Part shown: piece after piece, positions 1-64,000 of the stretch
Layout of the letters: every line of letters starts with the position of its first letter
Position numbering within the stretch: position 1 is the stretch's first letter
DNA from: Amphiura filiformis
Taxonomy: Eukaryota; Echinodermata; Ophiuroidea; Amphilepidida; Amphiuridae
DNA length: 64,000 nt
Direction: 5' to 3'
Assembly: GCF_039555335.1 (NCBI RefSeq)
Contig: NC_092640.1
Coordinates: 29,637,704 to 29,701,703, forward strand
The notes under the pieces: generated by a model
The model's input: the letters and a program-made list of their open reading frames with translations, nothing else
Database searches by the model: none
What the model was told of the DNA's origin: nothing
Translations under genes and position numbers: made by a program

Positions 1-229
1 GGGTCGCCACACAATATGTTTGGATCCTTCATGCTGTATCCAGACACAGTATGCATATGTCATGCATGTGCAGGGTAAAGACAAAACTTGTTGTATTGTT
101 AACCTTAACACCAGTAAATACCAATACCACAAACTAGCATACCTCCCCTTCAGCAGTGCAGGCATGGGAAACACAAAGGTCACCTCCAACCAAAACCCCC
201 CGGCAGTGTAGTAACAAATGAGAAATATG

Positions 230-745
230 TATTGGTCAGGGTGTTTCACCAAATACAAAATCAAGAAGTTGAAGTCTTGAAGTTGGAACAGGAGTGGTAA
301 CATTATACAAGTTTGGCTCCTTTACCACTAACTCATCAACATCCAAATCTAGGGGCTTCTCTGCACCAAAGAACACTCCATTTTGGTAATTGATAAGTCC
401 AGGACAAGGGGTACCACAACATGAATGTTACCCTCATCTAAACGACCATCTACATCCAGACTTGGAATAGGAGTGGTAACATTGTAACATGGGGGTGCTA
501 CACCTGATAAAAATTTGGCTTCTTTACCACTTACCTCATCAACATCGAAATCTAGGGGCTTCTCTGCACCAAACAACACCCTATTTAGGTAACTGATAAG
601 TCCAGGACCAGGGGGTACCACAACAGGAATGTTATCCTCATCTAAACCATCTACATCCAGACTAGGAGCTGGATCAGTTGTCATTGCATCATCTTCATGA
701 GTAAACATTTGTAGGACTTGTTGCAAGGAGAGTTGAGACATTTTG
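230..745 (-). pseudogene. Unrecognised duplicated ORF remnant
   Basis: I do not recognise this protein. A minus-strand ORF starts with ATG at 741 and reads 130 codons to 349. It holds two copies of a ~60-residue unit (DNA 461-667 and 281-465) containing motifs such as SLDVDG, VVVPPGPG, FGAEKPLD, DVDE and YNVTTP. The second unit has lost about one base in its proline-rich stretch, so its frame breaks; in the next frame the FGAEKPLDLDVDE motif continues to a stop near 220. No signal peptide or membrane segment is visible. It could be the last exon of a gene, or a domesticated or decayed transposon ORF. The matching codon phase of the two units suggests it was once coding. Confidence 0.35.
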
Positions 746-1020
746 AAGTAGGGTGTGGCAAGGTGGCCATCTTCTACATCGGGTCTGTTGAATGGAATAT
801 AGACAGATGTGTGAGCTAGATACTTGTGAGTAATGCTGAAGGGGTAAATTATTGTCTGCTTATAGTGTAGATGTAGAGGAGCTCCATTTCACAAGGACTT
901 ATAGTTGATCTTATGTTTAATATATCGCACATTAAGAACCTTAAACCGTAAATCAGATATTACTTTCATGTAAGCAAGCTTAGGGTTAGCCTAGTATCAA
1001 GACAGATTATACTGCTAATA

Positions 1021-1494
1021 GTCGTGTTCACATTTTGAGTTACACCCGGCGTAAACTTACGCTAACATTGATCAAAATTCCACAAATATTTTCCTTACTC
1101 CTACCGCGTGTCCACACCTAGCCTACTCCTAGCACTACGCCTACTAGTTCCAACAAGCATTCACTTCTGGTTGGCGTAAACATTGGCTACCACTTCCGGT
1201 GTTTCTGTGACCTTTATCAACCACGCGATATGTAATTTCTTAGTTCCGACCAACTAAAGGTCAAACTTACTCCGGGTGCCAGGAGTAATCTGCGTTTACA
1301 TTGCAACTTACGTCTGGCGGAGGTTACACCTACTTCTGACTTTTGTCAGGAGTAAATCGTCGGACGTACGCCTGGCGGAACTTACGCTGACCATCGTTCA
1401 CACTGCACCTACTCCTGGCAGCGCCTACCACTACTCCTAGCAACTTGCGCCGACCAAGTTCCGCCGGGCGTACGTCCGACAATGTGAACACGAC
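1021..1494. mobile_element. Short palindromic DNA transposon (MITE), TSD TAATA
   Basis: The ends are inverted copies: GTCGTGTTCACATT at 1021-1034 and AATGTGAACACGAC at 1481-1494. Further in, GGCGTAA/TTACGCC-type motifs (CGCCGGGCGTACG, CCCGGCGTAAAC) also mirror one another. The 5-base sequence TAATA lies directly outside both ends (1016-1020 and 1495-1499), as expected for a target-site duplication. No transposase ORF is present, so it is non-autonomous. Confidence 0.7.
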
Positions 1495-2312
1495 TAATAC
1501 AAAATAAACAGTAATAAAGCTTTGTTATCCCTCAATTAAGTCTTGACAATAGGCTCATTTCATGTATGCTTACAACAAGGATAGACCCCAGTGGAATGAA
1601 ATTCAAATTGACTCCAGATCAAGCTTTTGGTGCCTTTCATTAACTGAGTAACAACATATATCAAAACTGGTGTCCAATATGTAATACATAGTTTCTTTAA
1701 AAAAGTTATGACTAAATATTGCACAGAGTTCGTTTCTGGTGGTGCAAACTGGTCTACAGGTATAATAGGAGTAATAATATGTTTCCGATATAAGGTGACA
1801 CCTCATGACGTCACACTGGACAAATTCCAATCAGTGTCAGAAGAGCCAGGCAGAGGAGATTTGTAGGTGTAAATGCAATGGAGTAAATAAATCTGCAATC
1901 AATACAGCATTGATTTGCTAAGAATTGAACAGGACACCTGTCTCATCAAACCACTTTTATACCTCTTTGAAAGTGAAGTTGAGAAGAACTGATGATGATG
2001 ACAATTACAATTGTAAATAATAGATGACAATGACTTCCAGTGAAACTACACAACATTTAAGATCTCTTACCTAGAGTAGTACTGAGCTAGTAATGCACAT
2101 GTTTTCAAGAACAACTGCTGCAGTGATGACATGGTTGAGTTGAAATGGTTACGGTCTAGCAGACTTGAGAAATCTGGGAGTAAAAAAAGAAGAAACAAGT
2201 TTGAAAAGTGTGAGGCTTCTCCTATCGATGTTCAAGAATAGGAATGCCTACTTATTATGGGTGCAGTACATGAAGCCCTTGGATATAACTTCTTCTACAT
2301 GATGTAACAAAT

Positions 2313-3342
2313 GGGCTATTCTAGTTAGTATTCTTATACCCCTATGCAGTGTTGTAGTCAAGACCTCTATGTCCGAGACCGAGACCAAGACCTGCCCGTC
2401 CGAGATCGAGACCGAGACCGAGACCAAACGTTCCGAGACCAAGACCACCCCTTCCGAGACCGAGACCTCTAAGTTCCGAGACCAAGACCGAGACCTTGGT
2501 TTAATCCCGGGGGATACTCAAGTTTGGTTTGGGTAGGGGTACTGGTGTGCCGCTGAGAATTTGAAAGAGAACCCATCATTGTACCAACTTTTCAAGAAAT
2601 TTGGACCCTCAGTTTAACACTATTTGTCTTAATTTTTACAATTTTTCCTCCAAATTTTGAGAAAATTTCATAAATGTTGGCTACAGTGGAGGCAAAATTA
2701 GGCTAGTGTGTAAAGGGCAAGTGCGTGAAGCAATTGAGCAATTTTACCATATTTGGGCCCAAAACACTTTTGTGGGGAATATTCCCCTTAGTGGGATCCT
2801 CGCTTCCGCCATCTGCCCACCTATGTTTAATCATGAATTGGAAGCTATATGAACATGCTCACTTATATGATTCATTTATAACTTTTTATAACTTTATAAA
2901 ATGATTTCTATATCTTTATTCTTAACAATTTCTTCAACATTCATTGAAATTTAGGGTAAGGAATAAAAATATTGAACAACAATAGAAAATCATATCTTTT
3001 TCTTCAGGTCTCGACAGGTCTCGACCAAAAAAACGTTCGAGACCGACACTTTTGAGGTCCGTGACCGAGACTTTTGAGTTCCGAGACCAAGACCTTGACA
3101 TCCGAGACCGAGACACTGCAAAACCAGGTCTCGAGATGGTCTCGAGACCGAGACCTGGTCTCGAGACCTACAACACTGCCCCTATGAAAGACAACCTTCT
3201 TTAATCTTCCGCAGAGGCAGTATGAATTTCAAATGGGCTTACCTGAATGGGTGACACCATGGGAAATCTACACCTCCCATGTGGGAGATTAAGGTCATGT
3301 CTATAGGGGCTAGAGGGTGTATGGATTTCAATTGAAATAGCC
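2313..3342. mobile_element. Family-A MITE copy split by a hAT insertion
   Basis: The left part (2313-2346) begins GGGCTATTC and the right part (3187-3342) ends with the inverse, GAAATAGCC. Together they resemble the uninterrupted ~185-bp repeat at 50071-50255, whose ends read GGGCTATTCCAGTTGAA and its complement. The middle (2347-3178) is a separate transposon. Further relatives lie at 11250-11835 and 61191-61724. Confidence 0.6.
2347..3178. mobile_element. hAT-type non-autonomous transposon with GAGACC-repeat arms
   Basis: The terminal inverted repeats are CAGTGTTGTAG (2347-2357) and its complement ending at 3178. An exact 8-bp target-site duplication, CCCCTATG, flanks the element (2339-2346 and 3179-3186); 8 bp and a CAGTG start fit the hAT superfamily. 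Both arms are built of imperfect GAGACC/CCGAGACCAAGACC hexamer repeats (2360-2510 and 3005-3165). There is no transposase ORF. The inner ~500 bp is AT-rich and unremarkable. Confidence 0.8.
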
Positions 3343-4180
3343 GAATGCTTGTGGTACTATGGGAGCATTACAAATAAGCAGCATTGCAAGCAGGCTCAAG
3401 CAGCACATTATAAATGCTGAATTTGGTAATCTCCCACAACTATTAATATTATGGAGAGAAGAGCCAGATATATATACTATATACAGGACATTGTTCCAGG
3501 AGTGAAGAGCCAGCATCCAAACTGATCCACTGAATCCTGAAACATAGGAGAAAGAAACCAAGGATACCCGCCCTTACTTACACTCACATCCTCAAGAAAG
3601 GTATAGGACTGGAAGTAGCAGACTTTAAGACAGAAACCTATGGAAAGCCACTGTGGTGTTGAAACCCCACCCACCTTAACATGGCTGTGCACTCTATTAA
3701 GTTGTTTCTTAGTGAGGAATTCAGCTTTTTGATAGATTTTATTTCACTATTTCACTCATGTTTGCAATTTAAAAGGAATTAAAATCTTTGTTGAATTAGT
3801 GGGGTACACACACGCAAAACACATTGTGTTGTGTAGTTGTGCAATTTTTTAATGTGCAGACATGCTATATGTTATGCCTACGCGATGGTTATCTGCATGT
3901 GCGGCGCAACCTATAATTCACTGGTATCTTGTGGTTGAATCCCTCTATTTTAGCTGACAAAATGTGAGGTTTTGCTTTTCTAAGTTCGTTCGTCGATTTA
4001 AATATCAAGTTGAATGAATTTCGATCAAACTTTTCAACATGCTGTGGATTTACTCAATGAAATGTGAGGGAGTCCTGTGAGCTTGGATAAAAACACAAAA
4101 TGTCACAATTTTTAACTTTTAATGTCCATTTCTAGGTGAAATGATTTGGGTCCAATGACAATTTTAAGGAAAATACAAAT
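3343..4180. other. Non-coding stretch, nothing recognised
   Basis: Stops occur in all frames at short intervals and I see no splice-bounded exon with a recognisable product. The stretch is AT-rich. It ends at an inverted repeat that has a partner at 10853-10915. Confidence 0.4.
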
Positions 4181-4183
4181 ATC

Positions 4184-4242
4184 TTAGGGAACAACCCAAA
4201 AGTTCGATGAAGCCCTATAAACGAAAGTCCTTTCGTTAAGGA
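4184..4242 (+). repeat. Repeat with an inverted partner 6.6 kb away
   Basis: About 55 bp reading TTAGGGAACAACCCAAAAG onward through ACGAAAGTCCTTTCGTTA is found almost unchanged in inverted orientation at 10853-10915. The core ACGAAAGTCCTTTCGT is itself near-palindromic. The pair could be the ends of one large composite element or two copies of a small repeat. Confidence 0.55.
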
Positions 4243-4539
4243 GGGAGGGGGTCAAAAAGTCCGATTACGTTTGTAAAAAAGTAGTTAAAACATCGGTCAA
4301 AGTTTATCTTTTTTAAAGGATTTAATATATACATTTTTTTTACATTTTTTTCTGAAGTACGATGACATTTCACAGTGGTTGCTTCAAAATGATTTCAAAT
4401 CAATATAGAGTGCAGTACTCGCAACCTGCAACTTGTAAGTTCATTTTTAAAGCAGCTGTACCGCATTTTGTTTTTTTATTTGAAAATCCAGCATTTTAGA
4501 ATTTCCTCCATAAACGCGTATTTTGGGGGGGCTTTGGGC

Positions 4540-4715
4540 GCCAGCCCGAAAAAAAAGGCGGCAAAAAAAAAAAAAAAGAAAAGAAAAGAAAAAAAAAAAA
4601 AAAAAAAAAAAAAAGAAAAGAAAAGAGAAAAGGAAAAAAGAAGGAAAGAAAAAAAGAGAAAAAGAAAAAGAAGGAAAGAAAAAAACAGAAAGAAGAACTA
4701 GAAACCACTTGTGTT
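4540..4715. repeat. A-rich purine low-complexity tract
   Basis: Runs of A with interspersed G (AAAAG, AAGAAAAG) extend about 150 bases. Several lysine-rich or phenylalanine-rich ORFs over this tract on both strands are artefacts of the composition. Confidence 0.9.
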
Positions 4716-6907
4716 TGAGCAAACACGAATATCTATGCCCGTGACCCCACCCCTTAACCAAGCACTCCCCATGCAAAAGTTACTGACCAACATGTGAAAG
4801 CCCTTGTTATAAACTTTAATTGATATAAGTATCAATCATCCTCATAGCACCTAAAATTAAAAAAGCGCCCAATTGGGCGCCAAATCAAAAGTTGGTGACC
4901 ACCATGTGGAAGCCCTTGTTATAAACTTTAATGATATAAGTATTATCCCCATAGCACCTTAAATATAAAAGCGCCCAATTGGGCGCCAAATCCAAAAGTT
5001 GGTGACCATTATATGGAAGCCCTTTTTGTAAGCTTTAATTGATATAAGAATCATCCTCATAGCACTTAAAATATTTTAAAAAGCGCCCAATTGGTCGCCA
5101 AATCTAAAAAAACTGGTGACCACCCCCTTGGTCACCCCCTTACAAACCGTGACAACCCTTAACCCTCCTAACACCCATTAACCAACCATACTCCATGTCC
5201 CACAATGACAGCCTTTTGAGGTGGTCCAAGGCACCAATATCAAAATGCCTACACATTCCCTTTTAAGGATATTTTGTTAAGTGATCAATTTCCTTGACGT
5301 GCGATTCGGGCCGTTATCATTGCAAACACAGGTAGCTAACAAAACGCTACCTATTGCGTTACACTGTGTTAATAGGTTGTACCTAGTTTGCTTTTTAAAG
5401 CCTTTGAACTTTGACCTCTGGGGTTGTGGCTACCATAGAATACATCTAGGGTCATGGGCCATCATTGTACCAAGTATGAACCCTGAGGGCGCTGTAGTTC
5501 TTGAGCTAGAGCTGTTTGAAATTTTACACATATTGCTCCCTGTAGCCCATGACATTTGACCTCTGGGGTCGATGTTAATTCAGGAAATATCTAAGGGTCA
5601 TGGGCCATCATTGTACCAAGCATGAACCCTGAGGGTGCTATAGTTCTTTAGCTAAAGCGGTTTTAAAAATTACACATATTGCTCCCTGTAGCCTGTGACC
5701 TTTGACCTCTGGGGTCGTGGCTACCATAAGTTACTTCTAGAGGTCATGGGCCATCATTATACTAAGTATGAACCCTGAGGGCGCTGTAGTTCTTGAGCTA
5801 GAGCTGTTTGAAATTTTACATATTGCCCCCTGTAGCCCATGACCTTTGACCTCTGGGGTCGAGGTACTCTAGGATGATGCTAAGGGCCATGGGCCATCAG
5901 TATACCAAGTTTGGGCCCAGAGGCTGCTTTGGTTCTTGAGCTAGAGGGGTGCAAAAAGTGATCTTGAGAAGAAGAAGAACTAGAAACCACAGTTGTGTTT
6001 AACCAAACACGAATATCTATGCCCGTGACCCCACCCCTTAACCAAGCACCCCCCTTGTCCCATCATGAAAACCTTTTGAAGTGGTCCAAGGAATCAAAAC
6101 CAAAATGCCTACACATTCCCTTTTAAGGGAGTTTTTGTCAAGTGATCAGTTTTCTTGACGTATGATTCAGACCGTTATCATTGCAAACACAGGTAGCTAA
6201 CAAAATACTACCTATTGCGCAACACTGTGTTAATATGTCGTACCAATTTTGCTTTTTAAAGTCTTTAGACTTTGACCTCTGGGGGATGCGGCTAATATAG
6301 AATACATCAAGGGTCATGGGTCATCATTGTACCAAATATGAACCCTGAGGGCGCTGTAGTTCTTGAGCTACAGCTGTTTGAAATTTTACACATATTGCTC
6401 ACTGTAGCCCATGACCTTTGACCTCTGGGGTCGATGTTACCGCAGGAAATATCTAAGGGTCATGGGTCATCATTGTACCAAGCATGAACCCTGAGGGCGC
6501 TATAGTTCTTGAGCTAGAGCAGTTTTAAAATTTACACATATTGCCCCTGTAGCCTGTGACCTTTGACCTCTGGGGTCGAGGCTACATTACGTTACATTTA
6601 GGGGTCATGGGCCATCATTATACTAAGTATGAACCCTGAGGGCGCTATAGTTCTTGAGCTAGAGCCGTTTGAAATTTTACACATATTGCCCCCTGTAGCC
6701 CACGACCTTTGACCTCTGGGGTCGGGGTACCCTAGGATGATGCTAGGGGTCACGGGCCATCACTATACCAAGTTTGGGCCCCGAGGCTACTTTGGTTCTT
6801 GAGCTAGAGGAGTGCAAAAAGTGATCTTGAGAAGAAGAAGAAGGAGATGGAGAAGACTAAACAGAACAAATACAATATCTATGCCACCGTTCCACGGGCA
6901 TAGATAA
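4690..6907. repeat. Composite tandem repeat region
   Basis: The motif GAAGAAGAACTAGAAACCAC followed by AATATCTATGCCCGTGACC occurs at ~4690 and ~5970, and the sequence after 5165 is repeated with an offset of about 860 bases. The first block also has three ~105-bp units centred on GCGCCCAATTGGGCGCC (4776-5115). Each block then has about four ~145-bp units containing GACCTTTGACCTCTGGGGTCG and CCCTGAGGGCGCTGTAGTTC. The region ends with CACGGGCATAGAT near 6895-6906, the complement of the ATCTATGCCCGTG seen at its start, so the whole may be one mobile element with inverted ends. Confidence 0.7.
5696..6569 (-). promoter_or_regulatory. Cluster of DR1 nuclear-receptor-type motifs in a repeat
   Basis: The 13-mer TGACCTTTGACCT, complement of the DR1 element AGGTCAAAGGTCA, occurs exactly at 5696-5708, 5840-5852, 6412-6424 and 6557-6569, with one-mismatch relatives near 5550 and 6700. 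DR1 is the established binding site for RXR/HNF4/PPAR-type receptors. The motifs are part of the ~145-bp repeat unit, so repetition explains their number; binding is not shown. Confidence 0.4.
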
Positions 6908-6930
6908 AGAAAATTACGCTTATCACCTAT

Positions 6931-8440
6931 AAGGGCGGCACATTTTAGTAGGGTGGCGTGTAATCAGGCAATAATTAGGGGGGAGCACTATTATGCCTAC
7001 ATGGTGCACACAAGGAGGGCGGCTTATGGGGCGACACATACAAGGGGAGCGGTGGCTTGTGAGGGCTGCACATGGTCAACTTGTAACCAAGATAAAAGAG
7101 GGGGTGGAAATGTACAACAAGTCTATGCCTACAGGGTGAGCTATCACAAGGGGGGGCGGCTTGTGACGGGCGGCACATACACTGAGGAAGGCGGTTTGTA
7201 ACCAGGACAAAAGTAGAGGGAGGGAGGAGAGAAAAACGCTTGTTGGTCATCTGTAGGCTAGGGCGGCACATCGTGACTTGTAACCAGGGGAAAAGAGAGG
7301 ATGAAAAGTTAGTTCACACTTTTTGACTATATGGGCCTGCAAGGAGGGGTGGCTAGTGGGGCAGCACACAGAAGTATGGGGGATTTGGGGCGGCACATAC
7401 AAGGAAGGCGGCTTGTAACAAGGAAAAAAGGTAGAATGGAGAGAAAAACGCTTGTGACCTAGGCCTATCACAAGGGGGCGGCTTGTGACGGGCGGCATAT
7501 ACAAGGAAGGCGGTTTGTAACCGGGACAAAAGTAGAGAAAGGGCGGCACATTTTAGTAGGGTGGCGTGTAATCAGGCAATAATTAGGGGGAGAGAGAGAA
7601 CTATAATGATGCCTACAGGGTGGCATATACAAGGAGGGCGGCTTATGGGGCGACACATACAAGGGGAGCGGTGGCTTGCGAGGGCGGCACATGGTCAACT
7701 TGTAACCAAGATAAAAGAGGGGTGGAAATGTACAACAAGTCTAATATGCCTACAGGGTGACCTATCACAAGGGCGCGGCCTGTGACGGGCGGCACATACA
7801 AGGAAGGCGGTTTAAACCAGGACAAAAGTAGAGGGAGGAGGAGAGAAAACGCTTGTTGGTCATCTGTAGAGGCAGCGGCACATCGTGACTTGTAACCAGG
7901 GGAAAAGAGAGGGTGAAAAGTTAGTTGAACTTCACACTTTTTTACTATATGGGCCTGCAAGGAGAGGTGGCTATAGGCAGCACACAGAAGTATGGGGGAT
8001 TTAGGGGCGGCACATACAAAGAAGGCGGCTTGTAACAAGAAAAAAAAGTAAAATGGAGAGAAAAACGCTTGTCAGCCACCCATTTGTATAAGGGCCGCAC
8101 TTGTTGGCTTGTAACCAAGAGAAACAGGCGTTATAAATATAGGTGAAGGAGGCGGCTTGTGAGGCGACACATACAAGGAGGGTGACTTGTAACCAGGACA
8201 AAGGTACAGGGAGGGAGGAGAGAAAAACGCTTGTCAGTCACATATAAATGGCGGCACATCATGATTCTTAACCAGGTGAAAAGAGGGAGTGGAAACAGTA
8301 TATCACGCTGTGTAACTATGGGCCTACATTGTGACACATAGAAGGAAGGTGGCTTGTGGGCGGCACTACATAAAACTAAGGCGGCTTATGGGACGGCACA
8401 TACAATGAAGATGGCTTATTACCAGGAATAAAGCAGATGA
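6931..8440. repeat. GGCGGC-rich tandem repeats
   Basis: Short motifs GGCGGCACATACAAGG, GGCGGCTTGTAACCAGG and GAGAGAAAAACGCTTGT recur throughout. A larger copy of ~608 bp is visible: GGGCGGCACATTTTAGTAGG occurs at 6931 and again at 7539 with the following sequence conserved. ORFs here are frame accidents of the repeat. Confidence 0.75.
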
Positions 8441-8599
8441 AGGAGAGAAAACCGCATATATTTATATGGTGGTTTTCAACAGTGGTGTAACGACCGTGGG
8501 CAGAGAGGGGCACGTTCCCTGGGCGCCACCCTTGGGGCGCCGAATTGACCAATTCAACATCGATTCTGCGCCCCTCCTAGCGATGAAAGTCAAAAATTA

Positions 8600-9650
8600 C
8601 GCGCGCTTCGCGCGCATTTATGCTCAAATTCATTTGAAAGATCAATTTACGATATTCAACTTCATTATCATGATTATATAGGCCTAACCAAAATTAATGA
8701 GTGATAGGTCCTATTTGTGCAAATTTTCGCAAAGGCGAGATGTGGACGAAGAACTAATGATTTTGCAAGATCGACAAAATAATGTGCGCATCCCATCACC
8801 CTTCCGCACCGCGGCCTTCATCATGGAGATTAGCCATGGGCATCTATAGGCGTAAATCCCAGGGGGAATGGGGTTAAATCCCCATATATTGATAGGGGGT
8901 GATTCATACAATCACCCCCCATGTTGACACCTGTATGTGGATTTCTGACCAAATTAACCTTATAGAGTGCCAATTTGTGCGCGTTTCGCGCGAATTTATT
9001 CCACTTTTATACCATACTTCGCCAGTTTAGCTTCAATCATGGTCAATTTTTCTGGCACTTCGAGCGCATTTGTACCGTAAACTGATTTTATCACTGAAAG
9101 GCTCTGGATTCACTGTACTTCAAGAAAATTTCCAACCCATCCATGTTAAAAAGAAATCTACGCCACTGTCCATAGGGCAGGGTGGCAAGTCAGAACCCTC
9201 CCTGTTTAGTCGAGAGAAATTTACGATTTGCATTATCCTTTTGGTCTATTTTAAACCCAAATTAAGCCCATTTTGGAACATTAGTATTAAAATGCCAGAT
9301 TGCAGCGCGCTTCGCGCGTATTTATCTCGGCAAACCCATTCTGTGAGTAGATCTGTGAGACGCCCCATTGGAAATTCCATTTTTTTTTCATCTCAAACTT
9401 GAACACAATCACGAATCTCAAAAACGAGAGTCATAATTCCATCATTTCTATTATGTAAATCATAAATATGAGTGCTGTAGGCAGCTCCTCTGGTGCCTAG
9501 AATAAGCATAAAACTCATGAGCTTGATCAAAGTACCGGGACTAAATTAACCATATGTTGTAAAAGGCCTATACATCTTCCTTTAGCACAATTGTTCATTT
9601 TAGCATTGAAATTGCAATTTTTCGCACGCTTCGCGCGCAGTTGTCCCGGT
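8600..9650. repeat. Dispersed units with CGCGCTTCGCGCG palindromes
   Basis: A GC-rich palindrome (variants of GCGCGCTTCGCGCGCA) followed by TTTAT-like sequence occurs near 8603, 8976, 9303 and 9625, about 320-370 bp apart. The sequence between copies shows weak similarity, for example the repeated CCAAATTAACC/AAATTAACC-type motifs. This looks like a degraded repeat array; no coding function is visible. Confidence 0.5.
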
Positions 9651-9942
9651 GATGTTCTTTTAGTAGGCATAGGAAATCAGTGGGACGATTTGGAACTGAG
9701 GAGGGAGAATATGCCCCTCAGACACCCCCTCCAGCTTATGGAGAAACAAGTAGAAATTGATGCACCAAACGGTTTCAATTTAGACCTTCATTTGGCAATA
9801 TTTTACGAGGGGGGGGCGGACATGCATCTCTCAGATACCCCATGCGTATGGATAAACAAGTGAAAAATGATCCACAAAATGGCTTCAATTTGGACCATCA
9901 TTTACCAAAACTTTCAAACTTCTGAGTAGACACCCTCCTACG

Positions 9943-10408
9943 TATAGACCTTTTTCTGATGACGTCACCTAATCGATATTGGGGTCTCAGATGTAAACAA
10001 ACAACATGTGCGTTTCCCACATGCCCACAATGTGAAAACACCAAATACTGCGTATTTTCTCCTCTGTTTTGTCATGTTTCACATTAGCTTCCTTAAAATA
10101 ATTTTTTAAATGGAACTGTATACTGGTTATCTTTGTTTCAGCTTGTTTTGATACCACAAAATACAAAAGATACGGAAAAACCGCCATGCTATTTGAAAAT
10201 TAATCTTTGTTTTGTTTCACATTTTTGTTTACTTTTTACACCGTGAAGAACTAAACGTGTACTGCGAGCTTGCAATTCAGCGCAGGACGCATAGCGGGGC
10301 GCAAAGTTGATCGCACGCGCCGGCGCGGTATTTGCGTTTGGGTGCTGATGACTCGAATGCTGGACCCCAATATCGATTGATTGGTGACGTCTGAGAAAAA
10401 GGTTTATA
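9943..10408. mobile_element. MITE with long inverted ends and CRE-like site
   Basis: The left end (9943 on) reads TATAGACCTTTTTCTGATGA and the right end (to 10408) is its near complement, with ATCGATATTGGGG and its inverse further in (inverted ends of ~40 bp). The left end contains a perfect CRE palindrome TGACGTCA (9959-9966). A TA-type target is likely because both ends abut TATA, but the exact duplication cannot be fixed. Confidence 0.6.
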
Positions 10409-10612
10409 GATAAACAAGTGCCCGTTTTCTCTTCTCTTTTGAACACAAAATCAGTTTTGGTCCACGAATTGCTTCATTTTCACTTTTTCTAAGTATAATT
10501 TTACATTATAATAGTGTCAAAATCGTCCACCAAATGGCTTCAATCGGGCTTTCATTTTGCGATTTTTTCCCAAATTCTTAGGAGATAACATTCCCCTCAG
10601 ACTTCCCAAATG

Positions 10613-10645
10613 ATCGGGTGGTGTGTGTCGGGGGGGGGGGGGAGG
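10613..10645. repeat. Poly-G run
   Basis: A run of about 14 G residues follows GTGTGTGTC. It is low-complexity sequence of uncertain true length. Confidence 0.8.
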
Positions 10646-10852
10646 GCGCCATCCTGTATCTTTTCTCCAGGGCGGCACAAACCATCTCAGCCCCCCGGGT
10701 AAGGGCCTTCTAGATACGCCACTGATATCCTAGTATTGTTGCACCCCCTCCACAACCCTATCCACCATAGCGACGGCCTTGTATCCTTTGAATATACAGG
10801 TTGGAATTTTCGATATTTGACACTTACGTTAGAGTGGAGGGGGGAGGGGGTT

Positions 10853-10915
10853 AGCCTTCTAACGAAAGGACTTTCGTTTATAGGGCTTCATCGAACTTTT
10901 GGGTTGTTCCCTTAG
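10853..10915 (-). repeat. Inverted partner of the 4184-4242 repeat
   Basis: This is the complement of the repeat at 4184-4242, including the AACGAAAGGACTTTCGTT near-palindrome and GGGTTGTTCCCTTA. Confidence 0.55.
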
Positions 10916-11249
10916 GAAACCCTTGCAATAAAATGGATCAACCCATTTAGTGATTATATTTCAACCAATATCTTCAGAGATTGTCCAATCACTTTCACTT
11001 CTTTTCTTGCGTGCTAGCTTCCTTCTAATGAATACAAGAAAATGAAACTCAATGTAACAGTATATTTAAGATGCAAACATAGTGCTTGTTTAGTGCTGAT
11101 CAGATAAAAGAATGAGTAAAACAAAACTGTTATAGAAAGTAATCTTGAATGAAACGAAACTAGTGGAAAGCAATTTTGCATGAAACTCATTTTCTGTACA
11201 AACGTCACAATCTCCCAAGCATCCTGTTATATTGAGATAAGCCTATATT

Positions 11250-11835
11250 GAGATATTCCAGTTGAAATACATACACCCCTATGGCAGACATACCCTTAAA
11301 TATTCCGCACAGAGAGTGTGAATTCCCGGCCCCCAACTCAACAAAAATGTTGGTAACCATGGGAATTACCAAATAGCGCAGAAAAGGGGTAATTTTTTAC
11401 CAGTGGCGAGGACCGCGAAATCAGCAAAATAGAGGGTATTTAATTTGCACTGTCCACGAAATGTGACTGTGTAATCAGCAAAATAGGGGGTATTTAATTT
11501 GCACTGTCTGCAAAATTTAAATAAAAGGGGTACTTGGGAAAATCTGGTAATTTTATGTTAATATTTAGTGTCATTGAGGGGTGTTTGAAATTCTAGTCAT
11601 TGAAAACCACTAATTTTGGGCCAAATTTTGTCCTCAATTTTGCATGAAAAGAGGGATTAATGAAAAATCATTGCAAAGGTGTTTTTTTGATTTTTTGAAA
11701 GACTTGGCAACTCATGGTTACCTGAATAGGCGAACTGAATAGGCGAATACCTGAATAGGTGATTTAAATCTACACCCCCTGTATGGGAGATTAAGGTCAT
11801 GTCTACCATAGAAGGTGTATGAATTTCAACTGCAA
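11250..11835. mobile_element. Diverged family-A MITE with internal extra sequence
   Basis: The left end at ~11250 (ATTCCAGTTGAAATACATACACC) and right end at ~11800-11835 (GGTGTATGAATTTCAACTGC) match the ends of the repeat at 50071-50255. The middle is longer and includes a local duplication (AGCAAAATAGAGGGTATTTAA at 11422 and a close copy at 11477). It is non-coding. Confidence 0.45.
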
Positions 11836-13178
11836 TAGCCCTATGCATTTGATCTTCATTATTTTGATTACAATGACACTAGAATGAGACTTAAAACAGA
11901 GTCAGTAAGTGCTAAGTACAAGGCAAATAAACTAAAATAACAATAATAAAAATCTACATAAAAATCAAGTGCATATCAGGTTTAAAAACAGTATAGAACA
12001 CTTTCATTATGATTTGGTTAGGAACCATCAATGGGTTTCTACCATCTTGGTAAATTATGCATTAACTACCCAGGATATTAACAAAAGATCTCAGGAAACA
12101 CATACTCCCTGCATACTTGTCACTTACCCCATATGAAATGCCCCTCATAAACCATTCTAGTGCTCTCCATAGTATCCATCTCAAGCTTAAAGTTTTTATA
12201 TTTCATTGGTCTCCTGCATTGTTATTTTGTTTCAATGATTTGTAATCTTATTGTTCAACCCTACATCTTTCGTATTAGTGCCATTTATTTTGACCCCAAA
12301 TCTTATCCTTGGGTTTAGGGCAGGTTGGAATATAGCACTACTTTCGGGCTCTGTTGCTTTTATATACTATCCAGAGAGGCCTCGCGCTAAAGCGCTTTGG
12401 TTGAACGCCTCGCGATACGCGCTCGGATTCTCACGCTACGCGCTTACTAAGTCCTTGAGGGCCACAGACTGCGGCTAGTTGGAATGGAGCATGTTCAGTG
12501 ATGTTCTAGTGGAGTTTGCACTCAAATATTGAGACAAATAAAGCTGACACACAAGATGATTAGTTTGGGTTCTATAAAGGAGATCCCATGTGCATGACTT
12601 TTATCAGGAGGGGAAAATTATATTATTGGCCTTCACTCAAGAAACAGTATAAAGTTTAATTTTTAAACTCTAGCTATTTATTATAATGATAAAAAAGTTA
12701 ATTAAGCAATAAATACCTGGCAATTAGAGTCTAGATTTTAATATTGTGTTGTGTCATTTTAAAAGAGTGATGTCTTCTTAGGATGTTTTTTGTATACTGT
12801 GAAAATAAAGACTCATCCACATTCTAATATGCAAAAAGTTGTCAAATTTTAAAATTGCACTTTTACTGCCAGTTAGACCCAACTAAAGGATATAATGATT
12901 GGAGAGGAAACATTGCAATCACATCTTTTGCATATCGTTCTGTATAATGAAATTAAACACCCCCCCCCCCCACACACACAGACAAGTAAAATAAATAAAG
13001 GGTTAACCATGTTTTAGTTCATGTTTAATAACATCTAGATGCAATGCATATTTACTTCAGTACAGGATTAATTTCTCTAATCCATATCAATAAAACTATT
13101 AAATATTATTATATACAAGGATCAGAAACATATATACAAGCCCAAGAAATAGCTAAGAAATTATGATTTAAATGACTA
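11836..13178. other. Non-coding stretch with low-complexity run
   Basis: No coding exon is recognised. A short GC-rich palindromic patch (GCGCTAAAGCGC and CGATACGCGCT) is at ~12385-12450, and a poly-C run followed by CACACA is at 12960-12982. The rest is AT-rich. Confidence 0.4.
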
Positions 13179-13368
13179 TGAAGCTTGGACAGACTGATAT
13201 CAGGACTCAGTGGGGATTGAAACCCTTGTCACAATGACTAGTCAAGAGTTTTACCACCGTGTCACCTGAGATCACATCTGGTTCTCGGGTAATAGTGTGA
13301 CAGGGGTTCAGTCTCCGCTGAGTCCCGATTTGTTTGCTATCCTAATTTATTAGTTTGCCCAAGCTTCA
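13179..13368. mobile_element. Foldback repeat with tRNA-like B-box
   Basis: The sequence from ATGAAGCTTGGACAGACT (13179) is mirrored by its near complement ending CCAAGCTTCAT (~13368), and inner parts (GGACTCAG, TTGAACCC) are mirrored too. A GGGATTGAAACCC B-box-like motif suggests origin from two inverted SINE pieces. Confidence 0.4.
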
Positions 13369-14012
13369 TTGAGTTATTCAATCCATATCAAAATAGACTT
13401 ATTATTAATATTAAAAAGGTTCAAGCAACCAATGTGGTAAGATATGTTTCCAAACAATTTTGCTTCAAATTTGTTGAAATCTATGATCAACTCTTGCTGG
13501 TTTACGTAGTTTCATCTTCAACTGATTCCAGAACAACTCTTGTCCATTGGGATCTTCAGGCCACTTCAACACTTCCTTGTAACATAATAACTGACGAAGC
13601 AATAACGTCTTTTTACGATCAGCAATTTCCCCAATCTGCACAAGAATGAGTACATCAACATTGTCCATTACCATTCGCATTCGTGCAAAATGTAGCTGAT
13701 AATGACACCATCCATCATCCATGAAATTCTCTGATAAGACTGCGATAGTTTTGCGGCTTTGTTTAATACCATGACATATGGCATTGAGAATATAATGCCC
13801 TGCTGGAATGTCACCTCTTTCTTTAAGACACAGCTGAAACTGTTCTGGTACATCTTCAATGTTTGCAATGAGTTGATCATTTACCCATTCTTCATTGTCT
13901 CTGTGGTAGGCAACATAAGCATGATATCTGCGCCTCATAATCGGCGCTTCATATGGGGCATCAACATTATGCTCCTCCTCACCATTCATGATATCATCAT
14001 CATTATCATTTA

Positions 14013-15173
14013 GCGTGTTTCTATTGAGTCCCCTGCATTTTACCGGTAAAACTGTTCGCCGTCAAATAGCGGCGAAAGGCGGATAACGGTCAGTTTCCAT
14101 TGCACGTTGTTTACCGGTAAACACTTTCGATGAACAGCGTCAATTGACACATCTTAAAAGTTTGCGGCGAAAGGTCGTGCACTGGGGTCAATCGCAAAGC
14201 ATTGTGGATTTTAATATTGTAGTATTTTCTTAATTGTTTGGCTAAAAATGAGGTAGCAAACACGAGAAAAGAAGACTGAAGAATAATGTTTTTTATTAGC
14301 GTTTTCATTCGTTCTCGTACATCAAATTACGTCATTGGGGAATCCCCTCAGTGACTGATATCGACGTGAGTACTCAGTATAATTGTTGCGCGCAAAAAAA
14401 ATAGGTCTTAGAATTTAATCTTTCATAGTTTAATTTCAGTTAATATTCTTTTTAGCAAATAGTAATTTAACATCAACAACATAATATTAAATTCACGAAA
14501 TCTTTCTAATCTTCTGAAGCACACCGCCGCGGATCCGAGTTGATTTCTATTTATTTCACATGCACAGCTGGATTCATCCGCTGTTGTTGTTGTGAAAGTG
14601 TTGTTTTATTTCATGGCTTTTACTTAGTTCACCACGTAAACTTGTATGGCTCAAAATTCGGACCCCTCGCAGATGGACAGATAGTATCAGTTTGTGAATG
14701 AGGACATCGTATAAGTTCCTTGTACTAGCTTTTACTAGGGTCATAAATCATAATTCATGTTAAATATTTAGCATAATATATATAATGCAGGGATAATGCA
14801 TTATGAATATTTCTTCCATTTACTTTATTTATAGCAAGTGAGTCAAATATTTGTATGTGATTAGGCCTACTAATTTTTGCGAACGGAATGGTATAATACA
14901 TAAACAAGATATAACTCATTGATGCAGAGGTCAATTTCGCGACTCAACTTCCGTTTTCTTCCCTGTATGCGCATTAAATCGGAACGGACTGAGGATCTAT
15001 TGACGTTTACCGTTAAGCGTCCCTGCTATTTTCCTTCCTCAAGAAGGAAAACGTTACCGGTCAAAAAAAGCGCCTCTGTTTACCGGTAAATAGCGGGGAA
15101 GGTCAGTTTTTATTGAGCAGAAATAATCCCTTTACCGTCTTTTTACCGGTAAACGGTCCCAATAGAAACACGC
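14013..15173. mobile_element. ~1.16-kb insertion in TLR-1 with TACCGGTAAA repeats
   Basis: The ends are inverted (GCGTGTTTCTATTG at 14013 and CAATAGAAACACGC ending 15173). The motif TTACCGGTAAA recurs near both ends (14040, 14110, 15078, 15143, with a variant near 15053) and GGTCAGTTT occurs twice in the same direction. Intact paralogues lack the whole block between the acidic linker and the cytoplasmic basic stretch, so it is an insertion. A clean target-site duplication could not be fixed. No transposase ORF is seen. Confidence 0.7.
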
Positions 15174-15829
15174 CTATTGTCTGCATATCCCTGATACCTT
15201 CTCTGATAAAATAAAATCCATAATTTATAATGTATGCACCACCGATATTTGTAAATGATAGGCGCTATTATACAAACTATGAGCAGGCATAACAAACTTG
15301 GTACAAGGTAGTTTTCTAGATGCAGACTGCAGTCTAAACTAAATTCTGTGATACCAAGATTCTCTCTGATTGCAGGAGATTTGCACTTGTATGGAGGCTG
15401 TGGATCTATGTATGTTTTTGTATCTGTCAGTATCCAATGTTGCAGAGGTTGTATATCGCAAATTGCCAAGTTTGTTTCCAGTCAGGTCAAGGTAAGTGAG
15501 GTTTGACATGTAATGAAACTGATTTTTAGGCAACCTTTCTATTTCATTATGTCTCAGATCCAAGTGTTTGAGGTTTTCCAGTGAAGAAAAGTCATTATCA
15601 ATAATATTGACAATGTTATTGTAACTTATATTTAAATATTGTAGACTACGAATGTCAAGAAGAAATTGATTAATTGATGACAATTTGCAGTTCGTTAACG
15701 ATAGTTTTTCTATGTAAGGAAAACTGTCAATTTCTTTATCGAAAATCAAATCAACTCCTTCCGTATCAGATATGAAAAGTGACTTGAGATGTGAACAATT
15801 ACCCAATTTAAATGGCTTTCTTTCCTTAA

Positions 15830-16489
15830 GGGATCTAAAATGAAGCGTTTATTATGCGTTTAGACAGTATTTTTTGTGGGACATGAGAGCACCTCAGACC
15901 TATCGAATTGCATTCTGAATCTGAAGCATGTCTTTCTGATATCAAATAATTTTCATTTTTGAAAATCACAATATAATACAAATTTTATGACAAATTATAA
16001 AAATTTGATATTTTTCAAATTTTGATATATAACAGTCCTCGAAGTAAATTATATAAATCTAATGACATATTCTTAAAGTGTATGTAGCAGGGAGGAAAAG
16101 CCGACGGTCAATTGAAAATTTTGACCTTTCATATTGAAGATATGGATTTTTTCCCAAAAAGACCTAATTTTTTTTGGTGTTTTGGTAAAAAATCCATATC
16201 TTCAATACTGAAAGGTCAAAATTTTCAATTGATCGTCGGCTTTTCATCCCACCTACATACACTTTAAGTATAAATCATCAGATTTATAAAGTTTACTTCA
16301 AGTACTGTTAAATATCAAAAATATCAATTTTAATGATTTGCCATAAAATGTGTATTAAATTGCGAATTTCAAAAATCAAAATTATTTGATATCAGAATGA
16401 CATTCTTCGTATTCAGAATGCAATTTGATATGTCTGATGTGCTCTAATGTCCCACAATAAATACTGTCCAAACGCTCATACCCCAGCCC
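15830..16489. mobile_element. Palindromic TTAA-target MITE, copy 1 (in TLR-1)
   Basis: TTAA flanks both ends (15826-15829 and 16490-16493). The element starts GGGATCTAAAATGA and almost the whole length folds on itself: TCTTAAAGTGTATGTAG, GTCAATTGAAAATTTTGACC and ATATGGATTTTTTCCCAAAA in the left half have inverted partners in the right half. TTAA duplication is the signature of piggyBac-type transposition. Close copies are at 26167-26807 and 31902-32560. It interrupts LRR codons of TLR-1. Confidence 0.85.
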
Positions 16490-18364
16490 TTAATGAATGC
16501 AAGTTTACTGAAGGTTATTCAAAATTACACAACGGTAAAGGAAATCCATATGAAACTGATCTAATTTGGACCTGTGAAATGTAAATAGATCTGAGGGCCA
16601 CATTGAGGGAAACATACAACTTAATACTACTGTAAGTGTTAAGACAATTTGCATACACATGGTGAGTTTGCTAAATAATCCAAGGTCCACTTTTTCAATG
16701 GGATTCCGTGAGATATCCAGGGATTTCAATCCTAAGTTCATATACTCCCCATCATTGGATATGCCTGGTAGTTCATAAAAATAGCTCATATACTCCCCAT
16801 CATTGTATATGTCTTTTATGTTATTATTGGTCAGATCCAAGTGTTCTAGTGAGTCTGGAAGCACTCCCAGTGCTTCATAAGGGAATTCAGTAAGACCCAT
16901 TCCAATGATATGCAACGATTTAAGCCGCAATAACCCTCGAAAGAAATATCTCGCTAGAGATGCAGACTCCCCTTTCATATCACTACTAACACAACGTTTA
17001 TGTATAATCAAAATATGCAAGTGTGGAAAAATACGAAATGCATCATCTTCAATTGTTAAAAAAGATAGTCTCTTGCAACCTGAAATTGTCAAAGATGACA
17101 GAGATACATTAAATAATGATCCAGGCATTACTGATTGAAATACATTATTACCAATTCTATGTAGTTCCAGGATTAGAGTAGATAGCGAAGCTGGTAACTT
17201 TGTGATTAGTTCTGACCATTTGGCGACATTCCAATATTCAGTATAATCTTCAAAATCATTTTCAAAATTGTATGATGCAATCAACTCCTTAAGACTAGTC
17301 ATATTCTCAATAGAACAAGTTACATAGTCAAACCTATTGATAGTCATATCTAGTGTTGATAAAATTGGTAGGCCTTCTATTGCTTTGCAAGGAGTAGAGG
17401 TGAGCTGATTATAGGAAATGTCTAAATAGAATAGATGTGTAAGATTAACAAACAATGTCTCTGGTAAGCTTGATATATAATTGGAAGATAGATCTAAATA
17501 TTCAAGATTGATAAGATTTGCAAACAATGTCTCTGGTAAACTTGATATGTCATTCCAAGATATATCAAAGTATTTCAGACTGATGAGATATTTGAACATA
17601 ACAGATGAAATCCATTTACCTAGATGTACTGCTTTCATGTGAATAAGATTAGTCAGATCGTGGAAAACAGAACAAGGAAATGGTTCCAACTGACCATTAC
17701 CAACCATTATAAGTGTTTGCAGCTCATGTAATCCATTGAATAATAATGGCGATAGACTGAACTTCCCTCTCCCTCCAATATACAACTTCTTCAAGGACAC
17801 AGTAGAGTAAAACAGGCTTCCAGGGAGTGTAAGACCGTGGCTTTGATAGCTAAGATCTAGAGTTTCCAGCTTGGTCAGTCCTGTAAATGTGTCATTGCTG
17901 ATATTGAGGTTCTTGTTGAAGCTGAGATCTAATTTCTGGAGTGAAGTGAGGTGAATAAAACTCTTTCTGCTGACAGTTTCAAGTTGATTATAACTCAAAT
18001 CTAAACTCTTGATTTGGGGATCTTCTATAGGTGGAATACTTGTTAGTTCCCGATTGCTATAGTCTAACTCAGTGTTGTTATATACCTTACATGGTAAGCC
18101 CTTTGGGTAGGTGAAGTTAGTAGATGATGCAGCAGTGGAACCAAGAAACACACACATCCAGATCAGAGAGTATATCATGATGCACTCAATTAAGTCAAAG
18201 CAAAAACAGTAAACGCTTCAAGAACACTGAATGTTGAAGAGTATGTAATTTTCTTCCCTGTTTGGCTGGATGCTCTTACAAGTCATCTAGTCTTATATGC
18301 ATATGTGACTAGTCCTCTACATATATTGTTTTAAATAAATGACCACTAGATCAGTGACGATGGA

Positions 18365-18515
18365 GTGACACAAAGTAAGTTTCCTGTTGCTACAGTCTAA
18401 CTATTGATACCTTACACTGTAAACCCTTAGGATAGATGAAAGTTAACAGATGATGTTGCCACAGTGAAAGGTAGAACCACAAGCATCCAAATCAGGAGGA
18501 CAGCATGATGAACTA
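18365..18515 (-). pseudogene. TLR N-terminal remnant
   Basis: Minus-strand sequence matches the start of the TLR-1/TLR-3 subtype (signal peptide region, PKGL-type LRRNT, GCAACAGG at the TELNCSNR position) and then stops matching. Equivalent remnants lie at 30235-30345 and 30425-30560 upstream of TLR-3. It is the footprint of a mostly deleted extra receptor copy. Confidence 0.6.
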
Positions 18516-18639
18516 TTTTACCCTTAGAAAATATAAAGTCAAACAGAGTAAAAAAACCTTCATTAACACTGTATGTTTTAAGATTCTGTAACTAACTTCT
18601 CTGTTTGGCTGGCTGGTCTAGCAAGTCACGACTAGTCTC

Positions 18640-19500
18640 TCCACATAGCTTCTTTAAAATGAAATGACCACTACATCGAGGAAGTTGGAGACTTTTGTAC
18701 AAACGCCCAGCATATAGAAAGTATCCAAATTATGTAGGCGGAAAAGTTCATCACGTTAATGTGTTTAATAATATTCCCGGGGGAGTCACTTGATATTGCT
18801 GGGAACTTTATACTTGGTTAAGAAATATAAACCTACATTATATCAACCTAAGTTGTTTTCAATAGTGCCATGGTACAAATTACAATGAGATTAAAAACAT
18901 ATAAATAAGACAATGTAATGAGATCAAAATATAATGGATAAAAAATTATCAGGAACAAACATTAAAAACAATAAACCATATAAACAAAATAGGTAACTAC
19001 TGAGGTTGGATTCCCATGCTTATAAAAGGGGTGCTGAAATTGACCGTAACTGGGATAAAAATGGGTATATTAATCCCAACATACAATCTAAGGATGTTAA
19101 AAAGATTCCCAATTTCTTAACTTTCCACAGGTTATGAAGAGATTGTACTTTTAATCATTTACGCAGTCCTGCATTCATACACGGGACCCTGGCCTAAATG
19201 CAGGGCTACCCCTCCCTGCAAAGTATTAAAGACAATGTACCACATCACTTTCAATTCTTTCCTTGTATAGAAAATCACATCTTTCCTCCATTGATTTACA
19301 AAATGAAACAATTCAATAAAGTAAAAGTAAATATCATGATGCAAACATGATGCTTGTTTGTTACTGTGCTGAAATAAAGAATGAATGAAACACAACTGAT
19401 ATAGAAAGGCATTTTGAATAAAACAAAACTGATATAGAAAGTACTGTGTTTGGTGACATTTTGCAAGAACGCCCATCTCTGTACAAAGTTCATTAATACA
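18640..19500. repeat. Segmental duplicate of 30700-31560
   Basis: More than 800 bp, from TCTCCACATAGCTTCTTTAA through TTTGGTGACATTTTGCAAG, recur with few changes at 30700-31560. The two blocks occupy the same place upstream of TLR-1 and TLR-3, so receptor and flank were copied together. Confidence 0.85.
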
Positions 19501-19554
19501 AGTACCCTTGTCTTGTCTTGTAGGTTCACTATCCTATGTCTATAAGGAAGGATA

Positions 19555-20215
19555 AAGGGGATAGGGTTGGTAGTGTGTTCTGTGACAGATCTCTCTACAA
19601 AGTTCACTACCAAGCATCCTTGTCTTGTCTTACTATTGTCATCAATTGCCTTGTAAGTTTACTATCCAAAACTTCTAAGGAGGGGTAAAGTGCATCCTTC
19701 ATGCATTGTTGTCTCTGTTCTTGTTTTTATATGGCATTTTGTTCCTATGTTTTCTCTTGCTTGTAAAGGACCCCAATGGAAATAAGCTTTCCCCAAGGCT
19801 TTTGCGGATGTGTTGATTCTGCAATCTTGATGTGCAATTTATTTTATTTTGTAAAAAATAGTTCTGTAAGTGTATTTTAATTTGTATTTGTATGTGATTC
19901 TTATAGTATCAAATCAAATCAAATCAAATCAAATAGGGTTGGTAGTGTGTACAGTGGTGGATATCTGTATAAAGTTCACTACCAAGCATCCTTATCTTGT
20001 CTTGTAGGTTTACTACTGTCATCAACTGTCTTGTAGGTTTACAATCCAACACCCCTAAGGAGTGGTAAACCGGATAGGGTTGGTAGTGTGTACTGTGGTG
20101 GATATCTGTACAATGTTCACTACCAAGCATACTTTCTTGTCTTGTTGGTTTACTATTGTCTGCATCATTTGTCTTGTAGGTTTACAATCTGGCACCCCTA
20201 ATGAGAGGTAAAGTG
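19555..20215. repeat. ~140-bp tandem repeat split by a LINE tail
   Basis: Three units starting AGGGTTGGTAGTGTGT and containing GTTCACTACCAAGCAT start near 19558, 19934 and 20078. Between the first and second lies a LINE 3' end (19690-19936). Confidence 0.6.
19690..19936 (+). mobile_element. Non-LTR retrotransposon (LINE) 3' end, AAATC tail
   Basis: The block reads GACCCCAATGGAAATAAGC, then a T-rich 3' region, and ends in about five AAATC repeats (19909-19936). A short tandem A-rich tail is typical of CR1/L2-like LINE 3' ends. There is no ORF; it is 5'-truncated. The duplicated locus upstream of TLR-3 lacks it, so it inserted after the duplication or was lost there. Confidence 0.6.
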
Positions 20216-21300
20216 GCGGGGGTAATGGGCCCGGGTAATGGGTTGGAGAACTTATTGGATGTGGTATGTTATAATGTAGCTCCTACTTGGTTTAAGAACT
20301 TGAAGTCATCAATACTGGTGTAATGTTCTAGTAATGCAGTCCAGTCTTAAATTATAGGCTAAAAGGAATTAAAAACAACTGTCTTTGTTGGCTTGTGCTG
20401 GGATTTTGGTAAGGGGCAGTGTGGGGATTCAAACCCCAGCTCAAAATAAGTCTCTACCCTCCCACGTTAAGCTCCAACCCTTAAATTGCCCTTGATTTTG
20501 TTCGTTTTCAAATGTTTTACCCCTTATTGAGAATTTCACCCCTCCCACTATGAAATTGATTAAAGACCACATGCATTGATAAGGGATAAAGCAGAGAGGG
20601 TTGGAAGTACATACTGTGGTTCAGAACTTACTGGATGCAATATGTAGTTACTGCTTGCTTGTAACTTTAACTCATTTTCATTGAATAGGGAAGGGGTCAA
20701 TAATCATGCATATTAGGGGAGATTAGGAGAGAAAAATGAAGAATAATTTTTCTTTAAACCTTAGAATATCTCTTTGTGCTACATTTCTCAGGATATTCCT
20801 TGGTTCCAAATCTTTAGATTTTTATCAATGCTCTCCAAACAACTGATGTGGATTTATCTACATCTTATTATTATGCCCAATCACATTCACTTCATCTTTT
20901 CTTGCTTGCTAACTTGTTTCCTTCATTGATTAAAAGAAAATGAAGCTTGATGAAGTAAAAGTAAATATTAGGCCTAACATGCAAACATTGTTTAGTCAGT
21001 GCTGGTGTGAAAAACAAATGAAATAGACGAAAGTGATGTAGAAAGTAATATTGAATGAAATGAAACTTGTGCATAGTTCATATTTTCAGGAACTTTATTT
21101 ATTCTCTGTATAAAGTTTTACCTGTCATACACTTGTTTTAACCAAGAAAAAAAGATTTAGATTTAAAGTTCACTATCTGCCCTGTATAAGTATCCTGTTT
21201 AAAATGAAGTGATCTAAACCTATCAAGGGTTGAGAATTTACCGGTCATACATTTGTTTTAACCAAGAACAAAATACAGGATTTAGATTTACAAACAAGTC
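20216..21300. repeat. Segmental duplicate of ~32900-33890
   Basis: Matching sequence includes GTCTTTGTTGGCTTGTGCTGG, TCAATAATCATGCATATTAG, CCTCCATTGATT-type and GGTGTGAAAAACAAATGAAA. Together with the block at 18640-19500 it defines the duplicated unit. It is non-coding. Confidence 0.75.
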
Positions 21301-21840
21301 TGAGATTGACAGCATTCTGACAGTAGGTAGGGGCAGATCTAGGTTTTTGAAAGGGGAGCACAACTCATGATAAAGTTTCCGGTGTGCAAATTTGTGGGCA
21401 TATGCAACTCTATTAGTCATTTTATGGGGGATGAGAAGAGTACCCCTTTCGGAGTTGAAAATTTTTCTTTTTTTTTTAATTGCCTAACAATTCATCAAAA
21501 AGTGTTTTTTGTTGGGGGGTGTCTCCCAGGCCCCCTGGATCCACACTTGGCTTTAGGTACTATATTCATGAAAATATCTGAGATTTTGAATGAAACATCT
21601 TAAAAAGCTGTCCAATTCATAAGATCAAAATGTTAAATAATATGTCTACACTTTTCAAATTATTGAAATTGCTATTTTACACAAATGCTACATTGTTCAC
21701 ATAATTATTAATTTGAATAATAACTGTTCTTCAAGTCATTAAAGCAACAAGATATAAATATTATAACATAACAGGTTGATAAATCCAATGAGGTCAGACT
21801 TGCAGAAAGTCATGAAATGTTTGTTATTAACTATTTTGTA

Positions 21841-24800
21841 TCAAACCGCGTCAAATCTACGATCCACTCGACCTGGTTTACGTAGTTTCATCTTCAACTG
21901 ATTCCAAAACAAATCTTGTCCATCCACATTATCAGGCCACTTCAACACTTCCTTGTAACATAATAACTGACGAAGCAACAACGTCTTTTTATGATCAGGA
22001 ATTTCCCCAATCTGTACAAGAATTAGTACATCAGCATTGTCCATTACCATTCGCATTCGTGCAAAATGTAGCTGATAATGGCACCATCCATCATCCATGA
22101 AATTCTCTGATAAAACTGCAATAGTTTTGCGACTTTGCTTTATACCATGACATATGGCATTGAGAATATAATGCCCTGCTGGAATGTCACCTCTTTCTTT
22201 AAGACAAAGCCGGAAATGTTCTGGTCCATCTTCAATGTTTGGAATGAGTTGATCATTTATCCATGCTTCAGTGTCTTTGTGATAGGCAACATAAGCATGA
22301 TATCGGCGTCGCATTATTGGTGCTTCATATGGGGCATCAACATCCTCCTCCTCATCACTGTTGATATCAGCATCATCATCATTATCTATATATCGCTGAT
22401 ATCTTCTCTGATAACACAAAATCCAGCATTTGTAATGTAGGCTCCATCGATATTTATAAATTACAGAAAGTATTACACAAATAAGAAGTAAACATGACAC
22501 ACTTGGGGCAATGTAGTTTTCAATATGCAGACTACAGTCTAAAGTAAATTCTGTGATACCAAGATTCTCTCTGATTGCAGGAGATTTGCACTTGTACGGA
22601 GGCTGTGGATCTATGTATGTGTTTGTATCAGTCAGTATCCAATGTTGCAGGGGTTGTATATCACATGTACAAGAAAATGGGATGTCTCCAAATTCAACAT
22701 GCTGCAGGTTGTATGGTGTTTTCATCATACTGGTGGGTAGTGTAGTCAATGCATTACCAGATACAATGAGTGTTTTTATACCATGCAGATCTTTCAAAGA
22801 ATTCAAATTGCCAATTTTGTTTCCAGCCAAATTAAGGTAAGTGAGATTTGACATGCAATGAAATTGATTTTCAGGTAAACTTTCTATTTCATTGTGACTG
22901 AGATCCAAGTGTTTGAGGTTTACGAGTGAAGAAAAGTCATTTCCATTAATATTTTCAATGTCATTACCACTTAGGTCTAAATATTGTAGACTCTGGCTCT
23001 CTAGAAGAAAGTGATAAATTGATGACAATTTACAGTTTGTCAATGACAGCTTTTCTAGGTAAGGAAAATAGTCAATTTCTTTATTAAAAATCAAATTGAC
23101 TCCTTCTGAGTCAGATATGGAGAGTGACTTGAGATGTGAACAATTACCAAATTTAAGATGTGAACGTACATCGAATTGAAGTTTACTGAAGGTAATTTCC
23201 TCAAGTGCAAGGGATGAGGTACACAATGGAAGAAGAGGGTAACCATTCAATATACAATATGCAGCATGTTCGACTGAAATGTAAATAGATCTGAGGACCA
23301 CATTGATGGTGGTAATACGCAAGTAAAGAATCTCACTACCTGGGTCAAGATAATTTGAATACACATTAGTGAGATTGCCAAATAATCCAAGATCCACAGA
23401 TCCAATGGGATTCTTTGACATATCCAGGTATTTCAATCCTAACCTCTTATGCGGCCCAATAAAGTATATATATTCTATGTTATTTTTGCTCACATCCAAG
23501 TGTTCCAGGGAGTCTGCAAGCACTACCAGTGCTTCATATGGAAATTCAGTGAGACCAGCATAGCTAAGGTTCAAGGACTTGAGGTGTGATATGCCTCGAA
23601 AGGCATATTTAGATAGACGTGTAAATTTGTTTGTATTAGAAATACATGTGCTTATACTTAAATGTTGCAGGTACAAAAAAATACTAAATGCATCATCTTC
23701 AACTGATAGATAAGAATTAAAAATACCATAATGACAATTCCAAATTGTCAACAATGACACAGACGAATTCAGTGATCCAGCTATCACAGGTTGAAATACA
23801 AAATCAGCATCAATTGTAAGCGTCAGCGCAGATAGTGAAGGTGGTAACTTTGTGATAAGTTTTAACCATTTGGTGACATTCCAATATTTAGTATCCAATA
23901 TATATTCTTTATCATATTTTAAATGATACCATGTTGATGTGTTCAACTCCTTGAGACTAGTCATATTCTCAATAGAACAGGTTATATAGTCAAAACTATT
24001 GTCATTCATAATTAGAGTTGATAACATTTGGAGGCCTTCTAATACTTTACATGGAGTAGAGGACAAAGCGTTACCGGAAATATCTAAATATGTTAGATGA
24101 GCAAGATTCACAAACAATGTCTCTGGTAAAATTGATAGAAAATTGTTGGATATATCTAAATACTTTAGGTTGATGAGATTCACAAACAATGCGTCTGGTA
24201 AGTCTAATAACATATAATTCCAGGATATATCTAAATGTTTCAAACTGAAGAGATTCACAAACAATGTATCCGGTAAACCCTTCGGCCAAAATATATTTAG
24301 TACAGACGATATATCTAAAAATTCCAGACTAGTAAGGTCTCTGAACAGAGCAGCTGGTAGTGAGGCAATCTGATTATGTGATGCATCCAAGTGAGTCAGA
24401 TTAGTCAAACCTTGGAAAACATAACCAGGGATTGATTCTATTTGATTCAATGATATATCAAGATCTTGCAACTCATTCAATCCACTAAATACTGATGATG
24501 GTAAACTGGACAAACCACTATCTGCAATATGTAACTTCTTTAGTGATGTAGTAGAGTAAAATGTGATTCTGTGAAAAGTAAGATTGCTTTGATAGCTTAG
24601 ATCTAGAGTTTCCAACTTGTTCAATCCTCTAAATGTATCAGTGCTGATATTGAGTATGTTGTTGTGGCTCAGATCTAATTTCTCGAGAGAAGCGAGATGA
24701 ATGAAACTCATCTCATTGACAATTTCAAGTTGATTATGACTCAAATCTAAACACTGAAGTGAACTTAGATGAATGAAACTTCTCCCATAGACAGTTTCAA

Positions 24801-25008
24801 GTTGATTATAACTCAAATCTAGACTCTTGACATTGTGGTCTTTTAGCATCGGAATACTTGAAAGCTGCCTATTTTTACAGTTGAAGTTGGTGCCATTGTA
24901 TATCTTGCATGGTAATCCCTTTGGGTAGGTGAATTTACTGGATGATTCCATGACAGCGAGAACAGCAAACAGACAGACCAGCGAGAACTTCATGATGAAC
25001 ACTTTCAT
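21841..25008 (-). CDS. TLR: TLR-2: Toll-like receptor, intact single exon
   Basis: Predicted innate-immune receptor of 1055 aa in one exon. Order: hydrophobic signal peptide (about residues 1-25; start is M1 or the MKFSL methionine at residue 6), LRRNT with conserved YPKGLPCK and paired cysteines, roughly 20 LRRs (LxxLDLSxNxL pattern), one LRRCT (CTCDIQ...YKCK...LDC, about 780-828), one transmembrane helix (~830-851), acidic linker (DNDDDADINSDEEEDVD) and TIR domain (~902-1055). TIR box 1 is HAYVAYH, box 2 is RGDIPAGH with the BB-loop proline, box 3 is FWNQLKMKLRKP. One LRRCT next to the membrane makes it the single-cysteine-cluster (vertebrate-like) type. It should sense a ligand outside the membrane and recruit TIR adaptors inside. 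Ligand unknown. Its 3' flank shows the empty target site of the insertion found downstream of TLR-4. Confidence 0.95.
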   Translation of the reverse strand: MKVFIMKFSLVCLFAVLAVMESSSKFTYPKGLPCKIYNGTNFNCKNRQLSSIPMLKDHNVKSLDLSYNQLETVYGRSFIHLSSLQCLDLSHNQLEIVNEMSFIHLASLEKLDLSHNNILNISTDTFRGLNKLETLDLSYQSNLTFHRITFYSTTSLKKLHIADSGLSSLPSSVFSGLNELQDLDISLNQIESIPGYVFQGLTNLTHLDASHNQIASLPAALFRDLTSLEFLDISSVLNIFWPKGLPDTLFVNLFSLKHLDISWNYMLLDLPDALFVNLINLKYLDISNNFLSILPETLFVNLAHLTYLDISGNALSSTPCKVLEGLQMLSTLIMNDNSFDYITCSIENMTSLKELNTSTWYHLKYDKEYILDTKYWNVTKWLKLITKLPPSLSALTLTIDADFVFQPVIAGSLNSSVSLLTIWNCHYGIFNSYLSVEDDAFSIFLYLQHLSISTCISNTNKFTRLSKYAFRGISHLKSLNLSYAGLTEFPYEALVVLADSLEHLDVSKNNIEYIYFIGPHKRLGLKYLDMSKNPIGSVDLGLFGNLTNVYSNYLDPGSEILYLRITTINVVLRSIYISVEHAAYCILNGYPLLPLCTSSLALEEITFSKLQFDVRSHLKFGNCSHLKSLSISDSEGVNLIFNKEIDYFPYLEKLSLTNCKLSSIYHFLLESQSLQYLDLSGNDIENINGNDFSSLVNLKHLDLSHNEIESLPENQFHCMSNLTYLNLAGNKIGNLNSLKDLHGIKTLIVSGNALTTLPTSMMKTPYNLQHVEFGDIPFSCTCDIQPLQHWILTDTNTYIDPQPPYKCKSPAIRENLGITEFTLDCSLHIENYIAPSVSCLLLICVILSVIYKYRWSLHYKCWILCYQRRYQRYIDNDDDADINSDEEEDVDAPYEAPIMRRRYHAYVAYHKDTEAWINDQLIPNIEDGPEHFRLCLKERGDIPAGHYILNAICHGIKQSRKTIAVLSENFMDDGWCHYQLHFARMRMVMDNADVLILVQIGEIPDHKKTLLLRQLLCYKEVLKWPDNVDGQDLFWNQLKMKLRKPGRVDRRFDAV

Positions 25009-26160
25009 ATCAGCTGAGTGGGTGAAAACTACATAGACACTGCTTGTTTAAAGATTGTAGAACTTCTTTTCTTGTATGTCTGGATGTTCTAGTATGTCCT
25101 GACTATTATCTTACAGTTTCTTTCAAATGACCAGCAGATGAGCGAAAATATTATGAATACACAACAAACAAGAGACTATTGAAATTGTGAGTGTGAAGTG
25201 TTGATCACCAAAAGTATGTGTGGGAAAATTTCAGAACACCCATGCCAGTCAGTTTCACTTCTTTTCTTGTTTCATAATACTCTCTACATCAAGTTCAAGA
25301 AAATATTAAAGGGACATGAAATAAATAATAAATATGCCTTACTGGTTCACAAATTGAAATGAGCCAAGATTGTTTGGGGGAACTCACATTATAACAGTGA
25401 CATACTTGTTCCTAACATTGAGAACATGAAACTAGGGGACTATATCAAACAAAGACAGATTTTTCGAAAAAGAATGTCACAAGAGGGTCAATTAGGCAAC
25501 AGATTGTGAAAATCTGCTGACTATTTTAGAGATTTTCCGGAAATATTGCCATGATCTGTGAGTTCTATCAAAATATGACAATTTAAGGAGTGCAATGCGT
25601 TTACATCAAAAGAAGCGGTAGGTGCATGGGAAAAACAATCTCCACGAAATGAGTATAAGTAAATTTGAACATAGCAGCTCATCTTTCTTTCTTTGTTATC
25701 GCTTTTTTTTAAAACAAAATAACCATTTAATTTCTTCTGTATAGTGCCTTTTGCACTTTGATAGCATGTTAAGCATGATTTCCTATGGGACTGTCTTGCT
25801 TGTACAGATTTTATGTCACTTTTAGAAAGTATATGGGTACTATTATTAAACTATTTGCACAGGGAAACAATAGATCCATGGTGAACACCAGACAAATCTA
25901 TAGTGTCCCTTGAATACTGCTTGTTATAGTTCTTCTCTAATGCAGGATAAAAAACTGATACAGCAATTTAAGTTTTATCGCTATGCATTTGTTTTCCACG
26001 AAACTTATTCTCTGTATCAAAACCAAGTTCACTTTCTGTCAATCATCCTATTTAGGTCTATCAATCATCCCTTTTAAGGTTAGCTAAATGAAATCATTTT
26101 TGATCAGGGTTAATATTTGGCAAGAATTGTTTGTCAAATCCCTAATGAGTTCAAAAAGCA
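25009..26160. other. TLR-2 5' flank, homologous to TLR-4 and TLR-5 flanks
   Basis: Non-coding. Blocks such as TATCTTACAGTTTCTTTCAAATGA, GACATACTTGTTCC and ATCAAAAGAAGCGGTAGGTGC recur at 40216-42200 and 48450-49680. It is therefore the 5' part of the duplicated receptor unit and probably holds the promoter. No TATA box can be assigned with confidence. Confidence 0.6.
25222..25232 (+). promoter_or_regulatory. kappaB-like motif upstream of TLR-2
   Basis: GGGAAAATTTC followed by AGA lies 214 bp upstream of the start codon. Identical motifs lie upstream of TLR-4 (40448-40458) and TLR-5 (48675-48685) at 233 and 226 bp. It resembles Rel/NF-kB sites. Because the whole flank was duplicated, conservation alone is weak support. 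Confidence 0.25.
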
Positions 26161-26166
26161 TCTTAA

Positions 26167-26807
26167 GGGAAGGGGTATGAACGTTTGGACAGTATTTATT
26201 GTGGGACATTAGAGCACATCAGACATATCGAATTGCAATCTGAATACGAAGAATGTCCTTCTGATATCAAATAATTTTGATTTTCTGAAATTAGCAATGT
26301 AATACACATTTTATGGCAAATCATTAAAATTGATATTTTTGATATTTAACAGTACTCAAAGTAAACTTTATCAATCTGATGATTTATACTTAAAGTGTAT
26401 GTAGATGGGATGAAAAGCCGACGATAAATTGAATTTTGACCTTTAGATTTTTTCCCAAAAAAAAACAAAAAAAATAGGTCTTTTTGGGAAAAAAAATCCA
26501 TATCTTGAATATGAAAGGTCAAAATTTTCAATTGATCGTCACTTTTCCTCCCAGCTACATACACTTTAAGAATATATCATTAGATTTATAAAATTTACTT
26601 GAGGACTGTTATATTTCAAAATTTGAAAATATCAAATTTTTAAATTTGTCATAAAATTTGTATTATATCGTGATTTTCAACAAATGAAAATTATTTGATA
26701 TCAGAAAGACATGCTTTGTATTCAGAATGCAATTCGATACATCTGAGGTGCTCTCATGTCCCATAAAAAATACTGTTGAAATGCTCAAAACGCTCATTCC
26801 AGATCCC
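26167..26807. mobile_element. Palindromic TTAA-target MITE, copy 2
   Basis: This is the same family as 15830-16489. TTAA flanks it at 26163-26166 and 26808-26811. The same mirrored motifs are present (AAAGTGTATGTAG, GTCAAAATTTTCAATTGATC). It lies between TLR-2 and TLR-3. Confidence 0.85.
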
Positions 26808-27065
26808 TTAATATGATGTTTAATTCATACAATCAAAATATTAAAGAATTCCTTTTATTTATGTCTACACTTTTCAATTATTGCAAATGCATATTTTACA
26901 TAAATAGCTATAAATGTTACATTGTTCAAAACACAATTATTGTGCATAATAAGTGTTCTTCAAGTCATTATAGCAACAGGATATAAATATCACAATATTA
27001 CAGGTTGATAAATCCAGTATGGTCAAACTTGCACAAGTCATGAAATGTTTGTTATTAATTTTGTA

Positions 27066-30056
27066 TCAAACCGCGTCAAGTCTACGATCCACTCGACCTG
27101 GTTTACGTAGTTTCATCTTCAACTGATTCCAGAACAACTCTTGTCCATTGGGATTTTCAGGCCACTTCAACACTTCCTTGTAACATAATAACTGACGAAG
27201 CAACAACGTCTTTTTACGATCAGGAATTTCCCCAATTTGTACAAGAATGAGTACATCAGCATTGTCCATTACCATTCGCATTCGCGCAAAATGTAGCTGA
27301 TAATGACACCACCCATCATCCATGAAATTCTCAGATAAAACTGCGATAGTTTTGCGACTTTGCTTAATACCATGACATATGGCATTGAGAATATAATGCC
27401 CTGCTGGAATGTCACCTCTTTCTTTAAGACAAAGTCGGAAATGTTCTGGTCCATCTTCAATGTTTGGAATAAGTTGATCATTTATCCATGCTTCATTGTC
27501 TCTGTGGTAGGCAACATATGCATGATATCTCCGCCGCATGATTGGTGCTTCATATGGGGCATCAACATCATCCTCATCATCACTATTGATATCAGCATCA
27601 TCATCATTATCAATATATCGCTGATATCTTCTCTGATAACACAAAATCCAGCATTTGTAATGTAGGCTCCATCGATATTTATAAATTAGAGAAACTATTA
27701 CACCAGTAACAAGCAAACCTGACACGCTTGGGATTATGTAGTTTTCAAGATGCAGACTACAGTCTAAACTAAATTCTGTAATACCAAGATTCTCTCTGAT
27801 TACGGGAGATTTGCACAGGTATGGAGGCTGTGGATCTATATATGTTTTGTATCTGTCAGTATCCAATCTTGTAAAGGTTGTATATCACATTTACAAGAAA
27901 ATGAATTGTCTCCAAATTCAACACGCTGGAAGTTATATGGTGATTTCAACAGAAAAGCGTGAAGTGTAGTCAATGTATTACCAGATACAATGAGTGTTTG
28001 TAGACCATAGAGACGTTTCAAAGCATTCAAATTGGCAATTTTGTTTCCAGCCAAATTCAGGTAGGTGAGATTTGCCATGTGGTGAAATTGATTTTCAGGT
28101 AAGCTTTCTATTTCATTAAAACTGAGATCCAAGTACTTCAGGTTTGCTAGCGATGAAAAATTGTTTCCATTAATAATGCCAATATTATTACCACTAAGAC
28201 CTAAGTTCTAGGTAAGGAATCTGTACCATCTCGCCCTCAAAAATATGTTCAGAGTCAGATATGGAAAGTGATTTGAGATGTGAACAATGACCCCAAGCAA
28301 ATGGATCATATACACGTAAAATGAATTTAAGTTTACTGAAGGTAATTTTCTCAAGTACAGGGAATGACTTGCAAAATGGCAAAGAATAAGTGAATGACAA
28401 TGTAGAAACATATTCTGCTGAAATGTCAACAGATCTGAGGGCCACATTGAACAAGTAAATCTCCGATTCAATGCTATCTCTCTTGATATCTTTCAAAACC
28501 ATATTAGTGACATTGCCAAATACTCCAAGATCCATATTTGCAATGGGATTTCTTGAGATATCCAGGGAATTCAAGCCTACCTTCATGTACTTGCGATATT
28601 GGCACATATCATGTATGTTATTATTGCTCAAATCCAAGTGTTCTAGTGAGTCTGTTAGAACTCCCAGTACGTTATAAGGGCATTCAGTAAGACCAATACC
28701 TCTGAGCTCCAATGACTTAAGGTGCGATAAACCTCGTAAAGCATATTGGGATAGATGTGTGGTTTTTTTCTGATCACTACAACTGTTAACAATACTCAAA
28801 TTATCCAGGTTTGTAAAAATACTCAATGCATCATCTTCAACTGATAAATGATAATCATTATACTTGCAACCGTCTATGTATGAAATGTTCAAAAATGTCA
28901 CAGATGATTTCATTGATCCAGCCACCACAGGCTGAAATACACTAATACTTCTTATGTTCAGGTTCAGAGTAGATATTGAAGATGGTAATTTTGTAATTAG
29001 TTCTGACCATTTGGTAACATTCCAATATTCAGTATTTGAAGTAGTTGAAGTGCTCATGGTCAACTGCTTGAGACTAGTCATATTCTCAAAAGAACAGGTT
29101 ACGAGGTCAAAATATGTGTTATTCATATATAGTGTTGATACCATTGGAAGGCCATCCATTGCTTTACATGAAGTAGAATGTAGAGCATTATAGGAAAGAT
29201 CTAAATATGTTAGATGCATAAGATTCACAAACAAAGTCTCTGGTAAACTTGATATCAGAGTGTGGGATATATCTAAATATTTCAGACTGGTGAGATTCAC
29301 AAACAATGTTTCTGGCAAAGTTGATACACTACCAGTGTTGGATAGATCTAAATGTTGCAAACTGATGAGATTTGCAAACAATATCTCTGGAAAGCTTGGC
29401 ATTACGTTCCATGATAAATCTAAATATTCCAGACTTGTGAGCTCTTTAAACAGAGCAGCGGGTAGTAATTTAGTCCTATATGTGTAAGAGAATGCATGCA
29501 AGTGAGTCAGAGTAGTTAAACCTTGAAAAACAGAATCAGGCAATGATTCCATCTCATTATATGAGATATCAAGCTCTTGCAACTCACCTAATCCACTAAA
29601 TACTGATGGTGGTAGACTGGACAAACCACTATAAGAAATATCTAACCTTTTCAATGATGTGGTAGAGAGAAATGGGCATCCGTGCAATACAAGATGGCTT
29701 TGATAGCTTAGATCTAGAGTTTCCAGCTTGTTTAGTCCTGTAAAAGCATCTGTGCTGATATTAAGTATGTTCTCACTTAAATCTAATATCTGGAGTGAAG
29801 CTAGATGAATAAAATTCTTCCCATGTACAGTTTCTAGTTGATTATAACTCAAATTTAAACTCCTGATCTTGACATTCTGATCTTCTATACGTGGAATACT
29901 TGTTAGTTCCCTATTGCTACAGTCTAACACAGTACTGTTGGATACCTTACATGGCAAGCCCTTTGGGTAGATGAAGTTAATGGATGATGCTACAGTGAAA
30001 GCTAGCATCATCCAGATGAGAGAGTATATCATGATAAAATATGTCACTACAAGCAA
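27066..30056 (-). pseudogene. TLR: TLR-3: Toll-like receptor with two frame breaks
   Basis: A single-exon TLR read in three pieces. 30056-28194 (620 codons) has signal peptide, LRRNT (YPKGLPCKVSN) and most LRRs. A deletion of about 80 bases near 28200 removes one LRR and shifts frame. 28132-27836 carries the last LRRs and LRRCT start (KCDIQPLQDW). One missing base in an A run of the sense strand (a run of T on the plus strand near 27845) shifts frame again. 27866-27066 is an intact transmembrane segment, acidic linker and 154-residue TIR domain with all three boxes. TLR-5 has the same one-base loss and shares the neighbouring changes. The N-terminus is of the TLR-1 subtype but the C-terminal third resembles TLR-4/5. 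It is probably a pseudogene, although the TIR part shows no decay. Confidence 0.85.
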
Positions 30057-30234
30057 ACAAATTAAGTCAAAGCAAAAACAGTAGATGCTTCAAGAACACT
30101 AAATGTTCAAGATTATGTACTTTTCGATCTTCTGTGTTTGGCTGGTTGCTTTTACAAGTCATCTAGTCTTACACGCACATGACTAATCCTCTACATATAT
30201 TATTTTAAATGAAATGACCACTAGATCAGTGAAG

Positions 30235-30560
30235 ATGGAGCCACACAAAGCAAATTTCCTGTTGCTACAGTCTAGCTCAGTGCTGTTGTATACCTTACAC
30301 TGTAAACCCTTTGGACAGATGAAAGTTAATGGATAATGTTGCCACTGTGATTTTCTTCCTGGTTGGCTGGCTGCGCTTGCAAGTCATATATTGTTTTAAA
30401 TGAAATAACCTCTGGATCAGTGAAGATGGATTCACATAAAGCAAATTTCCTGTTGCTACAGTTTAACTCAGTGCTGTTGTATACCTTACACTGTAAACCC
30501 TTTGGACGGATGAAAGTTAATGGATGATGTTGCCACAGTGAAAGGTAGAACCACAAGCAT
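30235..30560 (-). pseudogene. Two tandem TLR N-terminal remnants
   Basis: Two copies (30235-30345 and 30425-30560) of a TLR start matching the TLR-1/3 subtype. The second still reads from a methionine at 30556 through PKGLQCKVYNSTELNCSNR and then diverges. Together with 18365-18515 they show that a third receptor of this subtype once lay here. Confidence 0.65.
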
Positions 30561-30699
30561 CCAAATCAGGAGCTATGAACTACCCGAAGAAAATATAAAG
30601 TCAAACAAAGTCATGGCTTCATGAACAATATGTTTTAAGATTCTGTAACTACATGTATCATCTCCGTGTGGCAGGCTGTTCTAGCAAGTCACGACTAGT

Positions 30700-31560
30700 C
30701 TCTCCACGTAGCTTCTTTAAAATGAAATGACCACTACATCGGGGAAGTTGGAGACTTTTGTACAAACGCCCAGCATATAGAAAGTATTCAAATTATGTAG
30801 GCGGAAAGTTCATCACGTTAATGTGTTTAAGAATATTCCCGGGGGAGTCACTTGATATTGCTGGGAACTTTATACTTGGTTAAGATATATAAACCTACAT
30901 TATATCAACCTAAGTTGGTTTCAATAGTGCCATGGTACAAATTACAATGAGATTAAAAACATATAAATAAGACAATGTAATGAGATAAAAATATAATGGA
31001 TAAAAAATTACCCGGCACAAACATTAAAAACAAGAAACCATTTAAACAAAATATGTAACTACTGAGGTTGGGTTCCCACGCTTATAAAGGGGTGCTGATA
31101 TTGATCGTAGCTGGGATAAAAATGGGTATATTAATCCCAACATAGAATCTAAGGATGTTAAAAAGAGTCCCAATTTCTTAACTTTCCACAGGTTATGAAG
31201 AAATTGTACTTTTAATAATTTACGCAGTCCTGCATTCATATACGGGACCCTGGCCTAAATGCAGGGCTACCCCTCCCTGCAAAGTATTAAAGACAATGTA
31301 CCACGTCACTTTCAATTCTTTTCTTGTATAGAAAATCACAACTTTCCTCCATTGTTTTACAAAATGAAACAATTCAATGAAGTAAAAGTAAATATCATGA
31401 TGCAAACATGGTGCTTGTTTAGTGCTGTGTATAATAAAGAATAAATTAAACAAAAACTGATATAGAAAGTAATTTTGGATAAAACAAAACTGATATAGAA
31501 AGTACTATGTTTGGTGACATTTTGCAAGAAAGCCCATCTCTGTACAAAGTTCATTAATAC
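30700..31560. repeat. Segmental duplicate of 18640-19500
   Basis: This is the partner block of 18640-19500, upstream of TLR-3. Confidence 0.85.
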
Positions 31561-31564
31561 AAGT

Positions 31565-32893
31565 ATCCTTGTCTTGTACGTTTATAAATAATAGTTCGTA
31601 TCTTTGCCACACCAAACCATTGTTTGAAAAGTACAATTTACTTAATATATGCCATCTGTATAATAAAGAACTGGGTATATTTATATACAAATATCATAAG
31701 GGCCTATTACCAAGATCATTTGACAACTTGTTCATAAACATGAAGTCTATTCACAATTATAATACCAGAAAAAAAGAGAATTATCGCCCTGACATCCATA
31801 AAGTCACTGACGTTTTAACACTTGGTCTAGGCTATGGAATAGTTTGCCAAGTGAAATTAAAGAAGCTAAACTGGTAAATGAATTCAAAAATAGTATGTTA
31901 AGGGATCTAAAATGAGCATTTATTGCGTTTCGACAGTATTTTTTGTGGGACATGAGAGAACCTCAGACCTATCAAATTGTATTCTGAATACGAAGCATGT
32001 CTTTCTGATATCAAATAATTTTCATTTTTTGAAAATCACAATATAATACAAATTTTATGACAAATTATAAAAATTTGATATTTTTCACATTTTGATATAT
32101 AACAGTCCTCGAAGTAAATTATATAAATCTAATGATATATTCTTAAAGTGTATGTAGCAGGGAGGAAAAGCCGACAGTCAATTGAAAATTTTGACCTTTC
32201 ATATTGAAGATATGGATTTTTTTCCCAAAAGGACCAAATTTTTTTTGGTGTTTTGGGAAAAAAATCCATATCTTCAATCTGAAAAGGTCAAAATTTTCAA
32301 TTGATCGTCGGCTTTTCATCCCACCTACATACACTTTAAGTATAAATCATCAGATTTATAAAGTTTACTTCAAGTACTGTTAAATATCAAAAATATCAAT
32401 TTTAATGATTTGCCATAAAATGTGTATTAAATTACAATTTCAAAAAATCAAAATTATTTGATATCAGAATGACATTCTTCATATTCAGAATGCAATTCGA
32501 TATGTCTGATGTGCTCTAATGTCCCAAAATAAATACTGTCTAAACGTCATACCCCAGCCCTTAAGGTATCTAAAAGATAACAAATACTGCCTCTCATAAT
32601 TTATATTGTGCTGACTCTATGTTATTCACTATACTACTTGATACTATACTACTGCTAAAATATTTGTTTGCTTAAAATTGTATTATGGTAAATTAAGATG
32701 GGTTCTTTGTGTGTATGTGTTTATTCGTTGTATTGATTAAATTATAATTATTTGTTAGTTAATAGGTTGTACATCGTTATCAGGCCTCGGCTTTGTGATG
32801 TACCTACCTTCATCAAATCTTGTTAATTCACAATAATTGTATATAATAATGCTATAATGTTTGTATGAGATTGATGAAAATAAAGATTGATTG
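31565..32893 (+). mobile_element. LINE 3' end split by a TTAA MITE
   Basis: A plus-strand ORF from about 31569 reads the C-terminus of a non-LTR reverse-transcriptase protein: PLFEKYNLLNICHLYN, IYKYHKGLLPRSF, NYNTR are the pattern of the LINE ORF2 tail. It is interrupted at 31898 by the 659-bp MITE. Beyond the MITE, in the original frame once one TTAA is removed, the ORF runs on briefly (YLKDNKYC) to a stop. The 3' region ends in ATTG repeats (32880-32893). There is a frameshift before the insertion, and the element is 5'-truncated and dead. Confidence 0.7.
31902..32560. mobile_element. Palindromic TTAA-target MITE, copy 3 (in a LINE)
   Basis: This is the same family as 15830-16489. TTAA lies at 31898-31901 and 32561-32564. 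The host LINE reading frame resumes across the pair of TTAA sites, which fixes the boundaries exactly. Confidence 0.88.
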
Positions 32894-32899
32894 ATTACT

Positions 32900-33890
32900 A
32901 TCCCCATGGAGAGGTAAAATGGAGGGGTAAAGTGGACGGGTAAGGAGTATAGAGCTGATAGTGGGCACTCGGAGAACTTCTTGGAGGTAGTATGTCATGT
33001 ATGTAGCTCATACTTGATTTAAGAGCTTATTGTCATCAATGCTGGTGATATATGCTCTGGTAATACATTCTAGTCTCTTGTAATTAAAGGCTAAAAAGAA
33101 TGTAAACAACAGTCTTTGTTGGCTTGTGCTGGAATTTTGGTAAGGGGACCCCCCCCCACCCAGCTAAAAATAATCCTCCACCATACCCCATTAAACTGCC
33201 CCAAAATTGCCCTTGATTTTGTTTGTTTTCAAATGTTTAACCCCTGATTGAAAATTGCAACCCCCATGAAATTTATTAAATACCACACTGGTACAAGGGG
33301 TACAGTATGTAGGGTTAGAAGTGCACACTGTGATGCAGAACTTACTGGTGGTAATATGTAGTTACTGCTTACTTGTAACATTAACTCATTTGAATAGGGA
33401 AGGGGTTTAATAATCATGCATATTAGGGGAGATTAGGGGAGAAGAAGAATGTGCTGTGCATTGTGAAAAATCATTTTGTGTTAAACCTCAGAATATCCCT
33501 TCATGCAACACTACTCAGGATATTCCTCAGTTCAAAATCTTTAGATTTTTCTCAAAGCCCTCCAAACAACTGATGTGGATTTATCTACATCTAATTAATG
33601 TGCCTAATCACATTCACTTCATCTTTTCTTGCTTGCTAACTTATTTCCTCCATTGATTGCAAGAAAATGAAACTCGATGAAGTAAAAGTAAATATTTAAC
33701 ATGCAAACATTGTTTAGTGTTGGTGTGAAAAACAAATGAAATAGACGAAAGTGATGTAGAAAGTAATATTGAATGAAATGAAAGCATAGTTTATATTTTC
33801 AGGAACTTTATTCTCTTGTTTTAACCAAGAAAAATGACAGGATTTCGATTTACAACCAAGTCTGAGATTGACAGCATTCTGACACACTAC
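32900..33890. repeat. Segmental duplicate of 20216-21300
   Basis: This is the partner of 20216-21300. It is non-coding and includes a poly-C run near 33150. Confidence 0.7.
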
Positions 33891-34079
33891 CCTTCCTTTG
33901 AATTTCTGCTCTAGGATGAAAGAGGGGCGGCCAAGAGTGACTGAATTTTGACGTCGTCATTGGTTTAACACGTAAACACAAAAATTTCTCAAATAATTCC
34001 AAAAGTGTATGTATATTATCAAGCAATATTTTATCAGTCTAAATCTGTTGAGGTTTGACAATGAACCTCATTGTAAGTG

Positions 34080-34152
34080 TATTCGTGGTGTAGTGGTTGG
34101 TATTGATACCTGCCACGCAAGAGGTCTGGGTTCAAACCCCACTACCGGCAAA
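34080..34152 (+). other. tRNA-Gly-like sequence, pseudo-tRNA or SINE head
   Basis: TGGTGTAGTGGTTGG (A-box-like), CTGCCAC (anticodon-loop-like with GCC) and GGGTTCAAACCCC (B-box) occur in tRNA order and spacing. The acceptor arms do not pair well, so a working tRNA is unlikely. Confidence 0.4.
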
Positions 34153-34882
34153 TAAAATTTCTTTCTTCACATTCATTTTGAATCCAAAATTATTTATTTT
34201 CACTGTGTGAAAATGTATAAATTGCACTGGGGAATATATGTTGTGCATTTTTTTCTGTAACAGGGCCAATAGAGCTAAAACCGCACCTTGGCGTTGGGCA
34301 ACGTCCAGGCAGTGTTCCCGTCATATTGTCTGTTTTGTTTACGCTATTGGCTGTTGCCACATTAAATGGATGTCACCCAACATCGTCTGAGGATGACAAC
34401 ACATTTCTTTGAAATGCCCCCTGGCCCTGGGAACTAATGGTTAAGAGGAAGACAAAATTTTGTTCTATCATTCTGTAGTGAATAACATAAAACACATGTC
34501 TTGAACCCCCCCCCCCCCCCCCCCCCCACACACACACCAACACCCCAACATGCACAAGTTTAATCATGTTTTAGTTTATATTAATGTCTTTAATAGCATA
34601 TGCAATCAGTGATGTTTGTTTACTTCAGAAACACCCATTATAATAATATTATCACCTGGGAGCATCATCTTCAGATTGAGATCTGCTTATCATAGCAAAG
34701 GAAGACACATTTTGAAGGTATTGGTCCAAGACATTAGAATGACCCTGTTATATTATGACCTTTAAAGCAATATAGAACAAACACATAAGGCCATGTGTCT
34801 TGAACATCCACCCCACACACACCCACAAACAAACAAAAACATACACAAGTTTAATCATGTTTTAGTTTATATTTGTCTTTAA

Positions 34883-35124
34883 AGAGGCATGGCCCGATTC
34901 AACTATATAAAGTTTTCTTCTTGATTGAATGACCTTTACCACCAATTCCGGTCTGTGAAGTTTCATGCGGGTGTTTCAATTCATTTTGATATGAAAGCTA
35001 AAAATGTAATTTTCTAGGGTAAATGAGAAAAATAGTATCATTCTTCCGATACCAAATTTTATACCACTTCCGGTAAAATCTGGGGTTCTGGGGATGAGGC
35101 TATTAACGATCAGGCTATGCCCCT
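34883..35124. mobile_element. 242-bp TTAA-target MITE
   Basis: The ends AGAGGCATGGCC and GGCTATGCCCCT are inverted copies, and TTAA flanks both (34879-34882, 35125-35128). The uninterrupted copy near 34600 has a single TTAA at this place. Confidence 0.8.
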
Positions 35125-35218
35125 TTAATAGCATTTATGCAATCAATGATGTTTGTTTACTTCAGAAATACACATTATGATAATATTATCACCTGGGAGC
35201 ATGATTGAGATCTGCTTA

Positions 35219-35718
35219 GGCCAAAAAAAAAGTTGTTTGTTTGTCCTCCACCGCCTGCTCCTCAGATTAAGGCCTGACCAATATTTTTTTTTCTATTTTT
35301 TTTAAAATTTATAAAAATAAGTAAAATTCATTTTTTTCTTCAGATTTTGAGTATCTCTGGACCTAGCTAGAGCTAAATGCTAAGATCTTTCATGGTTGAA
35401 AATAAAAGCCCCCCAAAACAGTTTGTGTCTTCAATATCCAAAGTTATAACTTGTGTTCATGTCATAGTCTTTTATTTTTAATGACTTCGAAATACATTGG
35501 ATTTGAAATCATTAAAAGTCTATGACATGAACACAAATTATAACTTTATCTGCATATTAAAGAAACAAAATGTTTGTTTTTTTGAGTCACTATGAATGAT
35601 TGTAGCATTTAGCTCTAGCTAGGTTCAAAATATCTAAATCCGAAAAAAAAAAAATGCCCGCCTGCACATCCTCTTTCAAAGCTGTGGAGGACAAACAAAC
35701 ATTTCTTTTTTTTTGGCC
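35219..35718. mobile_element. 500-bp palindromic MITE with TTA duplication
   Basis: The ends are GGCCAAAAAAAAA and its complement, and TTA is duplicated (35216-35218 and 35719-35721). A 3-bp TTA duplication and a GGCC start fit PIF/Harbinger. The element is palindromic through its centre (AGCTAGAGCTAAATGCT and its inverse; TCATGTCATAG and its inverse). Confidence 0.75.
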
Positions 35719-35984
35719 TTATCATAGGGGTTTGGTCCAAGACATTAGAATGACCCTGTCGTTATGACCCTTAAATTAATGTTGTACCATTTACTGAGGA
35801 GGACACCCTCAATGTTTTTCAAATTTCAGATTTTTATAAGATTGTAATGTACACTAATAAACTAACATCTCAGTAAAAATCAATGCTTTAGGCAGGGATA
35901 GATCCAGGTTTTTGAAAGCGGAGCCCACTCATGATAAAGTTTCTGGCATGCAAAATTTTGGGCAAATTCAACTCTATTAGTCAT

Positions 35985-36118
35985 TGGGTAGCACTAGCTC
36001 TAGCACTAGCTCCAGGCCCAGTGCTGATACCAATGACACTCCGACTATATCCACCGGTCGCTGCTCGCTTTGCTCACTATTCAAGGGCATGGTTTGCTAA
36101 TGTGGCTAGTTCTAGTCA
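35985..36118. mobile_element. 134-bp insertion with TAGTCATTGGG direct repeats
   Basis: Compared with the homologous TLR-2 3' flank (21410 on), ~134 bp is extra here and is bounded by TAGTCATTGGG on both sides. An 11-bp direct repeat suggests retrotransposition or duplication; the inserted sequence is not recognised. Confidence 0.4.
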
Positions 36119-36305
36119 TTGGGATGCACAAGGCGGGTACCAATCAAAGGAAGAAGAAACATATTGCTTTTTTTTCATAGTTGTCTAACAATTCATCAAA
36201 AAGGGATTTTTAGAGGGGAGAGGGCCACCAGGGCCCCTGAATCCACCCTTGGCTTTAGATGCTGTATTTGTGAAAAAATCCAGGATACTGAATGAAACAT
36301 CTTAA

Positions 36306-36908
36306 CCCTAACCCGCCTGAATAATACAAAATACTACTTGATATATGCGCTGTTTGTGCATGCATCCCACGCATTGTGATGGCGCAATCGCCCTAAGTGA
36401 TATATAGGCACGGTTTACGCTGGCCAGCGAAGCCCAAGACCCGCATGTCGCCGACCGAGTGCTTGGCATCCGAGAGGTCTCGGGTTCGAATCCCACCCAG
36501 AGCAAACAACTTCTTTCCTTCTTCTCTCTCTTTATTCTTTCTTTCTTTCCCTTCCTGTCGCCGAAAAGCCCTTAGGGGGTTAGGGTTAGGTTACCACTAT
36601 CGAAACTCAGTATAGGCTTCCTTAACCCTAACCCGCCTGAATACTACAAAATACTACTTGATATATGCGCTGTTCGTGCATGCATCCCACGTGTGTGATG
36701 ACGCAATCGCCCTAAGTGATATATAGGCACGGTTTCGCTGGCCAGTGAAGCCCAAGACCCGTGGCAAAGTGTCGCCGACCGAGTGCTTGGCATGCGAGGG
36801 GTCTCGGGTTCAATCCCACCCAGAGCAAACAACTTCTTTCCTTCTTTTCTCTCTTTATTCTTTCCTTCTTTCCCTTCCCGTCGTCGAAAAGCCCTTAGGG
36901 GGTTAGGG
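36306..36908. mobile_element. TTAA-flanked element of two tRNA-like units with telomere-like ends
   Basis: TTAA flanks the element (36302-36305 and 36909-36912). It begins CCCTAACCC and ends GGGTTAGGG, so its ends are telomere-motif-like inverted repeats. Inside are two ~310-bp units, each with GTCTCGGGTTCGAATCCCACC or close variant (a strong tRNA B-box) and a CTTTCTTTCCTT tail. The TLR-2 3' flank has the empty site (single TTAA at 21600-21603). It may be a tandem SINE pair captured in a TTAA-target transposon. Confidence 0.65.
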
Positions 36909-37140
36909 TTAATAAACTGTTCAATTCATATGATTAAAATGTTTAATAATTCAGGGTTATTTATGTCTACACTTTCCAATTATTGAAATTGCTATTTTAC
37001 ATAAATGCTACATTGTTCACAACATTATTAATTTGAAAAATAAGTGTTCTTCAAATCATTATAGCAACAGGATATAAATATCACAATCATAGGTTGATAA
37101 ATCCAACGTGGTCAGACTTGCACAAGTCATGAAATTTGTA

Positions 37141-40100
37141 TCAAACTGCATCAAATCGACGATCCACTCGACCTGGTTTACGTAGTTTCATCTTCAACTG
37201 ATTCCAGAATAACTCTTGTCCATTGGGATCTTCAGGCCACTTCAACACTTCCTTGTAACATAATAACTGACGAAGCAACAATGTCTTTTTATGATCAGGT
37301 ATTTCGCCAATCTGTACAAGAATTAGTACATCAGCATTGTCTATTACCATTCGCATTCGTGCAAAATGTAGCTGATAATGACACCATCCATCATCCATGA
37401 AATTCTCTGATAAAACTGCGATAGTTTTGCGACTTTGCTTAATACCATGACATATGGCATTGAGAATATAATGTCCCGCTGGAATGTCACCTCTGTCTTT
37501 AAGACAAAGCCGGAACCGTTCTGGTCCATCTTCAATGTTCGGAATGAGTTGATCATTTATCCATGCTTCATTGTCTCTGTGGTAGGCAACATAAGCATGA
37601 TATCGACGCCGTATGATTGGAGCTTCATATGGGGCATCAACATCATCCTCATCATCACTATTGATATCAGCATCATCATCATTATCTATATATCGCTGAT
37701 ATCTTCTCTGACAACACAAAATCCAGCATTTATAATGCAGGCGCCATCGATACTTATAAATATAAATTGTAGAAACTATTACACATATAACAAATAGACC
37801 TGACACGCTTGGGGCAATGTAGTATTCAAGATGCAGACTGCAGTCTAAACTAAATTCTGTAATACCAAGATCCTTTCTGATTGCAGGATTGTTGCACAGG
37901 TATGGAGACAGTGGATCTATGTATGTTTTTGTATCTGTCAGTATCCAATGTTGCAGGGGTTGTATATAACAGGTACAAGAAAACGAGTTGTCGCCAAATT
38001 CAACATGCTGCAAGTTATATGGTATTTTCATCAGAGCGGCAGGTAGTGTAGTCAATGCATTACCAGATACAATGAGTGTTTGCAGACTATAGAGACCATT
38101 CAAAGCATTCAAATTTGCAAGTTTGTTTCCACTTAGATTAAGGTAGCTGAGATGTGACATATAATGGAATTGATTTTCTGGTAAACTTTCTATTTTATTA
38201 TGACTGAGATCCAAGTGTTCTAGGTTTACCAGTGAAGTAAAGTCATTTGCATTAATATTTTCAATGTTATTGCCACTCAGGTCTAAATATTGTAGACTAA
38301 GACCCTCAAGAAGAAATTGGTCAATTAGTGATAAATTACAGTTTGTTAATGAGAGCTTTTCTAGGTGAGGAAAATTGTCACTTTTATCTTGAAAAATTAA
38401 ATGGACTCCTTCTGAGTCAGATATGGAGAGTGACTTGAGATGTGAACAATTACCCAATACAAATGGGGCAGATTCATTGAATTTAAGTTTACTGAGGTTA
38501 ACTGTCTCAAGTGCCAGAGATGAAGTACACAACGGCAAAGGAGAATCATAGTAGATTGTCGCAACATGTTCAACTGAAATGTAAATAGATCTGAGGGCCA
38601 CATTGAAGGTACTAATGGACAAGAAAAAAGTATCCGTATTAAGAGAATTCAAATATACATTGGTGACATTGCAAAGTGATCCAAGGTCTATATTCCTTAT
38701 GGGATTCCATGAGATATCCAGGGATTTCAATCTTGATCTCATGTACCGCCCATCATGGTATATATCCTGTATGTCATTATTACTCAAATTCAAGTGTTCC
38801 AGTGTGTCTGCAAGTACTTCCAAGGTTTCATAAGAAAATTCACTGAGACCAGCATAACTAAGGTCCAATGACTTTAGTTGGAATAAACCTCGAAAGGTAT
38901 ATTTTGATAGATGTGTTAATTTATTTTTTGTAGAACAACTATGTGTGTTTATACTCAATTTTTTCAAGTACAAAAACATACTAAATGCATCATCTTCAAC
39001 TGATACATCAAAATAATTAGTGCAATAGAAGCAAATTGTCAACAATGACACAGATGAATTCAATGATTCAGGCATCACAGGTTGAAATACAGCTTTACCG
39101 CTTACACCCAGGTTTAGTGTTGATAGTGTAGTCGGTAACTTCGTGATAAGTTCTGACCATTTGGCATCATTCCAATATTCAGTATAATCTTTATGGATAT
39201 TATATGATGTGCTCAACTCCTTGAGACTAGTCATATCCTCCAAAGAACAAGTTGAATAGTCAAAGCTATTGTAAGTCATATCTAGTGTTGATAACATTGG
39301 AAGGCTTAATATTGCTTTGCAAGGAGTAGAGGATAGGAAATTAATGGAAATATCTAAATATGTTAAATGTGTAAGATTAACAAACAATGTTTCTGGTAAG
39401 CTTGATATGTCATTGTTGGATATATCTAAATGTTTCAGATTGATGAGATTCACAAACAATGTCTCTGGTAAAGTAATCATTAAGAATGAGGATACATCTA
39501 AATATTCCAGATTAATAAGATCTTTAAACAGAGCAGCTGATACTGGAAATCCAGTATTCAATAGATAACTTGCATCCAACTGAGTCAGTTTAGTCAAACC
39601 TTGGAAAACAGAATCAGGGATTGAAATACCATTATTTGATATATCAAGCTCTTGCAGCTCTTGTAATCCACTAAATACTGATGGTGATAGACTAGACAAA
39701 CTACTATAAGTAATATCTAACTTCTTTAATGATGCAGTGGAGTAAAATGGAGTTCCATGCAAGGTAAGACGACTACGGTAGCTTCCTTGATAGCTTAGAT
39801 CTAGAGTTTCCAGTTTGTTCAGTCCTAAGAATGTACCATTTCTGATATCCAGTATCTTGTTGTTGCTCAAATCTAAACTCTGAAGAGAAGTGAGATGAAT
39901 GAAACTCTTACCATAGACAGTTTGAAGTTGATTGTGACTCAAATCTAAATGCTGAAGAGAAGTGAGATGAATGAAACTTATCCCATAGACAGTTTGAAGT
40001 TGATTATAACTAAAATCTAGACTCTTGACATTTCGGCCTTTTAGCACTGGAATACTTGAAAGCATTCTATTACTACAGTCACAGCTGGTGCCATTGTATA

Positions 40101-40215
40101 TCTTGCACGGTAATCCCTTTGGGTAGGTGAATTTACTGGATGATTCTGTGATAGCGAGAACAGCAAACAGACAGATCAGAGAGAACTTCATGATGAACAC
40201 TTTCATTATAGACAC
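37141..40215 (-). CDS. TLR: TLR-4: Toll-like receptor, intact single exon
   Basis: Predicted 1024-aa TLR in one exon. Signal peptide with three candidate methionines (residues 1, 4 and 9; the last, MKFSLICLFAVL, matches the core of the TLR-2 signal), LRRNT (KFTYPKGLPCKIYNGT), about 20 LRRs including near-identical neighbouring repeats (LQHLDLSHNQLQTVYGKSF type), LRRCT (CTCYIQPLQHW...CSLH), transmembrane helix ~798-822 with a short YIYKY extension not seen in TLR-2, acidic linker and TIR domain ~871-1024 (HAYVAYH, RGDIPAGH, FWNQLKMKLRKP). It is the closest intact relative of TLR-2 and shares its flanks. One cap residue differs (CTCY for CTCD). It is expected to be a membrane receptor signalling through its TIR domain; the ligand is unknown. 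Confidence 0.95.
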   Translation of the reverse strand: MSIMKVFIMKFSLICLFAVLAITESSSKFTYPKGLPCKIYNGTSCDCSNRMLSSIPVLKGRNVKSLDFSYNQLQTVYGISFIHLTSLQHLDLSHNQLQTVYGKSFIHLTSLQSLDLSNNKILDIRNGTFLGLNKLETLDLSYQGSYRSRLTLHGTPFYSTASLKKLDITYSSLSSLSPSVFSGLQELQELDISNNGISIPDSVFQGLTKLTQLDASYLLNTGFPVSAALFKDLINLEYLDVSSFLMITLPETLFVNLINLKHLDISNNDISSLPETLFVNLTHLTYLDISINFLSSTPCKAILSLPMLSTLDMTYNSFDYSTCSLEDMTSLKELSTSYNIHKDYTEYWNDAKWSELITKLPTTLSTLNLGVSGKAVFQPVMPESLNSSVSLLTICFYCTNYFDVSVEDDAFSMFLYLKKLSINTHSCSTKNKLTHLSKYTFRGLFQLKSLDLSYAGLSEFSYETLEVLADTLEHLNLSNNDIQDIYHDGRYMRSRLKSLDISWNPIRNIDLGSLCNVTNVYLNSLNTDTFFLSISTFNVALRSIYISVEHVATIYYDSPLPLCTSSLALETVNLSKLKFNESAPFVLGNCSHLKSLSISDSEGVHLIFQDKSDNFPHLEKLSLTNCNLSLIDQFLLEGLSLQYLDLSGNNIENINANDFTSLVNLEHLDLSHNKIESLPENQFHYMSHLSYLNLSGNKLANLNALNGLYSLQTLIVSGNALTTLPAALMKIPYNLQHVEFGDNSFSCTCYIQPLQHWILTDTKTYIDPLSPYLCNNPAIRKDLGITEFSLDCSLHLEYYIAPSVSGLFVICVIVSTIYIYKYRWRLHYKCWILCCQRRYQRYIDNDDDADINSDDEDDVDAPYEAPIIRRRYHAYVAYHRDNEAWINDQLIPNIEDGPERFRLCLKDRGDIPAGHYILNAICHGIKQSRKTIAVLSENFMDDGWCHYQLHFARMRMVIDNADVLILVQIGEIPDHKKTLLLRQLLCYKEVLKWPEDPNGQELFWNQLKMKLRKPGRVDRRFDAV

Positions 40216-40447
40216 CGATTGTCTAATAATTGCAGAATTTCTTTTTCCTGTCTGGCTGGATAGATCCCACTAGTATGTCCTAACTTATTTTCTTACAGTT
40301 TCTTTCGAATGAAAAAACAGGAAGATGAGCGAAAATATTACGAAGTGTTTTTTAACAAATACACAGCAAACAGAGACTATTGAAATTGTGAGTGTGGAAG
40401 GTTGATCGCCAAAAGTATGTGTGGAAACATTTCAGACCAATATGTGT

Positions 40448-40458
40448 GGGAAAATTTC
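40448..40458 (+). promoter_or_regulatory. kappaB-like motif upstream of TLR-4
   Basis: GGGAAAATTTC lies 233 bp upstream of the start codon. See the TLR-2 motif at 25222 for the caveat about duplicated flanks. Confidence 0.25.
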
Positions 40459-41189
40459 AGATCAACAATGTCAGTAAGTTTTACTTCTTTCCTTCGAAGG
40501 TTATACCAACTACATGATGTCCTTCATCCTGCTTTTGTAATACTTTACTATATCAAGGTAAAGACTTTATATTAAAGGGATATGAAATCAGTTTCTTGCT
40601 GCTCCGCATATTAATGAGCCATGGTTGTGGGGAGGGTACTTATAAAAGTGACATACCTATCAGAACATGAAAGTAGGGGACTCTGACTATTAATGACCAA
40701 AGTCTTCAGAAGAAGGATGTCACCCAGTGTATGTCTGCAAAAAGAGGGGTAATTAGGCAACAGATTGTGAAAATCTGGCAACTATTTTAGCCCTTTTCAG
40801 TAAATTTTGCCATGATCAGTGAGTTTTATCAAAATATGACAATTGTCTGCTGAAGTTGAAGAGGTCCAAAGTAATTTACATCAAAAGAAGCGGTAGGTGC
40901 ATGATTGGAAACCAGGGTCATTGGGAAAAACAAAAACCAGGGGTCCATATTGGTGGTGTGGGATTCATCCTAAGGAGGTTCATCTACTAGTATTGGAAGG
41001 TACACATGCCATTAAATGTCTGTGAATTCCCCTTGCTCTCATTTTATTTTTAATCTGGCTCATTATATTTTTAAAGCAATGTGTCATTTGCATAAAGAAT
41101 AGATTACTATTTAAATGTTAGTTTTCACTAATCACAATTGGCCCCTTTTAATTTTGAGCCAAACAAATGAGGTAACATGAAGAAAATTG

Positions 41190-41645
41190 CCATTTCATTT
41201 TATATCACTCATACATAAATTCTAGACAGTTCATTGGTTAATTAGTGATTACCATTTATCATTTTTACCATCACCCACTCCGTGTGATAGTCTTTACCAT
41301 CATAGTGCTCTGCCGTAGTGCGCCTGCGCCAAGCCGTGCGCTGACTCTTGGACTCGCCGATTAAGTTATTGGGTGGACCCCAAAATGTGAAGTATATCAC
41401 TGCAAAACATGGTGTTATGTTGATGAAAAAATGTATTATCTACCTTAAATAGTATTTTAGTAATAGAATTTATGCATGAGTGATATAAAACAAATATTAA
41501 CTGTCTTAAATTTGTGTAATGGTCGAAATATAATCACTCAGTGAAAAATGTACGAGCCGGAACGGCGAGTGGAATGGAACAATCCATCTTTCACCTCGTG
41601 ATTATATTTCGACCATCACACTCATAGACAGTTAATATTTGTATA
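41190..41645. repeat. Nested foldback repeat
   Basis: CAAATATTAACTGTCTTA and ATGGTCGAAATATAATCAC (41490-41540) are mirrored by GTGATTATATTTCGACCAT and AGACAGTTAATATTTG (41598-41643). A second outer pair, TATATCACTCAT...AATTCTA and TAGAATTTATGCATGAGTGATAT, spans ~41205-41490. It is probably a decayed MITE. Confidence 0.5.
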
Positions 41646-42337
41646 CCAGCGCCTACAATGTGTGTATTAGCTCGCCAATTGTAATATTATCATGATTATT
41701 GGTGGAACTATACGGCACAGCTATGATGTACAAACAAGACATAAGACAAATAGCGATATGCACATAGTTTATACGTCAAGACGTAAGACAGATAACAATA
41801 CGCACACAATTTATACGTCAATGATTAAATGACACACATGTACGTGATGTGTTTAGCCACCACTCAATCAGTGAACTCGGAATAAAACCGGAGATCTCCC
41901 GATTTCATATTACAACTAAAGTTTTACTGTAATTAAAGCACTTCAGGCTTAGTCTTTCACATGGTATTTTAGTACATCACTGGGTATCACAATTAATTTA
42001 GAGAAAAAATTAGGGTGTTGGTGTGGAGTAAATCACATATTTTGGCTTTAAATAAACTATTTGCACATGGAAATAAATAGGTCCATGGTGATTATATGAC
42101 AAGTCTATAGTGTCCCTTAAATACTGCTTGTTAAGTTCTTCTCTAATGCATAAAACTGATACAGCAAGTGAAGGTTTTATTGCTATGCATTTGTTTTCCT
42201 TATTCCCTGTATCATAACAAGTTCTCTCTTTGTAAAACATCCTGCATCGGCTTATATAAATGAAATCCAATCTTTGATCAAGGTTAATTTTATGACATTT
42301 GATGAAAGTAGCATAGGTACATTTATATGGACTGAAA

Positions 42338-42606
<269 letters not shown>

Positions 42607-42609
42607 AGA

Positions 42610-43745
42610 AAGACAATTGAAGGTATTTCGTCTCTGACCTGAAGTGACACTAAATGACCTTTGATCTCAAATTTGTGAAAATCTGGTAGACAATGGCTAA
42701 TGTTAATGTTTGTGGCAGAAGTGGCATTTTGAAGGTATACGATGTGTCGTAAGTGATTACACCCCTTAGCACCAACCAAAGATTATGCTTGGTACTGGAA
42801 GGAAGTAGTTGTGTACAGCACAAACACATATCTAAAGTTTAGTCTACAGTTTGAAGATTATCTCAGCGCTTATGCATCACAAATGATTGAGTTTTTGCAA
42901 TTTTACAGCATTTTCCCTCAAAGTATGAAATTTAAAGGACCTTTAACCTCAGCAGATGTTCCAAAATGGTATCACACCCACACCGCTCAACTGACCTAAG
43001 GGAGTGGTGTGAACAAAAACTTCCCAATTGTAGGGGGGAAATTGAGTGAGCTGCAACTCCCCAGACCTGGCATGATTGAAATATCTTGGGAAATTTCTAA
43101 TAGTGATTTTCTGTGATGTTTTGTCCTGAATGGTGTAGCGGAGAAACCTAGGAGAGGCCGGGGCATAGAACAACATTTTTTTGAGGAAATTCCACCCCCG
43201 GCTCCCAGGATCCACCACTACTCACTAAACAAAGGTTTTAAGTTTCTATGTTTCCTAATAATCATTTACACTTGGGAAAAGGGGTGGGGTGTAATCAATT
43301 ATGACAAGCAGTATATTTTGTCCCATTGACCATTGACCCCAAATAAAATAAAAACACATAACCACTGGGTAACAGCAATCCAAGTGTGACATACAATCAC
43401 TCTGCTATATTTTTCTTGCCTAATAAAATTATGACCCTGTATGTAATGTTATTTGTGGCAGAAGAAGCATTTTGAAGGTATTTTGTCTCAGACTGGAAGT
43501 GACGTGACCATATAATCACCTTTGATCTAAATCTGTAAACACCTACAGACACTGGCTAATTAATGTCAATGCATGTGAGCAAGTGGCGTGACCCTGTATG
43601 TAATGTTGTTTGTGGCAGAAGAAGCATTTTGAAGGTATTTCCAACACAGATCGGAAGTGACCCTTTATGACCTTTGACCCAAAATCTTTGTTTACCCTAT
43701 ACCAATGCATGTGTGCAAGTGTTGTCACCCTGCTATGTAGTGTAG
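42610..43745. repeat. Interspersed ~160-bp repeat units
   Basis: Units with TTTGTGGCAGAAG, GCATTTTGAAGGTAT, GGAAGTGAC and ATGACCTTTGA occur near 42610-42740, 43440-43590 and 43595-43740; the last two are adjacent. It is non-coding. Confidence 0.55.
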
Positions 43746-43984
43746 GAAGCAGAGAGATTGAAAGAAAGTAAGAATTGGAACAAAACTAAAGAAAGAAAGA
43801 CAATGCTGTGTAGCTAAATGTTTTTTGTTTTTTTTGGAAATGACCCAAATAAAATCACCAAAATCTGCAAATAATTTGCAATTTGAGAAAATACAAAAAA
43901 AAATTTTGTTCCTGAAATGTCCAATTTGTTCAAAATCTGGGTCGGTCGGACCCGTAGAACAAGGTTTTCTTTTTCCTCGCCTTA

Positions 43985-45384
43985 CTCATGTCTACCCTTT
44001 TTAATTATTGAAGATGCATATTTTGAATAAATGTTACATTGCTCAAAACACTATTTATATGAATATTTAGTGTTCAAGTCATTATAGCAACAGGATATAA
44101 ATATATATAATAAATTACTGAGTTTGGCGAATTAGTAAGGCTAAAAACTTCTAAGGTTTACATTATTTTGGAAAACAGATTTTTGCGTTGTGTAGAGTAC
44201 GTAAGGTTGTCCGCACCCCAATAAAACGTCCCATTTTGTTTATGTTTACGTCAATGGTGTCAAATAATGTTAATTAGTTTAAAAAGCACTGAAAGCTCCC
44301 TGCGAGCTAAAACTTTTCACGCCAACACAATACACTAATGTTGACATAGCCTGAAATAGGCCTTTTGTCCTGTCATCGGTGTGAAGATAATATGCCTGTA
44401 GTCTGGATACGGTCATTGAATTACCTATTATACCTTAAGCAATCACACAGTATTATATAATACCAGGGACTGTGTATGAACACCTAATTAGTCACACATC
44501 AATAATGTCAACATTTACTCTGAATTTTATTTACCATGAATAGGCCAACTCTGCTTTGTGGTAATGCTATGTTAAAAGCATTGTTTGATCATAACTTTAT
44601 ATGAAACAGAGTGTAAGCAGCACTTTTTCAGAGAGAGAGAGACAAGAGGGGGCAAGGCAAATTTCATGGGGGGGGGCAAATTGTCACAAATGGGCTAAAA
44701 AGTAAAAAGTACCACAAATTTATCCAAAATGGGCTAACAAATAAAAAGTACAACAAATGCATACAAATCTTAAATATCAGGTCAGCCAGCATACCACAGG
44801 GGGCCTAGAGGGAAGTGAATAAAATTGTGTTCATCATCTGCTCAGTGATGTAGCCATGACTTTTGCAGGGGGCAGCAAGGTACATTTCAAGGTGGTGGCA
44901 CAAACTTGGACGAAAATGGTAAAAAATTGACAACATAATAAAATGGGCTAAAAAGTACTGTATAAACAAATGCATAAAAATCTTACATAGGCCTATCAGG
45001 GCGGCCAGCATCCCATAGGGGCAAGGCTTCTCACGGTGGATATGATATGGTGGCAAGAAGACTTGCTTCGATCATGATCTAATTGCAATTTCAAGTCATT
45101 GATTTATGTGGAAAAGATACTAAATATTATATTTCTAAATGATAATCTCCTCTCATACCATTAATCACATTAAATAAAACATTTACATGTACCCAAAATA
45201 TGCAAAATTTACCAACCGCGAAAGACTCCGACTACGAAAGACGGGTGACCACTAGTCACAATAAAATATGAATATTTTAGTGTTCAAGTCATCTTAGCAA
45301 CAGGATATAAATATCATTATAACAGGTTGGTAAATCCAATGTGGTCAAACTTGCACAAGTCATAAAATGTTTATTAATCTTGTA
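43985..45384. other. TLR-5 3' flank with a partly duplicated 3' region
   Basis: The TLR 3'-flank signature (TTCAAGTCAT then AGCAACAGGATATAAATAT) occurs at 44065-44105 and again at 45275-45315. About 1.15 kb of unrelated sequence lies between. Two short relatives containing GATGTAGCCATGACTTTTGC and AAATGGGCTAAAAAGTA motifs are at 44650-45010. No gene is seen. Confidence 0.5.
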
Positions 45385-48300
45385 TCAAACTGCATCAAAT
45401 CTACGATCCACTCGACCTGGTTTACGTAGTTTCATCTTCAACTGATTCCAGAACAACTCTTGTCCATTGGGATCTTCAGGCCACTTCAACACTTCCTTGT
45501 AACATAATAACTGACGAAGCAACAATGTCTTTTTATGATCAGGAATTTCCCCAATCTGTACAAGAATGAGTACATCAGCATTGTCTATTACCATTCGCAT
45601 TCGTGCAAAATGTAGCTGATAATGACACCATCCATCATCCATGAAATTCTCGGATAAAACTGCAATAGTTTTGCGGCTTTGCTTAATACCATGACATATG
45701 GCATTGAGAATATAATGCCCTGCTGGAATGTCACCTCTTTCTTTAAGACAAAGCCGGAAATGTTCTGGTCCATCTTCAATGTTTTGAATGAGTTGATCAT
45801 TTACCCATGCTTCATTGTCTCTGTGGTAGGCAACATAAGCATGATATCGACGTCGCATGATTGGTGCTTCATATGGGGCATCAACATCATCCTCATCATC
45901 ACTATTGATATCAGCATCATCATCATTATCTATATATCGCTGATATCTTCTCTGACAACACAAAATCCAGCATTTGTAATGTAGGCTCCATCTGTACTTA
46001 TAAACTACAGAAATTATTACACAAATAAGAATTAAACCTGACACACTTGGGGTAATGTAGTTTTCAAGATGCAGACTACAGTCTAAACTAAATTCTGTAA
46101 TACCAAGATTCTCTCTGATTGCAGGATCATTGCACAGGTATGGAAACTGTGGATCAATGTATGTTTTGTATCTGTCAATATCCAATCTTGTAGAGGTCTT
46201 ATATCACATGTGCAAGAAAACGAGTTGTCTCCAAATTCAACATGCTGCAAGTTGTATGGTATTTTAGTAAGAAAGGCAGGTAGTGTAGTCAATACATTGC
46301 TAGATACACTGAGTATTTGTAGACAATAGAGACCTTTCAAAGCATTCAAATAGTCAATTTTATTTCCAGTCAAATTCAGGTATGTGAGATTTGACATGTG
46401 ATGAAATAGATTTTCTTGCAAACTTGTAATTTCATTGTTACTGAGATCCAAGTGTTTGAGGTTTGTTAGTGAAGAAAAGTAATTTCCGCTAATATTAGCG
46501 ATGTTATTGCCACTCAGGCTTAAACTTTGTAGACTCTCTAAAAGAAATTGGTTAATTGATGACAATTTACAGTTTGTAAATGACAGATTTTCTAGATGAG
46601 GATAATGTTCATATTTTGCACTAAAAAACAAATCGACTCCTTCCGAGTCCGATATGGAGAGTGACTTGAGATGTAAACAATAACCCCATGCCAAAGGATG
46701 AAAGAAATTAAGTTTACTGAAGTTAATTTCCTCAAGTGCAGGGTATACAGTACACAATGATTTAGAATAATGCCAAAACAATGTAGTTAAATATTTAGCT
46801 GAAATGTGAATAGATCTAAGTGCCACATAGGTGGTAATATACAGATGTAGTTGCATATAAGTATCTGTGTAAATATCATTCAAATACACATTAGTGAGAT
46901 TGGCAAATAATTGAAGGTCTACATTTGTAATGGAATTTCTTGAGGCATCCAAGGATTTCAATCCTAAGCCGATGTACTGCCCATAATGGCGTATATCTTG
47001 TATGTTATTATTGCTCAAATCCAAGTATTCTAATGAATCTACCAGCACCTCCAGTGCTTTATAAGGACATTTAGTAAGACCCAGGCCACTGAGATGCAAT
47101 GACTTAAGGTGTAATAAACCTCGAAAGGCATAGTTAGAAAGATTTAGGTATGCGTACCAATGCATCATCAAATTCCCCCATGGGTTAAGTATAGTCAAAT
47201 TTTGAAGGTACGGGAAAATACTAAATGCATCATCTTCAATAGATAAATGAAAATCATAAAAAATGCAACCAACTGTATATGAAATAGTCAAAAATGACAC
47301 AGCTGATTCCATTGGTCTAGCCTTCACAGTTTGAAATACACTATTACTTTGTATGCCCAGGTTTAGTGTAGATAGTGAAGCTGGTAATCTTGTGATTAGT
47401 TCTGACCATTTGGTAACATTCCAATATTTAGTATTATTATTTTCTGAACTCATATTATAAGATATGCTCAACTGCTTGAGAGTAGTCATAATTTCAATAC
47501 CACAAGTTACATATTCAAATTGATTGCCAGATATATCAAGTGTTGATAACATCCTGAGACCTTCTATTGCTTTACATGGAGTAGAGTATAACAAATTATC
47601 AGATATGTCTAAATAGGCTAGATGTGTAAGATTAACAAACAATATCTCTGGTAAGCTTGATAAGAAAGTGCTGGATAGATCTAAATATTTCAGACTGATG
47701 AGATTCACAAACAATGTCTCTGGTAAACTAGATATGCCAACATTGTCAGATAGATCTAAATGTTTAAGACTGGTAAGGCCTCTGAACAGATCAGCTGGTA
47801 GTGATGGAATCATACACTTCGATGCATCCAAGTGAGTCAGATTTGTCAAACCTTGAAAAACATAATCAGGGAATGAGTACTGGCGCATATCATTCCCTGA
47901 TATATCAAGCTCTTGCAACTCATGCAATCCATAAAATACTGATGGTGGTAGACTAGACAAACCGCCATCAGTAATAATTAACTTCTTCAATGACGCAGTA
48001 GAGTAAAATGGACTTCCATGCAATGTAAGATGGCTTTGATGGCTTAGATCAAGATTTTCCAGTTTGCTCAGTCCTGTAAATGTAACATTAGTGATATCCA
48101 GTTCATTGTTGTGGCTCAAATCTAAACTCAGAAGTGTTGTTAGATGGATGAAGCTCATCCCATTGACAGTTCCAAGTTGATTATGGCTCAAATCTAAACA
48201 CTGAAGTAAAGTTAGATGAATGAAACTTCTCCTATAGACAGTTTCAAGCTGATTATAACTCAAATCTAGACTCTTAACATTGTGGCCTTTTAGCAGTGGA

Positions 48301-48449
48301 ATACTTGAAAGCTGTCTATTGCTACAGTCACAGTTGGTGCCATTGTATATCTTGCATGGTAATCCCTTTGGGTAGGTGAATTTACTGGATGATTCCACGA
48401 TAGCGAGTACAGCAAACAGATATATCAGAGAGAACATCATGATGATCAC
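45385..48449 (-). pseudogene. TLR: TLR-5: receptor split by one-base frame break
   Basis: The N-terminal ORF (48449-46083, 788 codons) is a full TLR ectodomain: signal peptide (MFSLIYLFAVLAIVESSS), LRRNT (YPKGLPCKIYNGTNCDCSNR), about 20 LRRs and the start of the LRRCT (CTCDIRPLQDW). After TDTK the frame shifts and it stops 25-30 codons later, before any transmembrane segment. The second ORF (46185-45385) continues in the -1 frame: rest of the LRRCT, transmembrane helix, acidic linker and intact TIR. The ORFs overlap by 103 bases. One base is missing from an A run compared with TLR-1, 2 and 4. As written the first ORF would give a secreted soluble ectodomain. It could be a pseudogene, a secreted receptor, a frameshifted product or a sequence error; the same loss in TLR-3 argues against a random error. 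Confidence 0.8.
46083..48449 (-). CDS. TLR-5 ectodomain ORF, possible soluble LRR protein
   Basis: This open frame encodes 788 aa with a signal peptide and a continuous LRR solenoid, no membrane segment and no TIR domain. The last ~28 residues after TDTK are out of the receptor frame, so the LRRCT keeps its first cysteine pair but not the last. If translated it should be secreted. Expression is not shown. Confidence 0.5.
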   Translation of the reverse strand: MIIMMFSLIYLFAVLAIVESSSKFTYPKGLPCKIYNGTNCDCSNRQLSSIPLLKGHNVKSLDLSYNQLETVYRRSFIHLTLLQCLDLSHNQLGTVNGMSFIHLTTLLSLDLSHNNELDITNVTFTGLSKLENLDLSHQSHLTLHGSPFYSTASLKKLIITDGGLSSLPPSVFYGLHELQELDISGNDMRQYSFPDYVFQGLTNLTHLDASKCMIPSLPADLFRGLTSLKHLDLSDNVGISSLPETLFVNLISLKYLDLSSTFLSSLPEILFVNLTHLAYLDISDNLLYSTPCKAIEGLRMLSTLDISGNQFEYVTCGIEIMTTLKQLSISYNMSSENNNTKYWNVTKWSELITRLPASLSTLNLGIQSNSVFQTVKARPMESAVSFLTISYTVGCIFYDFHLSIEDDAFSIFPYLQNLTILNPWGNLMMHWYAYLNLSNYAFRGLLHLKSLHLSGLGLTKCPYKALEVLVDSLEYLDLSNNNIQDIRHYGQYIGLGLKSLDASRNSITNVDLQLFANLTNVYLNDIYTDTYMQLHLYITTYVALRSIHISAKYLTTLFWHYSKSLCTVYPALEEINFSKLNFFHPLAWGYCLHLKSLSISDSEGVDLFFSAKYEHYPHLENLSFTNCKLSSINQFLLESLQSLSLSGNNIANISGNYFSSLTNLKHLDLSNNEITSLQENLFHHMSNLTYLNLTGNKIDYLNALKGLYCLQILSVSSNVLTTLPAFLTKIPYNLQHVEFGDNSFSCTCDIRPLQDWILTDTKHTLIHSFHTCAMILQSERILVLQNLV

Positions 48450-50070
48450 TTTACTGTCAGTAAATGAAACAGCAGGTGAAAAGTTTATGATTGTTTAATT
48501 GTAAAATTCCTTTTCTTGTCTGGCTAGATGGATGCTAGAACGTCCTGACTATTATCTTACAGTTTCATTCAAATGAAACAACATGCAGTTGAGCAAAAAT
48601 ATTATGAAGTCTTTATCAACAAGAGACAATTGAAATTATGAGTGTGAAAGTTTGATTGCCACTTAAGTGCATTTGGGAAAATTTCAGACCACTCGCTATA
48701 TCATGCAATACTAGCCACATGATATTGTCCTTCCTTGTTTCGTAATACTTGCTCACCTCAACTCAGGTAATACTAGTTACATGGTGTTGTCCTTATGAAA
48801 TACTCACTTTGATATCAAGTTAAAGAAAATATTAAAGGGACATAAAATAATGTACCTTGCTTAAAGGTGACATACTTGTGCCTACCACTGAGAACATGAA
48901 ACTAGGGGATAATATCAAAGACAGATTTCTTTGGAAGAAGGATGTCACCAAGTGTATGTCTGCAAAAAGAGGGACAATTAAGCAACATATTGTGAAAATC
49001 TGCTGACTATTTTAGACCTTTTCAGAAAAGTTTGGCATGATCGGTGAGTTAAATCAAAATGTGACAATTCTGCTGCTGAATTTAAAGGGGGTACAATGCA
49101 ATTTACATCAAAAGAAGCAGCCAGGGACATACCATGTCTGTAAATTCCCACTCTCTCCTCACAAAATAAGTACAAATAACAAAATTTCAACATGTAGTAG
49201 CTCATCCTTCTTTTTTCTCTTTTTTTTTACAACGTAATCGATTAATTCCTCCTGTAAAAAGCTTATTGGGCTATGATAGCATGTTAAGCATGATTTCCTA
49301 TGTGACTGCCTTGTCTGTACACAAGCAAATCTGGTCATTTATGTATTTAAGTGGTGATAATGTACATGGGTATTATTATAAATAAAAAACAAAATAAACC
49401 CGGACTAAATAGATCTTGGGTCCATGCATATGACAAATCTACAGTGTCCCTTAAATACTGCTAGTTTGGTTCTTCTCTATTGCAGAATAATAACTGATAC
49501 AGCAAGTAAAGTTTTGTTGCTACACATTTGTTTTCCACAAAACTTATTTTCTATATCAAAACAACCTAACTTTCTGTCAATCATCCTGTATAAAGTTTTA
49601 TTGCTATGCATTTGTTTTCCATGAAACTTATTCTCTGTTTCAAAACCAAGTTCATTTTCTGTCAATCATCCTGTTCAGGCCTATGTCAATCATGGGACTA
49701 AAAATGGAATAAATAATGCCTACACAGGATAAAAGGTGTCAAATGTCCTTCTCCGTGAATGAATGAATGAAAAAGAGATTTATATAACGCAAAAACATAC
49801 AATTTCAGAGCGCCTTCCAAAGTAAAAACAGATATAACAAGGGAACAAAACTATATCAAAAAGACCTAAATTACAAACCACTAAATATCATATACTTTCT
49901 ATTTCATGACTTTTGCAGAAAGAAGTCATGATTTTGATAAAGTTTCAAGAATTGAAAAGTACAATTTGGTCCTGGAACTTCGTTCAAAATAAAAGATTGT
50001 TACTTTTTTAACTCACCCTGTAGAAAGTTACTTTGAATGAAACAAAACTGATGTAGAAAACAAGAGCAAT
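48450..50070. other. TLR-5 5' flank and non-coding sequence
   Basis: 48450-49680 is homologous to the TLR-2 and TLR-4 5' flanks, including the GGGAAAATTTC motif at 48675-48685. A short stretch at 49755-49830 (GAATGAATGAATG, GATTTATATAACGC, AGCGCCTTCC) resembles the tail end of the SINE-like repeat at 60022-60425. No gene is seen. Confidence 0.5.
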
Positions 50071-50255
50071 GGGCTATTCCAGTTGAATTCCATACACCCC
50101 CTATTGAAGACATGACCTTAATCTCCCACATAGGGGGGTGTAGATTTCAAATGGAGCCACCCATTCAGGTAACCCGTTTGAAATTCACACCCCCTGTGTG
50201 GAAGATTAAGGCCATGGCCTCCATATGGGGTATGGATTTCAACTGGAATAGCCCA
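50071..50255. mobile_element. Family-A MITE, uninterrupted copy
   Basis: A 185-bp element with ends GGGCTATTCCAGTTGAA and its complement, with inner mirrored motifs (CATACACCCC / GGGGTATG; GACCTTAATCTCCCACA / GTGTGGAAGATTAAGG). It is the reference for the interrupted copies at 2313-3342 and 61191-61724. Confidence 0.7.
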
Positions 50256-50379
50256 ATATGTGGGTGATACTTTTGCAGAAAATTTCGTCCTGTGTACTAA
50301 GTTCACTATTATAAATTACTTTCCTGTTACTTTCCAGACAAAAATCAGTGTTTCTAAAATAACATGTGTCCCTAAATAC

Positions 50380-51168
50380 TAGTGTTGGTATCGACAAGGC
50401 GGCGTTGTCGACAAAATTGTCGACAAGAGCACTTTTGCAGATTGGCGACAAGAGCTTTGCATGTATGTATCGACAAAAATATCAGAAATTTTACGATCGA
50501 AATTGAAAAATTGATAGGCAGAAACTTTACTAATTTCCTTCTTTTTTACTAGCAACCCAAAAGATCTCATGCGACAAGAAAGTTATGAATCTTTTTTATC
50601 TAAATATCAAAGGATATTTAATAATATAGCATCCAAAATGGTCAAATCCAGCAAAATTGTGACCCCTTTCCATGCTTTCCCATTAACATTGATGTTGATT
50701 TGGCTTCAGCCATCTTGGTTTATTTTTAGAACGGCCGCCATGTGACGTCAGGGGGGCTTGGCTGAATAACGATCGTTGATTGGCCAAATGTCAAGGTCGT
50801 TCTTAGCGTGCCGTGTGCACACTTAGGATGACGAAATTTATTTTGTGTGTTTACTTGGTTGAGTATTTGTTTATTTATATGTTTTTTATGTGAAAAATAT
50901 GCTTTATTTTCTTAGTTTCTCTCACCCCACATGCAAATAATATTTAAGCAACTATACCATGACTATAGCGTTGCCAGTATGTATCGTTTTCATAGTCCAT
51001 GCAGCATGTTGACTGTATAAATGTGCACTCTGTAGGTTGCCGAATTTTGAACCTTGATCAGTCGTCGCCATTTGCTTGAATTAGGCCTGATTGTCGACAA
51101 TTGTCGACGTCTGCTTTTTAATTTTTATTGATTGTCGACAATGAAAATGCTTGCCGATACCAGCACTA
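50380..51168. mobile_element. hAT-type transposon with TGTCGACA subterminal repeats
   Basis: The terminal inverted repeats are TAGTGTTGGTATCGACAAG and its near complement CTTGCCGATACCAGCACTA. The exact 8-bp duplication CTAAATAC flanks it (50372-50379, 51169-51176). The palindrome TGTCGACA occurs several times within ~100 bp of each end, as expected for transposase-binding repeats. There is no transposase ORF; the 789-bp element is non-autonomous. Confidence 0.85.
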
Positions 51169-51734
51169 CTAAATACACAAAAAAAGGTTAAAATCAAAGT
51201 CAAAGTCGATTCCAAGTTATTCCTAAAGTAGCACAAGTTTACTATTTGAATGTTTAACAAAAATGAGCAGGCCAAGTCATTTTTTTCAAGATTTTAGCAG
51301 AGTTTCAAAATTGTATTCTCATGAAGGATAAAGCAACCTATTATAGGCTTCTTCTTATACTAAAATCCACAAATGCTGTATATGGTGACCAACTATACCA
51401 TTTTTCACCAATGTAGCAGTGATGTTATAGTGCGCATTTCATTGGGCGCAGCCTCAAATCGCTAGAGTACAATCTAAGTGCTGGTGTACACACGCACATG
51501 CTTAAAGACGTGGCATAGATGCCCGAGTGAAACAGCTGCTTGAACGTGCTGATGTCACTGCCACATCAGGGTGAAAATTAAAAATGCCTACCAATTGACT
51601 TCATGTTAGCTTCCTCAGTCGCTAGCCCTAACTATTTTAAAGAACACTTCCATCATTGTCAAACACTACTGCCGTTTGATCAGCACCAATTTTTCTGTCT
51701 CTTGTGACTACCACGACTACCCACTTACCTTAAT

Positions 51735-52345
51735 CTATTGATATCAAAAAAGCAGGATGAGATGTCGTTCACAAGCAGCTAAAGATAAGCCTCCTTATAT
51801 TATTGTGACTGCTATAGTTGATTCGGCTTTAAATTGACAAAATTTGTTTTTTACTGCACACATCAATAAAGTTCCAACTGCATCCAACTGTGTTCAAGCC
51901 ATTCTATATCAATACACGATGTAATAAGTCTCTCTTATTTTGCCAATTATAAGCCAAACAAATAATAGCATGATATGAGCATAAGAATCAAGCCACTCAC
52001 CTTGTGTTGCATCAATTGACAGCAGCAAAGCACCTTTCACAACAAGATGTCCTTCCTGAAGCAGCTGATGATAAGCTTCCTTGCTGGAATTCTGATATCA
52101 TTGTGACTGCTATAGTTTCTTCGGCTTACAATTGGCGAAAATTATTCAGGTTTTTTTACCACATGCGTCAATAAAGTTCCAACCTACGCTCACTTTGTAA
52201 ATTCACATAAACGTGTGCCAGTCATGCATTAAGCAAAGAGCAACTGTGCTCACACCATTCTATATCAATGCACGATGTAATAAGTCTGACTTGTTTTGCC
52301 AATTATAAGCCAAACAAACTAAAGTATGACATGGGCATAAGAATG
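51735..52345 (-). pseudogene. Partial tandem copies of the HPS3 exon at 52357-52553
   Basis: The 3' half of the neighbouring HPS3 exon, with its intron start, is repeated. A good copy at 52009-52105 reads NSSKEAYHQLLQEGHL..KGALLLSIDATQ and ends in AAG followed by GTGAGT. A decayed copy lies at ~51740-51805. The repeat unit is ~350 bp and includes intron sequence (CAATTATAAGCCAAACAAA). In the better copy the codon matching CGA is TGA, so full-length use would terminate. Confidence 0.7.
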
Positions 52346-52356
52346 TACGCACTAAC

Positions 52357-52553
52357 CTTGTGTAGCATCAATTGACAGCAACAAAGCACCCTTCAGGATG
52401 AGATGTCCTTCCTGAAGCAGCTGATGATAAGCTTCCTTGCTGGAATTCTGATATCGTTGTCCTAGCGACAACATCTCATTGAAGACCTCTTCCAAAGCTG
52501 CTTTATGAAGGACTTGAATATTCCATGATTTGACAAGTTTTGATGCAGTGTTT
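52357..52553 (-). CDS. HPS3: HPS3 exon (BLOC-2 subunit), middle region
   Basis: HPS3 is a subunit of BLOC-2 with HPS5 and HPS6 and helps cargo reach lysosome-related organelles such as pigment granules. This exon lies between an acceptor (TTTTAACAG, exon starts at 52553) and a donor (CAAG followed by GTTAGT). It encodes NTASKLVKSWNIQVLHKAALEEV...SSKEAYHQLLQEGHLILKGALL, which aligns with the vertebrate HPS3 stretch containing GWNLYIV and SEAHLLVRAAL as I remember it. It needs an incoming phase of 2, but the visible upstream exon ends in phase 1, so at least one exon between them was not found. Downstream exons were also not found. Confidence 0.8.
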
Positions 52554-53036
52554 CTGTTAAAAGTAAGAAAATATCCCAAAGATTTGGATTTGCAGGGGAA
52601 GTGAATTTCAAAATTGCTCATAAGGAATAGTCATTTGAAATTTTGAAAAGCAATTTAGAGTTAGGGTTAATAACAACTAGAAACAACCGGGTAAGAAACA
52701 ACTAGAATCTTCTAGCTTCTTGTATACACGTCAATGTTTTCATCATTTATACAATAAATCCACATTCGACCCCTAATTTTATTTTAGGAAATAAAAGATG
52801 GCGAAATGTGGTGTATTCCAAGTGTAACAGACGGATCTCAGCCTCTTACACATATTGTAATTTCACTCCTATACCATTACATTTAGAAGAAAAGCCTTCC
52901 CTGCAAAATGGTCGTATAGTTCCAGTGTCCCAACGGTCCCTCCACTGTTGCAGGTAAATACGAGTAGGTAGGTGTGGCGAGGTGTATGTGTGTGGCTACA
53001 AATGACACTGATTGGCATCTAAAGTATGAAACTAAT

Positions 53037-56000
53037 TCAATCTCACTCCCTGACACACCTATATGATGGGCTTGTTGGTTGTTTAGTTTTAGACAGCAGT
53101 GTCACATGGTTGACTGATACTGATACATGAGTTATATTGATCCAAGGCAATAGGCCAATCATGCATACATCTAAGTCAACTGGAGGGCTAGCCTGTTACA
53201 TAATGACTCACCTATACGATGGGCTTGTTGGTTGTTTAGTTTTAGACAGCAGTGTCACATGGTTGACTGATACTGATACATGAGTTATATTGATCCAAGG
53301 CAATAGGCCAATCATGCATACATCTAAGTCAACTGGAGGGCTAGCCTGTTACATAATGACTCACCTATACGATGGGCTTGTTGGTTGTTTGGTTTTAGAC
53401 AGCAGTGTCACATGGTTGACTGATACCGATACATGAGTTATATTGATCCAAGGCAATAGGCCAATCATGCATACATCTAAGTCAACTGTAGGGCTAGCCT
53501 GTTACATAATGACTCACCTATATGATGGGCTTGTTGGTTGTTTGGTTTTAGACAGCAGTGTCACATGGTTGACTGATACTGATACATGAGTTATATTGAT
53601 CCAAGGCAATAGGCCAATCATGCATACATCTAAGTCAACTGTAGGGCTAGCCTGTTACATAATGACTCACCTATACGATGGGCTTGTTGGTTGTTTGGTT
53701 TTAGACAGCAGTGTCACATGGTTGACTGATACTGATACATGAGTTATATTGATCCAAGGCAATAGGCCAATCATGCATACATCTAAGTCAACTGGAGGGC
53801 TAGCCTGTTACATAATGACTCACCTATACGATGGGCTTGTTGGTTGTTTGGTTTTAGACAGCAGTGTCACATGGTTGACTGATACTGATACATGAGTTAT
53901 ATTGATCCAAGGCAATAGGCCAATCATGCATACATCTAAGTCAACTGTAGGGCTAGCCTGTTACATAATGACACGCCTATACGATGGGCTTGTTGGTTGT
54001 TTGGTTTTAGACAGCAGTGTCACATGGTTGACTGATACTGATACATGAGTTATATTGATCCAAGGCAATAGACCCATCATGCATACATCTAAGTCAACTG
54101 GAGGGCTAGCCTGTTACATAATGACTCACCTATATGATGGGCTTGTTGGTTGTTTGGTTTTAGACAGCAGTGTCACATGGTTGACTGATACTGATACATG
54201 AGTTATATTGATCCAAGGCAATAGGCCAATCATACATACATCCAAGTCAACTGGAGGGCTAGCCTGTTACATAATGACTCACCTATATGATGGGCTTGTT
54301 GGTTGTTTGGTTTTAGACAGCAGTGTCACATGGTTGACTGATACTGATTCATGAGTTATATTGATCCAAGGCAATAGGCCAATCATGCATACATCTAAGT
54401 CAACTGGAGGGCTAGCCTGTTACATAATGACTTACCTATACGATGGGCTTGTTGGTTGTTTGGTTTTAGACAGCAGTGTCACATGGTTGACTGATACTGA
54501 TACATGAGTTATATTGATCCAAGGCAATAGACCAATCATGCATACATCTAAGTCAACTGGAGGGCTAGCCTGTTACATAATGACTCACCTATACGATGGG
54601 CTTGTTGGTTGTTTGGTTTTAGACAGCAGTGTCACATGGTTGACTGATACTGATACATGAGTTATATTGATCCAAGGCAATAGACCAATCATGCATACAT
54701 CTAAGTCAACTGGAGGGCTAGCCTGTTACATAATGACTCACCTATACGATGGGCTTGTTGGTTGTTTGGTTTTAGACAGCAGTGTCACATGGTTGACTGA
54801 TACTGATACATGAGTTATATTGATCCAAGGCAATAGACCAATCATGCATACATCTAAGTCAACTGGAGGGCTAGCCTGTTACATAATGTCGCGCCTTTAC
54901 GATGGGCTTGTTGGTTGTTTGGTTTTAGACAGCAGTGTCACATGGTTGACTGATACCGATACATGAGTTATATTGATCCAAGGCAATAGGCCAATCATGC
55001 ATACATCTAAGTCAACTGGAGGGCTAGCCTGTTACATAATGACTCACCTATACGATGGGCTTGTTGGTTGTTTAGTTTTAGACAGCAGTGTCACATGGTT
55101 GACTGATACTGATACATGAGTTATATTGATCCAAGGCAATAGGCCAATCATGCATACATCTAAGTCAACTGGAGGGCTAGCCTGTTACATAATGACTCAC
55201 CTATACGATGGGCTTGTTGGTTGTTTGGTTTTAGACAGCAGTGTCACATGGTTGACTGATACCGATACATGAGTTATATTGATCCAAGGCAATAGGCCAA
55301 TCATGCATACATCTAAGTCAACTGTAGGGCTAGCCTGTTACATAATGACTCACCTATATGATGGGCTTGTTGGTTGTTTGGTTTTAGACAGCAGTGTCAC
55401 ATGGTTGACTGATACTGATACATGAGTTATATTGATCCAAGGCAATAGGCCAATCATGCATACATCTAAGTCAACTGTAGGGCTAGCCTGTTACATAATG
55501 ACTCACCTATACGATGGGCTTGTTGGTTGTTTGGTTTTAGACAGCAGTGTCACATGGTTGACTGATACTGATACATGAGTTATATTGATCCAAGGCAATA
55601 GGCCAATCATGCATACATCTAAGTCAACTGGAGGGCTAGCCTGTTACATAATGACTAACCTAAACGCGGGGCGTGTTGGTTGTTTGGTTTTAGACAGCAG
55701 TGTCACATGGTTGACTGATACTGATACATGAGTTATATTGATCCAAGGCAATAGGCCAATCATGCATACATCTAAGTCAACTGTAGGGCTAGCCTGTTAC
55801 ATAATGACTCACCTATACGATGGGCTTGTTGGTTGTTTGGTTTTAGACAGCAGTGTCACATGGTTGACTGATACTGATACATGAGTTATATTGATCCAAG
55901 GCAATAGACCCATCATGCATACATCTAAGTCAACTGGAGGGCTAGCCTGTTACATAATGACTCACCTATATGATGGGCTTGTTGGTTGTTTGGTTTTAGA

Positions 56001-57641
56001 CAGCAGTGTCACATGGTTGACTGATACTGATACATGAGTTATATTGATCCAAGGCAATAGGCCAATCATACATACATCCAAGTCAACTGGAGGGCTAGCC
56101 TGTTACATAATGACTCACCTATATGATGGGCTTGTTGGTTGTTTGGTTTTAGACAGCAGTGTCACATGGTTGACTGATACTGATTCATGAGTTATATTGA
56201 TCCAAGGCAATAGGCCAATCATGCATACATCTAAGTCAACTGGAGGGCTAGCCTGTTACATAATGCCTCACCTATACGATTGGGCTTGTTGGTTGTTTGG
56301 TTTTAGACAGCAGTGTCACATGGTTGACTGATACTGATACATGAGTTATATTGATCCAAGGCAATAGACCAATCATGCATACATCTAAGTCAACTGGAGG
56401 GCTAGCCTGTTACATAATGACTCACCTATACGATGGGCTTGTTGGTTGTTTGGTTTTAGACAGCAGTGTCACATGGTTGACTGATACTGATACATGAGTT
56501 ATATTGATCCAAGGCAATAGACCAATCATGCATACATCTAAGTCAACTGGAGGGCTAGCCTGTTACATAATGACTCACCTATACGATGGGCTTGTTGGTT
56601 GTTTGGTTTTAGACAGCAGTGTCACATGGTTGACTGATACTGATACATGAGTTATATTGATCCAAGGCAATAGACCAATCATGCATACATCTAAGTCAAC
56701 TGGAGGGCTAGCCTGTTACATAATGACTCACCTATACGATGGGCTTGTTGGTTGTTTGGTTTTAGACAGCAGTGTCACATGGTTGACTGATACTGATACA
56801 TGAGTTATATTGATCCAAGGCAATAGACCAATCATGCATACATCTAAGTCAACTGGAGGGCTAGCCTGTTACATAATGACTCACCTATACGATGGGCTTG
56901 TTGGTTGTTTGGTTTTAGACAGCAGTGTCACATGGTTGACTGATACTGATACATGAGTTATATTGATCCAAGGCAATAGACCAATCATGCATACATCTAA
57001 GTCAACTGGAGGGCTAGCCTGTTACATAATGACTCACCTATACGATGGGCTTGTTGGTTGTTTGGTTTTAGACAGCAGTGTCACATGGTTGACTGATACT
57101 GATACATGAGTTATATTGATCCAAGGCAATAGGCCAATCATGCATACATCTAAGTCAACTGGAGGGCTAGCCTGTTACATAATGACTCACCTATACGATG
57201 GGCTTGTTGGTTGTTTGGTTTTAGACAGCAGTGTCACATGGTTGACTGATACTGATATGTTAGTTATATTGATCCAAGGCAATAGGCCAATCATGCATAC
57301 ATCTAAGTCAACTGGAGGGCTAGCCTGTTACATAATGACTCACCTATACGATGGGCTTGTTGGTTGTTTGGTTTTAGACAGCAGTGTCACATGGTTGACT
57401 GATACTGATACATGAGTTATATTGATCCAAGGCAATAGGCCAATCATGCATACATCTAAGTCAACTGGAGGGCTAGCCTGTTACATAATGACTCACCTAT
57501 ACGATGGGCTTGTTGGTTGTTTGGTTTTAGACAGCAGTGTCACATGGTTGACTGATACTGATACATGAGTTATATTGATCCAAGGCAATAGGCCAATCAT
57601 GCATACATCTAAGTCAACTGGAGGGCTAGCCTGTTACATAA
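53037..57641. repeat. 153-bp satellite, ~30 copies, 12-unit higher-order repeat
   Basis: Units start GATGGGCTTGTTGGTTGTTT and include GATACATGAGTTATATTGATCC. The spacing is exactly 153 bp from 53065 to the last unit at 57503, apart from one inserted T near 56280. Rare variants recur exactly 1836 bp (12 units) apart: GACCCATC (54071/55907), CATCCAAG (54240/56076), GATTCATGAG (54346/56182), ACCGAT (53426/55262), TTTAGTTTT (53233/55069). This proves a 12-unit block was duplicated. It lies between HPS3 exons 52357-52553 and 58939-59301. Confidence 0.95.
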
Positions 57642-58112
57642 TAAGAACAAATCAATGAATAACTTGAAAGTTATTTCAAGGGAGGCATTTATTGGAAGTG
57701 AATTGTCAATGAAAAAGTACAAAGGAGGGATTTACAACTATACTAATGCTACTACCATGGTGCCTCCCACGGAAATCGAGGGGAAAATGACATTTTTGTG
57801 GTAAATACATCAAAATTACACCCGTAAGTACATCATCAAGCAAGAATCTGGTGAATTTCTACCATAATTAGGCAATGAAATGGATGGAAGTTCGCGTCAT
57901 AATAGGTTTTGTCCACGCAATTTAGCGATCGTCACTGACATGACTGATGCAAGTTTTAAGCTTACCCACACAAAATGGCATGGATATGTTTGCATTTTTG
58001 TCAATTTTTCATTGAAAAATTGGAAGGGGGCGTTTATTAGAGGGGGAGCGTTTATTACAAACAATACAGTATTCCAACTGTGAAAACACCTACAATATTC
58101 TCTCTAATCTAA
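57642..58112. other. Non-coding stretch beside the satellite
   Basis: No exon is recognised. It includes GGGGGCGTTTATTAGAGGGG near 58026. The ORF at 57880 has no recognisable product. Confidence 0.4.
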
Positions 58113-58586
58113 AGCTGAATTTATACTCGATCGCCGAGCGATTGCGATTAAACGCTTTTGAAAAGCGATGGGCAATCGCCGAATTTTGCGATGCATCGCC
58201 TGTCGCTTTTGCATTTATACTTATCACGGCGATAGCGATTGCAGACAGCAATGAAAATATTCTAAATGCCACAAAATACATTCTTAAAACAGTTGCTGTT
58301 AATAATTATTGCTTTGAATTAATTCATCTCCAAAAATTAATAATCGAGAATGGTAAATTAATTAGCAAAATAATAGATCCAGATGGTTGTATATGATTGG
58401 TTGACGCATTCACGTGTCAAGCGATATCGCAGGGAAGTTGAGATTTCTTCAACTTGCAAAAGCGATGTTGTTTTTGCCTACGCGATTTGAATCGATTGAT
58501 CGGCTTGACGCTCTGGAAATGTAAGTAAACATTGAGCATGCGTGAAAATCGCTTTTCTGCAAAAGCGATCAAGTATAAATTCAGCT
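58113..58586. mobile_element. 474-bp MITE with TAA duplication and GCGATCGC motifs
   Basis: The ends AGCTGAATTTATACTCGATC and its near complement (AGTATAAATTCAGCT at the right) are inverted. TAA is duplicated at 58110-58112 and 58587-58589, fitting the 3-bp TWA target of PIF/Harbinger. The arms carry repeated GCGAT/AATCGC motifs. There is no transposase ORF. Confidence 0.8.
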
Positions 58587-58938
58587 TAATTGATGTCCCT
58601 CCTAATAAACACCCTCTCCCCATCTTTTTTCAAAGAAAAAGTAACTTTCCAATTCATCGCCATATTATAGTAGAATGTTCATATATTTAACTGCATTCTT
58701 GCATAAAAATGCACTGAGAGATCTAATTTCATAGCATTTTCTGATCAAATAAATCAAATGGGCGCCGCTATGTTGTATTTTAAACTGGAAGTCGTATTTT
58801 GCGAGTTCCGAAAGTCGTATTTTGTGAGTTTTTTCATTGAAAATTCACAAATAATTTTTATCTAATTAATTTTATCATGTTCTGGTTTGTATGAAAGGGA
58901 CTCATTTATAGAATTGAGGGCATGATCGTTAAAAATAC

Positions 58939-59301
58939 CTTGGCTCTGCCTCCAGCATAAACAAACGATCATGCCCTGAACCTCTGAATCATGATACATT
59001 TTCTTCTCACTCACCAATATGTTCTCATCATTAGAATCGAGACGTTGAAATGCTGCCGCAAATGATCTCAGTGTGTAAATCTCCAAACCATTTTGCGTCA
59101 GTGCATACAGCAGACTATGACCAGCCTTGACACTGAGGGCATCTGCTTTATACGAGTACTGCGATAGCAAACAAGGTGTTTCTAGTATATTGTAGAGGTA
59201 GCCATCGGTGGTAGTACTGATGAAGCAACACAGGCTTTGTAGTGTTTTCTGACCAGTGCCTAAGGGGTCCACGTCATCTTTCTTGATTCTATCATCCTGA
59301 T
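58939..59301 (-). CDS. HPS3: HPS3 exon, N-terminal half
   Basis: This 363-bp exon starts after CTCCAG (59302-59303) and ends at CAAG before GTATTT. With the G carried from the previous exon it reads DQDDRIKKDDVDPLGTGQKTL, then QSLCCFISTTTDGYLYNI and YTLRSFAAAF. This follows the HPS3 pattern (LFCFF...GYLY...CFTVRCSAAAA, recalled). The phase joins perfectly to the exon at 59797-59933. A partial tandem copy of its 5' half lies immediately upstream at 59340-59515. The exon's last ~15 residues match HPS3 weakly, so an alternative donor near 58965 is possible. Confidence 0.85.
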
Positions 59302-59339
59302 CTGGAGTATACAGAAATAATGAAACAAAGATAACAAGC

Positions 59340-59515
59340 AAGGTGTTTCTAGTATACTGTAGAGGTAGCCATCAGTGGTACATGTAGTACTAATGAAGCA
59401 ACACAGACTTTAAACTTGAGCTTTGGAGTGATTTCTGACCAGTGCCTTAGGGGGTCTACATCATCTTTCTTGATTCTATCATCAGAATCTAGAGTATAGA
59501 GATATAATGATACAA
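59340..59515 (-). pseudogene. Tandem partial copy of the 58939-59301 HPS3 exon
   Basis: The stretch repeats the exon's 5' half with its acceptor (CTCTAG then ATTCTGATGATAGAATC), with a period of about 170 bp. It reads DSDDRIKKDDVDPL and then shifts frame through one extra base and stops. The junction AGGTGTTTCTAG marks where the copies join. It is a decayed pseudo-exon. Confidence 0.75.
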
Positions 59516-59796
59516 ATTAGTGGGTTTTTGGTCTACTGAATTACAAAAAATGTTTGCAAAATTGTTATGATCAATGGATAGAAGCTTTGATTCATCTATT
59601 GTGTCCATTTTGAGCACTGACATATTAGAAAATGTTGCCAATCAATATTCATAAGGTAGTACAATCAAAGCCAAGTTTTCGAGAATGTTACATCTAGGTT
59701 TTGCTATTATTATGTTTTGGCATAAACAATCGATCATGTCATAAATTCTATTAATGAACCCCTAATTCTAATTGCTTTATAATCATCACCTCATAC

Positions 59797-59933
59797 CTTT
59801 TTTGAAATTCGGCAGTAATTGCAATGAGTGGATAGGTCCCTGGTTCACATCACTGTCACTGTCTTGGCTGAATTTACGATACAATAGGTGAGTGATAGAA
59901 ACTTGTAGCTGAGAACCTGCTAAACCCCCTTCA
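59797..59933 (-). CDS. HPS3: HPS3 exon with HLLYR motif
   Basis: This 137-bp exon follows TTTGCAG and precedes GTATGA. It encodes EGGLAGSQLQVSITHLLYRKF followed by ...PIHSLQLLPNFKK. The HLLYR-F and LHSLQLLP blocks match HPS3 as I remember it (HLLYRRF and LHSLQLLP). Incoming phase 2 joins to the donor at 61745 (AG + T) and outgoing phase 1 joins to the exon at 59301, so three exons form a continuous frame. Confidence 0.85.
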
Positions 59934-60021
59934 CTGCAAAAACAACATATGAAAATAACATTTGGGTTATTATTGATATTTTATACCAAAGAATTCATGA
60001 AACATGCATTTAAAAATTAAT

Positions 60022-60425
60022 AATAATAATAAATTTTGGATTTATAAAGCGCCTTTCTCCAGATCTTAGAGGACTCAAAGCGCTGTAATTTCGCTGCAAT
60101 GGTGAGTCATCACAATCAGATCGCATCAACTAGGTTGCTGCCGAACGGCGCACACCTATCCGCATTTAGATTGTAACATCCACCAATTATCTGTGCAGCT
60201 CCCCAAATTCCATTGGGTGAAAGAAGTTTTGATAACCATACAACTAATCACAGATTTTTGCGATACATGAGGAAACCAGAGATCCCGGAGAAAACCTGAG
60301 AGAGCGAGCATGGAATCGGGATAAACCAAGTGCACATGAGTCCTTGGGCCGCGCCAGGGCTTGGACCCGGGACCTCAGTGGTGCAAAGCGAGGGAATTAA
60401 CGCTGCACTAACTCACCCTCCCTTA
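60022..60425 (-). mobile_element. tRNA-derived SINE, (ATT)n tail
   Basis: Read on the minus strand it starts AGGGTGAGTTAGTGCAGCG, has a B-box-like GGTCCCGGGTCCAAGCC, a central domain (GGTTTTCTCCGGGATCTCTGG) resembling the conserved core of deuterostome SINEs, and ends GCGCTTTATAAATCC with a (ATT)n tail. It lies in an HPS3 intron. Confidence 0.6.
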
Positions 60426-61190
60426 CCACAACTTCCCAACTTCCTTTGATCACAAAAGTGTCGCCGGCTCTAAAACATCTAGAAACACCAGACCAGAGTG
60501 AACAAGATTCCTGACAGGAGTTGAAATATGAGTGAGTATACATGCAAGTGATTTTGTTTCGGAAAAATAACCTTTTTCAATCAAATGAACTATGAATGAT
60601 TCTGATGAATCTGTTTGAAGAGGCTGTTTTTAAGTTGGTACATTCAGGTGCATAGCCAGCCTCTTGTTCACCCCGAGGTTCACCCAGTGCAAGTCCTGTG
60701 CAGTGTGAAACCATCATCCCATTTATGTTCAAGTATACCTGAATATTACTGAAATAAACCCTTAAAATATATATTTTTATATTTTTGCCATCCCAGTTTT
60801 ACTCTTTTTTTAATCCAGCCGGCATCCCTAACTGCTATGCCTCAGGTCTGTTAAATACCAGCGCATATATCCTTGTTTTGAAAGTGCTAAAATTAGAAAT
60901 TCAACAAATTCTGATTTGGTAACATAGACTTTCTGTGGAAAGTGTTTAAACTCATCACTCAAAGATTTACATGGACACATACATTAAGATGCAATGAAGT
61001 TTGGTATACATGTATATGAAATCACACACTGGTGTCTCATCACAAGTCTTATTACTTGTCATCTCAAAAAAAAGGGGAGAAAGGCAGTTGATTTTCACAT
61101 TTTTTGGGTCAGTCAATTGATTTTTTATTTAAAATCTAGATGTGCATTTTTTAAAGACACCTGCTGTGTTTTGTTGTAATGGGTCGCATA
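60426..61190. other. HPS3 intron, nothing recognised
   Basis: AT-rich intron sequence without a further recognisable exon. Confidence 0.4.
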
Positions 61191-61724
61191 CGGCTATTCC
61201 TTTTGAAATCCATACACCCCCTATCAAAGACATAACCTTAAGGGTACTACACCCCTGCCTAATTTTGTGCCTATTTTTGCATTTTTCTCACAAATTATAG
61301 CGCATTGGTGACAAGTAAGATATGTATATTATAGGCTAGGACTACAACTTCTGCACTGGAAATTTTATTTCAGCATGGACAACAGTTGTGGAGTTATAGT
61401 CAAAAATGAGGGAAAACCAATATTTTATCAATAAATCAATAACTACTTGCCTTGAGCTGTTGAATTTTCAGTGTAATAGTTGTAGTCCTTGCCCCAATAA
61501 TATACATATCTTACCTGTCACCAATGCGCTATAATTTTTGAGAAAAATGCAAAAATAGGCACAAAATTGGCCAGGGGTGTAGTACCCCCTTAATCGCCCA
61601 CACAGCAATTATTTCAAATGGGGTTACCTGAATATGTGACTCTAATTGATATCCACACCCCCTGTGTGGGAGATTAAGGTCATGTCTTCCATAGGGGGTG
61701 TATGTATTATAACTGGAATAGCCC
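61191..61724. mobile_element. Family-A MITE interrupted by a TTAA MITE
   Basis: The outer ends GGCTATTCC (61192) and GGAATAGCCC (61724) and the inner motifs match the element at 50071-50255. The element is split at its CCTTAATC site by the insertion 61242-61589. Confidence 0.7.
61242..61589. mobile_element. 348-bp TTAA-target MITE nested in family A
   Basis: The inverted ends are GGGTACTACACCCCTG and CAGGGGTGTAGTACCCCC; long mirrored stretches continue inward (TGCCTATTTTTGCATTTTTCTCA and its inverse region). TTAA flanks both ends (61238-61241, 61590-61593), and the uninterrupted family-A copy at 50110-50130 shows the single TTAA. Confidence 0.85.
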
Positions 61725-61744
61725 ATAGAGCCTATGGCAATTAC

Positions 61745-62272
61745 CTGTACAAATACACTTCATCCCATTTCACTTGAACAGGTTGACCTTTGACCTTTTC
61801 CTTTGGTCCCAGAATTTCAGTTGGTAGCTTTGAGTCATCATGGAACAACTTCTCATGTTTCACAGACGACAGGAGAATTGATGAAGCGCTTGGTTTGCGT
61901 ATTGGCCTCATGAATGTCTCTGGAATGGTGTATCCCGCTGATCCGAAGTTCCATGTTACTCCTGCGTCTTTTCCACCAGAAGTAGTTAATGTTTCATCAC
62001 TACTCCCGGGATCCACCGCAGCTTGATCATCTTCTTGAGACTAAGCACTGTGTGCTCCCTATCAGCTTCAAATTCAGCAAGATTGTCGGTCTTTGATGCA
62101 GTTTTCACACCGATTTGATCATGAGTCCAGTCGCCAAACGTGAGTTTGAAGCAGTGAAGCTGATGACTGGATGCAAAGGCTACATATTGCTGAGTAAGAG
62201 CCACTTCTTTGACCGGGAAACTGACTACAATGTCTAGTAAGTGGGTGAAGTCTTTGTATTCTGTATCGGTGC
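61745..62272 (-). CDS. HPS3: HPS3 exon region with an apparent frame break
   Basis: It starts after TTTTCAG at 62272 and ends at TACAG before GTAATT. The first part reads GTDTEYKDFTHLLDIVVSF then KEVALTQQYVAFASSHQLHCFKLTF, matching the HPS3 propeller stretch (FSLLDFE...VGYVAVMSDLEVLIVKLE, recalled). After DREHTVL the frame must move by -1 to continue as SQEDDQAAVDPGSSDETLTTS to KWDEVYLY, whose end joins the next exon in frame. Either one base is missing near 62040, or a 68-bp intron with a GTGAAA donor and CTTAG acceptor, in matching phase, removes the piece. The linker here is expected to be variable in HPS3. Confidence 0.75.
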
Positions 62273-62491
62273 CTGAAAAATTAACAAATATCAAAAAATT
62301 TAACTGGATTAGCTGAATCAGCAGTATCTCATGTGTGTCTTTCTTGAATTTGAGCCTCCCTGAGCATTCAGGTAATTTTCCTGGACAAGAGACTTGCCAG
62401 TTATTGTCTCCTAGCCAATTATTGCCTCCTCCATTCTATCGGTCAAGTGGGGAGCTGGTCCTCGCCAAGATGGTTTATGTAGGTAAATTAA

Positions 62492-62679
62492 CCCCCTGAG
62501 CACTACCTGCCGATCTAACATTGCCTCTGATTGGTCTATTAAATGATATCTTCACTTTAATCACCAATCAGATTAGAGCTTTTGTGTGGTGAAATTATTC
62601 TAACAATGTTATGTTGCTGATTGGGCCAATTGATAATGAAAACTTCTTTTTGGCCAATTGGCAGGTAGTTCTCATGGGG
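62492..62679. mobile_element. 188-bp TTAA-target MITE
   Basis: The ends CCCCCTGAGCACTACCTGCC and GGCAGGTAGTTCTCATGGGG are inverted and TTAA flanks both (62488-62491, 62680-62683). The TTAACCCC...GGGGTTAA form is typical of piggyBac-type ends. Confidence 0.85.
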
Positions 62680-62886
62680 TTAAGGCATGCACTGATCTCG
62701 AACTGTGTATCCCTAGAATGGTTTATGGAATGATTTGGGCTCCACTGCATGTACGCCATTCTATATCATGCATCTTACCTATTTTGAGTTGAACAAAGTG
62801 TACAAGTTTTACAAATTGACAGATACTTTAACAACTGTCAATTACCAATCCCAAGCTCCCACCATGATACCAAGTTTTACACCTAC

Positions 62887-63008
62887 CTTTATTGTGAATA
62901 ACAAACTTGAAGACAGCCAATGAATTATTCAATCCAACCACCACATTGCCAGTAAGCAGACAACAATTTAGACATTTTGGTGATGTTCTCAGACACATTT
63001 TTCAAAGT
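62887..63008 (-). pseudogene. HPS3 array exon copy 1 (8-bp deletion)
   Basis: The acceptor GACAG and donor are intact, but 8 bp are missing after ACTTTG, which shifts frame. Copy 3 has the same lesion. Confidence 0.75.
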
Positions 63009-63061
63009 CTGTCAATATCCCAATTCTAAGCCCCCTCCATGACCCAACGTTTTACACCTAC

Positions 63062-63190
63062 CTTATTATGAATAACAAACTTGAAGACCGCCAATGAATT
63101 ACTCAATCCAACCACCACATTGCCAGTAAGCAGACAGCAATTCAGACATTTTGGTGATGTTCTCAAAGTAAAGGACACTTTGTACAAAGT
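63062..63190 (-). CDS. HPS3: HPS3 array exon copy 2, most intact
   Basis: Acceptor TTTGACAG and a fully open frame (TLYKVSFTLRTSPKCLNCC...VIHNK) are present. One A is missing just before the donor, so the outgoing phase is 0, whereas the next exon at 62272 needs phase 1. If used as written the frame breaks at the junction. Confidence 0.55.
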
Positions 63191-63242
63191 CTGTCAAATG
63201 GCCAATTCCATCCCCCATCATGACATCAAGTTTTACACTTAC

Positions 63243-63364
63243 CTTTATTGTGAATAACAAACTTGAAGACAGCCAATGAATTACTCAATCCAACCACCAC
63301 ATTGCCAGTAAGCAGACAACAATTTAGACATTTTGGTGATGTTCTCAGACACATTTTTCAAAGT
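63243..63364 (-). pseudogene. HPS3 array exon copy 3 (8-bp deletion)
   Basis: It carries the same 8-bp deletion as copy 1, and has the best donor match (AAAG then GTAAGT). Confidence 0.75.
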
Positions 63365-63380
63365 CTGTCAATATCCCAAT

Positions 63381-63583
63381 AGAGGCCGTCAGCCTTTCGC
63401 CATCTTGTGGGTACAAATGATCTGTGTGTTCATGCGTCGGACACTACGCGCAGGGCGCAGCTTGCCACGCCGCTGTTATCGCGTATCAACGCGGTGATTT
63501 TGCTGTTCACGCATGGAGATCGAACGATCATCACAGCGTGTACCCACAAGATGGCGGCATATGACGTCACGCTGACGGCCTCT
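63381..63583. mobile_element. 203-bp MITE inserted in the exon array
   Basis: The ends AGAGGCCGTCAGC and GCTGACGGCCTCT are inverted, and GCCATCTTGTGGGTACA is mirrored further in. The neighbouring array unit (63029-63034, CCCAAT then TCTAAG) is the empty site, implying a 2-bp AT (or equivalently placed TA) duplication. It is GC-richer than its surroundings. Confidence 0.8.
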
Positions 63584-63622
63584 ATTCTAAGCCCCCTCCA
63601 TGACCCAAAGTTTTACACCTAC

Positions 63623-63752
63623 CTTTATTATGAATAACAAACTTGAAGACAGCCAATGAATTACTCAATCCAACCACCACATTGCCAGTAAGCAGACAGC
63701 AATTCAGACATTTTGGTGATGTTCTCAAAGTAAAGGACACTTTTTACAAAGT
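63623..63752 (-). pseudogene. HPS3 array exon copy 4 (stop, acceptor lost)
   Basis: ACAG has become ACAA at the acceptor and TAC has become TAA at the third codon. The rest of the frame and the donor are intact. Confidence 0.7.
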
Positions 63753-63804
63753 TTGTAAATTGCCCAATTCCATCCCCTGCCATGACACCAAGTTTTACAC
63801 CTAC

Positions 63805-63934
63805 CTTTATTGTGAATAACAAACTTGAAGACAGCCAATGAATTACTCAATCCAACCCCCACATTGCCAGTCCGCAGACAACAATTCACACATTTTGGTG
63901 ATGTTCTCAAAGTAAAGGACACTTTTTACAAAGT
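63805..63934 (-). pseudogene. HPS3 array exon copy 5 (stop, acceptor lost)
   Basis: It has the same lesions as copy 4, plus private changes (CVNCCLRTGNVGVG). Confidence 0.7.
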
Positions 63935-64000
63935 TTGTAAATTGCCCAATTCCATCCCCTGCCATGACACCAAGTTTTACACCTACCTTTATTGTGAATA

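Follow-up and report, generated by a model that had tools for sequence, protein, structure and literature searches.

Two constitutive exons of an HPS3 gene have probably been tandemly duplicated in situ, with the gene tolerating the resulting arrays because one copy of each exon is spliced into the message and the rest are carried as decoys. The two arrays, called here array A and array B, lie on the minus strand of a window of 64,000 bases (the whole stretch of DNA analysed; 62.6% A+T, 0 N), and the analysis drew on the window itself, on family libraries and on published papers. A preliminary description of this DNA had dealt with array A; it mentioned neither array B, which is a second, longer and cleaner array of an HPS3 exon, nor a transposon-like insert in array A.

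The pieces of HPS3 are found on the minus strand in an order colinear with the Pfam profile HPS3_N and then HPS3_C, covering HPS3_N positions 127-239 (the array A exon with exon Eb), 279-320 (Ec), 331-404 (Ed) and 412-454 (the array B exon), followed by HPS3_C positions 2-38 (Ee) and 65-96 (Ef). Outside the arrays, the exons are as follows.

61745..62272, minus strand: HPS3 exon Eb, 528 nt, the next exon after array A, with a frame change inside at about 62040
59797..59933, minus strand: HPS3 exon Ec, 137 nt, placed by HPS3_N 279-320 (20.7 bits, below the cutoff) and by phase
59015..59301, minus strand: HPS3 exon Ed, 287 nt; the ORF at 58865-59371 matches HPS3_N 331-404 at 38.8 bits
52357..52553, minus strand: HPS3 exon Ee, 197 nt, HPS3_C 2-38 at 17.3 bits, below the cutoff
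535..784, minus strand: HPS3 exon Ef, 250 nt, HPS3_C 65-96 at 20.6 bits, below the cutoff

The Pfam cutoffs are 26.2 bits for HPS3_N and 26.7 bits for HPS3_C. The HPS3_N cutoff is passed by the array A exon joined to Eb (31.7 and 34.3 bits), by the Ed ORF (38.8 bits), and by Ed, the array B exon and Ee taken together (64.9 bits). The small exons taken singly and every HPS3_C piece (17.3, 20.6 and 15.5 bits) score below the cutoffs. Splice dinucleotides, AG and GT, border all six of the exons checked, namely Eb, Ec, Ed, the first array B copy, Ee and Ef. A PDB search with the HPS3 peptide returned three weak matches (E 0.28-0.55) that were taken as chance, and nothing was found in the window by Rfam at the gathering threshold or by a tRNA scan.

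In the case of Eb, the reading frame shifts near 62040, where either one base is missing or a 77-nt stretch bounded by GT and AG represents an intron. The frame is restored when this stretch is left out, and Eb thus need not be broken. The phase at the end of Ee does not fit the phase at the start of Ef, so an exon is probably missing between the two; a one-motif search for this presumed small exon gave none that was convincing among the matches listed. Across the window, the HPS3 frame is open from Ec through Ed and array B to Ee, changes within Eb, and is damaged in the array A copies under one model of that exon (the CAG model, described below), with the start of the gene lying outside the window.

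Array B sits between Ed and Ee, and is delimited by the following features.

53051..57642, minus strand: array B, 30 tandem copies of a 153-bp unit that consists of a 134-nt exon assigned to HPS3 and a 19-nt spacer (GTGAGTCATTATGTAACAG)
57497..57630, minus strand: first copy of array B, which keeps the native upstream intron end and is an exact match to the consensus
53059..53192, minus strand: last copy of array B, after which the native downstream intron begins (GTGTGTCAGGG)

On the minus strand, a unit consists of the acceptor TAACAG, the 134-nt exon, and a donor, which in most copies is GTGAGTCA. An AG, a GT and an open frame are retained together in 27 of the 30 copies, the exceptions being those at 56273-56406, 54895-55028 and 53977-54110. 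Searching the window with the exon at E 0.1 returned 30 HSPs, with 0 outside the array. Taken alone, the exon matches HPS3_N at 11.7 bits (E 0.1). When Ed, the array B exon and Ee are joined, the match extends over HPS3_N 331-464 and rises to 64.9 bits, versus 38.8 bits for the Ed ORF alone. In addition, the exon has a start phase of 0 and an end phase of 2, which is exactly what Ed and Ee require. On position, phase and joined score, the array B exon therefore appears to be an HPS3 exon.

On both sides of array B, the flanks continue as unrepeated sequence between HPS3 exons, which argues that the array grew in place. The spacer fuses the initial 8 nt of the downstream intron, 7 of which agree with the native flank, to the terminal 11-12 nt of the upstream intron. 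An origin of the arrays from reinserted small circular DNA was also considered. Copies in register differ from the consensus exon by 0 to 5 bases. Leaving out copy 9, which carries an extra base, there are 17 exon variants, of which 8 are silent, 8 change a residue and 1 creates a stop. Nine variants are common to at least two copies, and six of these nine are silent (chance 0.010-0.025); the shared residue changes fall at codons 4, 12 and 23, in 6, 2 and 2 copies, respectively. The exon varies at 17 of its 134 sites and the spacer at 4 of its 19, numbers too small to establish a difference. Copies 7, 8, 10, 11, 12, 15, 16 and 17 share their non-consensus exon variants with the copy 12 units further on, a recurrence from which duplication of a block of about 12 units follows.

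Array A occupies 62887-64000 on the minus strand, where TRF and BLAST identify five complete copies and one cut copy of an HPS3 exon. TRF reports repeats at 62835-63380 and 63593-64000, with periods of 174 and 182 and scores of 822 and 753. A BLAST search of the whole window with one unit (E 0.001) recovers five units and a 45-bp end, and none elsewhere. The copies, and an insert between two of them, are listed below.

62887..63008, minus strand: copy c1, 122 nt, with an 8-bp deletion and the frame lost from CAG/ACTTTG; donor intact
63062..63190, minus strand: copy c2, 129 nt, with the best CAG acceptor of the five (5.2) and 43 codons open
63243..63364, minus strand: copy c3, 122 nt, with the same 8-bp deletion as c1; donor GTAAGT
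63381..63583, strand not assigned: MITE-like insert in the c3-c4 spacer, 203 bp, with 13-bp perfect terminal inverted repeats (AGAGGCCGTCAGC) and, read by eye, AT on both sides
63623..63752, minus strand: copy c4, 130 nt, with CAG changed to CAA and an in-frame TAA near the start; past this TAA the frame is open and in phase with Eb
63805..63934, minus strand: copy c5, 130 nt, with start lesions as in c4 and four private substitutions
63987..64000, minus strand: copy c6, truncated by the end of the window to its last 14 nt; donor intact

Successive copies are spaced by 175, 181, 380, 182 and 182, the third step including the insert. Array A is a minisatellite-size array within a gene. The preliminary description had proposed that copies of an HPS3 coding exon with splice edges lie here in tandem units, and TRF, BLAST and the minus-strand copy map all bear this out. 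The likeness of the translated block to HPS3 also held. Three versions of the exon score 19.0, 21.4 and 21.3 bits alone against HPS3_N (cutoff 26.2), and the exon passes the cutoff when joined to Eb, for which the first 84 residues alone give no match.

A strong GT donor is present in all six copies, with scores of 10.1-11.9 on a consensus table. The position of the acceptor is less clear-cut. In the CAG model, the exon runs from CAG/ACTTTG to AATAAAG/GT and is 130 nt long. For c2, the CAG acceptor scores 5.2, close to the 5.6 of the Ef acceptor and above the alternatives AAG (-0.9) and GAG (3.4), and for this reason CAG/ACTTTG is the most likely original acceptor of array A; the five other HPS3 acceptors that were scored are all CAG. 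Under this model, the three kinds of lesion previously described for the five complete copies are indeed present: c1 and c3 are without 8 bp, c4 and c5 have CAA for CAG together with the in-frame TAA, and c2 is without one base in AATAAAG, just before the donor, which places the next exon out of frame.

The true exon start of array A is not proven, and a start at GAG/AACATC gives a different picture. From this start the frames are open in four of the five copies (c1, c3, c4 and c5) and end in the phase that Eb needs, as judged by translation for c4 and c5 and by arithmetic for c1 and c3. The GAG acceptor is of fair strength in c4 and c5 (3.4), and scores -5.4 in c1 and c3. Adding the six residues upstream of the GAG start raises the HPS3_N score by 2.4 bits, from 19.0 to 21.4, and extending to the CAG start brings no further gain (21.3). 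As the profile scores the extended and CAG starts alike, homology does not settle the start. The earlier claim, that there must be an intact copy beyond the window unless the gene is damaged, does not follow from these data. The base lost from c2 sits in a run of A and could be a sequence error, and c4 and c5 keep the fallback acceptor.

The history of array A can be read in part from its spacers. The c1 and c3 units are 93.7% identical over 191 bp, versus 84.7% over 373 bp for a shift by one unit; by BLAST, c4 is 95.8% identical to c2, and 87% identical to c1 and c3. Two spacer types alternate from c1 to c4, and this alternation, with the pairing of c1 with c3 and of c2 with c4, indicates that a dimer was duplicated. 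The grouping as dimers in the preliminary description is thus upheld for c1 to c4, but does not extend to c5, whose identity to the adjacent c4 is equally high (95.2%); the spacers c4-c5 and c5-c6 have the same sequence. The c1-c2 spacer represents the empty site of the 203-bp insert (spacer lengths of 53 and 258), and the insertion therefore came after the split of the two dimers. Elsewhere in the window, the insert finds only short matches at chance level.

Within the 96-nt coding core common to the array A copies there are nine variable sites, four silent and five residue-changing (counting a two-base change in codon 11 of c5 as two). Four of the five residue-changing sites are private to c5, each being a change to C on the plus strand, and these private changes may be sequence errors. 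All three of the changes common to at least two copies are silent (chance 0.014-0.029), and four silent sites among all nine are not unusual (0.15-0.29). In the matched units c3-c5 and c2-c4, 6 of 192 core sites differ, versus 9 of 52 in the spacer (Fisher P 0.0009), but this contrast is not general, since the c4-c5 spacer equals the c5-c6 spacer and the c1-c2 and c3-c4 spacers are one base apart outside the insert. Coding constraint on the array A copies, or on the exon from which they were copied, is thus suggested by the sequence comparisons but not established.

The two arrays share the property that exactly one copy per message keeps the frame. For array B this is evident from translation: Ec, Ed, one array B copy and Ee give 251 residues with no stop, and stops are introduced by omitting the exon, by including it twice or by retaining a pair. 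For array A the property follows from length only, 130 nt not being a multiple of three. Decay of the locus would offer another account, in which a degenerating or duplicate HPS3 carries the arrays as neutral pseudogene repeats, the working HPS3 lying elsewhere. A dead copy is possible, and would fit the lesions that the CAG model gives to all five complete copies in array A, the frame change within Eb, and the additional, incomplete copies of Ed, Ee and Ef. We nevertheless consider it unlikely, given that the frame stays open, with matching phases, from Ec through Ed and array B to Ee over those 251 residues, that 27 of 30 array B copies are intact by the test of AG, GT and open frame, and that the Eb frame returns once the 77-nt stretch is omitted.

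In situ duplication in a gene that tolerates the arrays could have proceeded as follows. For each of two constitutive HPS3 exons, a segment just larger than the exon would have been tandemly duplicated in place, and later rounds of unequal exchange or slippage would have expanded the arrays, by a dimer in array A and by a block of 12 units in array B. Most spacers are 19 or 52-53 nt, probably too short for removal as introns, and the frame would be kept only by an mRNA with exactly one copy, as translation indicates for array B. These two properties would explain why the arrays are tolerated. The copy that is spliced in may be that at the 5' end of an array, where the native intron end survives. 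In array B, the acceptor scores of internal copies and of the first copy are about equal (5.5 and 5.3), and use of the 5'-most copy is thus not forced by the splice site. The remaining copies would be tolerated decoys, free to decay. Too-short introns are described as preventing the joining of neighbouring exons in clusters of two (PMC6071210); with many copies, frame and nonsense-mediated decay would presumably complete the exclusion. Judged by divergence, array A seems older and decaying, and array B recent or still being homogenised. It is tempting to go further and suppose a working gene in which two obligate HPS3 exons are present solely as tandem arrays. The spliceosome would select one of many near-identical copies 19 or 52 nt apart, and frame and steric exclusion would shield the gene so well that constitutive exons could grow and shrink like minisatellites, with the array still under selection (9 of 12 shared changes are silent when the two arrays are taken together); this broader proposal is tentative, and we hold it to be doubtful.

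The requirement for one copy per message is reminiscent of regulated mutually exclusive exons, which would give alternative protein segments as in Dscam. Such a reading is favoured by the array B frame, which is kept only with one copy per mRNA, by the residue differences at codons 4, 12 and 23 (in 6, 2 and 2 copies), and by the three residues at which c5 of array A differs. The protein-level divergence expected of mutually exclusive exons is not seen, however, as the shared differences are mostly silent in both arrays (three of three in array A, six of nine in array B, against a neutral expectation of 0.24-0.31). Array B copies in register are 0 to 5 bases from the consensus exon, array A holds no intact alternative under the CAG model, and the c5 changes, all to C on the plus strand, may be errors. 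Regulated alternative exons are thus not supported and seem improbable here, and the suggestion in the preliminary description that array A is a reservoir for alternative exons finds little support, a few residue changes notwithstanding.

It might also be asked whether the arrays are artefacts, with single exons or short duplications inflated by mis-assembly. Odd clusters of substitutions near the donor of array B copies 13, 18 and 24, and in c5, do resemble consensus errors. Yet array A copies have a deletion and substitutions in common, one spacer holds a transposon-like insert whose empty site is seen in a sister spacer, and the shared variants of array B recur in an ordered 12-unit pattern, all of which makes mis-assembly a very improbable source of the arrays.

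Coding repeats arranged head-to-tail within a gene are familiar from nebulin, titin and the mucins, where the repeats are translated together. The HPS3 arrays are likewise intragenic and head-to-tail, but here the frame is broken when two copies are translated. Satellite DNA seeded from other sequences resembles the arrays in unit size (153 and ~181 bp) and in dimer and higher-order structure. The arrays differ from it in that both are at the exon's own place in the gene, and in that the unit is an exon the frame still needs (demonstrated for array B). Within the window, the unit of each array is found only within that array.

The closest likeness is to the exon clusters of Dscam1, tropomyosin and MHC, which, as in arrays A and B, consist of adjacent homologous exon copies with flanking intron, one being allowed per mRNA. 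In those systems the copies are diverged functional variants, whereas array B is nearly identical throughout, with 30 copies 19 nt apart, and array A is damaged. A too-short intron is a known cause of exon exclusivity (PMC6071210, PMC9013439), and a 2002 study, as cited in the latter paper, put tandemly duplicated exons in ~10% of animal genes (PMC9013439). Tandem exon duplication as a kind is well known, and both arrays consist of adjacent exon copies with splice sites in one gene; the HPS3 arrays appear to be an extreme form of this common event. What is unusual is the presence of 30 near-identical copies of an obligate exon, together with a second array in the same gene. Among the matches listed in a literature search, judged by the openings of their abstracts, no paper described a 30-copy array of an obligate exon, which is not proof of absence in print. 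If transcripts confirm the arrangement, it would offer a naturally occurring case for testing how the spliceosome selects one of up to 30 near-identical and very close exons, and would indicate that a coding exon can turn into a tandem array and the gene not be lost. It further suggests a way for individuals to differ in exon copy number with the protein hardly affected.

Local direct duplications make up ~27% of the sequence outside the Toll-like-receptor-type (TLR) genes (12,479 of 46,792 bases). Four of six HPS3 exons overlap such duplications, versus 1.95 expected, which is not significant (P 0.094; the array B exon was excluded, and exon ends were a few bases off), and this may therefore be no more than a duplication-rich region. 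Duplication units that hold a whole exon and both splice dinucleotides number 2 of 10, versus 0.05 expected at random (P 0.001 for at least two), in a list of 10 units made by hand after the arrays were known.

Partial tandem copies of Ed, Ee and Ef, ~170-220 bp and each covering only part of the exon, are present as well. For instance, the 5' part of Ed is recopied upstream (59163-59329 and 59330-59516), with the copy at 59330-59516 being partial and broken in frame; the 3' part of Ee is duplicated downstream (51885-52104 and 52241-52460), as is the 3' part of Ef, with loss of the donor (283-466 and 482-667). A tandem duplication of ~810 bp (90%) with an internal 145-bp repeat lies at 5172-6842. 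Long inverted repeats at 15856-16475, 26145-26828 and 31926-32546 are ~620-680 bp and 75-85% identical to their own reverse complement, and may be foldback or MITE-like elements.

Between Ee and Ef, at 13468-48494, are five Toll-like-receptor-type genes, and as they are on the same minus strand, this TLR cluster seems to lie within introns of HPS3. Pfam confirms LRR and TIR domains in the two TLR genes that have one long open frame (21844-25047 and 37144-40269), and the other three are split over several ORFs. Compared with the two open genes, the split copies have both, at 27845 and 46164, lost the same single base from a run of A in two cases of the three, which suggests an inherited lesion rather than a sequencing error.
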